44,025 nucleotides of DNA, taken from NCBI GenBank assembly GCA_015228925.1, contig JADGCQ010000018.1, positions 1 to 44,025 on the forward strand, given 5' to 3'. Both the position numbers and the translations under genes were made by a program. Under the pieces are notes generated by a model. It made no database searches and was not told where the DNA came from. It saw only the letters and a list, made by a program, of their open reading frames with translations. Each line of letters begins with the position of its first letter. Position 1 is the first letter of the stretch. This DNA comes from Magnetococcales bacterium. Its GTDB lineage: Bacteria; Pseudomonadota; Magnetococcia; Magnetococcales; UBA8363. This document shows, piece by piece, positions 1-44,025 of this stretch.

Positions 1-24
1 AAAACCCTGGGGGCAATCCCCCAG
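1..24 (-). terminator. Possible intrinsic terminator of the BON-glcD unit
   Basis: On the minus strand a perfect 7-bp GC-rich stem with an ATTG loop (24 down to 7) is followed by GGTTTT, about 55 bases beyond the glcD-like stop codon. The U-tract is short, so termination may be partial. The same hairpin lies behind the last gene at the other end of the window. Confidence 0.5.
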
Positions 25-97
25 ACCCCTTTTTTCTTTTAATAATTGATTATTTCCGGGAATTTGGGCGTACCAATTTCAAACGCGATTGCCCTGG
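1..97 (+). repeat. Left copy of a ~97-bp inverted repeat, paired with 43916-44012
   Basis: Read on the plus strand, this stretch matches the reverse complement of 43916-44012 with about ten mismatches by hand alignment and no gap. It holds a 7-bp stem (7-13 with 18-24, loop CAAT), then a C4T6 tract, an AT-rich middle and a GC-rich edge. The edge runs into the last codons and stop of the leftward glcD-like gene, so the repeat supplies that gene's 3' end. It is probably a dispersed intergenic element of this genome rather than a transposon end, because neither a transposase nor a target duplication is visible. Confidence 0.85.
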
Positions 98-1491
98 GAG
101 GATGGCCAGATTTTGCCAGGGTTGAGTAATCCCAGAGGGTCGAAAACTTGTTTGATTTGTTTTTGCAGGGAGAGACAATTTTCATCCAGTTCCCAGGCGA
201 TGTAGTCACGTTTCTGAGTTCCTACGCCGTGTTCTCCCGAGAGGGATCCGTCGAGATCGAGTACCAGTCGGAATACGCGGTCCAGCACCCCGCCAACTTG
301 TGACATGATCTTCTCATTTTGAGGATCTACCAGGAGGTTGACGTGGATGTTGCCGTTGCCGGCATGGCCAAAATTAATGATGGGGATTCCCGTATCTTTG
401 GAAATGCTTTCCAGACCGGCCATCAAAGCGGGTAATCTGGAAACCGGGACGACGACATCTTCATTGATCCTTTTGGGGGCCAATTTTTTTAGGATGGGTG
501 ACAAGGCCGTTCGTGCTTGCCAAACCGATGCCGCTTCGGAACCATCGACGGGGGGGGTCCATTCCAGGGGTTTGAAGCGCAGGATTGCGTTGATCATTTC
601 TTGTATTTGAGCATCCAACCCGTGGAGACCACCGGCCACTTCCAGGAGTAGCATGGCACGGGCCTCTTCGGGGATGGCGAGCGTTGTTTCTCGGCGCAGA
701 AGATCGAGTGCGGAACCGTCCAGAAATTCGATGGCCGACGGGGGTTGTCGGGCCGTGAGCAGGGTGGAAACCGCCGCTGTCGCCAGCTCCACACTGGAAA
801 AAGCGATCCGGGAGAGCAGACGTTTTTCGGGTATGGGGGCCAATTTTAATAGAGCGCGTGAGACGACCGCCAGCGTCCCTTCAGAGCCTGTGAGCAGGCG
901 CGTCATGTCAAAGCCGACCACACCTTTGGTCGTGCGGCCTCCGGTATGGATGAGCGTTCCGTCCATCAAAACGGCGTTCAACCCCAACACCCAATCGCGG
1001 GTGACCCCCCAGCGTACCGCCCCTGGACCGGCGGCACACATCGCAATATTACCGCCGACGGTACAGGCGCGTGCCGAGGATGGATCTGGGGGCCAGAACA
1101 AGCCGGAACTTTCCAAATATTTTTGGAGATCGTGATTGACAACACCCGGTTCTACGATAACGTACCGATCCGCAGGAGAAAATTCCAGAATATGTTTCAT
1201 ACGTTGGGTCGATAACACCAACCCACCCTGGACGGCCAACGCTCCCCCCACATTGCCCGTTCCGGCACCACGGGGGGTGACAGAGACGCGATGGCTGTGG
1301 CACAGGCGCAGGATGGCGCAGATTTGTTCTTCGCTGGTCGCCAGGGCGATGGCATCGGGCAAGGCGCGATAGCCGGTATTATCCCAGGCATACGCTTCGC
1401 GGTCTGCGGTGGCGGTGAGAAATCCATCATCTCCGAGAAGGGTTTTCAGTTCATGAATAACCGGTCCGGGAATATTGGAAGCTGCTGTCAT
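79..1491 (-). CDS. FAD-linked oxidase, GlcD / D-lactate dehydrogenase type
   Basis: A 470-residue flavoprotein of the FAD-binding type 4 (PCMH) family, most like the GlcD subunit of glycolate oxidase and bacterial D-lactate dehydrogenases. It should oxidise a 2-hydroxy acid to the 2-keto acid at the membrane face. The N-terminal half carries the FAD-binding signature, with PRGAGTGNVGGAL near residue 75 and TVGGNIAMCAAGP near residue 145. The C-terminal half has the oxidase cap with GHAGNGNIHVNLL near residue 375 and LSGEHGVGTQKRDY near residue 415. The length is normal for the family. The ATG overlaps the stop of the upstream BON gene by four bases (ATGA), so the two are co-transcribed and probably translationally coupled. 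No glcE or glcF partner is present here, so the exact substrate is open. Confidence 0.85.
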   Translation of the reverse strand: MTAASNIPGPVIHELKTLLGDDGFLTATADREAYAWDNTGYRALPDAIALATSEEQICAILRLCHSHRVSVTPRGAGTGNVGGALAVQGGLVLSTQRMKHILEFSPADRYVIVEPGVVNHDLQKYLESSGLFWPPDPSSARACTVGGNIAMCAAGPGAVRWGVTRDWVLGLNAVLMDGTLIHTGGRTTKGVVGFDMTRLLTGSEGTLAVVSRALLKLAPIPEKRLLSRIAFSSVELATAAVSTLLTARQPPSAIEFLDGSALDLLRRETTLAIPEEARAMLLLEVAGGLHGLDAQIQEMINAILRFKPLEWTPPVDGSEAASVWQARTALSPILKKLAPKRINEDVVVPVSRLPALMAGLESISKDTGIPIINFGHAGNGNIHVNLLVDPQNEKIMSQVGGVLDRVFRLVLDLDGSLSGEHGVGTQKRDYIAWELDENCLSLQKQIKQVFDPLGLLNPGKIWPSSQGNRV

Positions 1492-2102
1492 GGTTTGGTT
1501 TTGGCTTTATGATTGGCCAGGGGGAGGGTGGTCCCTTCCACCTCGATGTAGGAAACCACTTCGACGACCCCTTTGACCCCTTGGGCGACTTCGATGGCGC
1601 GGTCGCGTTCCGGGACCAGTTTGGCCATTCCGGTGAGGTAGACAACCCCCTTGGTGGTTTCGACGTGAATATCCAGACCGCGCACCGCGTTATCCGCCAG
1701 CAGTTGGATTTTGATCTGATTGCTGATCCAGACATCCTGGGCCAATTCCATGGCGGTGGCATGTTGGACGATCAATTCCGAGGAGACTTCGGCGACGCCA
1801 CGGGTATTCTTGGCGATGGCAATGGCTTCCTTGATTTCTTCCTCGGAGGAGGCGGTTCCGGTGAGCAACACTTTACCGTTGTAGACGGAGACGTTGACAT
1901 TGCCCGCTTGGACCTTTTCACTATCGACGTAGGCACTGCGAATTTTCCATGCCACCCAATTATCTTCGATGAAGCTGTTGGCTCCGCGTCGTTCGGCGAC
2001 CATATCGGTGGCAACAAGCCCCCCCCCGGCAATCATGGGGACACATCCCCCCAAAAACAGCACCATGCCCAGTGCCGCCATCATTCTCCATAGTGTGATC
2101 AT
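1488..2102 (-). CDS. BON-domain lipoprotein (OsmY/DolP-like)
   Basis: A 204-residue exported protein. The chosen ATG at 2102 gives a typical lipoprotein signal, a hydrophobic stretch ending LFLGGC at residues 14-19, and has GAGG eight bases upstream. A longer reading to 2207 would put a charged, non-signal leader first. After the signal come two BON domains, the first with VYNGKVLLTGTASSEEEIKEA and the second with TTKGVVYLTGMAKLVPERDRA, each showing the usual G-x-V-x-L-T-G pattern. BON domains bind phospholipid, and DolP/OsmY relatives guard outer-membrane integrity. It is the first gene of a two-gene leftward unit with the GlcD-like oxidase; the functional link between them is not clear. Confidence 0.85.
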   Translation of the reverse strand: MITLWRMMAALGMVLFLGGCVPMIAGGGLVATDMVAERRGANSFIEDNWVAWKIRSAYVDSEKVQAGNVNVSVYNGKVLLTGTASSEEEIKEAIAIAKNTRGVAEVSSELIVQHATAMELAQDVWISNQIKIQLLADNAVRGLDIHVETTKGVVYLTGMAKLVPERDRAIEVAQGVKGVVEVVSYIEVEGTTLPLANHKAKTKP

Positions 2103-2238
2103 GCCCGACCTCGACTTATATTTTGGCGTTGATGAATCTGGCAGTCGTCCGGTTGCAAGAGACTCCTTGCGACTTCCACGGGCAGTGTACTGGTTTTTGG
2201 TCCCCAAATCAATTAAGGCAAGTCAAAAAAATTACGCT

Positions 2239-2449
2239 ACGGTCAGCTAGGCAGTAAAATATTTTGAAAGGGAAATGTCGTAATGCAAGACCTGACCCCA
2301 TTTCTTTGACTTCCACGGTCAGCTAGGCAGTAAAATATTTTGAAAGGGAAATGTCGTAATGCAAGACCTGACCCCATTTCTTTGACTGGCAGTAAAATAT
2401 TTTGAAAGGGAAATGTCGTAATGCAAGACCTGACCCCATTTCTTTGACT
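2239..2449 (+). repeat. Three tandem copies of a 62-bp REP-like repeat
   Basis: A 62-base unit occurs at 2250-2311, 2326-2387 and 2388-2449, identical as far as I can read. The first two copies are also preceded by the same ACGGTCAGCTA, so a 76-base unit was duplicated and a shorter 62-base unit added. Each copy ends with CAAGACCTGACCCCAT then TTCTTTGACT. That motif resembles sequences I recall beside REP-associated tyrosine transposases, but no such transposase is in the window. The copies fill most of the 2103-2486 gap between the BON gene and the antitoxin; I see no gene in that gap. Confidence 0.85.
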
Positions 2450-2486
2450 TCCATCGCTTTGACTTGGCTCGAAGCGATGATAAGGA

Positions 2487-2729
2487 TTAATCGATTCGGT
2501 CATCTCCGTGGATTGGAGGAGCGTCGGGAACCTCATCAAGCACCTGAAAATACTTCTTCAGATCCGCCCGCTTGGCGCGTTCTTTCAGCAGATTTTCCGT
2601 TTCAATGGCCGACATCTTTTCAGCAATGGCCGAAACGAAAAACTGGTTCATGGAGGCGTTGTCCTCTTTTGCGGTTTTACGTACCGCCTTCATCAAGGAA
2701 TCTGGCAGTCTTAAGGGGTACTGGCTCAT
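2487..2729 (-). CDS. Ribbon-helix-helix antitoxin partner of the PIN toxin
   Basis: An 80-residue protein with a ribbon-helix-helix N-terminus: YPLRLPDSLMKAVRKTAKE forms the strand and first helix, and NASMNQFFVSAIAEKMSAIE the second. The remaining tail is charged and would wrap the toxin. RHH antitoxins bind their own operator and neutralise the cognate toxin. Its ATG overlaps the stop of the PIN gene by four bases (ATGA), so the toxin gene comes first. That order is less common, but I believe it occurs for PIN proteins of this group. The pair would be self-regulated from a promoter upstream of 3160. Confidence 0.75.
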   Translation of the reverse strand: MSQYPLRLPDSLMKAVRKTAKEDNASMNQFFVSAIAEKMSAIETENLLKERAKRADLKKYFQVLDEVPDAPPIHGDDRID

Positions 2730-3160
2730 GTTCGTTTTTCCCGAAGCATTTTGAGAAACTCACGAGGCGTCAGAACTTTCAATCCAAACCTTTCTTCCGC
2801 TACGACAAAGTCCCTGATATTGAAGGTTACGATGGCGTCCGCCCTTCCAGCCATGGCAATCTCCACGATCATATCATCCCCGGGATCAGGAAGAAGTGGT
2901 CGCCAAAGATAATAGAGTCGGGGACGCTCCGACACGGCCAAAAGAAGATCAAGAACCGCGTCGATTTTTTCCTCTTTCCAGGGAATGGGAAATGTCCCCT
3001 TACGTTTCAAAACCGCTTCATATTCCAAAAACACCGGTACCGAAATGATTGGTGTCACTACCGGGCCATCACCACCCACGCATCGGAGAATCCGGTAGGA
3101 AGCCCCTTGATTGGAGCGTAATCCAGCGACCAAGACATTGGTATCCAAGACGACGTGCAT
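2726..3160 (-). CDS. PIN-domain toxin (COG1569-like ribonuclease)
   Basis: A 144-residue PIN-fold protein, expected to be an Mg-dependent ribonuclease toxin. The start at 3160 (ATG) gives the classic opening MHVVLDTNVLVAGLRS; the open frame continues to a TTG at 3196, but those extra residues are outside the family fold. The acidic active-site set is visible: D in VVLDTN, E in FLEYEAVL, D in PGDDMIVE and D in FNIRDF. Length is normal. It overlaps the downstream RHH antitoxin gene by four bases. The pair sits between REP-like copies at 2239-2449 and 3206-3251, which suggests it moves or is rearranged as a cassette. Confidence 0.8.
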   Translation of the reverse strand: MHVVLDTNVLVAGLRSNQGASYRILRCVGGDGPVVTPIISVPVFLEYEAVLKRKGTFPIPWKEEKIDAVLDLLLAVSERPRLYYLWRPLLPDPGDDMIVEIAMAGRADAIVTFNIRDFVVAEERFGLKVLTPREFLKMLREKRT

Positions 3161-3205
3161 ATTGCGTTCAATACCATATATCACATGTGATTTCAACAGG
3201 ATTCA

Positions 3206-3251
3206 CAAGACCTGACCCCATTTTTTTTTGACCCCACAAGACCTGCCCCTA
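3206..3251 (+). repeat. Two degenerate pieces of the REP-like motif
   Basis: CAAGACCTGACCCCAT at 3206-3221 is identical to the motif inside each 62-base unit at 2250-2449 and lies in the same orientation. A second, altered piece (CAAGACCTGCCCCTA) follows at 3237-3251. Both are followed by long T runs. They lie on the promoter side of the PIN/RHH pair, opposite the triple repeat on its other side. Confidence 0.75.
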
Positions 3252-3258
3252 TTTTTTT

Positions 3259-3537
3259 TTGGATACGAGAACGCTGGATGGCGTTGGATTGACGCCCCTG
3301 CAAGAATTTTGGATCAAGTATGTCAAGCAATGTGAGGACGTTTCTGGTGGGATGGTAAAAGAGTACGCCCTGAAGAATGGTCTGGAACCCCAGGATCTTT
3401 ATCGTTGGCGGAGTTGGTTTCGGAAACGGGGTATGCTGAGGGCTTCCGACCAGGAGGTTTCCATATTTCATTCAATCCCTGACGGAGGTTCTCCAGATTT
3501 GCCATGCGGGGGCGATGTCATTGCGCGAATAACGTAG
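3259..3537 (+). pseudogene. IS66-family TnpA (accessory ORF) remnant
   Basis: The translated stretch contains LTPLQEFWIKYVKQCEDVSG then KEYALKNGLEPQDLYRWRSW and FRKRGML. This matches the helix-turn-helix start of IS66 TnpA proteins, in which a TPLQ/xFW opening and an LYxWRxxFRKRG end are typical. The only upstream start is a TTG with no ribosome site, the C-terminal part after about residue 65 does not look like TnpA, and the frame stops early. No TnpB or TnpC follows. I read it as a decayed insertion-sequence fragment next to the toxin-antitoxin patch. Confidence 0.6.
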
Positions 3538-3797
3538 TTCCATGCGAGGGGTACCCCGTGGAGTGCCGGTTCAAAGGGCATCCACGGGGTGAAACTTCCG
3601 AGCAGTGTTGGGCAGTACTCGTGTTTGCGGGGAGAAGTGTGGGACAAAACCATTCTTAAGCGATTGGCTGGACTGTGCAATCTGTCGGTGCTGTTCTGCG
3701 CGATCATGATCACGCATCCCGAAAACCCGCCCCCAACCCCTATCAGGCCAGGTTATAGGAGGATGACTCCTGATGTGGCTTCGCCGCTCGGACCCAA
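3538..3797. other. Non-coding stretch after the IS66 remnant
   Basis: I see no supportable gene here. Short open frames exist on both strands but none has a ribosome site or a recognisable protein pattern. It may hold further decayed IS66 sequence. It separates the remnant from the end of the leftward Tyr/Ala-rich gene. Confidence 0.4.
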
Positions 3798-4103
3798 TCA
3801 ATAACTGGATACGCAGGTGATACCAATGCAGCCGACGGAAAGATTGGGCCAAGTGTAATACATGGGTGTTGTGTAGTAGGGATAGGCATAGGCGTAGGAA
3901 TAGGTTGGCCAAGCGACTGGCGCGGCATAGGCTACCGGTGCGTAGTAGGCACTCACGGGTTGGTAAACATAGGAGGTGGCGGGAACCAGTGTGGTTGCGT
4001 AATAAAAGGCTTCCGCTGGGGTGGTTGGGGCCAAAAAAGCGATGGACATCGCGGTAATGGCCAAGGTCGTTGTGCCGAGCAAACGGCGTCTTGTGGTAGA
4101 CAT
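3798..4103 (-). CDS. Small exported Tyr/Ala/Pro-rich protein
   Basis: A 101-residue protein of no recognised family. The start at 4103 (ATG) is set by AAGGAG eight bases upstream; a longer frame to 4190 has no support. The N-terminus is a signal sequence: TTRRRLLGTTTLAITAMS, with a twin-arginine-like start, followed by a hydrophobic stretch and a PAEA-F cleavage-like site near residue 33. The mature part, about 68 residues, is mostly Tyr, Ala, Pro and Val (YVYQPVSAYYAPVAYAAPVA, then YSYAYAYPYY). It ends with two Cys in GCIGITCVSSY that could form a disulphide. Low-complexity proteins of this kind are often envelope or surface components, but no function can be given. Confidence 0.7.
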   Translation of the reverse strand: MSTTRRRLLGTTTLAITAMSIAFLAPTTPAEAFYYATTLVPATSYVYQPVSAYYAPVAYAAPVAWPTYSYAYAYPYYTTPMYYTWPNLSVGCIGITCVSSY

Positions 4104-4324
4104 CAGAATCTCCTTATTAACGAAAATTTCAAGAAAACACAGCCACATATAAGTTACCACCATGGCGGTCGAATGAAAAGGTTTCCTCAATTTGTTTTCA
4201 AAGAAAATAAACGGGTGGCGTCAGGCGATTCCAACGGTCAAAGATGGGGCGTTTCGGGGGGGACTGTGCGGGTTTCCGAACGGGTTTTGTAAAGTCAAAT
4301 TTTTATGTGTTGTATCTGGAGGAT

Positions 4325-4645
4325 TTATTCCACTTCGCTTTCAAAATTAAGTCCCAGACCTCTGGGGGTGACACGGGCGACGACGCAGTGGAAGGAAACT
4401 TCAAAGGTATTGCCCTCCTTGGTCATTTCCAGGAAAACGACCCCCTCCAAGCCTTCCGGGATTCCAGGGGGCAGCGCGTTCGAACTCAGAAAGGCTCCGC
4501 TCATGCTGACATCCGAGGTGGTTCCTTTGATGATATGGCATCCATCATCGGATTCAAAACGCAAAAAAGTATTGAAGGGGATACGGTCGTCCCGTTCCAC
4601 CGCTTTTTTTTCGGCAACGGGCTGATGGGTGGGGGGAGAAGACAT
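4325..4645 (-). CDS. PilZ-domain protein
   Basis: A 106-residue single-domain PilZ protein, a likely c-di-GMP receptor. The arginine motif appears as ERDDRIPFN near residues 19-27, and the second motif as DVSMSGAFL near residues 45-53 (D-x-S-x-x-G). The arginine motif is R-x-x-R rather than R-x-x-x-R, so binding strength is uncertain. The ATG at 4645 with AAGGA just upstream is preferred over the longer frame to 4747, whose first 34 residues are not PilZ-like. It stands alone, so what it controls (motility, polysaccharide or adhesion) cannot be told. Confidence 0.8.
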   Translation of the reverse strand: MSSPPTHQPVAEKKAVERDDRIPFNTFLRFESDDGCHIIKGTTSDVSMSGAFLSSNALPPGIPEGLEGVVFLEMTKEGNTFEVSFHCVVARVTPRGLGLNFESEVE

Positions 4646-4910
4646 GATCCTTGACCTTAAAGATAGGGCATTTTTGGTTAACATCAATTGAAAAAACCTT
4701 TCGGACAGCCACTCCGCCAGCATAGCCATTTTCATCCCATTGCGCAAATGGCCCTGACCGTTTCATCGGTCTTTGGGGGATTAAAGCAAACCAAATTGAA
4801 CAAACATTCCGATGATCCTTTACAGTTGGGGAAAAAAAGTTCACAAGTCAATTTTCAACCTTGACCAGTCCGGCCTTTCCCTTAAAGGGTCGGAGAAGTG
4901 AAGTTTGGCC

Positions 4911-6929
4911 ATGACCCAATCTCTCGATGATTTTCTGTCCATAACCGAGTCTGCCGCCAAGCGACCAGAATCCGATGAATCGGGTAAGCTTGGACCGGGT
5001 GATCGACCCGCTGCGGGCACCGATGTCCCATGGTCGATCCAGGAATCTCTCGATTTGTACCACGTCCTCGCCTGGGGTGAAGGTTATTTCGGAGCCAACG
5101 AAAAAGGAAACTTTACCGTTTCCCCATCCAAAGATCCTGCCCGTTGCATCGATCTCAAGGAACTCGCTGACGAAATCCAGACCCAGGGAATCTCGTTGCC
5201 GGTTTTGGTGCGATTCTCCGATATTCTGCGCTCACGCATTGAACTCCTGTATGAATCCTTCCAAAGTGCTATCCGGGAATATGGATACCGTGGGCGGTAT
5301 TGTGGCGTTTATCCCATCAAGGTTAATCAACAACGGCAGGTGGTGGAAGAATTGGTACAGTTTGGCCGCCCTTATCTCATGGGGCTGGAAGCGGGGTCGC
5401 GGCCTGAGTTGCAGATTGCCTTGGCCATGCTTGAAAATCTGGAATCACCCATCGTCTGCAATGGCTACAAAGACCGGGAATTTATCCGTCTGGCCCTGAT
5501 GGGGGTAAAAATGGGGCGTAAAATCTATATCGTCGTGGAAAAGCCCCAGGAATTGTCCTTGTTGTTGGAAATCTCCAAGGAGATGCAAACCAGACCGCTC
5601 ATCGGGCTGCGTATCAAACCGGAAGCCACCGGACAGGGCAAATGGATTTCCTCGGGTGGCCCGTTTTCCAAGTTCGGTCTGTCGGCTACCGAAGTCCTCG
5701 ACATGGTGCGAGATCTGAAAAATGTGGACATGCTCGATTGTCTGCAATTGTTGCATTTTCATCTTGGCTCGCAAATCAGCAATATTCGGCGGTTTAAAAA
5801 TGGTTTGGCCGAATTGACCCGATATTATTGCGAGTTGCGCTCTTTGGGGTGCCATGTGGATTATGTGGATGTCGGTGGAGGATTGGGGGTCGATTATGAT
5901 GGCTCCAGTTCCACCAATGATTCCTCGGTCAATTATTCCATCCAGGAATATGCCGATGACGTGGTGGGTTACCTCCACGACGTTTGTGAAAAGAAAAGTC
6001 TGCCACACCCCAATATCATCACCGAAAGTGGTCGCGCCCTGACGGCGCACCATGCCATGCTTTTGGTCAATGTCTTGGAGACCTCCTCGCTTCCCATCAA
6101 TGAAGGCAAGCTCGTCGTCGAAGAGGGTGATGTCCTGGAAATACGCGAATTGGCCGAAATGTTGGATAACCTCAATAACCGCAACGCCCGCGCCATCTGG
6201 CACGATACCATGCAGGTTCGGGAAGATTTGCAAAAAATGTTTGTCCTGGGATCCCTGGATCTTGCCAAACGTTCCAAGGGTGAACGGATGATTTATCACA
6301 TCGCCACCAAAATTGGTTCGTTGGCCCGGGATATGAACAACCCGCCGCCGGAACTTCTGGAAGCCCAAGAATATTTGATTAATCGCTATTACTGCAATTT
6401 CTCCGTCTTTCAGTCGCTCCCGGACCATTGGGCCATCGATCAACTGTTTCCCATCGCCCCCATCCACCGTCTCGATGAACGGCCTGGCAATCTGGCAACC
6501 CTCCAGGACATTACCTGTGATTCCGATGGCCATATCGATCGGTTCATCGATTGGGAACGGGGATGGAAACCGGCGTTGGAACTGCATTCGTTTCGGAAGG
6601 GGGAACCCTATATCCTGGGGATTTTTCTGACCGGAGCCTACCAGGAAATTTTGGGTGATCTGCACAATCTTTTCGGTGATACCAATGTGGTACACGTCTC
6701 CCAGTCGGATGATGACCGCGGTTGGAGTTTTTGCCAAGTTCTGTCGGGTCAACTGGTGCGGGATGTCCTGCGACATGTCTCCTATGACCCCGAAGACTTG
6801 GTGCAAAAAGTGGATAAATTGACGCGAAAAGCCATTGCCGAAGGCCGCGTCAGCAAAGAACAGGGACGCCTCTACTTGCGAGACTATGTTGCGGCGTTGA
6901 ACGATTACACCTATCTGGAAACAACCTGA
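4911..6929 (+). CDS. speA: Biosynthetic arginine decarboxylase
   Basis: A 672-residue enzyme that converts arginine to agmatine and CO2 with pyridoxal phosphate, the first step of the arginine route to putrescine. The PLP lysine lies in GVYPIKVNQQRQVVEEL (Lys near residue 137). Other family blocks are QLLHFHLGSQISNIRR, YVDVGGGLGVDYDGS and ITESGRALTAHHA. The catalytic cysteine is in ITCDSDGHIDRF (Cys near residue 536). The length fits the SpeA family (about 630-670). The start is ATG at 4911 or a TTG two codons earlier at 4905; GGAG at 4892 fits the TTG better, while GTGAAG fits the ATG. It lies 57 bases before the NuoM-like gene of the DAB locus and runs the same way, so read-through is possible. 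Confidence 0.93.
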   Translation: MTQSLDDFLSITESAAKRPESDESGKLGPGDRPAAGTDVPWSIQESLDLYHVLAWGEGYFGANEKGNFTVSPSKDPARCIDLKELADEIQTQGISLPVLVRFSDILRSRIELLYESFQSAIREYGYRGRYCGVYPIKVNQQRQVVEELVQFGRPYLMGLEAGSRPELQIALAMLENLESPIVCNGYKDREFIRLALMGVKMGRKIYIVVEKPQELSLLLEISKEMQTRPLIGLRIKPEATGQGKWISSGGPFSKFGLSATEVLDMVRDLKNVDMLDCLQLLHFHLGSQISNIRRFKNGLAELTRYYCELRSLGCHVDYVDVGGGLGVDYDGSSSTNDSSVNYSIQEYADDVVGYLHDVCEKKSLPHPNIITESGRALTAHHAMLLVNVLETSSLPINEGKLVVEEGDVLEIRELAEMLDNLNNRNARAIWHDTMQVREDLQKMFVLGSLDLAKRSKGERMIYHIATKIGSLARDMNNPPPELLEAQEYLINRYYCNFSVFQSLPDHWAIDQLFPIAPIHRLDERPGNLATLQDITCDSDGHIDRFIDWERGWKPALELHSFRKGEPYILGIFLTGAYQEILGDLHNLFGDTNVVHVSQSDDDRGWSFCQVLSGQLVRDVLRHVSYDPEDLVQKVDKLTRKAIAEGRVSKEQGRLYLRDYVAALNDYTYLETT

Positions 6930-6986
6930 ACGATCCCATATCGGTTCGTGTATCGTGGTTGTTGGCACTATCGAGAATAGATCACA

Positions 6987-8450
6987 ATGATTTTGAGTTT
7001 TTTGTTGGGGATTCCCCTTTTGGGCGCATTTCTGGTTGCCCTCATGCCGACCCGTTTTCAACGGTGGATCCGCAGTGTGGCCATCACCCATGCATTCCTG
7101 GCCCTGGTCCTTTCCTTGGGATTGTGGCCATGGTTCGATACGCAGTCGGGTCTCATCCAATTTTCGGAACGGATCCTGTGGAACCCCCGCTTGGGTACCT
7201 ATTATGCCTTGGGTATCGATGGGTTTTCTTATCCCATGGTCGTTTTGACCACTTTGTTGTGCCTCGTCTCCTTGATGACCTCCCAGTGCATCACCCAAGG
7301 ATTGAAAGGGTATTATTCCCTCATGTTGCTGTTGGAAACGGCTGCTTTGGGTGTGTTCATGGCCCAAGATTGGGCGTTGTTCTATTTGTTTTGGGAATTG
7401 ACGCTGATTCCCCCGTTTTTCCTCATCGACCGTTGGGGTGGGGCCAAACGGGGTATTGCCTCCATCAACTTTGTCCTCTATACCATGGGCGGATCGGTCT
7501 TTACGTTGATGAGCTTGTTGGTGTTGTTCGATACGTCGGTCAACCATACCTTTGAAATGTCTTCCATGACGGCAGGGGCACTCGGTTTGAATCCCCAAAG
7601 CCAGTTATTGATATTCCTTGGTTTTTTGATTGGGTTTGGGGTCAAGGTTCCCATCGTTCCCCTCCATGGCTGGGTTCCCCTGGCCGATGTCGAGGCCCCC
7701 AGTCCGGTGAGTATGTTACTGTCTGGGGTTTTGTTGAAACTGGGGGCTTATGGCTTGATTCGTGCGGCGTTGACGTTGCCCGAGGCCATCGTCATCCTGC
7801 AACCCGTTTTGGCAACCGTCGCGTTTATCGGCTTGATCTACGGTGGCGTCCTCGCTTGGCGTCAGCAGGATATCAAACGGATGATCGCGTATTCCTCCAT
7901 CAGTCACATGGGGGTGGTGCTTCTGGGGATCTCTTCTTTAAATCAAACGGCCATGCTGGGGGTCACCATGCAAATGGTGTCCCATGGATTGGTCGCGGGG
8001 GGGCTGTTTTTGCTCAGCGGCCTCCTTTTTGAACGGACCGCAACAAACGATGTCAACGACTATAGCAATCTGATCCGCACGACCCCACGGTTTGCGTTTT
8101 TTTTCATTCTGGTGCTGCTGGCCTCCATGGGCTTGCCGGGGACCGTGGGGTTTATCGCCGAATTGTTCACGCTGATTGGCGGATATCAACGTTGGGGGTG
8201 GGTTGTGGTCCCGTTGTCGTTGTCGGTCCTGATCAGTGCCGCCTACGCCTTTCGGACCATCGGCAGACTGTTTACTGGACCGACGCGCTCCAAGATGAGT
8301 GCCGTTCAAGATCTTTCCGTGATGGAAATGACCGCAACGTCCTTGTTGGTGGGTAGTCTTCTCCTGATGGGTTGTTTTCCCGCACCCATCCTTGAGGTGA
8401 TGTCCGCCTCGGTCACTTTGTTCAGTGCGACGTTTGCACCCAGGTTTTAA
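6987..8450 (+). CDS. NuoM/NdhD-like proton-channel subunit of the DAB locus
   Basis: A 487-residue polytopic membrane protein of the complex I antiporter-like family (proton_antipo_M). Key charges are intact: Glu in LFYLFWELTLIPPFF, Lys in GFGVKVPIVPLHGW, Lys in LLKLGAYGLIR, and Glu in TVGFIAELF. It should therefore still conduct protons. It is not in a nuo operon: it stands 12 bases before dabA and belongs to a packed five-gene run. By context it probably feeds proton-motive force into the DabA/DabB carbon uptake complex, or forms a larger complex with the two other NuoM-like proteins downstream. Fourteen hydrophobic segments would be usual; I did not count them exactly. Confidence 0.85.
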   Translation: MILSFLLGIPLLGAFLVALMPTRFQRWIRSVAITHAFLALVLSLGLWPWFDTQSGLIQFSERILWNPRLGTYYALGIDGFSYPMVVLTTLLCLVSLMTSQCITQGLKGYYSLMLLLETAALGVFMAQDWALFYLFWELTLIPPFFLIDRWGGAKRGIASINFVLYTMGGSVFTLMSLLVLFDTSVNHTFEMSSMTAGALGLNPQSQLLIFLGFLIGFGVKVPIVPLHGWVPLADVEAPSPVSMLLSGVLLKLGAYGLIRAALTLPEAIVILQPVLATVAFIGLIYGGVLAWRQQDIKRMIAYSSISHMGVVLLGISSLNQTAMLGVTMQMVSHGLVAGGLFLLSGLLFERTATNDVNDYSNLIRTTPRFAFFFILVLLASMGLPGTVGFIAELFTLIGGYQRWGWVVVPLSLSVLISAAYAFRTIGRLFTGPTRSKMSAVQDLSVMEMTATSLLVGSLLLMGCFPAPILEVMSASVTLFSATFAPRF

Positions 8451-8462
8451 CTTGAAAATGCC

Positions 8463-11400
8463 ATGAACGATCCCTCCAAAGAACATCACGATATCCGAAA
8501 TCGTCTCCATCATGCCATCATGCACATGGAGCATCGGTTGGTCGCCCAGGCTCCCCTTAAAGATTTCGTTCACCATAATACCCTCCATGCTTTTCAGGAG
8601 TACCCTTTTGCGGCGGCGTTGACCATGGCGGGCAAAGAGACTGGTTTTGATATGTTTCTTTCTCCAGCACGCTGTCGTGAATTCTTGCGCAGGGGCCGGA
8701 TTGTGCGGGAAGACCTGATGGCGGTGATCCTTGGGGATGCCAACTTGGAAGGGGATGCCTTGATCGGTGACGTTCAGGGTAGAAAACTCTACAAAAAAGA
8801 TGTCCTTCTTTGTGGTTTGATCCATGATATCGCCGCCATTTCTGCAACACAGCTTCCCTGGTACGTCGAAGAGGAAGAGGCGTTGCAACGATTTCAGCCA
8901 GATCTTTCTCAGGAAATGGGACAGGAAATCCTGCAAAACAGTGGTCAGACTTCTGAAAGCTTGGCGGTTGGCGATCTGTGGTCGGCTTGTTTGGAGGTTT
9001 TATCCTTGCACTACCGACCGGGGCATCCCGAAGAGTTGTTGGATTTGTCCGCCGATCAGGCCGAAGCCATGATCATGGAGTTTGCCCAGAGAACCGGGTC
9101 TCAGGAAGGGGAATCGTTCCGGGTCCGGCTTCAGGTCCGTGCGGAAGCCGTTGCGTTGCTCGATGAGCTTTTGCAGCGTATCGGCCCTGAGTGGACTGTG
9201 CGACGGTTTTTGTTGGCCGTGACGGGGACCGATATTCTGGAATCCATCCAACCCCTGTTGATCCGGCAGATGTCCAACCATATGGATTTGGGAATCGCCG
9301 CTTGGCAGAGTGGTGTGAAGACCGAAGGGTTTTATCCATTTTGGCGGCACTGTGCGCGTCGAGACTTGGGGTGGATTTTTGATGAGTTGTCCGACTGGGG
9401 GGAACAGGTGGATCAGTTACCCCCCAACGCCTTGGATGCCATCATCGCGGAAATGTTGGCCTTGGGATTGCCGGAAACACGTTGGGACGATTATTTGGGA
9501 AGGGTGTGTCAAGAGTTGCCGGGGTGGTCGGGAATGTTCGCCTGGCGGCAGAATCATCCCCATTATGCGGGATCCGACGCGGGTCTTGCATTGGCAGACT
9601 ATCTGGCGGTTCGTTTGATCTTGGAGCGATTGTTTGCGCAAGAGTTGTGTCGGCGTACCTGGAAAATTTCCCCCAATCTGTTTTTCCTCCGTTGGTACTT
9701 TCACAACAATAAATCGGAACTTATTGTTCGTCATGCCCTGTTCAACCTGTCTCTGCCGGATCATATCATCCATCATGCCCAGTCCTTGAAGGATGCCGAT
9801 CCGTCACCGTCCATCGAGGAGTGGCGTGCCGTGGCGCATTTGATATGGACTTGGCGTCGCGGGGGTACTGCCGTGGGTACGTCTGCGAACAAACATACCC
9901 TGCACCAGAGTGGATGGCGACTGTTTCGTTTGGCGCAACATCTGGGGTTGAGCGGTCCATCCCTACGGGTACTTTCTCTGGCTCAAGTGGAGACCATGTT
10001 GAAATGTCTGGATGGCTTGACTCCAGAAACCAGCGGTTTCTTGTGGCTGCAAGCCTATGAGCGGGGGTATCGCGATCAGCTTTTCAATGCCGTGTGTCAA
10101 AACCATGGTCAGGGTGCCTGGGCCACACGGGGACAATCACGGCAACTTCCTGTTGCCCAGGTGGTCTTTTGTATGGACGACCGGGAAGAGGGGATTCGCC
10201 GTCATCTGGAAGAGCATAATCCAGCGATCGAAACATTGGGGGCGGCGGGGTTTTTCGGTGTGGCCATCAATTGGAAAGGGGTGGATGATCGGTTTGAATC
10301 GGCCCTGTGTCCGATTGTGGATAAACCTACCAACAAAGTTTTGGAGGTGGTGGAACCGGAAAAGGGATCCCGCAAGCATGACCATGATCGACGTTTGTTG
10401 ACGTTGGGGAGGCTGAAAAATTTTTTATTCAATGCCTCGCGACATACCATGGTGCGGGGGATGGTGGCGGTGGCGGTGGCGGCCCCTGCCGTTCTGCTCT
10501 CCCTGACGGTCAAACAATGGTTTCCGACAGGGTATGGTCGTTGGACCCGGAAAATAAAAACGGCGTGGCTCCCCCCCCTGGAAACCGTCATCACCGTGAC
10601 CGCTCCCGACGATGGCCGTATGCCCTCTCCTGAGCATAACCGCTTGGGGTTTACCGATTCGGAACAGGCCCAACGTGTGGGAAAATTTTTGCGTGTCATC
10701 GGCTTGACTTCTGGATTTGCCCCGTTGGTGGTGATGATGGGCCATGGTTCCGATAGCAAAAACAACCCCCATCGTGCCGCCTATGATTGCGGTGCCTGTT
10801 CCGGTCGCCATGGTGGACCCAATGCCCGGGTTTTTGCCGCCATGGCCAATCGTCCCCAAGTTCGGGCCATTCTCGCCAAGGGGGGGATTTTGATCCCCCA
10901 GGAGACCCTTTTTGTGGCGGCCAACCATAATACTTGTGATGAATCGTTTACTTGGTATGATGGTGCCGATATTCCCCCTGCGGCACAACCCTTGGTACAG
11001 CACTGCATCTCCGATATTGAATACGCTGCACGGATGAGTGCCCAGGAACGGTGCCGCAAAGTCGTTTCATCCCCCGACGATCCCGATCCCGCTCTTGCCT
11101 TAAAACACGTCCAAGGTCGTGGTCAGGATATCAGTCAAGCCCGGCCCGAACTGGGGCATGTCACTAATGCTGCGGCCTTTGTGGGTCGCCGCAGTCTCAG
11201 CCATGGATTGTTTCTGGATCGGAGGGTGTTTCTGATCTCCTATGATCCGTTATCCGATCCCGAAGGGGAGATACTGGAGGCGATTCTTCTCAATGTGACG
11301 CCGGTCGGGGCGGGGATCAATTTGGAATATTATTTTTCGACGGTCGATAATGAACGTATGGGTTGCGGTTCCAAGGTCACCCATAATATTACAGGTTTTT

Positions 11401-11762
11401 TTGGAGTTATGGATGGCACGGCATCGGACTTGCGCACGGGTCTCCCTTACCAGATGATTGAAATCCACGAAGCCATGCGGTTGCAAATTATGGTTGAAGC
11501 GTCCACTCAGGTTCTGACTGCTATCTACGAAAGGCAACCGTTGTTGCAGGAATTGGTCGGCAACGGGTGGGTATTGCTATCGGCCAAAAATCCCGATAGT
11601 CCTGAGATTCACATTTTTGAACCCAGCAGGGGTTGGGTGGCGTGGGAAAATCAACGGTTGCCACTTCCTGTTATCGCCTCCTCTTCGGCGTGGTACCGGG
11701 GCAACCGCGATCACCTGGGGCCTGCCAGGATCCAGACGACCCATGAGGTGCGTCATGGTTGA
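8463..11762 (+). CDS. dabA: DabA, inorganic carbon uptake subunit (DUF2309/UPF0753)
   Basis: A 1099-residue DabA protein, the zinc-dependent, carbonic-anhydrase-like partner of DabB. DAB complexes are known to use the ion gradient to hydrate CO2 in one direction and trap bicarbonate in the cytoplasm. The predicted metal and active-site residues are all present: Cys570 and Asp572 in VVFCMDDREEGIRRH, His761 in MGHGSDSKNN, and Cys776 in YDCGACSGRHGGPNAR. The N-terminus (PLKDFVHHNTLHAFQEYPF) and the late block GCGSKVTHNITGFFGVMDG are also typical. It is at the long end of the family. The stop overlaps the start of dabB by eight bases, a usual sign of coupled translation. It lies 12 bases after the first NuoM-like gene. 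Confidence 0.93.
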   Translation: MNDPSKEHHDIRNRLHHAIMHMEHRLVAQAPLKDFVHHNTLHAFQEYPFAAALTMAGKETGFDMFLSPARCREFLRRGRIVREDLMAVILGDANLEGDALIGDVQGRKLYKKDVLLCGLIHDIAAISATQLPWYVEEEEALQRFQPDLSQEMGQEILQNSGQTSESLAVGDLWSACLEVLSLHYRPGHPEELLDLSADQAEAMIMEFAQRTGSQEGESFRVRLQVRAEAVALLDELLQRIGPEWTVRRFLLAVTGTDILESIQPLLIRQMSNHMDLGIAAWQSGVKTEGFYPFWRHCARRDLGWIFDELSDWGEQVDQLPPNALDAIIAEMLALGLPETRWDDYLGRVCQELPGWSGMFAWRQNHPHYAGSDAGLALADYLAVRLILERLFAQELCRRTWKISPNLFFLRWYFHNNKSELIVRHALFNLSLPDHIIHHAQSLKDADPSPSIEEWRAVAHLIWTWRRGGTAVGTSANKHTLHQSGWRLFRLAQHLGLSGPSLRVLSLAQVETMLKCLDGLTPETSGFLWLQAYERGYRDQLFNAVCQNHGQGAWATRGQSRQLPVAQVVFCMDDREEGIRRHLEEHNPAIETLGAAGFFGVAINWKGVDDRFESALCPIVDKPTNKVLEVVEPEKGSRKHDHDRRLLTLGRLKNFLFNASRHTMVRGMVAVAVAAPAVLLSLTVKQWFPTGYGRWTRKIKTAWLPPLETVITVTAPDDGRMPSPEHNRLGFTDSEQAQRVGKFLRVIGLTSGFAPLVVMMGHGSDSKNNPHRAAYDCGACSGRHGGPNARVFAAMANRPQVRAILAKGGILIPQETLFVAANHNTCDESFTWYDGADIPPAAQPLVQHCISDIEYAARMSAQERCRKVVSSPDDPDPALALKHVQGRGQDISQARPELGHVTNAAAFVGRRSLSHGLFLDRRVFLISYDPLSDPEGEILEAILLNVTPVGAGINLEYYFSTVDNERMGCGSKVTHNITGFFGVMDGTASDLRTGLPYQMIEIHEAMRLQIMVEASTQVLTAIYERQPLLQELVGNGWVLLSAKNPDSPEIHIFEPSRGWVAWENQRLPLPVIASSSAWYRGNRDHLGPARIQTTHEVRHG

Positions 11763-13311
11763 TCATTGGGCATGGTTGGCCATTCTGACTCCCTGGGCGG
11801 CGGCATTGACGTTGGCGGTACTCCGTTTGATGGATCCTGTCTGGAACGAGACCAGGGAAAAAAATGTCGCCAGAATTTCTCTTTTTGCGAGTTTGGTCCC
11901 CGTGGTCATCTTGCTGGTTTTGGATGTCAAAGGATGGGCTGTGGGTGTTGGGGGGGCGATTGATTCGGGGGAATGGTTTGGTGCTGGACCGTATCGCGTG
12001 ACCTTGGGGTTGATGTTGGATGGCTTGGGACTCTCCATGGCGACCCTCATGGGGTGGATTGCATTCATGACGGTCCGGTTTTCCACCCTCTATATGCACC
12101 GGGAGGCGGGATTCATGCGCTTTTTCATGATTCTCAATCTGTTTAACGGTGCCATGCAAATGATCATTCTGGCGGGAAATGCGGTGCTGGTTTTTGTGGG
12201 ATGGGAATTGGCGGGGGTGAGTTCATTTTTGTTGATCGGATACGTTTACACACGCGAGACTGCCACCCGTAATGCCAACCGCGCTTTGATCACCAATCGT
12301 TTTGGCGATGCAGGGTTTTTGTTTGGTATTTTTTCCGCCTTTACATGGTTTGGTGGGGCCGATTGGGTCCATGTTTCAGCGACGGTCGATCAGGTGGAAA
12401 CCTTGGGGGCAACGTTGATGGGGGCCGGATTCATGACCGCTGCCATGGCGAAATCGGCCCAGATTCCGTTTACCCCTTGGATAGCCCGTGCCTTGGATGG
12501 CCCCACCCCTTCCAGTGCCATCTTCTATGGGTCGTTGATGGTCCATGCGGGTGTTTTTCTTACGTTGCGGTTGGAACCGGTGTTGCGGCAGACCCCGACC
12601 ATCTTGACCATCATCGCGGTGCTTGGGTTGTTGACCGCACTCATGGGCTGGGTGATTGCGTTGGTGCAAAGTGACGTAAAAAGTTCACTCATGTTTTCGA
12701 CCGTTTCCCAGGTGGGGTTGATGTTTGTATGGTGCGGTTTGGGCTGGTTTACCTTGGCGGCTTGGCATTTGGGGTTTCATGCGATGTTTCGCGCTTGGCA
12801 GTTTTTACATGCCCCATCCCTTATGCATGATCTGGATCGTCCATCGCCTCCAGCCCCCCGTTGGCTGATCCGTTGGCATGGACTCCATACCGCCGTCTTG
12901 CAACGATTTTGGTTGGAGCAGATTGGTGACGCCATGATGGCAGCCCCGACCGAAAAACTTGCTGCCGACATGCAGGTGGTGGAATTGCGGATCATTACCC
13001 CGCTGACGGGCCTGCCGGCCCATGCCAATGCGATATCAACGCTGGCACAATGGCAGGATTTTCAATCGGGCGTCATTCCACAGCCTGGTTTTTCTGTGGA
13101 ACGCAGTACCGGGGTGGCGGGCAAGTTGATTCAGGGATTGGCGAGTATCCTGTATCATTTTGAAGAAAATATGGTCCTGAAGGGGGGGGGGGCAGGGTTA
13201 TTACAAATATTACTTAACATCGGCAAGCCTTTGACACGGATCGACTTTTTTTTGAGTGAGCCGCGCTATTTGCTGTTTATGATCGCCCTGACCTTTGTGA
13301 TTATCCTCTAA
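11755..13311 (+). CDS. dabB: DabB, NuoL-like proton-channel subunit
   Basis: A 518-residue NuoL/MrpA-like membrane protein, the proton-conducting partner of DabA. The ATG at 11755 has GAGGTG four bases upstream and overlaps the dabA stop by eight bases; the open frame reaches further back, to 11617, only inside dabA. Conserved channel residues are present: Glu in LVFVGWELAGVSSFLLIGY, and Lys in AAMAKSAQIPFTPWIARALD followed by GPTPSSAIFYGSLMVHAGVF. The long C-terminal part after about residue 360 (FHAMFRAWQFLHAPS onward) is the soluble or lateral extension typical of DabB and short relative to NuoL. Close to the C-terminus the gene has an 11-G run (13182-13192). The next gene starts 18 bases later. 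Confidence 0.9.
   Translation: MVDHWAWLAILTPWAAALTLAVLRLMDPVWNETREKNVARISLFASLVPVVILLVLDVKGWAVGVGGAIDSGEWFGAGPYRVTLGLMLDGLGLSMATLMGWIAFMTVRFSTLYMHREAGFMRFFMILNLFNGAMQMIILAGNAVLVFVGWELAGVSSFLLIGYVYTRETATRNANRALITNRFGDAGFLFGIFSAFTWFGGADWVHVSATVDQVETLGATLMGAGFMTAAMAKSAQIPFTPWIARALDGPTPSSAIFYGSLMVHAGVFLTLRLEPVLRQTPTILTIIAVLGLLTALMGWVIALVQSDVKSSLMFSTVSQVGLMFVWCGLGWFTLAAWHLGFHAMFRAWQFLHAPSLMHDLDRPSPPAPRWLIRWHGLHTAVLQRFWLEQIGDAMMAAPTEKLAADMQVVELRIITPLTGLPAHANAISTLAQWQDFQSGVIPQPGFSVERSTGVAGKLIQGLASILYHFEENMVLKGGGAGLLQILLNIGKPLTRIDFFLSEPRYLLFMIALTFVIIL
13182..13192 (+). other. Eleven-G homopolymer inside dabB
   Basis: Eleven consecutive G residues encode part of K-G-G-G-A near DabB residue 478. It is the longest such run I noticed in the window, although 8-9 G runs occur in several other genes (for example 24273-24281 and 36312-36320). 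Slippage here would shift the frame about 40 codons before the stop. Confidence 0.8.
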
Positions 13312-13329
13312 ATCTAAAGAAGCCGATTC

Positions 13330-14874
13330 ATGCACTACGAAGAAATCCATTGGTCGCTGCACGCATCTTGGCCCCTGTTGTCTCTGATCCAACTGTTGCC
13401 GATCCTGCTTGCGTTGTTGATCTTTTTGGCAAGGGGCAGAAAGGGATTGATTCTGTTTGGGGTTGGCGGGGCGTTTGTCGAATTCCTTCTGACGATAGCG
13501 TTGTTTATTGGGTACGATGAACACAATAGTGCGTTTCAATATGCGGAGCAGTTTCGCCTAGTCGGCTCGTTTCAATATCACGCCGCAGTGGATGGGGTGG
13601 CCGTTCTATTTGCCCTTTTGACAAGTTTTTTGACCTTGATGGTCGTTGTCTATGGTTTGACCCGGGGGGTGCGACTCATCTGGCAGTTTTTGGTGATCGT
13701 TTTTCTGCAAGAAGCGGCGTTGGTCTTTCAATATTTTTCGCTGGATATTGTTTTATTTGCCTGGGGTTCGGTCATCCAGATGGCCTTGGTGGCGATCCTG
13801 TTACGCTACTGGTCCACCAACGTTGACAACACGGGTCCACGTATCCGTTTCATGCAGTTTATGGGGATCAGCATGGTGTTGTTTTTGTTGGGGACCGGGC
13901 TGTTGGGATGGCACCACAGCCGGGTGACGGGGGGGGCTTGGAGTTTCGACCTGATGGACTTGGCCAAAACACCGATGGATATCCATCTGCAATCGGTCGT
14001 TTTTTTTCTTTTGTTTTATGGTTTGGCCATTCGGATACCTCTGTTTCCCTTACACGGTTGGTTTCCTGACGTGGCCCAGCATGGCATGGTGGCGGTGGCT
14101 CCGGTTTTCCTGGTCGGTGTGAAAACGGGGATTTTTGGGGTGTTGCGATTTGTCTTTCCACTGCTCCCGGATGCCGTGGTTTTGTGGCATAACTATGTCG
14201 TGGGTTTTGCTGTTTTGGGTATTTTCTATGCGGCGATTCTGGCGTTGATGCAGACCAATATTCGTCGTTTGCTCGCCTATTCGGTCATCAGTCATACGGG
14301 TCTTCTCACCATCGGTCTTTTCAGCCTGGATCAACGCGCCTTTATGGGGGTGGTGCTTCTGGCCGTCAACCTGGGCCTTGCCACCGCCAGCATGTTTTTT
14401 TCGGTCGGTTTTATTTATCATCGCACCAACACCATGTTCATGGATCGCCTTGGGGGATTGTTCGATCATTTTCCCATCATTGGTTCTACGTTTTTGATTG
14501 CGGGATTATCCATCATCTGTATGCCGGGGACGCCAGGATTTGATGCCGTTCATCTGGTTTTGGAAGCGGCTATCGATCGATTTGGGGCGTTGGTGACCAT
14601 CCTGGCCGCTTTGGGCAACGTGGTGGCTGCCGGGTTTTTGCTTTGGGCCTTTCATCGCACCTTTTTGGCCAAAAATCAGAAAGATCTGAAAACAGACATG
14701 GAACCACCACAATTTTTGGAACGGGCCATCGCCGTGTCGATCGTCGTAGCCCTTCTCGCCCTCGGATTCTATTCCGAACCGTGGATGCTTTTGATCGATC
14801 AATCCCTGGGAGGGCTTGGGGTTTTGTTTGAACATACGTTACCTCTCGAAGGTGTGGCGGGTTCCCATGGATAG
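13330..14874 (+). CDS. Degenerate NuoM-like membrane subunit of the DAB locus
   Basis: A 514-residue membrane protein that still aligns with NuoM (LFPLHGWFPDVAQHG, GVKTGIFGVLRF, RLLAYSVISHTGLLTIG) but has lost several proton-path residues. The FWE motif of NuoM reads LFAWGSVIQ (no Glu). The first channel Lys reads RIP instead of KVP. The late Glu motif reads GTPGFDAVHLV instead of GFxAEF. The Lys in GVKTG is kept. The start ATG at 13330 has AAGAAG about eight bases upstream. It follows dabB by 18 bases and overlaps the next gene by eight. I infer a structural or regulatory subunit rather than a working proton channel. Confidence 0.75.
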   Translation: MHYEEIHWSLHASWPLLSLIQLLPILLALLIFLARGRKGLILFGVGGAFVEFLLTIALFIGYDEHNSAFQYAEQFRLVGSFQYHAAVDGVAVLFALLTSFLTLMVVVYGLTRGVRLIWQFLVIVFLQEAALVFQYFSLDIVLFAWGSVIQMALVAILLRYWSTNVDNTGPRIRFMQFMGISMVLFLLGTGLLGWHHSRVTGGAWSFDLMDLAKTPMDIHLQSVVFFLLFYGLAIRIPLFPLHGWFPDVAQHGMVAVAPVFLVGVKTGIFGVLRFVFPLLPDAVVLWHNYVVGFAVLGIFYAAILALMQTNIRRLLAYSVISHTGLLTIGLFSLDQRAFMGVVLLAVNLGLATASMFFSVGFIYHRTNTMFMDRLGGLFDHFPIIGSTFLIAGLSIICMPGTPGFDAVHLVLEAAIDRFGALVTILAALGNVVAAGFLLWAFHRTFLAKNQKDLKTDMEPPQFLERAIAVSIVVALLALGFYSEPWMLLIDQSLGGLGVLFEHTLPLEGVAGSHG

Positions 14875-16363
14875 ACTGCCATTGATCAGTTTGCTTTTGT
14901 TGACATCTCCCATGGCGGCGGCCATCATTTGGGGTGTTCGGGATCTTTCTTGGGTCCGTTACATCGCATTGGCGACGGCAGGGTTGGATTTGGTGATTGG
15001 CTTGGCTCTCTTGGGAGGTTTTCACTCCGATATTGCGGGCTTTCAGTGGGTCGAGGCCTATCCGTGGATCCCTTCCATCCAGGTCTATTACCGTGTGGGT
15101 GTCGATGGGCTGTCGATTTTGTTTCTTCCGGTGACGGCATTGTTGTTCATGGGAATTATTTTGTACTCCTGGCAACGGATCCAGGTTATGCCCCGCCTGT
15201 ATTATACCCTGTTGCTTTTGTTGCAAGCCGCCACACTGGGTATCTTTTGCGCACTGGATACCATTTTATTTTTTATTTTCTGGGAATTGACCTTGGTTCC
15301 CGTTTATTTTTTGGTCAGCTTGTGGGGTATTGGCCCCCATCGGCGGTATGCGGCGGTGCAGTACACCTTGTTGATGATCGCCAGCGGCATCCCCTTGCTG
15401 TTGGCCTTTGTGTTATTGGCGGTGGATCATGCCCAGGTGGTCGATGGCCAATTGGTGGGATTGATGTTTTCGTTGCCACAACTGCTGGCAACGCCGACCT
15501 CTTCCCATTTTCAGACCATGTTGTTTTTTTTATTGCTGGCGGGAATGGCACCCAAGGTTCCCATTGTCCCTTTTCATGTCTGGTTGCCCACCATGGCCAG
15601 GGAGGGGCCTGTCGGCGTTCTGGCATTTATGACGGGGTTAAAATTGGGGGCTTACGGGGTGATTCGGTTTTTATTACCTTTGGCTCCCAACGCCGCCCAT
15701 GAATTTCACTGGTTGTTGGCTGGATTGGGGACGTTGGGTTTGTTGTACGGGGCATTTTTGGCGTTGTCCCAGACCAATTTGTTGACTCTTTTGGCCTATG
15801 CCAGCATCAGTCATGTGGGGTTGGTGTTGCTGGGGGTGGATGCCATGAACCAGGCGGGTATTCAGGGGGCGATCTTTCAGTTGCTCAATTTTTCCGTCAT
15901 TGCCGCTGGACTGGCTTTCCTGATTGGATTTTTGCAGCGGCGCACGGGTTCTACCGAAGCGGTCAATCTGGGCGGATTGGCTAAAACCATGCCGTTCTTT
16001 GCGGCGTTTACCCTTTTCTTTGGATTGGCGGGGATGGGTATTCCGGGAACCAGTGGCTTTCCAGCGGAATTTCTCTTGATCATGAGTACGCTCCAGACCC
16101 ATACCGGGGCGGGGTTTGCGGCATTGGCGGCGTTGATTTTGGGTGCTGGATATTTTTTGCGCCTGTTTAGAAAATGTTGTTTTGGCCCCGTTCGTGGGGA
16201 GATGACAGGGGGGTGTCGTGATTTGGGGGGGCGCGAATTGACCATCATCCTGGTGTTGAGTGCCTTGGTCATTCTTTTTGGGATTTTTCCCGGTTTGATC
16301 CTGGACCGCACGGCTATTTCTGCGGCGGCTTGGGTGAATTTATTGGGTGTGGTTGTGCCGTGA
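14867..16363 (+). CDS. NuoM-like proton-channel subunit, last gene of the DAB run
   Basis: A 498-residue NuoM-type membrane protein with the full set of conserved charges: Glu in LFFIFWELTLVPVYF, Lys in GMAPKVPIVPFHVWLP, Lys in GLKLGAYGVIRF, and Glu in TSGFPAEFLLI. The ATG at 14867 overlaps the stop of the preceding gene by eight bases; the open frame begins upstream at 14816, but residues before MDRLPLISLLLL are not part of the fold. It closes the five-gene run 12 bases before the convergent TPR gene. With the first NuoM-like gene (6987) and DabB it would give three intact proton channels in the locus. Confidence 0.85.
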   Translation: MDRLPLISLLLLTSPMAAAIIWGVRDLSWVRYIALATAGLDLVIGLALLGGFHSDIAGFQWVEAYPWIPSIQVYYRVGVDGLSILFLPVTALLFMGIILYSWQRIQVMPRLYYTLLLLLQAATLGIFCALDTILFFIFWELTLVPVYFLVSLWGIGPHRRYAAVQYTLLMIASGIPLLLAFVLLAVDHAQVVDGQLVGLMFSLPQLLATPTSSHFQTMLFFLLLAGMAPKVPIVPFHVWLPTMAREGPVGVLAFMTGLKLGAYGVIRFLLPLAPNAAHEFHWLLAGLGTLGLLYGAFLALSQTNLLTLLAYASISHVGLVLLGVDAMNQAGIQGAIFQLLNFSVIAAGLAFLIGFLQRRTGSTEAVNLGGLAKTMPFFAAFTLFFGLAGMGIPGTSGFPAEFLLIMSTLQTHTGAGFAALAALILGAGYFLRLFRKCCFGPVRGEMTGGCRDLGGRELTIILVLSALVILFGIFPGLILDRTAISAAAWVNLLGVVVP

Positions 16364-16375
16364 TCCTGAGAATGG

Positions 16376-17893
16376 TCAAGGTGGCAGGTGTTCCAAGATT
16401 CGGATCAATACTTTTGGGTTGATGGTCTGGCTCTCGGGCAAACCCAGCCGTTTTTCGTACATACGAATCGATTGGATCGTTTTCTCTCCCATAAATCCAT
16501 CGGTTGGTCCGGGGTCGAAACCGGTCCGCACCAATCGTTGTTGTAGGAGTGCGACCAAGGGTTGAAATTTCATGGATTCAGGATCTTGGACCACCCCGGC
16601 TTGTTGGAGTAATACGCGCACCAACTCTTTGTGCGCCTGTCTGGCTTGGTCGAGGAGGTCGGCGGGTGGGGAGGGGGTGATTTGGGTGGAAAGAAGCGTC
16701 AGATATTCCATTTGCGCCTGTTCGGCTTGAATCCATTTATTCAGTTTTTTGCACAGAGCGACTTGGACAGGTAAAATCTGGGCCAGCGATTGGTTTTGTG
16801 TTGGGGCATTGCTCCGAAAAATGGCGGCGGCCCGGTCATAGAGAGGCAGTGCTTCGTCATCCTTGTTTTCCAGGCTCAAGTTTTCGGCCAAATACACATA
16901 AATATGAGCGGTGCCGAGATGACCGGGGCCAAAAAATTCTTCCACCAGATTTAAGGCGCGATAAAGCAACGGGAGGGCCAGATCGGTTTTTCCCTGCGTT
17001 TGATGGAAACGGGCCAATGCGAGGATCACCGGGACCAACCCTGGGTGATGGTCTCCTTTGAGTTCTTCGCTTGTGGCCAGGGCATCGGTCAGGAGAGTGT
17101 TTTTTTCTTCACTGGGGATGGTTTCATCGTTCTGGACCAGGGCCAGTATGAGGGCGACTCTGGCTTCCTGGTAGGGTTCTGGCGCAAGTTCTAGGATTGA
17201 TTTGGCCTGGGTGCTGGCGTTGGTTTTGCTGGTTTGGTCTCCGTCCCTCCAGAGTTGCAGAATTTCATCCTTTTCCAGGAATACACTGGCGATAGTGTTC
17301 GGTGCGACATTTTTTTTCCAGATGGCATACACGGATCGTTCATGGGGACGGGCGAGACCGTTTTTACCGGCAGTGCGATAGATTTGCGCGAGGCGTTCAT
17401 GGAGTTCAGCGGCAAAAACATGGCTTGGTCCATAGTCTTTATGGATGATACGCAATCCGCGATTCAAAGCTTGAACGGCCCGCGCATCCTCCCCTTTTTC
17501 ATGCCAGATGGCGGATAAATCCATGAGCGGGGTGACCAAAATCATATCGTCAGGCCCGAATAGACCTTCCAGCCAGCGAAAGGCTTGGGTGGCTAGGCGT
17601 TCCGAGCGTTCCAGATTTTTTTGATCACGATGTCCCTGGGCTAATTGAAAGATGCCATCAATGGTTTCCAGATCAGAACGATCCGGTTGCATCCCGGAGG
17701 CATCCAGGGTATCAAACAGGGCGTCGGCCCGTTCCAAGGGTTTTCCTTTTTCCCAACTTCGCATCATTGTTGCAAAATCTCTCCATGTGGGGAGGGTTTC
17801 AGCCCAACCGGGGAGAATCATGATCAGGACAAGCAGACCCAGGATGACGCCCAGGGTCAAGGGGAGTGATCGCGAAAGAGATTGTGGTGACAA
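16376..17893 (-). CDS. TPR protein with C-terminal peptidoglycan-binding domain
   Basis: A 505-residue protein with a signal anchor at residues 10-32 (LPLTLGVILGLLVLIMILPG), so it should face the periplasm. The middle has several tetratricopeptide-like pairs of the kinesin-light-chain type (for example SERLATQAFRWLEGLFGPDD and LALPLLYRALNLVEEFFGPG). The last ~60 residues are a PG_binding_1 domain (LLQQRLVRTGFDPGPTDGFM, then KTIQSIRMYEKRLGL). It starts at TTG 17893, supported by AGGA about eight bases upstream. It converges on the DAB run with only 12 bases between stops. It is likely an envelope scaffold protein; its partner is unknown. Confidence 0.75.
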   Translation of the reverse strand: MSPQSLSRSLPLTLGVILGLLVLIMILPGWAETLPTWRDFATMMRSWEKGKPLERADALFDTLDASGMQPDRSDLETIDGIFQLAQGHRDQKNLERSERLATQAFRWLEGLFGPDDMILVTPLMDLSAIWHEKGEDARAVQALNRGLRIIHKDYGPSHVFAAELHERLAQIYRTAGKNGLARPHERSVYAIWKKNVAPNTIASVFLEKDEILQLWRDGDQTSKTNASTQAKSILELAPEPYQEARVALILALVQNDETIPSEEKNTLLTDALATSEELKGDHHPGLVPVILALARFHQTQGKTDLALPLLYRALNLVEEFFGPGHLGTAHIYVYLAENLSLENKDDEALPLYDRAAAIFRSNAPTQNQSLAQILPVQVALCKKLNKWIQAEQAQMEYLTLLSTQITPSPPADLLDQARQAHKELVRVLLQQAGVVQDPESMKFQPLVALLQQRLVRTGFDPGPTDGFMGEKTIQSIRMYEKRLGLPESQTINPKVLIRILEHLPP

Positions 17894-18077
17894 TGAACGA
17901 TCCTGATTGGTTTGATGGCCGACACTTAACTTAAAACAAATTCCCCTAGACTGTCAGTTTATACATCGATAGGCTGTCCCACAACGATGCTTACAATTTT
18001 CTCATGATGTCACAACTGGCAACCCGGAATCAGCATTTTCTCGGAACGATTTGCAAATTTGACGGGAGGTACGATGC

Positions 18078-18308
18078 ATGGAAACCATTTCGATTCAACT
18101 TCCCGATGATGTGGTGACGCGATTGCGCGATTTGGGGCAGGCGACCGGGCAGGATGCAAATTCCTGTCTGGTCGCAGCCATCCGGGAGTACCTGGACGAC
18201 CTTGAGGATTTGCATGATGCACAACAGCGCATGATCGAAATCCGGGCAGGTCGGAGCAAAACCTACAGCCTGGAAGAGGTGGAGCGTAGCCTTGGCTTGG
18301 CGGATTAG
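18078..18308 (+). CDS. RHH (CopG/ParD-like) antitoxin
   Basis: A 76-residue antitoxin. The N-terminus ETISIQLPDDVVTRLRDLGQ is a ribbon-helix-helix strand and helix, and DANSCLVAAIREYLDDLEDL the second helix. The tail (SKTYSLEEVERSLGLAD) would bind the toxin. GGGAGG lies eight bases before the ATG. It overlaps the RelE-type toxin gene by 17 bases. The 184-base space upstream (17894-18077) should hold the self-regulated promoter; I could not pick out a clear operator. Confidence 0.85.
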   Translation: METISIQLPDDVVTRLRDLGQATGQDANSCLVAAIREYLDDLEDLHDAQQRMIEIRAGRSKTYSLEEVERSLGLAD

Positions 18309-18561
18309 GTTCGACGATGCAGCCAGGAAGAACCTGGAAAAACTGGACAAGCCGGTTGCCAGACGCATTATCGAATTCTTGCGCAAGCGAGTGGCCATCC
18401 TGGACGACCCGCGCAGCATTGGCGAGGCCCTCAAGGGTTCCAGCCTGGGCGATTTTTGGAAATATCGTGTTGGCGACTACCGGGTCATTTGCGATATCGA
18501 GGACAGCACTTTACGCATCCTCGTCGTGAAGGTCGGCAACCGGCGGGAAGTGTATCGTTGA
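18292..18561 (+). CDS. RelE/ParE-family toxin
   Basis: An 89-residue toxin of the RelE/ParE fold. It opens AWRIRFDDAARKNLEKLDKP, contains LKGSSLGDFWKYRVGDYRVI, and ends LRILVVKVGNRREVYR, all typical of RelE mRNA interferases. The start is a TTG at 18292 inside the antitoxin gene, with GGAG about eight bases upstream; the family pattern begins right there, so TTG is favoured over any later ATG. The overlap with the antitoxin indicates coupled translation. It appears intact. Confidence 0.9.
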   Translation: MAWRIRFDDAARKNLEKLDKPVARRIIEFLRKRVAILDDPRSIGEALKGSSLGDFWKYRVGDYRVICDIEDSTLRILVVKVGNRREVYR

Positions 18562-18631
18562 GTTTTTCCAGATGGCACAGAAGATCATCGGTCTTGCAGG
18601 TATCAATCAAAATTGATATATGTCATCGGTT

Positions 18632-18670
18632 ATGAATGGACTCGATGTGATTACCAAACTGAAGAAGTGA
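18632..18670 (+). pseudogene. Possible hicA start fragment
   Basis: Just before the hicB remnant a 12-codon frame reads MNGLDVITKLKK and then stops. It resembles the beginning of HicA toxins, where a start like M-x-x-x-x-V-x-x-x-L-K-K is followed by x-G-W. Nothing more of HicA can be read. The evidence is weak and rests mainly on its place upstream of hicB. Confidence 0.25.
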
Positions 18671-18688
18671 CTGGGACTGGGAAGGCAA

Positions 18689-19109
18689 ATGAACATTCGC
18701 TATCCGGTTATTTTGGAACCACAAGAACCGACAGGATTCTTTGTCCGTTTTCCAGATTTGAGTGACACGTTCACCGAAGGAGCAACAGAGGAAGAGGCTT
18801 TGTTTAACGCCGCCGAGGTGTTGACGGCCATGTTGGAATGGCGAATGGACAACAACCAACCGTTACCAGAGCCTTCTACGGATGTGGTCGGAGCCACCGG
18901 ATATGTGGCACCGGACGCAAAGACTAGAAGCGGCTCTTCTTGTACGCCGATTCCGGGGAGACAGGTCCATGTCCGAAATTGCCAGAGCCATGGGAACTTC
19001 CTGGCCAGCGGCCAATCGGTTGGAAAATTGTCACCATTGGCCCTCATTGAAACAGCTTGAGAAGGTGGCTGCTGTTCTTGGTCATCGGCTGGTTATTTCT
19101 TTTGAATGA
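18689..19109 (+). pseudogene. HicB-type antitoxin broken by a frameshift
   Basis: Two frames together make one HicB. From 18689 the first frame gives the HicB N-domain (PVILEPQEPTGFFVRFPDLS, then FTEGATEEEALFNAAEVLTA and PLPEPST). From about 18915 the match moves to the +1 frame, giving LEAALLVRRFRGDRSMSEIA and later LEKVAAVLGHRLVISFE, the HTH C-domain, ending at 19109. The junction lies near 18915-18930. AAGG precedes the ATG by four bases. Either one base was gained (or two lost), or the assembly has an error. No working hicA is next to it, which favours true decay. Confidence 0.75.
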
Positions 19110-19138
19110 TTTTTTTTAAACGATTACCTGGTGAATCC

Positions 19139-21838
19139 ATGACCCCATCGCAACCTGTTCACGGCATTCCAGCCCTGAGTGATCAACTGGATGGCGGGGA
19201 TGTTCTGATCACCGTCAATCGTCGGTTATCCCGGCACCTTGCCCGAAGTATCAATGCCTTTAAGGTTTCCCAAGGGGTCGGTGCCTGGGGTAGTGCCGAG
19301 ATTATCCCTTTGTCGGCGTGGTTACACAAAAAATGGTTGGAAATTCTGGATCATGGTGCTGACCTGGAACAGGTTCCTCCAAGGCTCCTTTCGGGTTTGG
19401 CCGAAAGTCAGTTATGGGAAACCATCATTGGCGATCATGCCAAACGGGGACGGGCCATTCTTTGGCCACGGCAAACCGCATCTCTGGCGCAAAAAGGGTG
19501 GGAGCAGTTATTGCAATGGCGTTTGCCACCGCCAGTCGAGCAGTCCCGGGGGCATGAGGATACCGAAGCCTTTATTCAATGGGTGGCAACCTTTGAGAAA
19601 TATTTGGTGCGGGAAGGGTTGATCACTTCCGCCCAATTGCTGGGGTTCGTTGAAGGACAGTTGGATCGGTTGCCGCTTCCCCCCGGAATCATCTTGGCCG
19701 GTTTTGATGCCCCACCTCCGGCAACGGAACACTTTTTCTCTGCACTGCAAGAGCGGGGGATCAGGGTGGCGCATTATCAGCCGGAATCCTATCCCCCATC
19801 GGCGACCGTGCGGCTGTTGACAGATGGCGAAGAAGAAATTCGCAGTGCGGCGCAATGGGCTAAAACATGGTTGGAAGAGAGAAAAAAGGATGGGGATGCC
19901 GCTGGGACCGTCGGGATTATCCATCCCAACTTATCCCAATGGCGCAGCCAGGTCATCCGTATCTTCACCGAGGTGTTCTATCCTGGTGCTTTGGAATTCA
20001 ATACCCTGCCGGATCGTCCGGTATTTAATCTTTCATTGGGATTTCCCCTGATCCAAAGCCAGATGATCGCCGATGCCTTGTTTTTCCTTACCCTTTGTCG
20101 GGATGGTTTTTGTACCCCAGCTACGGCAAGACGCCTGTTGTTCAGTCCGTATTGCGCCGGTGGTGTCTCTGAACGTGCGGCGCGGGCTTTGCGGGATGTG
20201 CAGTGGCGTGAAATGGGCTGGGAACGCCTATCCCTGAAAGAGATGGCCGTTTTGGCCGAGGAAGGGGGGCAAACCCCTCTCTTGGCAAAGCTGGTGAATG
20301 ATCTGGCGGGGTGGGGGACACACGAGGCGATGACCTCTTTGGAACACCCCCCGTGGGAATGGCCGGGTCGATTCTCCAAAGTGTTGAAACAGATGGGTTG
20401 GCCAGGGGAAAAATCATCGTCCAGTACCGATTTTCAATTGCTCGATTCCTGGGAATCGTTGCTGGAAAGCTTGGCGGTGCTGGCGATGGTGCCAATCGCT
20501 ATGGATTATTCCAGAGCTTTGACGATTTTGCATGATGTAGCGGGATCGACGGTGTTTCAGCCCGAAGGGGGGGCGGATGCCCCGATACAGATTCTTGGAT
20601 CGCTGGAAGCAGGCGGAGAAACATTTGCGGCATTGTGGATCATGGGGTTGTCCGATGATGTATGGCCCCCCCGTCCTGAGCCGAATCCATTCCTCCCCCG
20701 CGCATTTCAAAGAGATCATGATATGCCCCGTTCCTCCAGTGGGCGTGAATATGATTTTGCCGCCAAAATTACCCACTATCTCCTGGGGGCGGCACCCACC
20801 GTCATCGTGAGCGCACCACAGCGCGATGGCGATTTGGAACTGCGTATCAGCCCTTTTCTGCGTGGGATGACCCAAACACCATCCCCAGAAGTGGCACACC
20901 CCGATTTTTCCCATTTGGTCCTTCAGTCCGGGTACCTGGAGGAAATATCGGAAGATCGTCCACCTCCGTTGCCAACCAAAGAGACCTTTTCTTGTGGCAC
21001 CGGCTTGCTCAAAGCGCAATCGTTGTGCCCGTTTCAGGCATTCGCCCGCTACCGATTGTTTGCCCAATCTTTGCCGGATATCCAGATGGGGCTTTCGCCG
21101 ATGTTACGGGGGCAGATCACACACCGCGTCCTGGCACAGTTATTGGCCAAAAATTTTTCCATGAAACAGTGGCGGACATTGCCGGAAGACCAGCGTTTGG
21201 CGGCCATGGAAAAGGCGTGCCGTCAGGGGATTGCGTTGGAGGCGAAAGAATTGGAAAAACGGGTTCCTCAAGGATTGTTGGAACTGGAGTATTTCCGGCA
21301 GATCTCCCTGTTGCAAAAATGGATGGCCATCGAGGAGCGTAGGGAGGCCGATTTTATTGTGCATGAAGTGGAAAAATCTGGAACCATGCACATCGGTTGC
21401 CTGGATCTGCGTTATCGTATGGATCGTGTCGATCGGCTGGAAGCGGATCACCGGGTTCTCATCGACTATAAAACCGGCATGGTCAAAATCGGCGACTGGT
21501 TTGGTTTGCGCCCCAGAGATCCGCAAATGCCTTTTTATGCCTTGGCTTTGGATGAGGGGAAAATGGTCGCTATGGCGTATGGGCAGTTATCGCGCCAATT
21601 GAAAGGGTTTGTGGGTTTGACGCAAAAAGCGGGGATACTGCCGGGTATTGCCGGGATCAAAGGTTATCAGGATGAACTGGATGACACGGAAATGGAGGAT
21701 TTGACGCAAACTTGGCAGTCTAACATTCAGCAATTGATTGCGGAGTTTTCCCAAGGAGAAGTGCGCGTTGATCCTCTGGCAGGAGCCTGTGGGCAGTGTG
21801 ATCTGGGGCCTTTGTGCCGGTTTGATGAAACGATCTGA
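19139..21838 (+). CDS. AddB-like PD-(D/E)XK nuclease with Fe-S cluster motif
   Basis: An 899-residue protein like the probable DNA repair proteins (TIGR03623 type) that pair with UvrD-type helicases. The N-terminal half is a helicase-like AddB fold without a clear Walker A. The C-terminal third is a RecB-family nuclease: IDYKTG with Asp776 and Lys778. A four-cysteine iron-sulphur pattern is present, Cys630 in AQSLCPFQAF and Cys884, Cys887 and Cys893 in ACGQCDLGPLCRF. With the next gene it would process double-strand breaks for recombination. The ATG at 19139 is chosen; an ATG at 19106 overlapping the hicB stop has no ribosome site. The helicase gene starts eight bases after its stop. Confidence 0.82.
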   Translation: MTPSQPVHGIPALSDQLDGGDVLITVNRRLSRHLARSINAFKVSQGVGAWGSAEIIPLSAWLHKKWLEILDHGADLEQVPPRLLSGLAESQLWETIIGDHAKRGRAILWPRQTASLAQKGWEQLLQWRLPPPVEQSRGHEDTEAFIQWVATFEKYLVREGLITSAQLLGFVEGQLDRLPLPPGIILAGFDAPPPATEHFFSALQERGIRVAHYQPESYPPSATVRLLTDGEEEIRSAAQWAKTWLEERKKDGDAAGTVGIIHPNLSQWRSQVIRIFTEVFYPGALEFNTLPDRPVFNLSLGFPLIQSQMIADALFFLTLCRDGFCTPATARRLLFSPYCAGGVSERAARALRDVQWREMGWERLSLKEMAVLAEEGGQTPLLAKLVNDLAGWGTHEAMTSLEHPPWEWPGRFSKVLKQMGWPGEKSSSSTDFQLLDSWESLLESLAVLAMVPIAMDYSRALTILHDVAGSTVFQPEGGADAPIQILGSLEAGGETFAALWIMGLSDDVWPPRPEPNPFLPRAFQRDHDMPRSSSGREYDFAAKITHYLLGAAPTVIVSAPQRDGDLELRISPFLRGMTQTPSPEVAHPDFSHLVLQSGYLEEISEDRPPPLPTKETFSCGTGLLKAQSLCPFQAFARYRLFAQSLPDIQMGLSPMLRGQITHRVLAQLLAKNFSMKQWRTLPEDQRLAAMEKACRQGIALEAKELEKRVPQGLLELEYFRQISLLQKWMAIEERREADFIVHEVEKSGTMHIGCLDLRYRMDRVDRLEADHRVLIDYKTGMVKIGDWFGLRPRDPQMPFYALALDEGKMVAMAYGQLSRQLKGFVGLTQKAGILPGIAGIKGYQDELDDTEMEDLTQTWQSNIQQLIAEFSQGEVRVDPLAGACGQCDLGPLCRFDETI

Positions 21839-21846
21839 GGATTGAA

Positions 21847-24800
21847 ATGATGCCATTGATTGACCATTCGGCACGCACAACCGCGTTGGACATAACCCGA
21901 TCCTTTATCGTTCAGGCCCCGGCGGGTTCGGGAAAAACCGGATTGTTGACGCAAAGGATTTTGGCACTTTTGGGGAGCGTGGAGCAGCCCGAAGAAATTG
22001 TCGCCATCACCTTTACCCGCAAGGCGGCGGCGGAAATGAAGCAGCGGGTATTGCAATCGTTAGCGAATAAGACGCCACCTCCCCCAAAGGATTCTTTTGC
22101 CCAGAAAACCTGGGATCTCGCTCAAATCGTCTTACAAAGAGACCACCAACGGCAATGGCGGTTGCAGGATAACCCCAACCGTTTGCATATCATGACCATC
22201 GATGCCCTGTGCCATGCCATGGTGAGACAATTACCCCTCCTGACCGAATTGGGGGGTAAGGCGACGTTGACGGAATATCCCCAAGTGTTTTACCAACGCG
22301 CTGCACGAGAAACCTTGGATGTGTTGGATGTCGATGTCCCCTGGAAATGGGCGGTGGTCCGTCTTTTTAAACATTTGGATAATGATTGGGCCAGGGTTGA
22401 ATCCATGCTGGCCGACCTGCTGGCCCGTCGTGATCAATGGCTGCGCCATGTGGGGCAAGAGGTCGATGAATCCTTGCGCAATCGCCTCAACGCCAGCCTT
22501 AAAGCCATGATTCGCTTGGAGTTGCAAACGGTTCGCGGGATGATTTCCCCGCCGATGTGGAGAAAAATAATCCCCATCATGGATTTTTCCCGGCGGCAAC
22601 TGGCTGCCATCAGCGAAAACGGATCACCGTGGATTGGGCGAACCAACCCTCCCGGCAGTGAAGTCGAGGATGTCCCTTTATGGCATGAACTGGCGGAGAC
22701 GCTACTAACCAGGGATGGAGGATGGAGAAAACAAGTCAATATCAGACATGGTTTTCCCCCCAAGTCCAAAGCGAGTACCGCGAAGGAGGGGACTCTTTGG
22801 GATTCCATGAAAAAAGAGACTCTCTGGCTGATTGACCTATTGGCGGGGGTGGATCATCTGGGCGAAGTGCTGCACGCGGTGCGCCAAGTGCCGGCAGCCT
22901 TGTATTCTCAACAACAATGGGAAATTCTTCAGGCATTATTGACCCTCCTCAAGGTGGCTGCCGGTCACTTGATGGTTCAGTTTGCGACCCAGGAGGTGGT
23001 TGATCATGCGGAGGTGGCCCGGCGGGCGATCCTGGCATTGGGGGCGACCGATAACCCTTCCGAGTTGGCTTTGCGCTTGGATCACCGTATTCGCCATCTC
23101 CTGGTGGATGAGTTTCAGGATACCTCGCGTTTGCAGTATGAACTCTTGGAACGGTTGGTGGCGGGATGGGAACCGGATGGGGGGAATACCCTGTTTTTGG
23201 TCGGCGATCCCATGCAATCCATCTATCGATTTCGGGAAGCGGATGTGGGGTTGTTTTTGACGGTGCAACGGGAAGGGATTGGCTTGGTCAAAACGGTTCC
23301 GCTGCATCTGGTCGTCAATTTTCGTTCTGTCCCAGGTATTGTGAACTGGGTCAATGCGGCGATGCAAACCGCTTTTCCCGCGATGGCACGCCCGGAAATG
23401 GGGGCGGTCCCGTTCCAGGCTTCGCAGGCGAACTCCCAGGAACAGAGTGATACGGCGGTGACGATCCAGGGATGTGATGATCGTGAGGCTGAAGCGCGTG
23501 AAGCCGTGAATTTGGCAGCCCAGGCGATGAAGCAACACCAAAGTGTCTGTATCCTGACCCGCACCCGCAACCACCTCATCCACATCCTGCCGCTACTGGA
23601 TGAGGAAAATTTAAGCTACCAGGCGGTGGATTTATTTCCCCTGGCTGGGCGGATGGTGATCAAAGATTTATTGGCACTGACACGCGCCTTGATCCATCCT
23701 GGGGATCGCATCGCTTGGCTGGCATTACTCCGCGCCCCTTGGTGTGGTTTGTCGCTGTCGGATCTTCTGGCATTGACGCAAGGGAAATCCAAGGCGACCA
23801 TCCTCGATTGCTTGAATCATCCCGAATGCGATGATCAGGTTTCCGCTGTGGGAAAAACCATTCTGGCACGGGTACGCCCCATCTTGAATACCGCACTGGC
23901 CCAGAGGGGTCATTGGAACCCGTTTCCAGGTCCGGGGACATTGCGGCGTTGGATTGAAGGAACCTGGCGGCAGTTGGGTGCCTCGGCCACTTTGGATAGC
24001 CCCCACCATTTGGAAGATGCAAAAAGTTTTTTCGATCTTTTGGAAACGATGGAAAGCGGTGGTCGTGAATTGGATGCCCAAACGCTGGAAAACGCGGTAT
24101 CTAACCTTTTCTCCGGGATCGACCCCCGCGCTTCCCAGTCCAAACTGGTGGTGATGACCATACACAAGGCCAAAGGGTTGGAGTTTGATTGTGTCATCAT
24201 CCCCGGTGTGGATCGACAGCCAAGATCAGATTCAGCGCAACTTCTGTTGTGGATGGATCCACTGGTTCAGTCGGGGGGGGGCTTGTTTGAAGAATCCATG
24301 GCCCCGTTGCTGGCTCCCATCGGCAGTTGGGATGGGGGGGATGGCGATCCTATCTACCGTTTTATCCAGGGGATGGAACAGGAAAAGTCACACAATGAGG
24401 TGTGTCGATTGCTGTATGTCGCGGTGACGCGGGCGAAAAAACAGTTGCATCTTCTGGGGTTATCGCAAAAAGTAGATGGCGGGCCAGCGTCAGGTTCATT
24501 TTTGGCGGCGTTGTGGTCATGCGTCGGTGAAACGTTTGCGACACGAGAGGCGGACTTGGCCTTGGACGAAGAGGTTCAGGATGCAACCAGGATCATCCCG
24601 CCCCATGTTCGTCTTCGCGCCGATTGGCACTGGCCCCCAAAGCCTGCCTGGATGGGACAATCCGATCTTCCCGATATACACCATGGCGAGCCTATCCTGT
24701 TTGACTGGGTTGGTACCGAAGCGCGTTTGGTGGGGGTCGTCATGCACCGTTTTCTGGCCCGCATGGCTACCGACGGTGTTGAACAATGGTCTCCCACACG

Positions 24801-25242
24801 CATTGCGCAATACCGAGATGTTTTCAGGAACCATCTGGTTACGTTGGGGATGGCGGAACCTTTTATGGATGCTGCCCTGGAAGGGGTGACCAGGGGACTT
24901 GTCACCGCATTGACTTCCCAAAAGGGACGTTGGGTTTTGGATGCGCAGCATCAGGAATCCCGTTCGGAATGGGGGGTGACGGGGGTGGAGAAAACAGGGA
25001 CTGTGAGCGTGACCATCGACCGTTCTTTTGTGGATCGGGAAGGCCATCGCTGGATCATCGATTATAAAACCAGCCGACACGAAGGGGGGGATAGAGAGGG
25101 TTTTCTGGCCAATGAAAAGTTACGTTATCAGGAGCAAATGGATCGCTACGCCCGGCTGGTGCATGCCATGGAGAGCCGCCCTATCCGTTTGGGATTGTAC
25201 TTTCCGTTGATGGATGCATGGCTGGAATGGTCCTGGGGGTGA
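21847..25242 (+). CDS. AddA-like UvrD-family helicase-nuclease
   Basis: A 1131-residue superfamily 1 helicase with a RecB-type nuclease tail. Walker A is APAGSGKTGLLTQR (Lys30), followed by VAITFTRKAAAEMKQRVL. Motif II/III region is LLVDEFQDTSRLQYELLE and FLVGDPMQSIYRFREADVG. Later motifs are VMTIHKAKGLEFDCVIIPG and RLLYVAVTRAKKQLHLLG. The C-terminus has RWIIDYKTSRHEGGD, the nuclease motif, near residue 1070. AGGA lies six bases before the ATG. Together with the AddB-like gene it forms an AddAB-type break-repair enzyme. Such enzymes load RecA and degrade linear DNA ends, including phage DNA. It converges with cheV. Confidence 0.88.
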   Translation: MMPLIDHSARTTALDITRSFIVQAPAGSGKTGLLTQRILALLGSVEQPEEIVAITFTRKAAAEMKQRVLQSLANKTPPPPKDSFAQKTWDLAQIVLQRDHQRQWRLQDNPNRLHIMTIDALCHAMVRQLPLLTELGGKATLTEYPQVFYQRAARETLDVLDVDVPWKWAVVRLFKHLDNDWARVESMLADLLARRDQWLRHVGQEVDESLRNRLNASLKAMIRLELQTVRGMISPPMWRKIIPIMDFSRRQLAAISENGSPWIGRTNPPGSEVEDVPLWHELAETLLTRDGGWRKQVNIRHGFPPKSKASTAKEGTLWDSMKKETLWLIDLLAGVDHLGEVLHAVRQVPAALYSQQQWEILQALLTLLKVAAGHLMVQFATQEVVDHAEVARRAILALGATDNPSELALRLDHRIRHLLVDEFQDTSRLQYELLERLVAGWEPDGGNTLFLVGDPMQSIYRFREADVGLFLTVQREGIGLVKTVPLHLVVNFRSVPGIVNWVNAAMQTAFPAMARPEMGAVPFQASQANSQEQSDTAVTIQGCDDREAEAREAVNLAAQAMKQHQSVCILTRTRNHLIHILPLLDEENLSYQAVDLFPLAGRMVIKDLLALTRALIHPGDRIAWLALLRAPWCGLSLSDLLALTQGKSKATILDCLNHPECDDQVSAVGKTILARVRPILNTALAQRGHWNPFPGPGTLRRWIEGTWRQLGASATLDSPHHLEDAKSFFDLLETMESGGRELDAQTLENAVSNLFSGIDPRASQSKLVVMTIHKAKGLEFDCVIIPGVDRQPRSDSAQLLLWMDPLVQSGGGLFEESMAPLLAPIGSWDGGDGDPIYRFIQGMEQEKSHNEVCRLLYVAVTRAKKQLHLLGLSQKVDGGPASGSFLAALWSCVGETFATREADLALDEEVQDATRIIPPHVRLRADWHWPPKPAWMGQSDLPDIHHGEPILFDWVGTEARLVGVVMHRFLARMATDGVEQWSPTRIAQYRDVFRNHLVTLGMAEPFMDAALEGVTRGLVTALTSQKGRWVLDAQHQESRSEWGVTGVEKTGTVSVTIDRSFVDREGHRWIIDYKTSRHEGGDREGFLANEKLRYQEQMDRYARLVHAMESRPIRLGLYFPLMDAWLEWSWG

Positions 25243-25263
25243 CGGATACCCAAAGTGTTTGCT

Positions 25264-26208
25264 TTAGACCTGTCCCGATACCTTGGCGTGCCATCGCAAC
25301 ACCAATGAGGCGATGGAATTGGCTTGGTATTTGGGGATAAAGTCATCGGCCCCCATTTCAAGGGCCTTGACTCGGTTGGATTCGTTGCTCATGGAACTGT
25401 GCAGGGCCATGGGGATAGTGGAAAGTCGCGTATCGGTGTGTTGTTTCATCTTTCGGGTAAAGGTGAAACCATCCATGCCAGGCATTTCAATATCGGAAAT
25501 AATGAGGGCGTACAGAGGATCGGAACTGGACTGATAATTGTGCAGGAGATATTCATAGGCTTGCGCGGCGGCGTTGAAGGATTCGTAGGGGGTACCCATT
25601 TGTTCCAAGGTTTTTTCGATTTGGCCGCGGGCTGCTTTTGAATCATCGACGACCATGACTTTAAAGTTGGATATGTCCACCTCCTGCTTTTTGGCGAGAA
25701 GTTCATCGGCAATAATTTCGTCGGATCCGATGATTTCGCCCAGTATTTTTTCGACATCAAGAATTTGGATGGCGTCGCCGTTTTTTTCATAAGTCAGGGC
25801 GGTGAGATAGGCATTATCCAGGAAGTTGCTGCCGGGGCTTTTGATCTCCTCCCAGCTTCGGGTAATCAGTTTATTGGGTTGGCTCACCATGAGTCCCTGG
25901 ATCATGCCGCTGTATTCGCAGACGATGACATAGCTGAGTTCTTTGCCCACCTGAATGGGGGCCAATCCCAGGGCCAATCCCAGATCGATGACCGTGACCA
26001 CCTTGCCACGAAAATCCATGGCCCCGACGATGGCGGGTTGGGTCTGCGGCATTTCGGTGATTTCTTTGGGGGTTTCCACTACTTCAATGATTTTGAAGAC
26101 ATTTACACCATATTGTTGCTTATCGGACAAGAAAAACGTCAACATTTCCATTTGGTTGGAAAAGGCAAGATTGGCGCGTTGGGAAATTTCATCCATCATG
26201 TTGTCCAT
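25264..26208 (-). CDS. cheV: CheV chemotaxis coupling protein (CheW-REC)
   Basis: A 314-residue protein with an N-terminal CheW domain (residues ~20-165, with VNVFKIIEVVETPKEITEMP and IVGAMDFRGKVVTVIDLG) and a C-terminal receiver domain (~180-310). The receiver has VMVVDDSKAARGQIEKTLEQ, the phospho-acceptor Asp in LIISDIEMPGMDGF near residue 240, and the Lys in DDFIPKYQ. CheV links chemoreceptors to CheA and adjusts adaptation through phosphorylation. AAGG stands seven bases before the ATG. It is 38 bases downstream of an unrecognised gene in the same direction. No other che gene is near. Confidence 0.93.
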   Translation of the reverse strand: MDNMMDEISQRANLAFSNQMEMLTFFLSDKQQYGVNVFKIIEVVETPKEITEMPQTQPAIVGAMDFRGKVVTVIDLGLALGLAPIQVGKELSYVIVCEYSGMIQGLMVSQPNKLITRSWEEIKSPGSNFLDNAYLTALTYEKNGDAIQILDVEKILGEIIGSDEIIADELLAKKQEVDISNFKVMVVDDSKAARGQIEKTLEQMGTPYESFNAAAQAYEYLLHNYQSSSDPLYALIISDIEMPGMDGFTFTRKMKQHTDTRLSTIPMALHSSMSNESNRVKALEMGADDFIPKYQANSIASLVLRWHAKVSGQV

Positions 26209-26246
26209 GGTCTTACCTTTTTTACTTGTGAGTGATGTTTTTTCGA

Positions 26247-27065
26247 TCAGGCGTGTATCAGATTATTGTCGCGCATCGCAAGGATAATGTCCCACATTTT
26301 TTTTACGTTTTCTTCTTTTCCTTGGAAATGGATGACGGCAGCTCCGGCACAATCATCCGTCCCTCCGGCGGCAACGACAGTCGCCTCGACATTGGCAAGA
26401 ATGCGCATGGCCTGTAATTCGGTGACGATGGTGGCACTACCGGCCATGATCGGGATGAGTCCGACGGCGATACCCATGACCCGTTGGGGAACCCCTTGTC
26501 CCAACAGGCCCATGGCTTTGGGGACCGATGGGATGAGTTTTTCGAGGGTAACGGGGATGATGAGGGAACCGCCACGGGCGTAGAGAATGGAGAGGGCGAC
26601 ACCAATGCTGCCACCGGTAGGCGACCCCAGGAGGATGGCGGCGTTGCCCTGGGGGTCGATGGCATTGGCCCCTTTGAGGTAGATATCGCCTGGGCCAAAC
26701 TTTTCCAGGAGAGGGGCGGGCCAACCACGGGTTATATGACCTTGGTCGAAGAGGTAGGGACCGGGTCCGCGTGAATCTTTGGGTGTTTCTCCCAGGCGGG
26801 CGTTACGGATTTGGCCGACGGCGAAGGTATCACGGCCAGGGTCTTCTTTGAGAAGGTGGTGAATGACGTGACGGGCGGTGGAACTTCCGACGATAACCAT
26901 GTGACCGGAGTGGCGTTTTTCCTGGACCTGTTGCAGTGAAGCGACCGCTTGGCCGACCAATGCTCTGGCTTCTCCTGGGCGCAGAACCACCACGGCACTG
27001 GTTGTTTGGGCATTGGCATCCGGTTCAAAATGGGGTGTGTGATCGATGGGGTTATCAAGCATCAT
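26247..27065 (-). CDS. Unrecognised conserved-looking protein upstream of cheV
   Basis: A 272-residue soluble protein that I cannot place. The start at 27065 (first of two ATGs) has AGGA just upstream; the frame extends to a TTG at 27185 with no support. It is rich in glycine turns: MVIVGSSTARHVIHHLL, GPGPYLFDQGHITRGWP, GDIYLKGANAIDPQGNAAIL, GSPTGGSIGVALSILYARGG, and TVVAAGGTDDCAGAAVIHFQ. The pattern suggests an alpha/beta enzyme, perhaps of the sugar-isomerase/CoA-transferase (NagB/RpiA-like) type, but this is impression only. It is the first gene of a leftward pair with cheV. Codon use and GC look native. The 287-base gap upstream (27066-27352) shows no gene. Confidence 0.65.
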   Translation of the reverse strand: MMLDNPIDHTPHFEPDANAQTTSAVVVLRPGEARALVGQAVASLQQVQEKRHSGHMVIVGSSTARHVIHHLLKEDPGRDTFAVGQIRNARLGETPKDSRGPGPYLFDQGHITRGWPAPLLEKFGPGDIYLKGANAIDPQGNAAILLGSPTGGSIGVALSILYARGGSLIIPVTLEKLIPSVPKAMGLLGQGVPQRVMGIAVGLIPIMAGSATIVTELQAMRILANVEATVVAAGGTDDCAGAAVIHFQGKEENVKKMWDIILAMRDNNLIHA

Positions 27066-27352
27066 ATTTTCCTGAAGATTTGTATCTGACCAGCCCAATT
27101 CCACGCAAAGTGGCATCTGTCTCGCGCTGAGTATAACACACTGTAAATTATTGACAATGACCTGTTTGCTTTCTGTCGGCAGCAAATGAATTATCCGGTC
27201 TTGGATAGGGGTGGTATCCCACGATGTGACGGATCGGCATCTGATAACGGGATGGCGTGGAAAATTGGGTGGAAGTCCGGTACAGTAGGGGGGAGGGGGA
27301 GATCAAGCGTATGTTTGGGCGGATGGATGAAACAGCAGGAGAGAGCGTGATC

Positions 27353-27550
27353 ATGGACATTACCCAAAGACTCCAACAAAAGGTGATCGGTTTATCACCA
27401 TCTCTTGCGCAATAGGTTCTTGATTTTATTGGATATTTAGAATACGTTCATCAGCGTGATCAGGAATCTGACCTATTGAAACATGCCCAGCAGAGATCCA
27501 TGCGCAAGGTTTGGGACAATCCGACTGACGAGGTATGGAATGACATGTAA
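27353..27550 (+). pseudogene. DUF2281-type antitoxin interrupted by an amber codon
   Basis: Reading from ATG 27353 gives MDITQRLQQKVIGLSPSLAQ, a TAG, then VLDFIGYLEYVHQRDQ and RSMRKVWDNPTDEVWNDM before TAA at 27548. Read through, the 65-codon frame matches the DUF2281/addiction-module antitoxin layout, in which x-V-L-D-F-x-x-Y-L follows LPxxxQ and the C-terminus ends W-x-N-P-x-D-x-x-W/Y. One C-to-T change (CAG to TAG) would explain the break. Right after it, another frame reads KPGMLVTTPFPS before a stop, recalling the start of PemK/MazF toxins (K-x-G-D-x-V-x-x-P-F-P). The pair looks dead. The 27551-27663 stretch has no other gene. Confidence 0.65.
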
Positions 27551-27663
27551 ACCCGGAATGCTGGTCACGACTCCCTTTCCCTCGTAATGGGAATGCTGGA
27601 GATATAATATTAAACTTGGAGACAGTGTGTATTGCGTCCCTTGATTTTAGGTGTAGTGGGCTT

Positions 27664-28101
27664 CTAGTCCGCCGAATATTTGACCACAAGGAAAAAATGA
27701 TACCCTGCTGCCCACATGAACCCAACGGCAATAGAAAAGAATAGCGACGTCCCGATAATGCCCCAACCTAAATACATGGGATCAAGGAAGAGGCCAACAA
27801 AGGCTCCAATTAAAGCGACCATCATGGAAACAGCAGAGGCCTTAAACTCCCAGATCATTTTCTGGAAAAAACCTGCCTTTTGAAGATTCTGTATAAACTT
27901 TGCTCTCTGTATTGTGAAGAGAATGGCCATCGCAGCCATCACAAACCCAAGTAACGTCGCTGAGACAGATGCTACAACGCTGTTGATCATCTGATACTGG
28001 TCAGGGTTAAGGTATGGAACTCGTAGAAAAGATCCCACGCCAGCAACTAGGCCTAAAGCGGCAACCATCCAATATCGGCGATAAAACACGGGCGAACTCA
28101 A
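27664..28101 (-). CDS. Small four-helix membrane protein of an AT-rich two-gene unit
   Basis: A 145-residue integral membrane protein of no recognised family. Hydrophobic segments are YWMVAALGLVAGVGSFL (~11-28), INSVVASVSATLLGFVMAAM (~38-62), AVSMMVALIGAFVGLFL (~90-107) and IIGTSLFFSIAVGFMWAAG (~115-134), so four helices. The loop after helix 2 is basic (TIQRAKFIQNLQKAGFFQKM). The start is a TTG at 28101, or a GTG four codons later; GGTGA lies about six bases before the TTG. It starts two bases after the stop of the larger partner gene, so the two are one operon. The base composition is AT-rich compared with flanking genes. A membrane effector paired with a cytosolic sensor is the pattern of several phage-defence systems. 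Confidence 0.7.
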   Translation of the reverse strand: MSSPVFYRRYWMVAALGLVAGVGSFLRVPYLNPDQYQMINSVVASVSATLLGFVMAAMAILFTIQRAKFIQNLQKAGFFQKMIWEFKASAVSMMVALIGAFVGLFLDPMYLGWGIIGTSLFFSIAVGFMWAAGYHFFLVVKYSAD

Positions 28102-28103
28102 TG

Positions 28104-28955
28104 TCAGTCACCGTTCGTTGAGATTTCTGAAAGAGACTCGTAAAGCTTAGAAAACATCTCATGAAGATCAGGATACCTCCCCGCCATTTTGACCTGCTTG
28201 CGAGCAATAAGTCTACTGGCAACCAAGTCCACAGGATGGAGCATACCATCTTCGTTCTCAATTGTCAACTTGGCAATGGTAGTTTTCACATCGCTACTTA
28301 ATATATCCTGGACAAAAGTTTTCATGTCACGAGACAGAAATTTTCCCCGAGGGGGTGTTATTTTCATCTTCAATCGTGCCCCCTCGGTTTTAGACAACGT
28401 TTTAAATAAGTCTTCTGTCATCCTTGTCTTTTTATTGTTAAAGACGTCTGGAGAACTCCAGGAAAAAGAAAATTCAATGCTTTTTGCTTGACCATCGCCC
28501 TCCATAAGCCGACGTGCAGAGTCGTTATTTAGGACGGGTGCCAAAATAATTTCTTGACCAGCGACTTTTGAAATGTATTTTGCTAACCTGCCAGCATAAG
28601 AGCCATGGCCGTTGGCTTGGTAAGCTAAAACCTCTCTTTTACATGAGTACAAAAAATAGTTTTTCTCAATAAGATTTTCGTCTGGCTCCATATTTATTGG
28701 CTTTTCTGCATCACTATTTTTTGAGACGATATGCGGCAAATGATTATCTCTTAGAGTTCCAAAAATACCTTGATAGAATTCTTCTCTTGATTGGAACGAA
28801 AGATTTCGTACCTGATGGTCATGTGGAAATATTGAAATCACATCGGTCGTTGGCTGTTTCATTAACTCTAACGCCGATAGAATCAAGCCATGCCCTGAGT
28901 TGCCGTTAATGTCCTGCGCACGGTAGAACTCAATTTTAAATTCCTTTATTCCCAT
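28104..28955 (-). CDS. Unrecognised cytosolic protein, first gene of the AT-rich unit
   Basis: A 283-residue protein without signal or membrane segments, of no family I can name. It opens KEFKIEFYRAQDINGNSGHG. Mid-protein it has NYFLYSCKREVLAYQANGHG followed by GRLAKYISKVAGQEIILAPV, and later LTIENEDGMLHPVDLVASRL. This layout, an N-terminal strand-rich domain and a centre with YFLY...VLAYQANGHG, recalls DUF4747- or DUF6731-like proteins that sit in accessory islands, but I cannot confirm it. The DNA is AT-rich: hand counts of three 60-base rows gave 33, 38 and 45 percent G+C, against 58 percent for a row in rsmI. That points to recent acquisition. The ATG at 28955 has AGGA rather far upstream. 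The 244 bases between it and yraN (28956-29199) hold no gene and should carry its promoter. Confidence 0.7.
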   Translation of the reverse strand: MGIKEFKIEFYRAQDINGNSGHGLILSALELMKQPTTDVISIFPHDHQVRNLSFQSREEFYQGIFGTLRDNHLPHIVSKNSDAEKPINMEPDENLIEKNYFLYSCKREVLAYQANGHGSYAGRLAKYISKVAGQEIILAPVLNNDSARRLMEGDGQAKSIEFSFSWSSPDVFNNKKTRMTEDLFKTLSKTEGARLKMKITPPRGKFLSRDMKTFVQDILSSDVKTTIAKLTIENEDGMLHPVDLVASRLIARKQVKMAGRYPDLHEMFSKLYESLSEISTNGD

Positions 28956-29199
28956 ATATTTCTTATTTTTCCTCTCTTAAACAGTGAAAGCATGTTACTA
29001 AACACGGATGACACTGCGTTGCTGACGGCACCGATTCGGATCTTAACCATTATCATAGAGAAGTTTGATGGTGCAATGTTTCATCATGGACGTGGGGGCA
29101 TAATTGCGAATTTCCTTAAATGATTAAGGTAAGTCAAACTATGGTCGTTAACGGGTTTGAATCGATCTTTTTTGTTGCGGTTGCCCCGTTGCCGATGCG

Positions 29200-29580
29200 T
29201 TACCACCCTGGTCTGAAGGCATCCTTGATCCAGTCGATTTGCCACTCCTGGTTGCGCTTGGCGACTAGGATGACATCAAAACGACAGACGCAACAGTGCA
29301 AGTGGGGATGGCGTTGCAAGTAGGCTTCCGCCAGCATGAACAAGCGACGTTGTTTGGCGGCGTTGATCGATTCGCCAATGGATCCAATCTCTTGGGAGTG
29401 AACAAGACGGCGCGAACGGACTTCGCAAAAGACTAAATTGTCGTGTTTTTGGGCGATGAGATCCATTTCACCCATGGCGGAGGTGTGGTTTTTCTCAAGG
29501 ATGACATACCCATCCTTCAACAGGGTTCTCTCGGCCAGGGTTTCGCCATGGCGTCCCAGCCATTGTCGCCAAAATGTCAT
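29200..29580 (-). CDS. yraN: YraN family protein (UPF0102)
   Basis: A 126-residue UPF0102/YraN protein, a restriction-endonuclease-like fold of uncertain role. Visible motifs are GRHGETLAERTLLKDGYVIL, GEMDLIAQKHDNLVFCEVRS (the E-x-D and E-V-x pattern of the PD-(D/E)XK core) and the basic C-terminal CRFDVILVAKR. Its ATG overlaps the rsmI stop by four bases, so it is the second gene of a leftward pair. The neighbourhood of rsmI, lpoA and yraN is the one familiar from gammaproteobacteria, although here lpoA is divergent and yraN follows rsmI. Confidence 0.88.
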   Translation of the reverse strand: MTFWRQWLGRHGETLAERTLLKDGYVILEKNHTSAMGEMDLIAQKHDNLVFCEVRSRRLVHSQEIGSIGESINAAKQRRLFMLAEAYLQRHPHLHCCVCRFDVILVAKRNQEWQIDWIKDAFRPGW

Positions 29581-30425
29581 GGACGCTGCTTTAATTGAAG
29601 TGCCAATCGGTAAATTTCATTGGCGGGAAGACCAGTCTGGGCGGCAATGAGACGGGATGTCTCCTTGACGCCTACCCCTTGGCTTAAACTTGCTGTAATT
29701 TGTTCTGCGACTGCGGTAGAATGAAGGTCGGGTTTGAGTTTGATCGCCCCCTCAAGGATGATGACGATCTCCCCTCGTGGTGGGGTGTGTTCAAAAAAAT
29801 GGGCCAGTTCGCTCAGACGACCCCGGTGCCAGCTTTCATGAATTTTCGTGAGTTCGCGGGCAACCACGACACGTCGGTCTGGATCGGTGGTGCGGGCGAG
29901 ATCTCCCAGTGTTGCGCTCAGGCGTATGGGAGATTCAAACAAAATGCAGGTGCGTTCCTCGGTTTTAAGTGCCTGGAGCAATGCGCTTCTCTCTTTGCCT
30001 TTCCGGGGGAGAAAGCCTTCAAAAAGAAAACGGTTGGTGGAAAAACCACACCCGGCGAGGGCGGTGATGACCGAGGAAGGTCCAGGCAATACCTCCATGG
30101 GCAACGATTCGGCGATGACTTGACTGATCAGTGGCCCCCCTGGATCGCTGATCCCTGGACAGCCCGCATCGCTGACAAGGGCAAAGTCGGTCCCCGCTTT
30201 GAGTTGGTCGCATATCCAGGGGATCTTTGTGGCACTGTTGTGTTCGTTAAAACTTACCCGGCGGGTCCGTATTTCATAGCGATGGCAAAGAATTCCCGTC
30301 AGTCGGGTGTCTTCTGCCAGAATGCAGTCCACCGATTGCAGTACCCGAATGGCCCGGAATGACATATCCTCCAGGTTGCCGATGGGGGTGGGAACGATGG
30401 TTAAAGTGCCTGGGTCTTTTTTCAA
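29577..30425 (-). CDS. rsmI: 16S rRNA (cytidine-1402-2'-O)-methyltransferase
   Basis: A 282-residue RsmI, which adds the 2'-O-methyl group to C1402 of 16S rRNA using S-adenosylmethionine. The tetrapyrrole-methylase fold is plain: IVPTPIGNLEDMSFRAIRVL, LAEDTRLTG, FALVSDAGCPGISDPGG, PGPSSVITALAGCGF and TCILFESPIRLSATL. The start is TTG at 30425, seven bases after AGG. The only in-frame ATG, at codon 21, would cut off the conserved PTPIGNL. It starts 29 bases from the start of the divergent lpoA-like gene, so the two promoters must overlap the opposite coding regions. It is coupled to yraN by a four-base overlap. Confidence 0.92.
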   Translation of the reverse strand: MKKDPGTLTIVPTPIGNLEDMSFRAIRVLQSVDCILAEDTRLTGILCHRYEIRTRRVSFNEHNSATKIPWICDQLKAGTDFALVSDAGCPGISDPGGPLISQVIAESLPMEVLPGPSSVITALAGCGFSTNRFLFEGFLPRKGKERSALLQALKTEERTCILFESPIRLSATLGDLARTTDPDRRVVVARELTKIHESWHRGRLSELAHFFEHTPPRGEIVIILEGAIKLKPDLHSTAVAEQITASLSQGVGVKETSRLIAAQTGLPANEIYRLALQLKQRP

Positions 30426-30454
30426 TTGAAAACCTGTCTTCTATGGAAACTTGC

Positions 30455-32626
30455 ATGAGTACTTGCCGCCGCAACGGTTTACAGCCCGCAATGATGGTAT
30501 CATCGGGAGTGCCAATCCCAAGGGGATTTTGGCTTGTGATGCTGGTTTTTATTTTGGCACTGATCGGAGGGTGTGTCACGACGACAGACGAAAAGCCAAA
30601 GAGATTGGTTGAACCGAAGGGATCGGTTGAAAGCAAGAGTGAGGCTTCCGTACCGCCGCAGAAAGGGGAAGAGGTTGCGGATGCGCCCGTGCGCATGATC
30701 GCGGAGGCCCGCAATCTTGTCGAGAAAAATCGATTGGACGCCGCTATGCTTCTTTATCGGCGTATTGTGAAAGAGTTTGGGCAGACTGACCAAGCCAACG
30801 AAGCCCGCTTTCGTCTGGGGGAAGTCTTGATGCTCCAAGGGCAAACGGGACAGGCCTTGCCCTTCCTGATCGATGCGGCCTCCAAACCCAATCAACCTTA
30901 CGCCTGGGAAAGTTTGTCTCTTGTCGGAGATATTCAAGAGCAACGCGGTGATGTCGAGGGTGCGTGGTCCAGTTGGATTCGGGTGGCTTATTCCAGTTCT
31001 GCGCAGGCGATGGTCACTTGGAAAAAATTTTTGAAAAGCTACATGCAAAACGGCAATGTTGAAAACACCCAGCGGATGTTCCAGATGTTGCCTTCCGGTC
31101 AACTTTCCAGTGATCAGACGGGGGTGGCCCTGACAACGGTGGACCAAGTTGAGACGGAAAGGTTGAAACAACTCCATGCCATCCAACCACCGCAATCTCC
31201 GTTTACCCCTTTGTTTGCCCTGATTTTGGGTGATCGCCAGTATCAGGAAGGGGGTTCCCAGGGGGCTATGGACTACTGGAAATCGGCCCATGGTAATGAT
31301 CTTGCCTCGTTGGAGGCCCAACGCCGCTTGGCCCCGGCGGACGATCAACCAGGGTTGACGATGGGGTTGCTGCTCCCCTTGAGTGGTGATTATGCAACCA
31401 TCGGAAAAAACTTGTTGAAGGCGATCAAAAAAGGATTGCGTGATTATCCCGATACCAAGATCATCTTGCGGGTAGCCGACAGCCATGGAAAGGCGGAAGA
31501 AGCCCGGAGTGCCATGGAACAATTTCGCCTGGATGGCGTGGGTGCCGTCATTGGACCGGTTTTCCAGGAGGAGGCTAAGGCGGCGGCGGAAGTGGCGGCC
31601 CGCTATAATATTCCCATTGTGACGTTGAATCCCCGTGATGGTATTGTGCCACCCGGTTCCAGCGTTTTCCAGAATGCCTTCCGCCCCGAAGCGGAAGGGC
31701 AATTTATGGCCAAATTTGCGGTGGAAGAGAAAAAATTCCGCCGAATTGCCGTTTTGGCTCCCGATACCGAATATGGCCACCTGCTGACGCAAACCTTTTC
31801 CGATGCGGTACGACAGTCGGGTGGAACCATCGTCCGCGTCACGTTCTTTCCCACAGGAACCAGTGATTTCTCACCGTGGATCAAGGCGTTGGTCAATGCG
31901 GATCCTAAAGATATCCAGGCGCGCACCAACGCAGCCGGCTCCGATGGACCGTTGGACCCTGTGGAAGCGGTCTCTGTGGGGAGTGGGGCCTCCTTGCGGC
32001 CATGGTCCGATTTTGATGCCTTGTTTTTGCCAGCCAATGCCCAAGAGGTCCGTTTGATCGCCCCACAGGCCGCCTTTTTTAAATTGCGCCAGCCCCAGGT
32101 GACATTCCTCGGTACGTCGTTGTGGAACAAGCCAGAACTCTTTAGAGAAGGAGCGGATTTTATCAAAGGGGCGTTCTTTTGTGACTCCGATGATGTGGCC
32201 CGTAACCGATTCAGCGAATCGTTTTACCAAGTTTGGAAGGATACACCGTCCGCCCTGGATATGTTGGCCTATGATTCGGTGGCCCTGGTGGCTCAGGCCC
32301 TGCGGGTGGAACGGATGTCGGGAAGACCATGGTATTCGGTGTTGAAGGGGGGGCAGAGAATCTACGGGGCTGCGGGGGTTGTCTATTTTGATGCGGGGGG
32401 GCAAAGTCGCAGAGATCTTTACGTTTATAAAATCGAGGCGGACGGGCCAAAGAAAATGGAAGCGATGCCATTTCAAGAGCAAATCAGCCAGACGCCGGTT
32501 CTCGACGGTTCCTTTCAACCTGTGGATGAGCGTGGATTGGGAGCCGGAGCGGGAAGAGAGATGCCCGCAGGCCAACCATCTGGAATTTCTCCGCCGCCAG
32601 GTGCCTTGGGGCCTTCTTTTTTTTAA
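30455..32626 (+). CDS. LpoA/LppC-like lipoprotein, penicillin-binding-protein activator
   Basis: A 723-residue outer-membrane lipoprotein of the LppC family (YraM/LpoA). LpoA activates peptidoglycan synthase PBP1a across the periplasm. The N-terminal signal ends LVFILALIGGCVTTT (lipobox Cys). A TPR-like helical domain (AAMLLYRRIVKEFGQTD, RFRLGEVLMLQGQTGQA) is followed from about residue 310 by a periplasmic-binding-protein fold (GLLLPLSGDYATIGKNLLKA, GVGAVIGPVFQEEAKAAAEV, RIAVLAPDTEYGHLL). ATG 30455 is preferred, with TGGAAAC upstream; ATGs at 30443 and 30491 are alternatives. The acidic C-terminal tail is low complexity. Gene order with rsmI and yraN supports the call. Confidence 0.82.
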   Translation: MSTCRRNGLQPAMMVSSGVPIPRGFWLVMLVFILALIGGCVTTTDEKPKRLVEPKGSVESKSEASVPPQKGEEVADAPVRMIAEARNLVEKNRLDAAMLLYRRIVKEFGQTDQANEARFRLGEVLMLQGQTGQALPFLIDAASKPNQPYAWESLSLVGDIQEQRGDVEGAWSSWIRVAYSSSAQAMVTWKKFLKSYMQNGNVENTQRMFQMLPSGQLSSDQTGVALTTVDQVETERLKQLHAIQPPQSPFTPLFALILGDRQYQEGGSQGAMDYWKSAHGNDLASLEAQRRLAPADDQPGLTMGLLLPLSGDYATIGKNLLKAIKKGLRDYPDTKIILRVADSHGKAEEARSAMEQFRLDGVGAVIGPVFQEEAKAAAEVAARYNIPIVTLNPRDGIVPPGSSVFQNAFRPEAEGQFMAKFAVEEKKFRRIAVLAPDTEYGHLLTQTFSDAVRQSGGTIVRVTFFPTGTSDFSPWIKALVNADPKDIQARTNAAGSDGPLDPVEAVSVGSGASLRPWSDFDALFLPANAQEVRLIAPQAAFFKLRQPQVTFLGTSLWNKPELFREGADFIKGAFFCDSDDVARNRFSESFYQVWKDTPSALDMLAYDSVALVAQALRVERMSGRPWYSVLKGGQRIYGAAGVVYFDAGGQSRRDLYVYKIEADGPKKMEAMPFQEQISQTPVLDGSFQPVDERGLGAGAGREMPAGQPSGISPPPGALGPSFF

Positions 32627-32728
32627 TCTTTTGGCATCTCTTTCCAATGACAAAGCAAGTTGGTCGGGGTAGAGTTGGGGCAGGGTTGATTTTTTCTGAT
32701 AATCTCCACCGAGTGGAATGAAGGGTCC

Positions 32729-33139
32729 ATGAAGTGTCTTATCGTTGATGATCAGATTGAAAACAGGATGGTTTTGGCGAAAATTATGGAGCCTTACGCC
32801 CAGTGCGACCAGGCTTCGGACGGTGCCGAAGCCCTGGAACTGTTTTCCCTCCGTTTGAACGAGGGGCAGCCTTATGATTTGGTACTCATGGATATCATGA
32901 TGCCCTTGATGGATGGTCAGGAGTCTTTGTGTAAAATGCGTGCCCTGGAAGAAAGTCTGGGTGTCTTGCAGGAAAATCAGTCCGCTATCGTTATGGTCAC
33001 CGCCGTCGATGCCTCCTCCGAAATGAAGCGCGCATTTGAAGAAGGACGATGCACCGGCTATATCAACAAACCGATCAACCGTGCGAAAATTTTGGTCAAA
33101 CTGAACGAACTTGGAATAAGCCCCAAAGTCTGGTGGTAG
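32729..33139 (+). CDS. Stand-alone response-regulator receiver protein
   Basis: A 136-residue CheY-like receiver domain with no output domain. The acidic pair is in CLIVDDQIENRM, the phospho-acceptor is Asp55 in DLVLMDIMMPLMDG, the switch Thr is in VMVTAVD, and the Lys is in GYINKPI. AAGGG lies four bases before the ATG. No histidine kinase is near. It may work in motility, biofilm or the neighbouring polysaccharide export, but the sequence does not say which. It is 102 bases after the LpoA-like gene; I saw no terminator between. Confidence 0.88.
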   Translation: MKCLIVDDQIENRMVLAKIMEPYAQCDQASDGAEALELFSLRLNEGQPYDLVLMDIMMPLMDGQESLCKMRALEESLGVLQENQSAIVMVTAVDASSEMKRAFEEGRCTGYINKPINRAKILVKLNELGISPKVWW

Positions 33140-33260
33140 AGTCTTAGGCTAGGCGACGTGCATTCGTCTGATTTCCGTTGAATCCGCATGGGATACCCCC
33201 TCCCGTTCCACCCCGTCGTGTTGCTTGTATTCACTCTCAACTTGGCTGGAAAGTGGTATC

Positions 33261-33518
33261 ATGAGTATTAAAAAAATAGTGAAGAGGATTGAACGGTTTC
33301 TTGAGTTGAAAACAAAAAAACAAGAAAAAAAAGTCAGAGAATTTGAAAAAATATTGGACCGTCTGGCTGCCATGGAAATCAAGGCGTTGTGGCGTTTGAA
33401 TCTTGAGCAAGATCCTAAAAGAATCAAGGAATTGAAGAAACGGCTGCGCCTCATCCGGTCAAGAAAAGAGCAGGGTATCAGGAAAATAATCAGGTTTGAC
33501 ATGCCGGGTAAGAAATAG
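33261..33518 (+). CDS. Small basic, probably coiled-coil protein
   Basis: An 85-residue protein of no recognised family, made almost entirely of charged helix: IKKIVKRIERFLELKTKKQE, then REFEKILDRLAAMEIKALWR and KELKKRLRLIRSRKE. It is strongly basic and has no signal or membrane part. The ATG at 33261 is more likely than one at 33225, though neither has a strong ribosome site. An open frame on the other strand (33149-33694) also spans the region. The gene is more AT-rich than its neighbours. It could bind nucleic acid, but that is a guess, and it may be spurious. Confidence 0.45.
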   Translation: MSIKKIVKRIERFLELKTKKQEKKVREFEKILDRLAAMEIKALWRLNLEQDPKRIKELKKRLRLIRSRKEQGIRKIIRFDMPGKK

Positions 33519-33717
33519 TCGCAGATATCTTTCCCATCAAAATATCTTCCGTAATTTCCGTAAATCATTAAAGAAATAACAACACAATCCAGTTCTTTAA
33601 AAGTTTGTGCGATCTCTGCGACCTGCGTTGCGGGGTAGTAATGGGCTTGGTCTGAAAGTTGCGTGTATGGGGCATCCAGGAATCCATGGCCCATCCTCAG
33701 ACTAGAGAACCGATCTT

Positions 33718-36700
33718 ATGAAGAAAAAAGTTGTTTTTGTCGTTATTTTTCTTTGTTGGTTGTCCTTCGTATTCAACGGGAATGCCCTGACACTCAGTGC
33801 TTTGTCGGGTCGTTCTTTGAATAACATCTCCGATCAGGCAACTTTGGATCTGTTCAATAAAATAAAAGATGGTTCAAAGGATTCCAGAACAAACCATCGT
33901 GCGCCGAATGATGAAGGCAACCTTGATTCGGAGGTACCCGGGAATCAGGGGATGAATCTGAACGCGATGGAGGAGACCAAAACGCCACCATTTTATGCTG
34001 AAACCTATCCTGCTGATCTGCAACTCTTTGGTCAGGAATATTTTGTACAGGGCAATATTCCAAGGCCCGGGGGACAACTCGCCACGATCCCGGGAGATTA
34101 TGTCTTGGGACCGGGGGATGAGTTTCGCCTTTTGTTTACGGGAAAAGAATTGAAGGAAGTGGATGTTTTTGTCGATAATGAAGGGCAGGTTCTTGTCCCC
34201 GATATGGGATTGGTACCTGCCGCAGGATTGCGATTCAATGAATTTAAAACAATGTTGGCCAGCAAAATTAAACAAAAATTAATAGGTTTGGAACTGGATC
34301 ATATCGCGACGACCAACCTGCGCACCATCCGGGTTTTCTTGCTGGGAAATGTCAGAAAACCAGGGACACACACCATTTCTGCGCTGTCATCGGTCATGCA
34401 GTTGTTGCTGGATACCGGGGGGATTCTCCCTGTTGGCTCATTGCGCACGCTCCAAATCAAACGGGTTGGTTCGCCCGACAAAAAACTGGATCTTTACAAC
34501 GTTCTGATTGGGGGAAAAAACGATGGTGACCTTCGCCTTCAGGATGGTGATACCGTTTTTGTCCCCACCATCGGCAAAACTATCGCTCTGACAGGAACCG
34601 TCAAAAAACCGGCTATCTATGAACTTTCCAATGAAAAGACCATCGATGAAGCATTGCAGTTGGCGGGGGGGATGTTGCCAAATTCTCAAAGTATCAAGGT
34701 TGAACGGATCAGCAAAAATAAAAATCGTATCGTCGTCGATCTTGACTTGAGGGACTCTGCGAGTCTTCATGCCGCCATCAAATCGGGTGATATTGTCCAT
34801 GTGCTTCCCGCATCCAACGCCCGGAGAGATACGGTCACTTTACTGGGTTATGTCGAACGTGGTGGTGTATTTCAATGGACCAAATCCATGAAATTAACCG
34901 ACCTGATTTCTGGGCCTTCCGAATTGTTGCCACAAACCGATTTGTCCCACGTCCTTATTATTCGCACCAACCCAAGAAATCGTCAGCTTGAACCGCTGTC
35001 GGTCAATTTGGAACGGGCGTTGATGGATCGTTCCTCGGCGGACAATATCACCCTGGAACCCAATGATCAGATTCAGTTGTTCAGTCTGGGGTCCGACCGT
35101 TCGCAAAATGTGCAATCGGTTGTGGACCGGCTTAAAAATCAGGGAAGATTCAATCATGCCGATAAAACGGTCACCATTAAAGGAAATGTCCGATTTCCTG
35201 GCGATTATCCGTTTGTCAACAATATGGACCTGCGGCAATTGATCACCGCTTCCGGCGACATTCGTGACAATACCGACATGGATTATTGCCTGATCGCCCG
35301 CTCTGACTATCTGGGACGTCTCCAACCTTTTTCTGTACGTTTGCGGGAAGTGCTTGGGATGGAAGGGGGGACACGAAATATCCCATTGAACCCAAGGGAT
35401 CAGGTATTCGTATTTCGCATCGATGAAAAGCATAAGGATTTGTCTAAGGATAAACTCCTCCCCATGAGAGATTTTGGGGCTGACAAGGAATTATTTGAAG
35501 ATAAAATACGACGCCAGGAAGAAGCTTGTAAGAAAAGAATATTGCTAGAAAATCAAAGGAGCAATAAAGGTCAGGAGATGGATCCGCAGTCCATGTTGGC
35601 CATGCATAAAATGCAACTGCAACAATGCCAGTTTGGGGATCTTGACCAAGACCAGACTCAGGATGAATATCAGGATGAGTATCGGGACCAGTATCAGGAC
35701 CAGTATCAGGACCCATATCGGGATGATGCGGGGAGGGATCAGCGTTCATACCAGGGTCAATACCGGAATGGGGATCTCGGCAACGATTCGGGACGTTTTC
35801 TGAATCAGAGTCTGAGTCAGAACCAAGACCAGCAGCGTATCGGGAATGCGATACCGCCCCAAGGTTTAGCCCAGGACCGGGATCTATCCCGACAGAATTT
35901 GACGCAACCCGGTACCCATGGAATCGATATTGCCCTTGAAAATGAAGAGATGGAAAACGCCCTGGTGGGGTTTCTTCTTGGTGGCAGTAACACGGATCTG
36001 GTGGAAAGAAATACCAGAAGTGCTTATCTCAATCAGTTGGTCGATCCGGTCCAATATGAGAACCAGGCCCGCCTTCTTCAGGTATTGAAAAAGAAAAAGG
36101 AACTTCGCCAATTTGTTCGGGAAGAACTTCATCCGACACGGGAGAGGAGGGTGCCTCCGCGTCAGGTTTTGTTAAAACCAATTTTGCTGAAAATGCAGGA
36201 ACAGGCGACCCGGAAATCACCCGCACGGATCATTCAGATTGGTGGTGCCGTCCGTTACACGGGAAAATATCCTCTGGAACCGGGTATGCGTATCAGCAAT
36301 CTATTGTTGGCGGGGGGGGGATTGTCCGAACCAGCTTATTCCCTGGAGGCGGAGATATCGCACTTTGAGGTCGATGACGACCAATCGATGCGGATGCGCC
36401 ATTCAACCGTGGATCTGTTTAAGGTGATCCAGGGGGATCCTGCGGCGGATCAGATTTTGCAACCGTATGATATTGTCATCATCAAGCAAAATCCCAAATG
36501 GGCCGAGGTCAATTCGGTGATCATCGAAGGCAATGTCCGCTTTCCGGGTGTTTATCCCATTCAACCGGGGGAAAAACTGACTCAGGCTGTGGAAAGGGCC
36601 GGGGGGTTGACAGAATTGGCCTATCCAGAATCGGCGGTTTTCACCAGAAAGGCCCTCAAGGAGAAAGAACGTCGGGAAAATCATAATCTGATTGCACGCA

Positions 36701-37275
36701 TGGAAACTCAGTTGATGCAAACTTTATATAATAAGCAATCGGATAAAGAAGCGGCTGCTCCGACGACGGTTATGATCGAGGAGCTTGTTGCCAAGCTGAG
36801 AAATACAAAACCGATGGGTCGGTTGTCCATTGACCTTCCGGAAATCTTGAGTAACCCCAACGGAGCCAGTGATTTAATGCTCCAGGATGGGGATCGGCTG
36901 GTGATACCCCAAAGAACGGATGAGATTACCGTCATGGGGGAGGTCTATTTTCCGACATCGCACCAGTTTTTATCGGACAAGGATGCGGAAACCTACATTC
37001 AGGCCAGTGGGGGATATACGACCAATGCGGATGATGACAGTGTTTATATCGTCCGCGCCAATGGGAGTGTATCCTCCAAAAAACAGAAGGGAGGGTTTCC
37101 CGGGTTTGGTTGGTTTGCCAGTGTGGACACCATGAGGTTGGGACCGGGAGATACCGTTGTGGTTCCCATGAATGTGGAAAAGATTCCAAGCTTGACACTG
37201 TGGAAAGATATCTCACAGGTTCTCTATAATCTAGCCGTCACGACGACGGCACTCAGATCGGCGGGTGCTTTCTAA
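33718..37275 (+). CDS. Giant SLBB-domain polysaccharide export protein (Wza-like)
   Basis: A 1185-residue exported protein of the outer-membrane polysaccharide export group, with a signal peptide (VVFVVIFLCWLSFVFNGNA). A poly-export domain starts near residue 124 (PGDYVLGPGDEFRLLFTG). Seven SLBB domains are seen near residues 203 (FLLGNVRKPG), 288 (ALTGTVKKPA), 371 (LLGYVERGG), 484 (IKGNVRFPGDY), 837 (IGGAVRYTGKY), 932 (IEGNVRFPGVY) and 1069 (MGEVYFP). Wza has two or three and about 380 residues, so this is about three times the usual size. Between SLBB 4 and 5 lies a ~265-residue low-complexity insert rich in Gln, Asp, Asn and Tyr. No glycosyltransferase or Wzc neighbour is here. A strong terminator follows at 37315. 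Confidence 0.85.
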   Translation: MKKKVVFVVIFLCWLSFVFNGNALTLSALSGRSLNNISDQATLDLFNKIKDGSKDSRTNHRAPNDEGNLDSEVPGNQGMNLNAMEETKTPPFYAETYPADLQLFGQEYFVQGNIPRPGGQLATIPGDYVLGPGDEFRLLFTGKELKEVDVFVDNEGQVLVPDMGLVPAAGLRFNEFKTMLASKIKQKLIGLELDHIATTNLRTIRVFLLGNVRKPGTHTISALSSVMQLLLDTGGILPVGSLRTLQIKRVGSPDKKLDLYNVLIGGKNDGDLRLQDGDTVFVPTIGKTIALTGTVKKPAIYELSNEKTIDEALQLAGGMLPNSQSIKVERISKNKNRIVVDLDLRDSASLHAAIKSGDIVHVLPASNARRDTVTLLGYVERGGVFQWTKSMKLTDLISGPSELLPQTDLSHVLIIRTNPRNRQLEPLSVNLERALMDRSSADNITLEPNDQIQLFSLGSDRSQNVQSVVDRLKNQGRFNHADKTVTIKGNVRFPGDYPFVNNMDLRQLITASGDIRDNTDMDYCLIARSDYLGRLQPFSVRLREVLGMEGGTRNIPLNPRDQVFVFRIDEKHKDLSKDKLLPMRDFGADKELFEDKIRRQEEACKKRILLENQRSNKGQEMDPQSMLAMHKMQLQQCQFGDLDQDQTQDEYQDEYRDQYQDQYQDPYRDDAGRDQRSYQGQYRNGDLGNDSGRFLNQSLSQNQDQQRIGNAIPPQGLAQDRDLSRQNLTQPGTHGIDIALENEEMENALVGFLLGGSNTDLVERNTRSAYLNQLVDPVQYENQARLLQVLKKKKELRQFVREELHPTRERRVPPRQVLLKPILLKMQEQATRKSPARIIQIGGAVRYTGKYPLEPGMRISNLLLAGGGLSEPAYSLEAEISHFEVDDDQSMRMRHSTVDLFKVIQGDPAADQILQPYDIVIIKQNPKWAEVNSVIIEGNVRFPGVYPIQPGEKLTQAVERAGGLTELAYPESAVFTRKALKEKERRENHNLIARMETQLMQTLYNKQSDKEAAAPTTVMIEELVAKLRNTKPMGRLSIDLPEILSNPNGASDLMLQDGDRLVIPQRTDEITVMGEVYFPTSHQFLSDKDAETYIQASGGYTTNADDDSVYIVRANGSVSSKKQKGGFPGFGWFASVDTMRLGPGDTVVVPMNVEKIPSLTLWKDISQVLYNLAVTTTALRSAGAF
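35662..35721 (+). repeat. Five 12-bp tandem repeats inside the SLBB gene
   Basis: Five 12-base units of the form GACCAGTATCAG, some slightly changed, lie end to end and in frame, encoding DEYQ-DEYR-DQYQ-DQYQ-DPYR from residue 649. Similar half-units flank the array. They form the core of a Gln/Asp/Tyr-rich low-complexity insert. Array length could vary between strains without breaking the frame. Confidence 0.85.
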
Positions 37276-37314
37276 GATATTGATCTACCTTAATTCCTGA
37301 CTGGTTTGTCTTTC

Positions 37315-37357
37315 ATGGGTGACGGGTTGCCGTCACCCATTGTCTTTTATTTTTTGC
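37315..37357 (+). terminator. Intrinsic terminator after the SLBB gene
   Basis: A perfect 11-bp stem (37315-37325 with 37330-37340, ATGGGTGACGG / CCGTCACCCAT) with a GTTG loop is followed by a T-rich tract (TGTCTTTTATTTTTT). It lies 40 bases after the SLBB stop and separates that gene from the aldolase/dehydrogenase gene. It is the clearest terminator in the window. Confidence 0.9.
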
Positions 37358-37488
37358 AACACTCTTGCGATTAATCTTGGCAGAGCGTATGAAATCCCTG
37401 CATGTTGCCACACTGTTTGTGCTACCATGCACCTGGGATTCATTAATGGATGTGCATTGCCAAAATCGGAAAATGGGTTGCTGAACCT

Positions 37489-39570
37489 ATGAATAATTAT
37501 TGGTCAAAAGAGGGTGCCCAGGAATACTTGGCCCGGTTTGGTTCCCGTTTTGGAGAAAAACTGGCCCTCAGAACCTTCACAAGCCGCTTGTTGGGGCGCG
37601 AACCACGGCTGGTGCTTCACGGTGGTGGCAATACCTCGGTCAAAGGGGAGATGACCGACGTTTTTGGTCAGCGGGTTATGGCTGTTTTCATCAAGGCTTC
37701 CGGTGTGGATCTGGCCCGGATATCCCCCGAAGACCACCCCGCACTCAATCTGGAAGGGTTGCTGCGACTCAGGCGGTTGTCCACCCTTTCTCCGCAGGCG
37801 ATGGTCAACCAACTGCGCCTCAACTTGTTTGACGCCGCAGCTCCCACCCCCTCCATTGAAGCACTCATGCACGCTTTTTTACCGCATCCGTTCATCGATC
37901 ATACCCATCCCGATGCGATTTTGACTCTAGGCAACCAACCCGATGGTGTCCAACGCCTGAAAACGGCCCTCGGACCCCAGGTGATCATTCTTAACTATAT
38001 CCACCCGGGGTTTGAACTGGCCCAAGCGGTCGCTTCCGCCTGGGAGGGGCAGCCCGACGCCCAGGGGATGGTCCTGATGCACCATGGGTTGATCACCTGG
38101 GGCGATTCGGCGCGGCAATCCTATGAGCAGACCTTGGAACTCGTCAACCGTGCCGAGAAGGCCATTCAGGCGAACCTTGCCGACGCCAGAAAGATGACCG
38201 TTTCTGTAACATCAGGGGGATCTTACCCTTCCTGGTCGGAAGTGGCCCCACTTCTTCGCGGTGCTTTGGCTCACCCCACGGGTTCCGCCGATCAACCATT
38301 CAAACGGTTTATCCTCCGCGCTATGGATGATCCAGACACCCTGGCCTTGTTGCAACATCCCGATGCCGTCCAGCACTTTGTCAGCGGTCCTTTGACCTCG
38401 GACCATCTGATCCGGTGCAAACCGTGGCCTTTGTGGATCGACGATCCGAGTCATATCCGGGAGGCGGTACAGCGGTATCGTGACGACTATCATGATTATG
38501 TGCAGCGGCATGTGGGATCCATGGAGGCGGGGAGTTCCATCATCGATGATGCGCCTCGGGTGGTGTTGATGCCGGGGGTCGGGGCTTTTATCGCAGGAGA
38601 AAATGCTTATTTGGCTGACGTGGCGCGGGATATTACCCGGCAAACCCTCAACGTCAAGGCCGATATCGCCGCCATGGGATCGTTCCAGGGGCTTGATGAG
38701 CAGCAACTTTTCGATATGGAATATTTTTCCCTGCAACAAAACAAACTTCGCCGTGATACGACGCCTCGATTGCAGGGGTGCGTTGCCGTCATCACCGGTG
38801 CGGCGGGGGCGATTGGATCGGGTATTTGCCGACGCTTGCTGATGGAGGGGGTTCACGTTGCCGCAACGGATCTGGGTGGTGATCCCCTGGATTCATTGGT
38901 GAACGATCTGGCAGCGGTGGCCCGGGAGCGGGTTATCGGGGTCGCCATGGATGTGACGGAGGAACAGTCGGTTGCGGCGGGATTGCGGCAGGTGATTCAA
39001 ACGTGGGGGGGGATCGATCTGGTCATCATCAATGCCGGTCTGGCCCATGTCTCACCGTTGGCAACCTTGGAAATGAACAAATTTCGTAAACTTCACCAGG
39101 TCAATGTGGAAGGGACGCTCAACCTGTTGTCTCACATGGCCCGTTTGTTTGAACGCCAACAGATGGGGGGCGATATCGTGGTGATTTCCACCAAGAATGT
39201 TTTTGCTCCAGGGGCCAGTTTTGGGGCGTACAGTGCCACCAAGGCGGCATCACACCAATTGGCCCGGATCGCCAGTCTGGAGCTGGCTCCGTTGGGCGTG
39301 CGGGTCAACATGGTCTCTCCCGACGCCGTTTTTTCCGATGGCCAGCGTAAATCGGGGTTGTGGGCCGAAGTCGGTCCTGACCGTATGCGTGCCCGTGGAC
39401 TGGACGAGGCGGGATTGGAGGCGTATTACCGCAACCGCAACCTCCTGAAAGTCGCTGTAACCGCCGATCATGTCGCCAACGCCGTGATGTTTTTTGCCAC
39501 CCGGCAAACACCGACAACGGGAGCCACCATTCCGGTCGATGGGGGATTGCCCGACGCAACGCCCAGATAA
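37489..39570 (+). CDS. Bifunctional class II aldolase / short-chain dehydrogenase (RhaD-like)
   Basis: A 693-residue fusion. The N-terminal half (~1-420) is a class II aldolase/adducin domain: LVLHGGGNTSVKGEM, zinc-type His in PHPFIDHTHPDAIL and in GMVLMHHGLITWGDSARQSY. The C-terminal half (~430-693) is a short-chain dehydrogenase: nucleotide loop AVITGAAGAIGSGICRRL, LVIINAGLAHVSPLATLE and the catalytic FGAYSATKAASHQLARIASL. This matches the bifunctional rhamnulose-1-phosphate aldolase/lactaldehyde-dehydrogenase-like family, which splits a sugar phosphate and oxidises the aldehyde, but the natural substrate is not certain. The start at 37489 fits the family; 37450 would add 13 residues. No other rhamnose gene is present. 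The HA-repeat gene starts 14 bases after its stop. Confidence 0.85.
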   Translation: MNNYWSKEGAQEYLARFGSRFGEKLALRTFTSRLLGREPRLVLHGGGNTSVKGEMTDVFGQRVMAVFIKASGVDLARISPEDHPALNLEGLLRLRRLSTLSPQAMVNQLRLNLFDAAAPTPSIEALMHAFLPHPFIDHTHPDAILTLGNQPDGVQRLKTALGPQVIILNYIHPGFELAQAVASAWEGQPDAQGMVLMHHGLITWGDSARQSYEQTLELVNRAEKAIQANLADARKMTVSVTSGGSYPSWSEVAPLLRGALAHPTGSADQPFKRFILRAMDDPDTLALLQHPDAVQHFVSGPLTSDHLIRCKPWPLWIDDPSHIREAVQRYRDDYHDYVQRHVGSMEAGSSIIDDAPRVVLMPGVGAFIAGENAYLADVARDITRQTLNVKADIAAMGSFQGLDEQQLFDMEYFSLQQNKLRRDTTPRLQGCVAVITGAAGAIGSGICRRLLMEGVHVAATDLGGDPLDSLVNDLAAVARERVIGVAMDVTEEQSVAAGLRQVIQTWGGIDLVIINAGLAHVSPLATLEMNKFRKLHQVNVEGTLNLLSHMARLFERQQMGGDIVVISTKNVFAPGASFGAYSATKAASHQLARIASLELAPLGVRVNMVSPDAVFSDGQRKSGLWAEVGPDRMRARGLDEAGLEAYYRNRNLLKVAVTADHVANAVMFFATRQTPTTGATIPVDGGLPDATPR

Positions 39571-39584
39571 ATCTTCCCATTGCC

Positions 39585-42500
39585 ATGATGACTCCTCATA
39601 GAGACCGAATCCGATTTCTTGACGAAGAACTATTTCATGATCTGACCTCGTTTGCGGAACTTGAGGGGCGGATCCTGAAATTGGAAGATCGGCTGCGGAG
39701 AAAAAATGCTTTTGCCATTTTTGCTGAGGGTTATTTGACCCTGAGATTTTTCCCCAGGACGGTGGAATTGTTGCCCGCCCACCGTTTGACCGAGAATCAT
39801 CATGGTCGCCTCTCCATTCCGAAAAATCTGCCCGCCGTAGATGGTTATCTCTATTTGGCTGAGAGTGGTTGCCATCCTTTCCATCTGCTTTTTCACGATG
39901 ATGCCGAACAACCCTCCGCCGAGGTCTACGCCCCTTTTGAACAATTGTTGAAACAGAGCTATTGGCCGTTGCTTGTGACCAATTTGCGGCAACTGCCAGA
40001 ACATTTGTTGAAGACTGAGGGTTTTCAGCATGTGAGCGGCACCCAATTGGATCGTTTATCGCCCTCCTGGTTTGCCCATTTTCTCCGTTGGTTGCAAAGT
40101 GGCCAGTTAACGCGGCGTCCTACCCTGCCACCACCATGGATGATCGATACTATTCAACGTCTGCGTGCCATGCCCCCCGGAGTTGTCACGGTGACGATGC
40201 CCGATGGACCGGAACAAGATGAATTTTTGTTTCATTTGGCTACGGGGCCTGGTCCCAGGCGATTGACTTTGGTTTTGACGCCCGGTGCTGGGCGTATTTT
40301 GGATATCATGACCCATTGGCGTAAGCTGGTCCCTTCGGTGCCGTTATCATCTTTGTGGGTGGTTTCCGGCAGGGAGATCGATAAAAATGAACATCTTCTT
40401 CCTGGAGAAATGGATTTTGTCCGCTGCCAGGATGTTGCGAGTATTCGTCATTTTTTTGCCCCTCGGGATGGCAATCCCAGAATTTTGTGGGCGACCTACG
40501 CATCCCTCCCGATGATTGGGCAGGCGCAACTGGGGTTGTCCCCCATCGACCTGATAGTGTTGCCCGACAGTCATCTTTTGGCCCAGCAATCTCGATTGTA
40601 TGAATCTGTCCTCTCCTCCAGTTTCCCTTCGTGCCGCTTACGGTTGCATATCACGGCACTGCCCAAACGGACCAATCCGTTAAAAATGAATCGTCAGGAA
40701 CAGCCGACAACGATTTATTCCCTGGATGATATCGGGCAGTTTGGTGCCGTGACTTGTTTGTCCACCTTATCCCAGTCCCGTGACCGGCAGGCTGTTCGCA
40801 GCTGGAAGGTGTTGCTGATCCCCTTGGCAGGGGATGATTTACCGGAATCCGAGGCGTTTTTGGTCAACACGTTGGCCGGTTGTCTGACCCGGTATCCTGA
40901 TGTCCGCCATGTCCATGTTGCGACGCCGTGGGGCGGTCACCGCCGGATCACCATTCCAGACCAGGGCGATTTTACAGTTTTTTCCTTGGATTCAAAACAG
41001 GATGCCCTGGCTTGGCAATGGACGTTGGGACTTTTCTCACGGGAGCAGCGGGCCGTCCTTTCTGTTGCTTCCATTCCTCCCTATGTTCGTCACGAGGCAA
41101 CGTGTGATCTCACGGTGTTGCCGTCGCATTCCAAGGTGGATGCCGGTTCATGGCCGGAACGGATTGGGGCGGTTTTACGCCCTCACGGGGAGTCGAAGAG
41201 AGGTTTGATTGCAATCGGTTTCCGCCAGGGGGTGGCGGATGTTTCTGGAGAATGGACGGATGATTCCTATCTGGATCCGGTGTGTTTGGCGTTACAAACT
41301 TTGCGCGATATGGATGGCGATTTTGATCAGGCCGTTCAGAATGCGCGTATTGAACGGGGGCGTACCGGTTTTTGGAATCTGGAACCTTTGAACCGTTGGA
41401 TCGAATGGGTTGGGGATTTTTCAGGGGATGAATCGTTGCCAACCCGGTTCATGGAACGGTTGCTGACCCGCTTGACCTCTTCGTGGCAGCAGGGTTTGGG
41501 GGCGTTGATGGGGTATCACGCGCAATGGGGACATAGCGATGTTCCGGCAGGGTTTGTGGACGATCTGACGCTGGCCACCTGGGTCGATGGGCAGCGTAAG
41601 GCGTATGCGCGGGGGTGGCTGGATGCGGATCAGATTGACCAGTTGCATCGGTTGCATTTCATCTGGGATCCCAAACAGGCGGCCTGGGATCACATGTGGT
41701 CTATGCTCGCCGCTTTTCATGCCCGACATGGGCATTGCCATGTGAAACACCCTGATCCCGAAGATGGATCCCTTTCCCAGTGGGTGCTGCGGCAGCGGCG
41801 TGATTATCAGCATCGGCGTTTGGAGTCGGGGCAGATTGAACGATTGGAATCTTTGGGGTTTATTTGGGATGTGGATGTGTGGGAGTGGGAACTTTATTTT
41901 GGCAAACTGGTCCGGTTTAAATCTTTTGCCAACCATGCGTGGATCACCGATCCCTTTCCCCGGGATCCAGAATTGGGTGCTTGGGCTGCCCGGCAGCGCA
42001 TGTTGCGGCAAAAACAATCCTTGGATGAAAATCGTCGGATTCGGTTGGATGAGGTTGGTTTTGTGTGGGATTTGGCGGCGGCGGCGTGGCACCAAAGTTT
42101 TCAACAGTTGGTGATGTTTCGACGTTTGTATGGCCATGCCCAGGTCGAGGAGGGGGATGCCCGTTATCCCCAGTTGGCGGTGTGGAGTCGTGAGCAGAGG
42201 AATGGGCGATTGCGCAATCAACTGACCCTGGACCAGATACAAAAACTGGATGAACTGGGGTTTGTTTGGGATCTGGAAGCGGCGCACTGGCAAAAGAAGT
42301 TTAAACAATTCAAAGCGTTTAAACTGCGTTATGGCCATTTGCGTCTCAAGGATGGCGACGCAACCTTGTTGCAACCCTTGGTGGTGTGGAGCGAGGAACA
42401 GCGGCAGTTGCGGGCAAAAAATCGGCTTGATCCCGAACGTGTTAACCGCCTCAACGCCTTGGGAATGATCTGGACGGATAAACAAGAACAGTGGGAAGCT

Positions 42501-43901
42501 TTGTTTGGACGATTTTTGCAGTTTAAACGGCGGCATGGGCATGGTGATGTTCCCGACCGGTTTTCCGCAGATCCCGAACTGTGTGGTTGGGCGCAGGATC
42601 AACGCCGGGAGTATCGGCGTGGTGTCATGGATGAGGAACGACGGTCCCGCCTGACGATGGCTGGCTTTGTCTGGGATCCCCAGGCTTACTATTGGGAACG
42701 GATGTTGAATAAGTTTGCCTGGTTTCAGCGGCATCATGGGGAAGATGATCCCACTGCCGTTGATCCCTCTCTGGCATCGCTGGCCGATTGGATGGCCAGT
42801 CAAAGACGTATGCGGGTTTCGGGTCGTTTGGATGAAAAACGGATCGGGCAATTGGATGCTTTGGGATTTGTTTGGGATATCGAAGCCAAGTTTGAGCGGG
42901 AGATGATGGTGGCGTTGCAACGCTTTATGGATCACCATGGGCATTGCAACATTCCCCCCGATTTTGACAAACCGCAGGCGTTGTCTTCCTGGGTTCGAAA
43001 ATTGCGGACGCGCAAGGCGACTGGAGGGTTATCCCAGGATGTGGAAGAGACGTTGACAAAGATGGGGTTTGTCTGGGATCCCAAGGAAGCGGCTTGGGAA
43101 GAGATGTTTTCCGCCATCGAAACTTTCAATCGGGAGCGGCATCATTGCATCATACCCGAAATCTTTCCCGAACATCCGCGACTGCCGCAGTGGGTCAAAG
43201 GGTTACGTAAGCAATATAAAAATAATGAGTTGGATGAAGAAAAAATTGCGCGTCTGGATCGGGTGGGATTTGTCTGGGATGCCAAGGCAGTTTTTTGGGA
43301 GGAGATGTTCGTGGCTTTGACGGGTTATCATGACCGGTTTGGCCATTGCTTGGTTGCGGAAAGCGAACCGCAATATTCCAAACTGGCATGGTGGGTTGCG
43401 GCGCAGCGTAAGGCTCGGGCTGGCGGGCAATTGAATGAAAGGCAGATTCAGCGGTTGGATCGTTTGCATTTTGTCTGGGATATCCATGCGGCACAATGGT
43501 TGGAGGTGTATCGAGAATTGTTCTTTTTCCACCAACGTCATGGCCATTGTTTGGTCAGGAATGATTCGCCGCAGAATGTCCGTTTGAGCGATTGGTGCAG
43601 CGTGCAACGTAAAGCCAGGGCCATGGGACACTTGGCACCGGAAAAACAAGAACGACTCGATTTACTTGGGTTTATCTGGGATCCTAAGGAAGTGATCGTG
43701 GAAGAGATGCTCATGGATCTGGTCCGCTTCAAGGAAAAATTGGGTCATTGCAATGTCCCGGTCCCCTGGCCGGAGAACCCACAGCTTAGTTTGTGGCTTC
43801 AATTTCAGCGACAATCGCATAAAAAGGGGAATCTGGATCCTCAGCGTAAGGCCCGTCTGACGGATATGGGGATGGATTGGGATTGGGAAGGCGAGACTTG
43901 A
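39585..43901 (+). CDS. Pseudo-helicase with twelve helicase-associated (HA) repeats
   Basis: A 1438-residue protein in three parts. Residues 1-~165 are unlike anything I know. Residues ~166-625 keep the outline of a DEAD/DEAH helicase with lost catalytic motifs: the Walker A place reads TMPDGPEQDEFLF, the DEAH place reads DLIVLPDSHLL, motif III reads HITALPKR, and motif VI reads WPERIGAVLRPHGESKRGLI, where active relatives have QAVGRALR. Residues ~626-1438 hold twelve HA repeats of ~67 residues, each with a G-H-C/G-x-V centre, a W-V/A-x-x-Q-R block and an ending L-D-x-L-G-F-V/I-W-D. HA domains are thought to bind nucleic acid. The protein should thus bind DNA or RNA without unwinding it. It has no clear ribosome site and follows the aldolase gene by 14 bases; ATG 39588 is an equal start. 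What it does is unknown. Confidence 0.8.
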   Translation: MMTPHRDRIRFLDEELFHDLTSFAELEGRILKLEDRLRRKNAFAIFAEGYLTLRFFPRTVELLPAHRLTENHHGRLSIPKNLPAVDGYLYLAESGCHPFHLLFHDDAEQPSAEVYAPFEQLLKQSYWPLLVTNLRQLPEHLLKTEGFQHVSGTQLDRLSPSWFAHFLRWLQSGQLTRRPTLPPPWMIDTIQRLRAMPPGVVTVTMPDGPEQDEFLFHLATGPGPRRLTLVLTPGAGRILDIMTHWRKLVPSVPLSSLWVVSGREIDKNEHLLPGEMDFVRCQDVASIRHFFAPRDGNPRILWATYASLPMIGQAQLGLSPIDLIVLPDSHLLAQQSRLYESVLSSSFPSCRLRLHITALPKRTNPLKMNRQEQPTTIYSLDDIGQFGAVTCLSTLSQSRDRQAVRSWKVLLIPLAGDDLPESEAFLVNTLAGCLTRYPDVRHVHVATPWGGHRRITIPDQGDFTVFSLDSKQDALAWQWTLGLFSREQRAVLSVASIPPYVRHEATCDLTVLPSHSKVDAGSWPERIGAVLRPHGESKRGLIAIGFRQGVADVSGEWTDDSYLDPVCLALQTLRDMDGDFDQAVQNARIERGRTGFWNLEPLNRWIEWVGDFSGDESLPTRFMERLLTRLTSSWQQGLGALMGYHAQWGHSDVPAGFVDDLTLATWVDGQRKAYARGWLDADQIDQLHRLHFIWDPKQAAWDHMWSMLAAFHARHGHCHVKHPDPEDGSLSQWVLRQRRDYQHRRLESGQIERLESLGFIWDVDVWEWELYFGKLVRFKSFANHAWITDPFPRDPELGAWAARQRMLRQKQSLDENRRIRLDEVGFVWDLAAAAWHQSFQQLVMFRRLYGHAQVEEGDARYPQLAVWSREQRNGRLRNQLTLDQIQKLDELGFVWDLEAAHWQKKFKQFKAFKLRYGHLRLKDGDATLLQPLVVWSEEQRQLRAKNRLDPERVNRLNALGMIWTDKQEQWEALFGRFLQFKRRHGHGDVPDRFSADPELCGWAQDQRREYRRGVMDEERRSRLTMAGFVWDPQAYYWERMLNKFAWFQRHHGEDDPTAVDPSLASLADWMASQRRMRVSGRLDEKRIGQLDALGFVWDIEAKFEREMMVALQRFMDHHGHCNIPPDFDKPQALSSWVRKLRTRKATGGLSQDVEETLTKMGFVWDPKEAAWEEMFSAIETFNRERHHCIIPEIFPEHPRLPQWVKGLRKQYKNNELDEEKIARLDRVGFVWDAKAVFWEEMFVALTGYHDRFGHCLVAESEPQYSKLAWWVAAQRKARAGGQLNERQIQRLDRLHFVWDIHAAQWLEVYRELFFFHQRHGHCLVRNDSPQNVRLSDWCSVQRKARAMGHLAPEKQERLDLLGFIWDPKEVIVEEMLMDLVRFKEKLGHCNVPVPWPENPQLSLWLQFQRQSHKKGNLDPQRKARLTDMGMDWDWEGET
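41475..43895 (+). repeat. Twelve ~201-bp degenerate repeats coding HA domains
   Basis: The 3' 56 percent of the gene is a head-to-tail array of twelve units of about 67 codons. Repeats are clear in protein but well diverged in DNA, so the array is old and held by selection. Conserved landmarks in most units are an opening W-x-x-x-F/M/L, a central H/Y-G-H-C, W-x-x-x-Q-R, and the closing L-G-F-V-W-D. Unit 7 has lost the GHC-type centre (HHGEDDP) and unit 3 reads FANHAWI there. Confidence 0.85.
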
Positions 43902-43915
43902 AAACACCGGGCGTT

Positions 43916-44012
43916 CCAGGGCAATCGCATTTGAAATTGGCACGCACAAATGACTGAAAATGATCAATTGTTAAAAGAAAAAAGGGGTCTGGGGGATTGC
44001 CCCCAGGGTTTT
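43916..44012 (-). repeat. Right copy of the ~97-bp inverted repeat
   Basis: The reverse complement of this stretch matches 1-97 with about ten mismatches and no gap. It starts 14 bases after the stop of the HA-repeat gene and carries the same hairpin. Thus both ends of the window hold the same element, in opposite orientation and each behind an outward-running gene. Confidence 0.85.
43989..44012 (+). terminator. Possible terminator after the HA-repeat gene
   Basis: A 7-bp stem CTGGGGG/CCCCCAG with an ATTG loop (43989-44006) is followed by GGTTTT and then a broken T-rich stretch to the window end. It lies about 90 bases after the stop. The short first T run makes it a modest terminator. Confidence 0.5.
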
Positions 44013-44025
44013 GACTTTGTTTTTG

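Follow-up and report, generated by a model that had tools for sequence, protein, structure and literature searches.

A Magnetococcales protein family descended from a nuclease–motor enzyme has lost both catalytic centres and carries an array of HA repeats

The window analysed here, a 44,025-nucleotide stretch of a Magnetococcales genome, encodes a large protein, present in almost all sequenced magnetotactic cocci, that is the descendant of a DNA-cutting, DNA-tracking enzyme, and both catalytic centres have been lost in every relative that we examined. Because the two centres are gone throughout the family and a string of HA repeats stands intact beside a sugar-metabolism gene, the protein probably acts by binding or as a scaffold, and the first-pass annotation, made from the sequence alone, was probably right to use the latter word. 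We lean towards the reading that this is a domesticated, doubly inactivated relative of nuclease–motor enzymes, kept as an ATP-independent binding scaffold or regulator that is tied to an aldolase operon.

Results

Architecture of the protein

The gene is an uninterrupted frame of 1438 aa that starts 14 bp past the stop of the upstream gene, as read from the junction sequence. The whole gene and the two regions that precede the HA repeats are as follows:

39585..43901, + strand: whole gene, pseudo-nuclease, pseudo-SF2 motor and 12 HA repeats (homologues in 44/48 genomes of the order)
39585..40079, + strand: PD-(D/E)XK (Mrr-like) domain, predicted to be inactive, residues 1–165 (AF2 model, Foldseek, residue tallies)
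40080..41459, + strand: SF2 helicase-like two-RecA region, catalytically degraded, residues 166–625 (profile, hhalign, AlphaFold/Foldseek)

A Pfam scan of residues 1–625 alone matched no family, and no NCBIfam model matches the HA-repeat protein. Pfam found no coupler, N6-methyltransferase or Type_ISP_C specificity domain in it.

The motor region keeps the SF2 fold and lacks the catalytic motifs

The homology of residues 166–625 to SF2 enzymes is far beyond chance. A phmmer search of the PDB with the single sequence gave E 0.002 to LlaGI and LlaBIII, barely a signal. The 32-sequence family profile matched LlaBIII (4xqk) with E 1e-36 over profile positions 62–595 and LlaGI with E 7e-36, and hhalign returned a probability of 100 both against active HA helicases (E 1.5e-60, columns 176–633) and against type ISP N-termini (E 3e-48, columns 1–633). 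An AlphaFold model of residues 1–637 was built from a 13-sequence alignment (mean pLDDT 73.9, pTM 0.46), and LlaBIII was its best PDB match by E-value in Foldseek (1e-14); the TM-scores were low, so the arrangement of the domains in this model is uncertain. Profile, hhalign and model agree on two RecA-like domains homologous to those of SF2.

The first-pass annotation had proposed that the motifs follow the SF2 order and that each catalytic motif is altered. This was borne out, and the remnants that it quoted sit at the right places, with all residue tallies and catalytic-motif counts taken from 32 aligned homologues:

40197..40232, + strand: degenerate Walker A, MPDGPEQDEFLF replacing MACGTGKT, with Gln211 at the Lys position (Lys absent in 32/32 homologues)
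40563..40574, + strand: motif II remnant PDSH (residues 327–330) for DEAH (first, Walker B, Asp in only 1/32 homologues)
40650..40661, + strand: motif III remnant I356TAL for TAT (alignment)
41157..41180, + strand: motif VI remnant ERIGAVLR (residues 525–532) for QxxGRxxR (Arg finger position 529 is Ala; Arg in 1/32)

The Walker A place reads M205-PDGPEQD instead of MACGTGKT, GTGKT being replaced by GPEQD, and none of the three motifs of an active SF2 helicase or translocase (Walker A GxGK[ST], DExH and QxxGRxxR) is present. Scanning the whole window protein revealed no intact P-loop elsewhere. A P-loop scan across the family proteins also found none, except for a GxxxxGKT at residue 791 of the protein from genome G042, which is a chance match far from the Walker A place. 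The second position of motif II is acidic in 25/32 homologues. We infer that the dead motor works independently of ATP; on sequence alone, it may retain some ATP binding.

In one genus group (g7; loci L049, L050, L054, L055, L057, L059 and L073) the stretch around motifs II–III is visibly shortened. The helicase core in these loci looks as if it were eroding further, with the HA repeats staying.

The N-terminal domain resembles an inactivated Mrr-like nuclease

Residues 1–165, modelled alone with AF2, gave a confident structure (pLDDT 86.3, pTM 0.85). The Foldseek list for this model was led by PD-(D/E)XK proteins (MspJI, AspBHI, BstEII, AF1548, Kpn2I, EcoO109I and Bax1), and LlaBIII had the top TM-score in it (0.51, rmsd 3.7, prob 0.89); the best E was 0.024, no match fell under E 0.001, and unrelated folds were listed too. 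Compared alone, the domain shows weak similarity by sequence (hhalign E 6e-4, probability 29). In the profile alignment the nuclease Asp is matched by Asp86, and the catalytic Lys of IQ[AC]KF by Leu102. Asp86 is kept in 23/32 homologues, and the QxK of an active Mrr nuclease is not present, the catalytic Lys being absent in 32/32.

Because the model is PD-(D/E)XK-like, the profile aligns Asp86 and Leu102 with the nuclease centre and the Lys is missing throughout, we read residues 1–165, fairly confidently if not with certainty, as an inactivated Mrr-like PD-(D/E)XK nuclease. The earlier suggestion that these residues may carry the real activity of the protein is thus probably wrong, and the same model and absent lysine do not favour an unknown new enzyme at the N-terminus.

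The retention of Asp86 and of an acidic residue at the second position of motif II could be taken as signs of a non-canonical but active ATPase or nuclease. We regard this as highly improbable, given that the Walker A Lys and the nuclease Lys are absent in all homologues, that the Walker B Asp survives in a single one and that the motif II–III stretch is shortened in one genus group.

The HA repeats are the best-constrained part

Pfam PF03457 matched 12 stretches of the frame (E 7e-158, 513.6 bits against a gathering score of 28.4), each repeat scoring over the cut-off, which is exactly the number of repeats that had been claimed. These 12 are also the only HA matches in the whole 4.25 Mb genome.

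41478..41660, + strand: HA repeat 1 (PF03457)
41676..41861, + strand: HA repeat 2 (PF03457)
41883..42062, + strand: HA repeat 3 (PF03457)
42081..42263, + strand: HA repeat 4, presence variable among families (PF03457, family alignment)
42282..42467, + strand: HA repeat 5, presence variable among families (PF03457, family alignment)
42483..42668, + strand: HA repeat 6, presence variable among families (PF03457, family alignment)
42687..42869, + strand: HA repeat 7 (PF03457)
42900..43070, + strand: HA repeat 8 (PF03457)
43086..43271, + strand: HA repeat 9 (PF03457)
43293..43472, + strand: HA repeat 10, best conserved among those present order-wide (PF03457)
43488..43673, + strand: HA repeat 11 (PF03457)
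43701..43874, + strand: HA repeat 12 (PF03457)

Among the repeats found throughout the order, those at the C-terminus are the most conserved; repeats 4–6 come and go. Family-wide, the signature Arg of W...QR is retained in 96.5% of 287 HA repeats. HA domains are presumed to be nucleic-acid-binding modules; a literature search for PF03457 and the helicase associated domain found no functional paper on a bacterial HA repeat. We infer that the window protein binds a putative nucleic acid ligand and has a role beside the aldolase. Most members of the family have HA regions of near-neutral or acidic charge, so the main rival is protein binding, for example to the co-encoded enzymes. The HA domains here are the best-constrained part beside a dead motor and can therefore be studied without a confounding helicase.

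The family is near-universal in the order and under purifying selection

A contig search with the single window protein found no match; when a one-family alignment was used as the query, relatives were found. The family profile detected the protein, usually as a single copy, in 44/48 Magnetococcales genomes, and a full-length member in 0/251 other sampled genomes of the phylum, where the matches were type ISP enzymes, active HA helicases or weak helicase matches. HA domains scored above cut-off in 40/48 genomes of the order, mostly in 8–13 copies, and in 4/351 other genomes. Four genomes of the order have the N-terminal part and no HA matches, and in these the gene reaches or nears a contig end. 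The Magnetococcales orthologues are all inactive, the relatives outside the order being intact helicases or type ISP enzymes. A phage or plasmid origin of the gene was rejected: viral contigs held no family relative, and the plasmid matches were HA helicases or type ISP enzymes only.

All regions of the protein are under purifying selection. In close pairs, dN/dS was 0.07–0.24 for the N-terminal domain, 0.10–0.31 for the SF2-like region and 0.06–0.18 for the HA repeats, comparable to the 0.09–0.18 of the neighbouring aldolase. A helicase fold is thus kept under selection with its catalytic motifs lost, as in a pseudohelicase of the Utp25 type. Order-wide conservation and dN/dS rule out a lone decayed copy.

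Broken frames occur in two relatives, as a frameshift in G046 and as split frames in G006 (L171 4383–6085; L044 3–1795), through either loss or assembly error.

That the family as a whole is the decaying pseudogene of a mobile restriction enzyme is barely conceivable. Such decay would account for the copies that are broken or missing and for the faster evolution of the SF2 part; it is largely refuted by the dN/dS values (0.06–0.31), by the conserved gene pair with the aldolase, and by the roughly 30 genomes, of many families, in which the frame is long and intact.

Pieces of a possible active form were found outside the order. Outgroup G104, from another family of the phylum, carries an intact Mrr_cat_2 with a GTGKT stretch and a motor end with 8 HA repeats on two contigs (L182, G104:C79; L112, G104:C95), and these pieces may belong to one gene or several. 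Their sequences suggest that an active form with nuclease, motor and HA repeats may exist. A complete protein of this kind was not recovered beyond the G104 pieces, as tblastn with the N-terminal fragment of G140 found no match in plasmids and phages. The G140 fragment (L183, G140:C33) is a frame of just 54 residues that matches the N-terminal domain.

The gene is linked to an aldolase gene throughout the order

The upstream gene encodes a bifunctional enzyme:

37450..39570, + strand: bifunctional class II aldolase/short-chain dehydrogenase (SDR), the upstream partner (NF006194 above cut-off, PF00596 and PF00106; adjacency in 37/40 loci)

Its true start is probably Met14. Loci of the family counted as informative when their upstream sequence reached 2 kb or more, which left 40. 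The aldolase/SDR (NF006194) lies upstream on the same strand in 37 of these, within 250 bp in 33, and an LsrF-like thiolase (NF006081 in G018) lies upstream of the aldolase in 23. The gap to the HA gene is 2.4 kb in G031 and 1.1 kb in G044, and the upstream aldolase is missing from the loci of G021, G035 and G042. In G010 a strongly diverged aldolase (35–38% identity) adjoins the HA gene even so. The other neighbours of the HA gene vary between families.

Several observations concern the wider locus. The aldolase/SDR and the LsrF-like thiolase form a recurrent Magnetococcales gene cluster (window 37450–39570, loci L039–L078). G010 and G021 belong to one family and share the strongly diverged aldolase (35–38% identity; L072 6435–8405, L152 5297–7270), which in G021 lies away from the HA gene. 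A 1185-aa multi-SLBB polysaccharide-export-like protein is encoded upstream of the aldolase (window 33718–37275) and is conserved there within the genus only. Elsewhere in the window are a DabA inorganic-carbon transporter subunit flanked by three proton-antiporter-type (NDH-like) proteins (6987–14874) and, not adjacent to the HA gene, a PD-(D/E)XK protein adjoining a UvrD-type helicase-nuclease as an AddB/AddA-like pair (19106–25242).

Both genes are missing in G015 (99% complete) and G004 (78%). G016 and G017 have the aldolase and lack the HA protein, so the aldolase does not need the HA protein. Divergence of the HA protein is correlated with that of the aldolase (Mantel r 0.78, 0/2000 permutations), as vertical inheritance alone predicts. 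Vertical inheritance and operon inertia could be enough to preserve the adjacency without a direct functional link.

The linkage bears on what the protein binds. The HA array and the dead motor may bind protein rather than nucleic acid and so, as an enzyme scaffold, organise or regulate the operon's aldolase/SDR and thiolase, a reading that the tight order-wide linkage, the correlated divergence and the neutral to acidic HA arrays would all fit. We consider it doubtful: the HA repeats retain the W...QR signature of HA domains on active motors, the aldolase is kept without the HA protein in two genomes, and vertical inheritance by itself would produce the correlation.

A defence role, in which the dead restriction-type motor would bind foreign DNA as a decoy, sensor or regulator, for example as the regulatory partner of an active system, seems unlikely. 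The ancestry in restriction-type enzymes points that way, as do the intact type ISP-like enzymes in some genomes of the order (L110 in G010, L111 in G041). Against this, the gene is near-universal, mostly vertical and linked to metabolism, no restriction-modification (RM) gene recurs among the neighbours of the family, and the PADLOC match of the window protein to an RM model is not significant (E 0.03). One relative matches an RM model weakly (E 5e-4).

Discussion

The domesticated binding protein that we favour could have arisen as follows. The front 625 residues have the layout of the type ISP front half, an Mrr-like nuclease followed by an SF2 motor, and an HA array is attached to them as it is in SF2-plus-HA helicases. 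Nuclease and ATPase catalysis were lost across the order, most simply before the Magnetococcales radiated, and the near-universal, usually single-copy gene has since been passed on mostly vertically, in one operon with the bifunctional aldolase/SDR and often the LsrF-like thiolase too. The fold would serve as an ATP-independent binding platform and the HA array would make repeated contacts with nucleic acid, so that the protein could be tied to the aldolase operon as a scaffold or as a regulator of expression, in the way that dead helicase folds are put to use in RecC and Utp25.

A more specific version may be put forward tentatively: perhaps a single domestication of a restriction-type nuclease–motor took place at the root of the magnetotactic cocci, after which the protein lost both centres and became a core component of the whole order, whose HA array reads DNA or RNA and controls or organises the aldolase/thiolase operon. 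If true, a nuclease-helicase enzyme would here have become a non-catalytic core protein, fixed in an order and under selection, in a bacterial example beyond RecC/AddB. The Magnetococcales, known mostly through their magnetosomes, gain a gene family specific to their lineage, whose link to an operon can be tested.

Comparison with known systems

The first-pass annotation knew of no described system with this layout. That holds for the double inactivation fixed across the order and for the conserved aldolase operon, which appear undescribed; it does not hold for the domain order, as nuclease plus SF2 is the type ISP front half and active SF2-plus-HA proteins are common. The best match in sequence and structure is to the type ISP enzymes LlaBIII and LlaGI (PDB 4xqk, 5ffj), in which an Mrr-like PD-(D/E)XK domain likewise precedes the SF2 RecA pair. 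Unlike them, the window protein has neither catalytic centre and no coupler, methyltransferase or target-recognition domain, and carries twelve HA repeats instead. The genuine type ISP enzyme of locus L110 does carry coupler, N6-methyltransferase and Type_ISP_C domains (Pfam).

Active SF2-plus-HA helicases, common among the plasmid matches, share the LlaGI-like SF2 core, with HA repeats behind it (a Hydrogenophaga plasmid, L109; Streptomyces/Streptosporangium plasmids, L158, L160 and L161). They keep GxGKT, DEAH and QxxGRxxR, their HA region is much shorter than that of the window protein, and the five that we examined begin at the motor, without an N-terminal domain. In L161 and other Streptomyces linear plasmids the HA helicases lie ~0.6–2 kb from the plasmid ends, a position known for TtrA-like telomere-linked helicases.

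RecC has inactivated helicase domains and an inactivated nuclease domain; it handles DNA and has been implicated in recognising Chi (PMC1185551). RecC, an SF1 protein with another domain order that is complexed with active motors in RecBCD, differs from the window protein, and we claim no homology; the likeness would be functional only, in that dead helicase domains and a dead PD-(D/E)XK domain have been retained as a scaffold that handles DNA. Utp25, which has been called a validated pseudohelicase (PMC9539457), is a eukaryotic DEAD-box-like protein of ribosome assembly, unlike the window protein in having neither nuclease fold nor HA repeats. The two are alike in keeping the SF2 fold, with catalytic motifs that in Utp25 are dispensable (PMC9539457).
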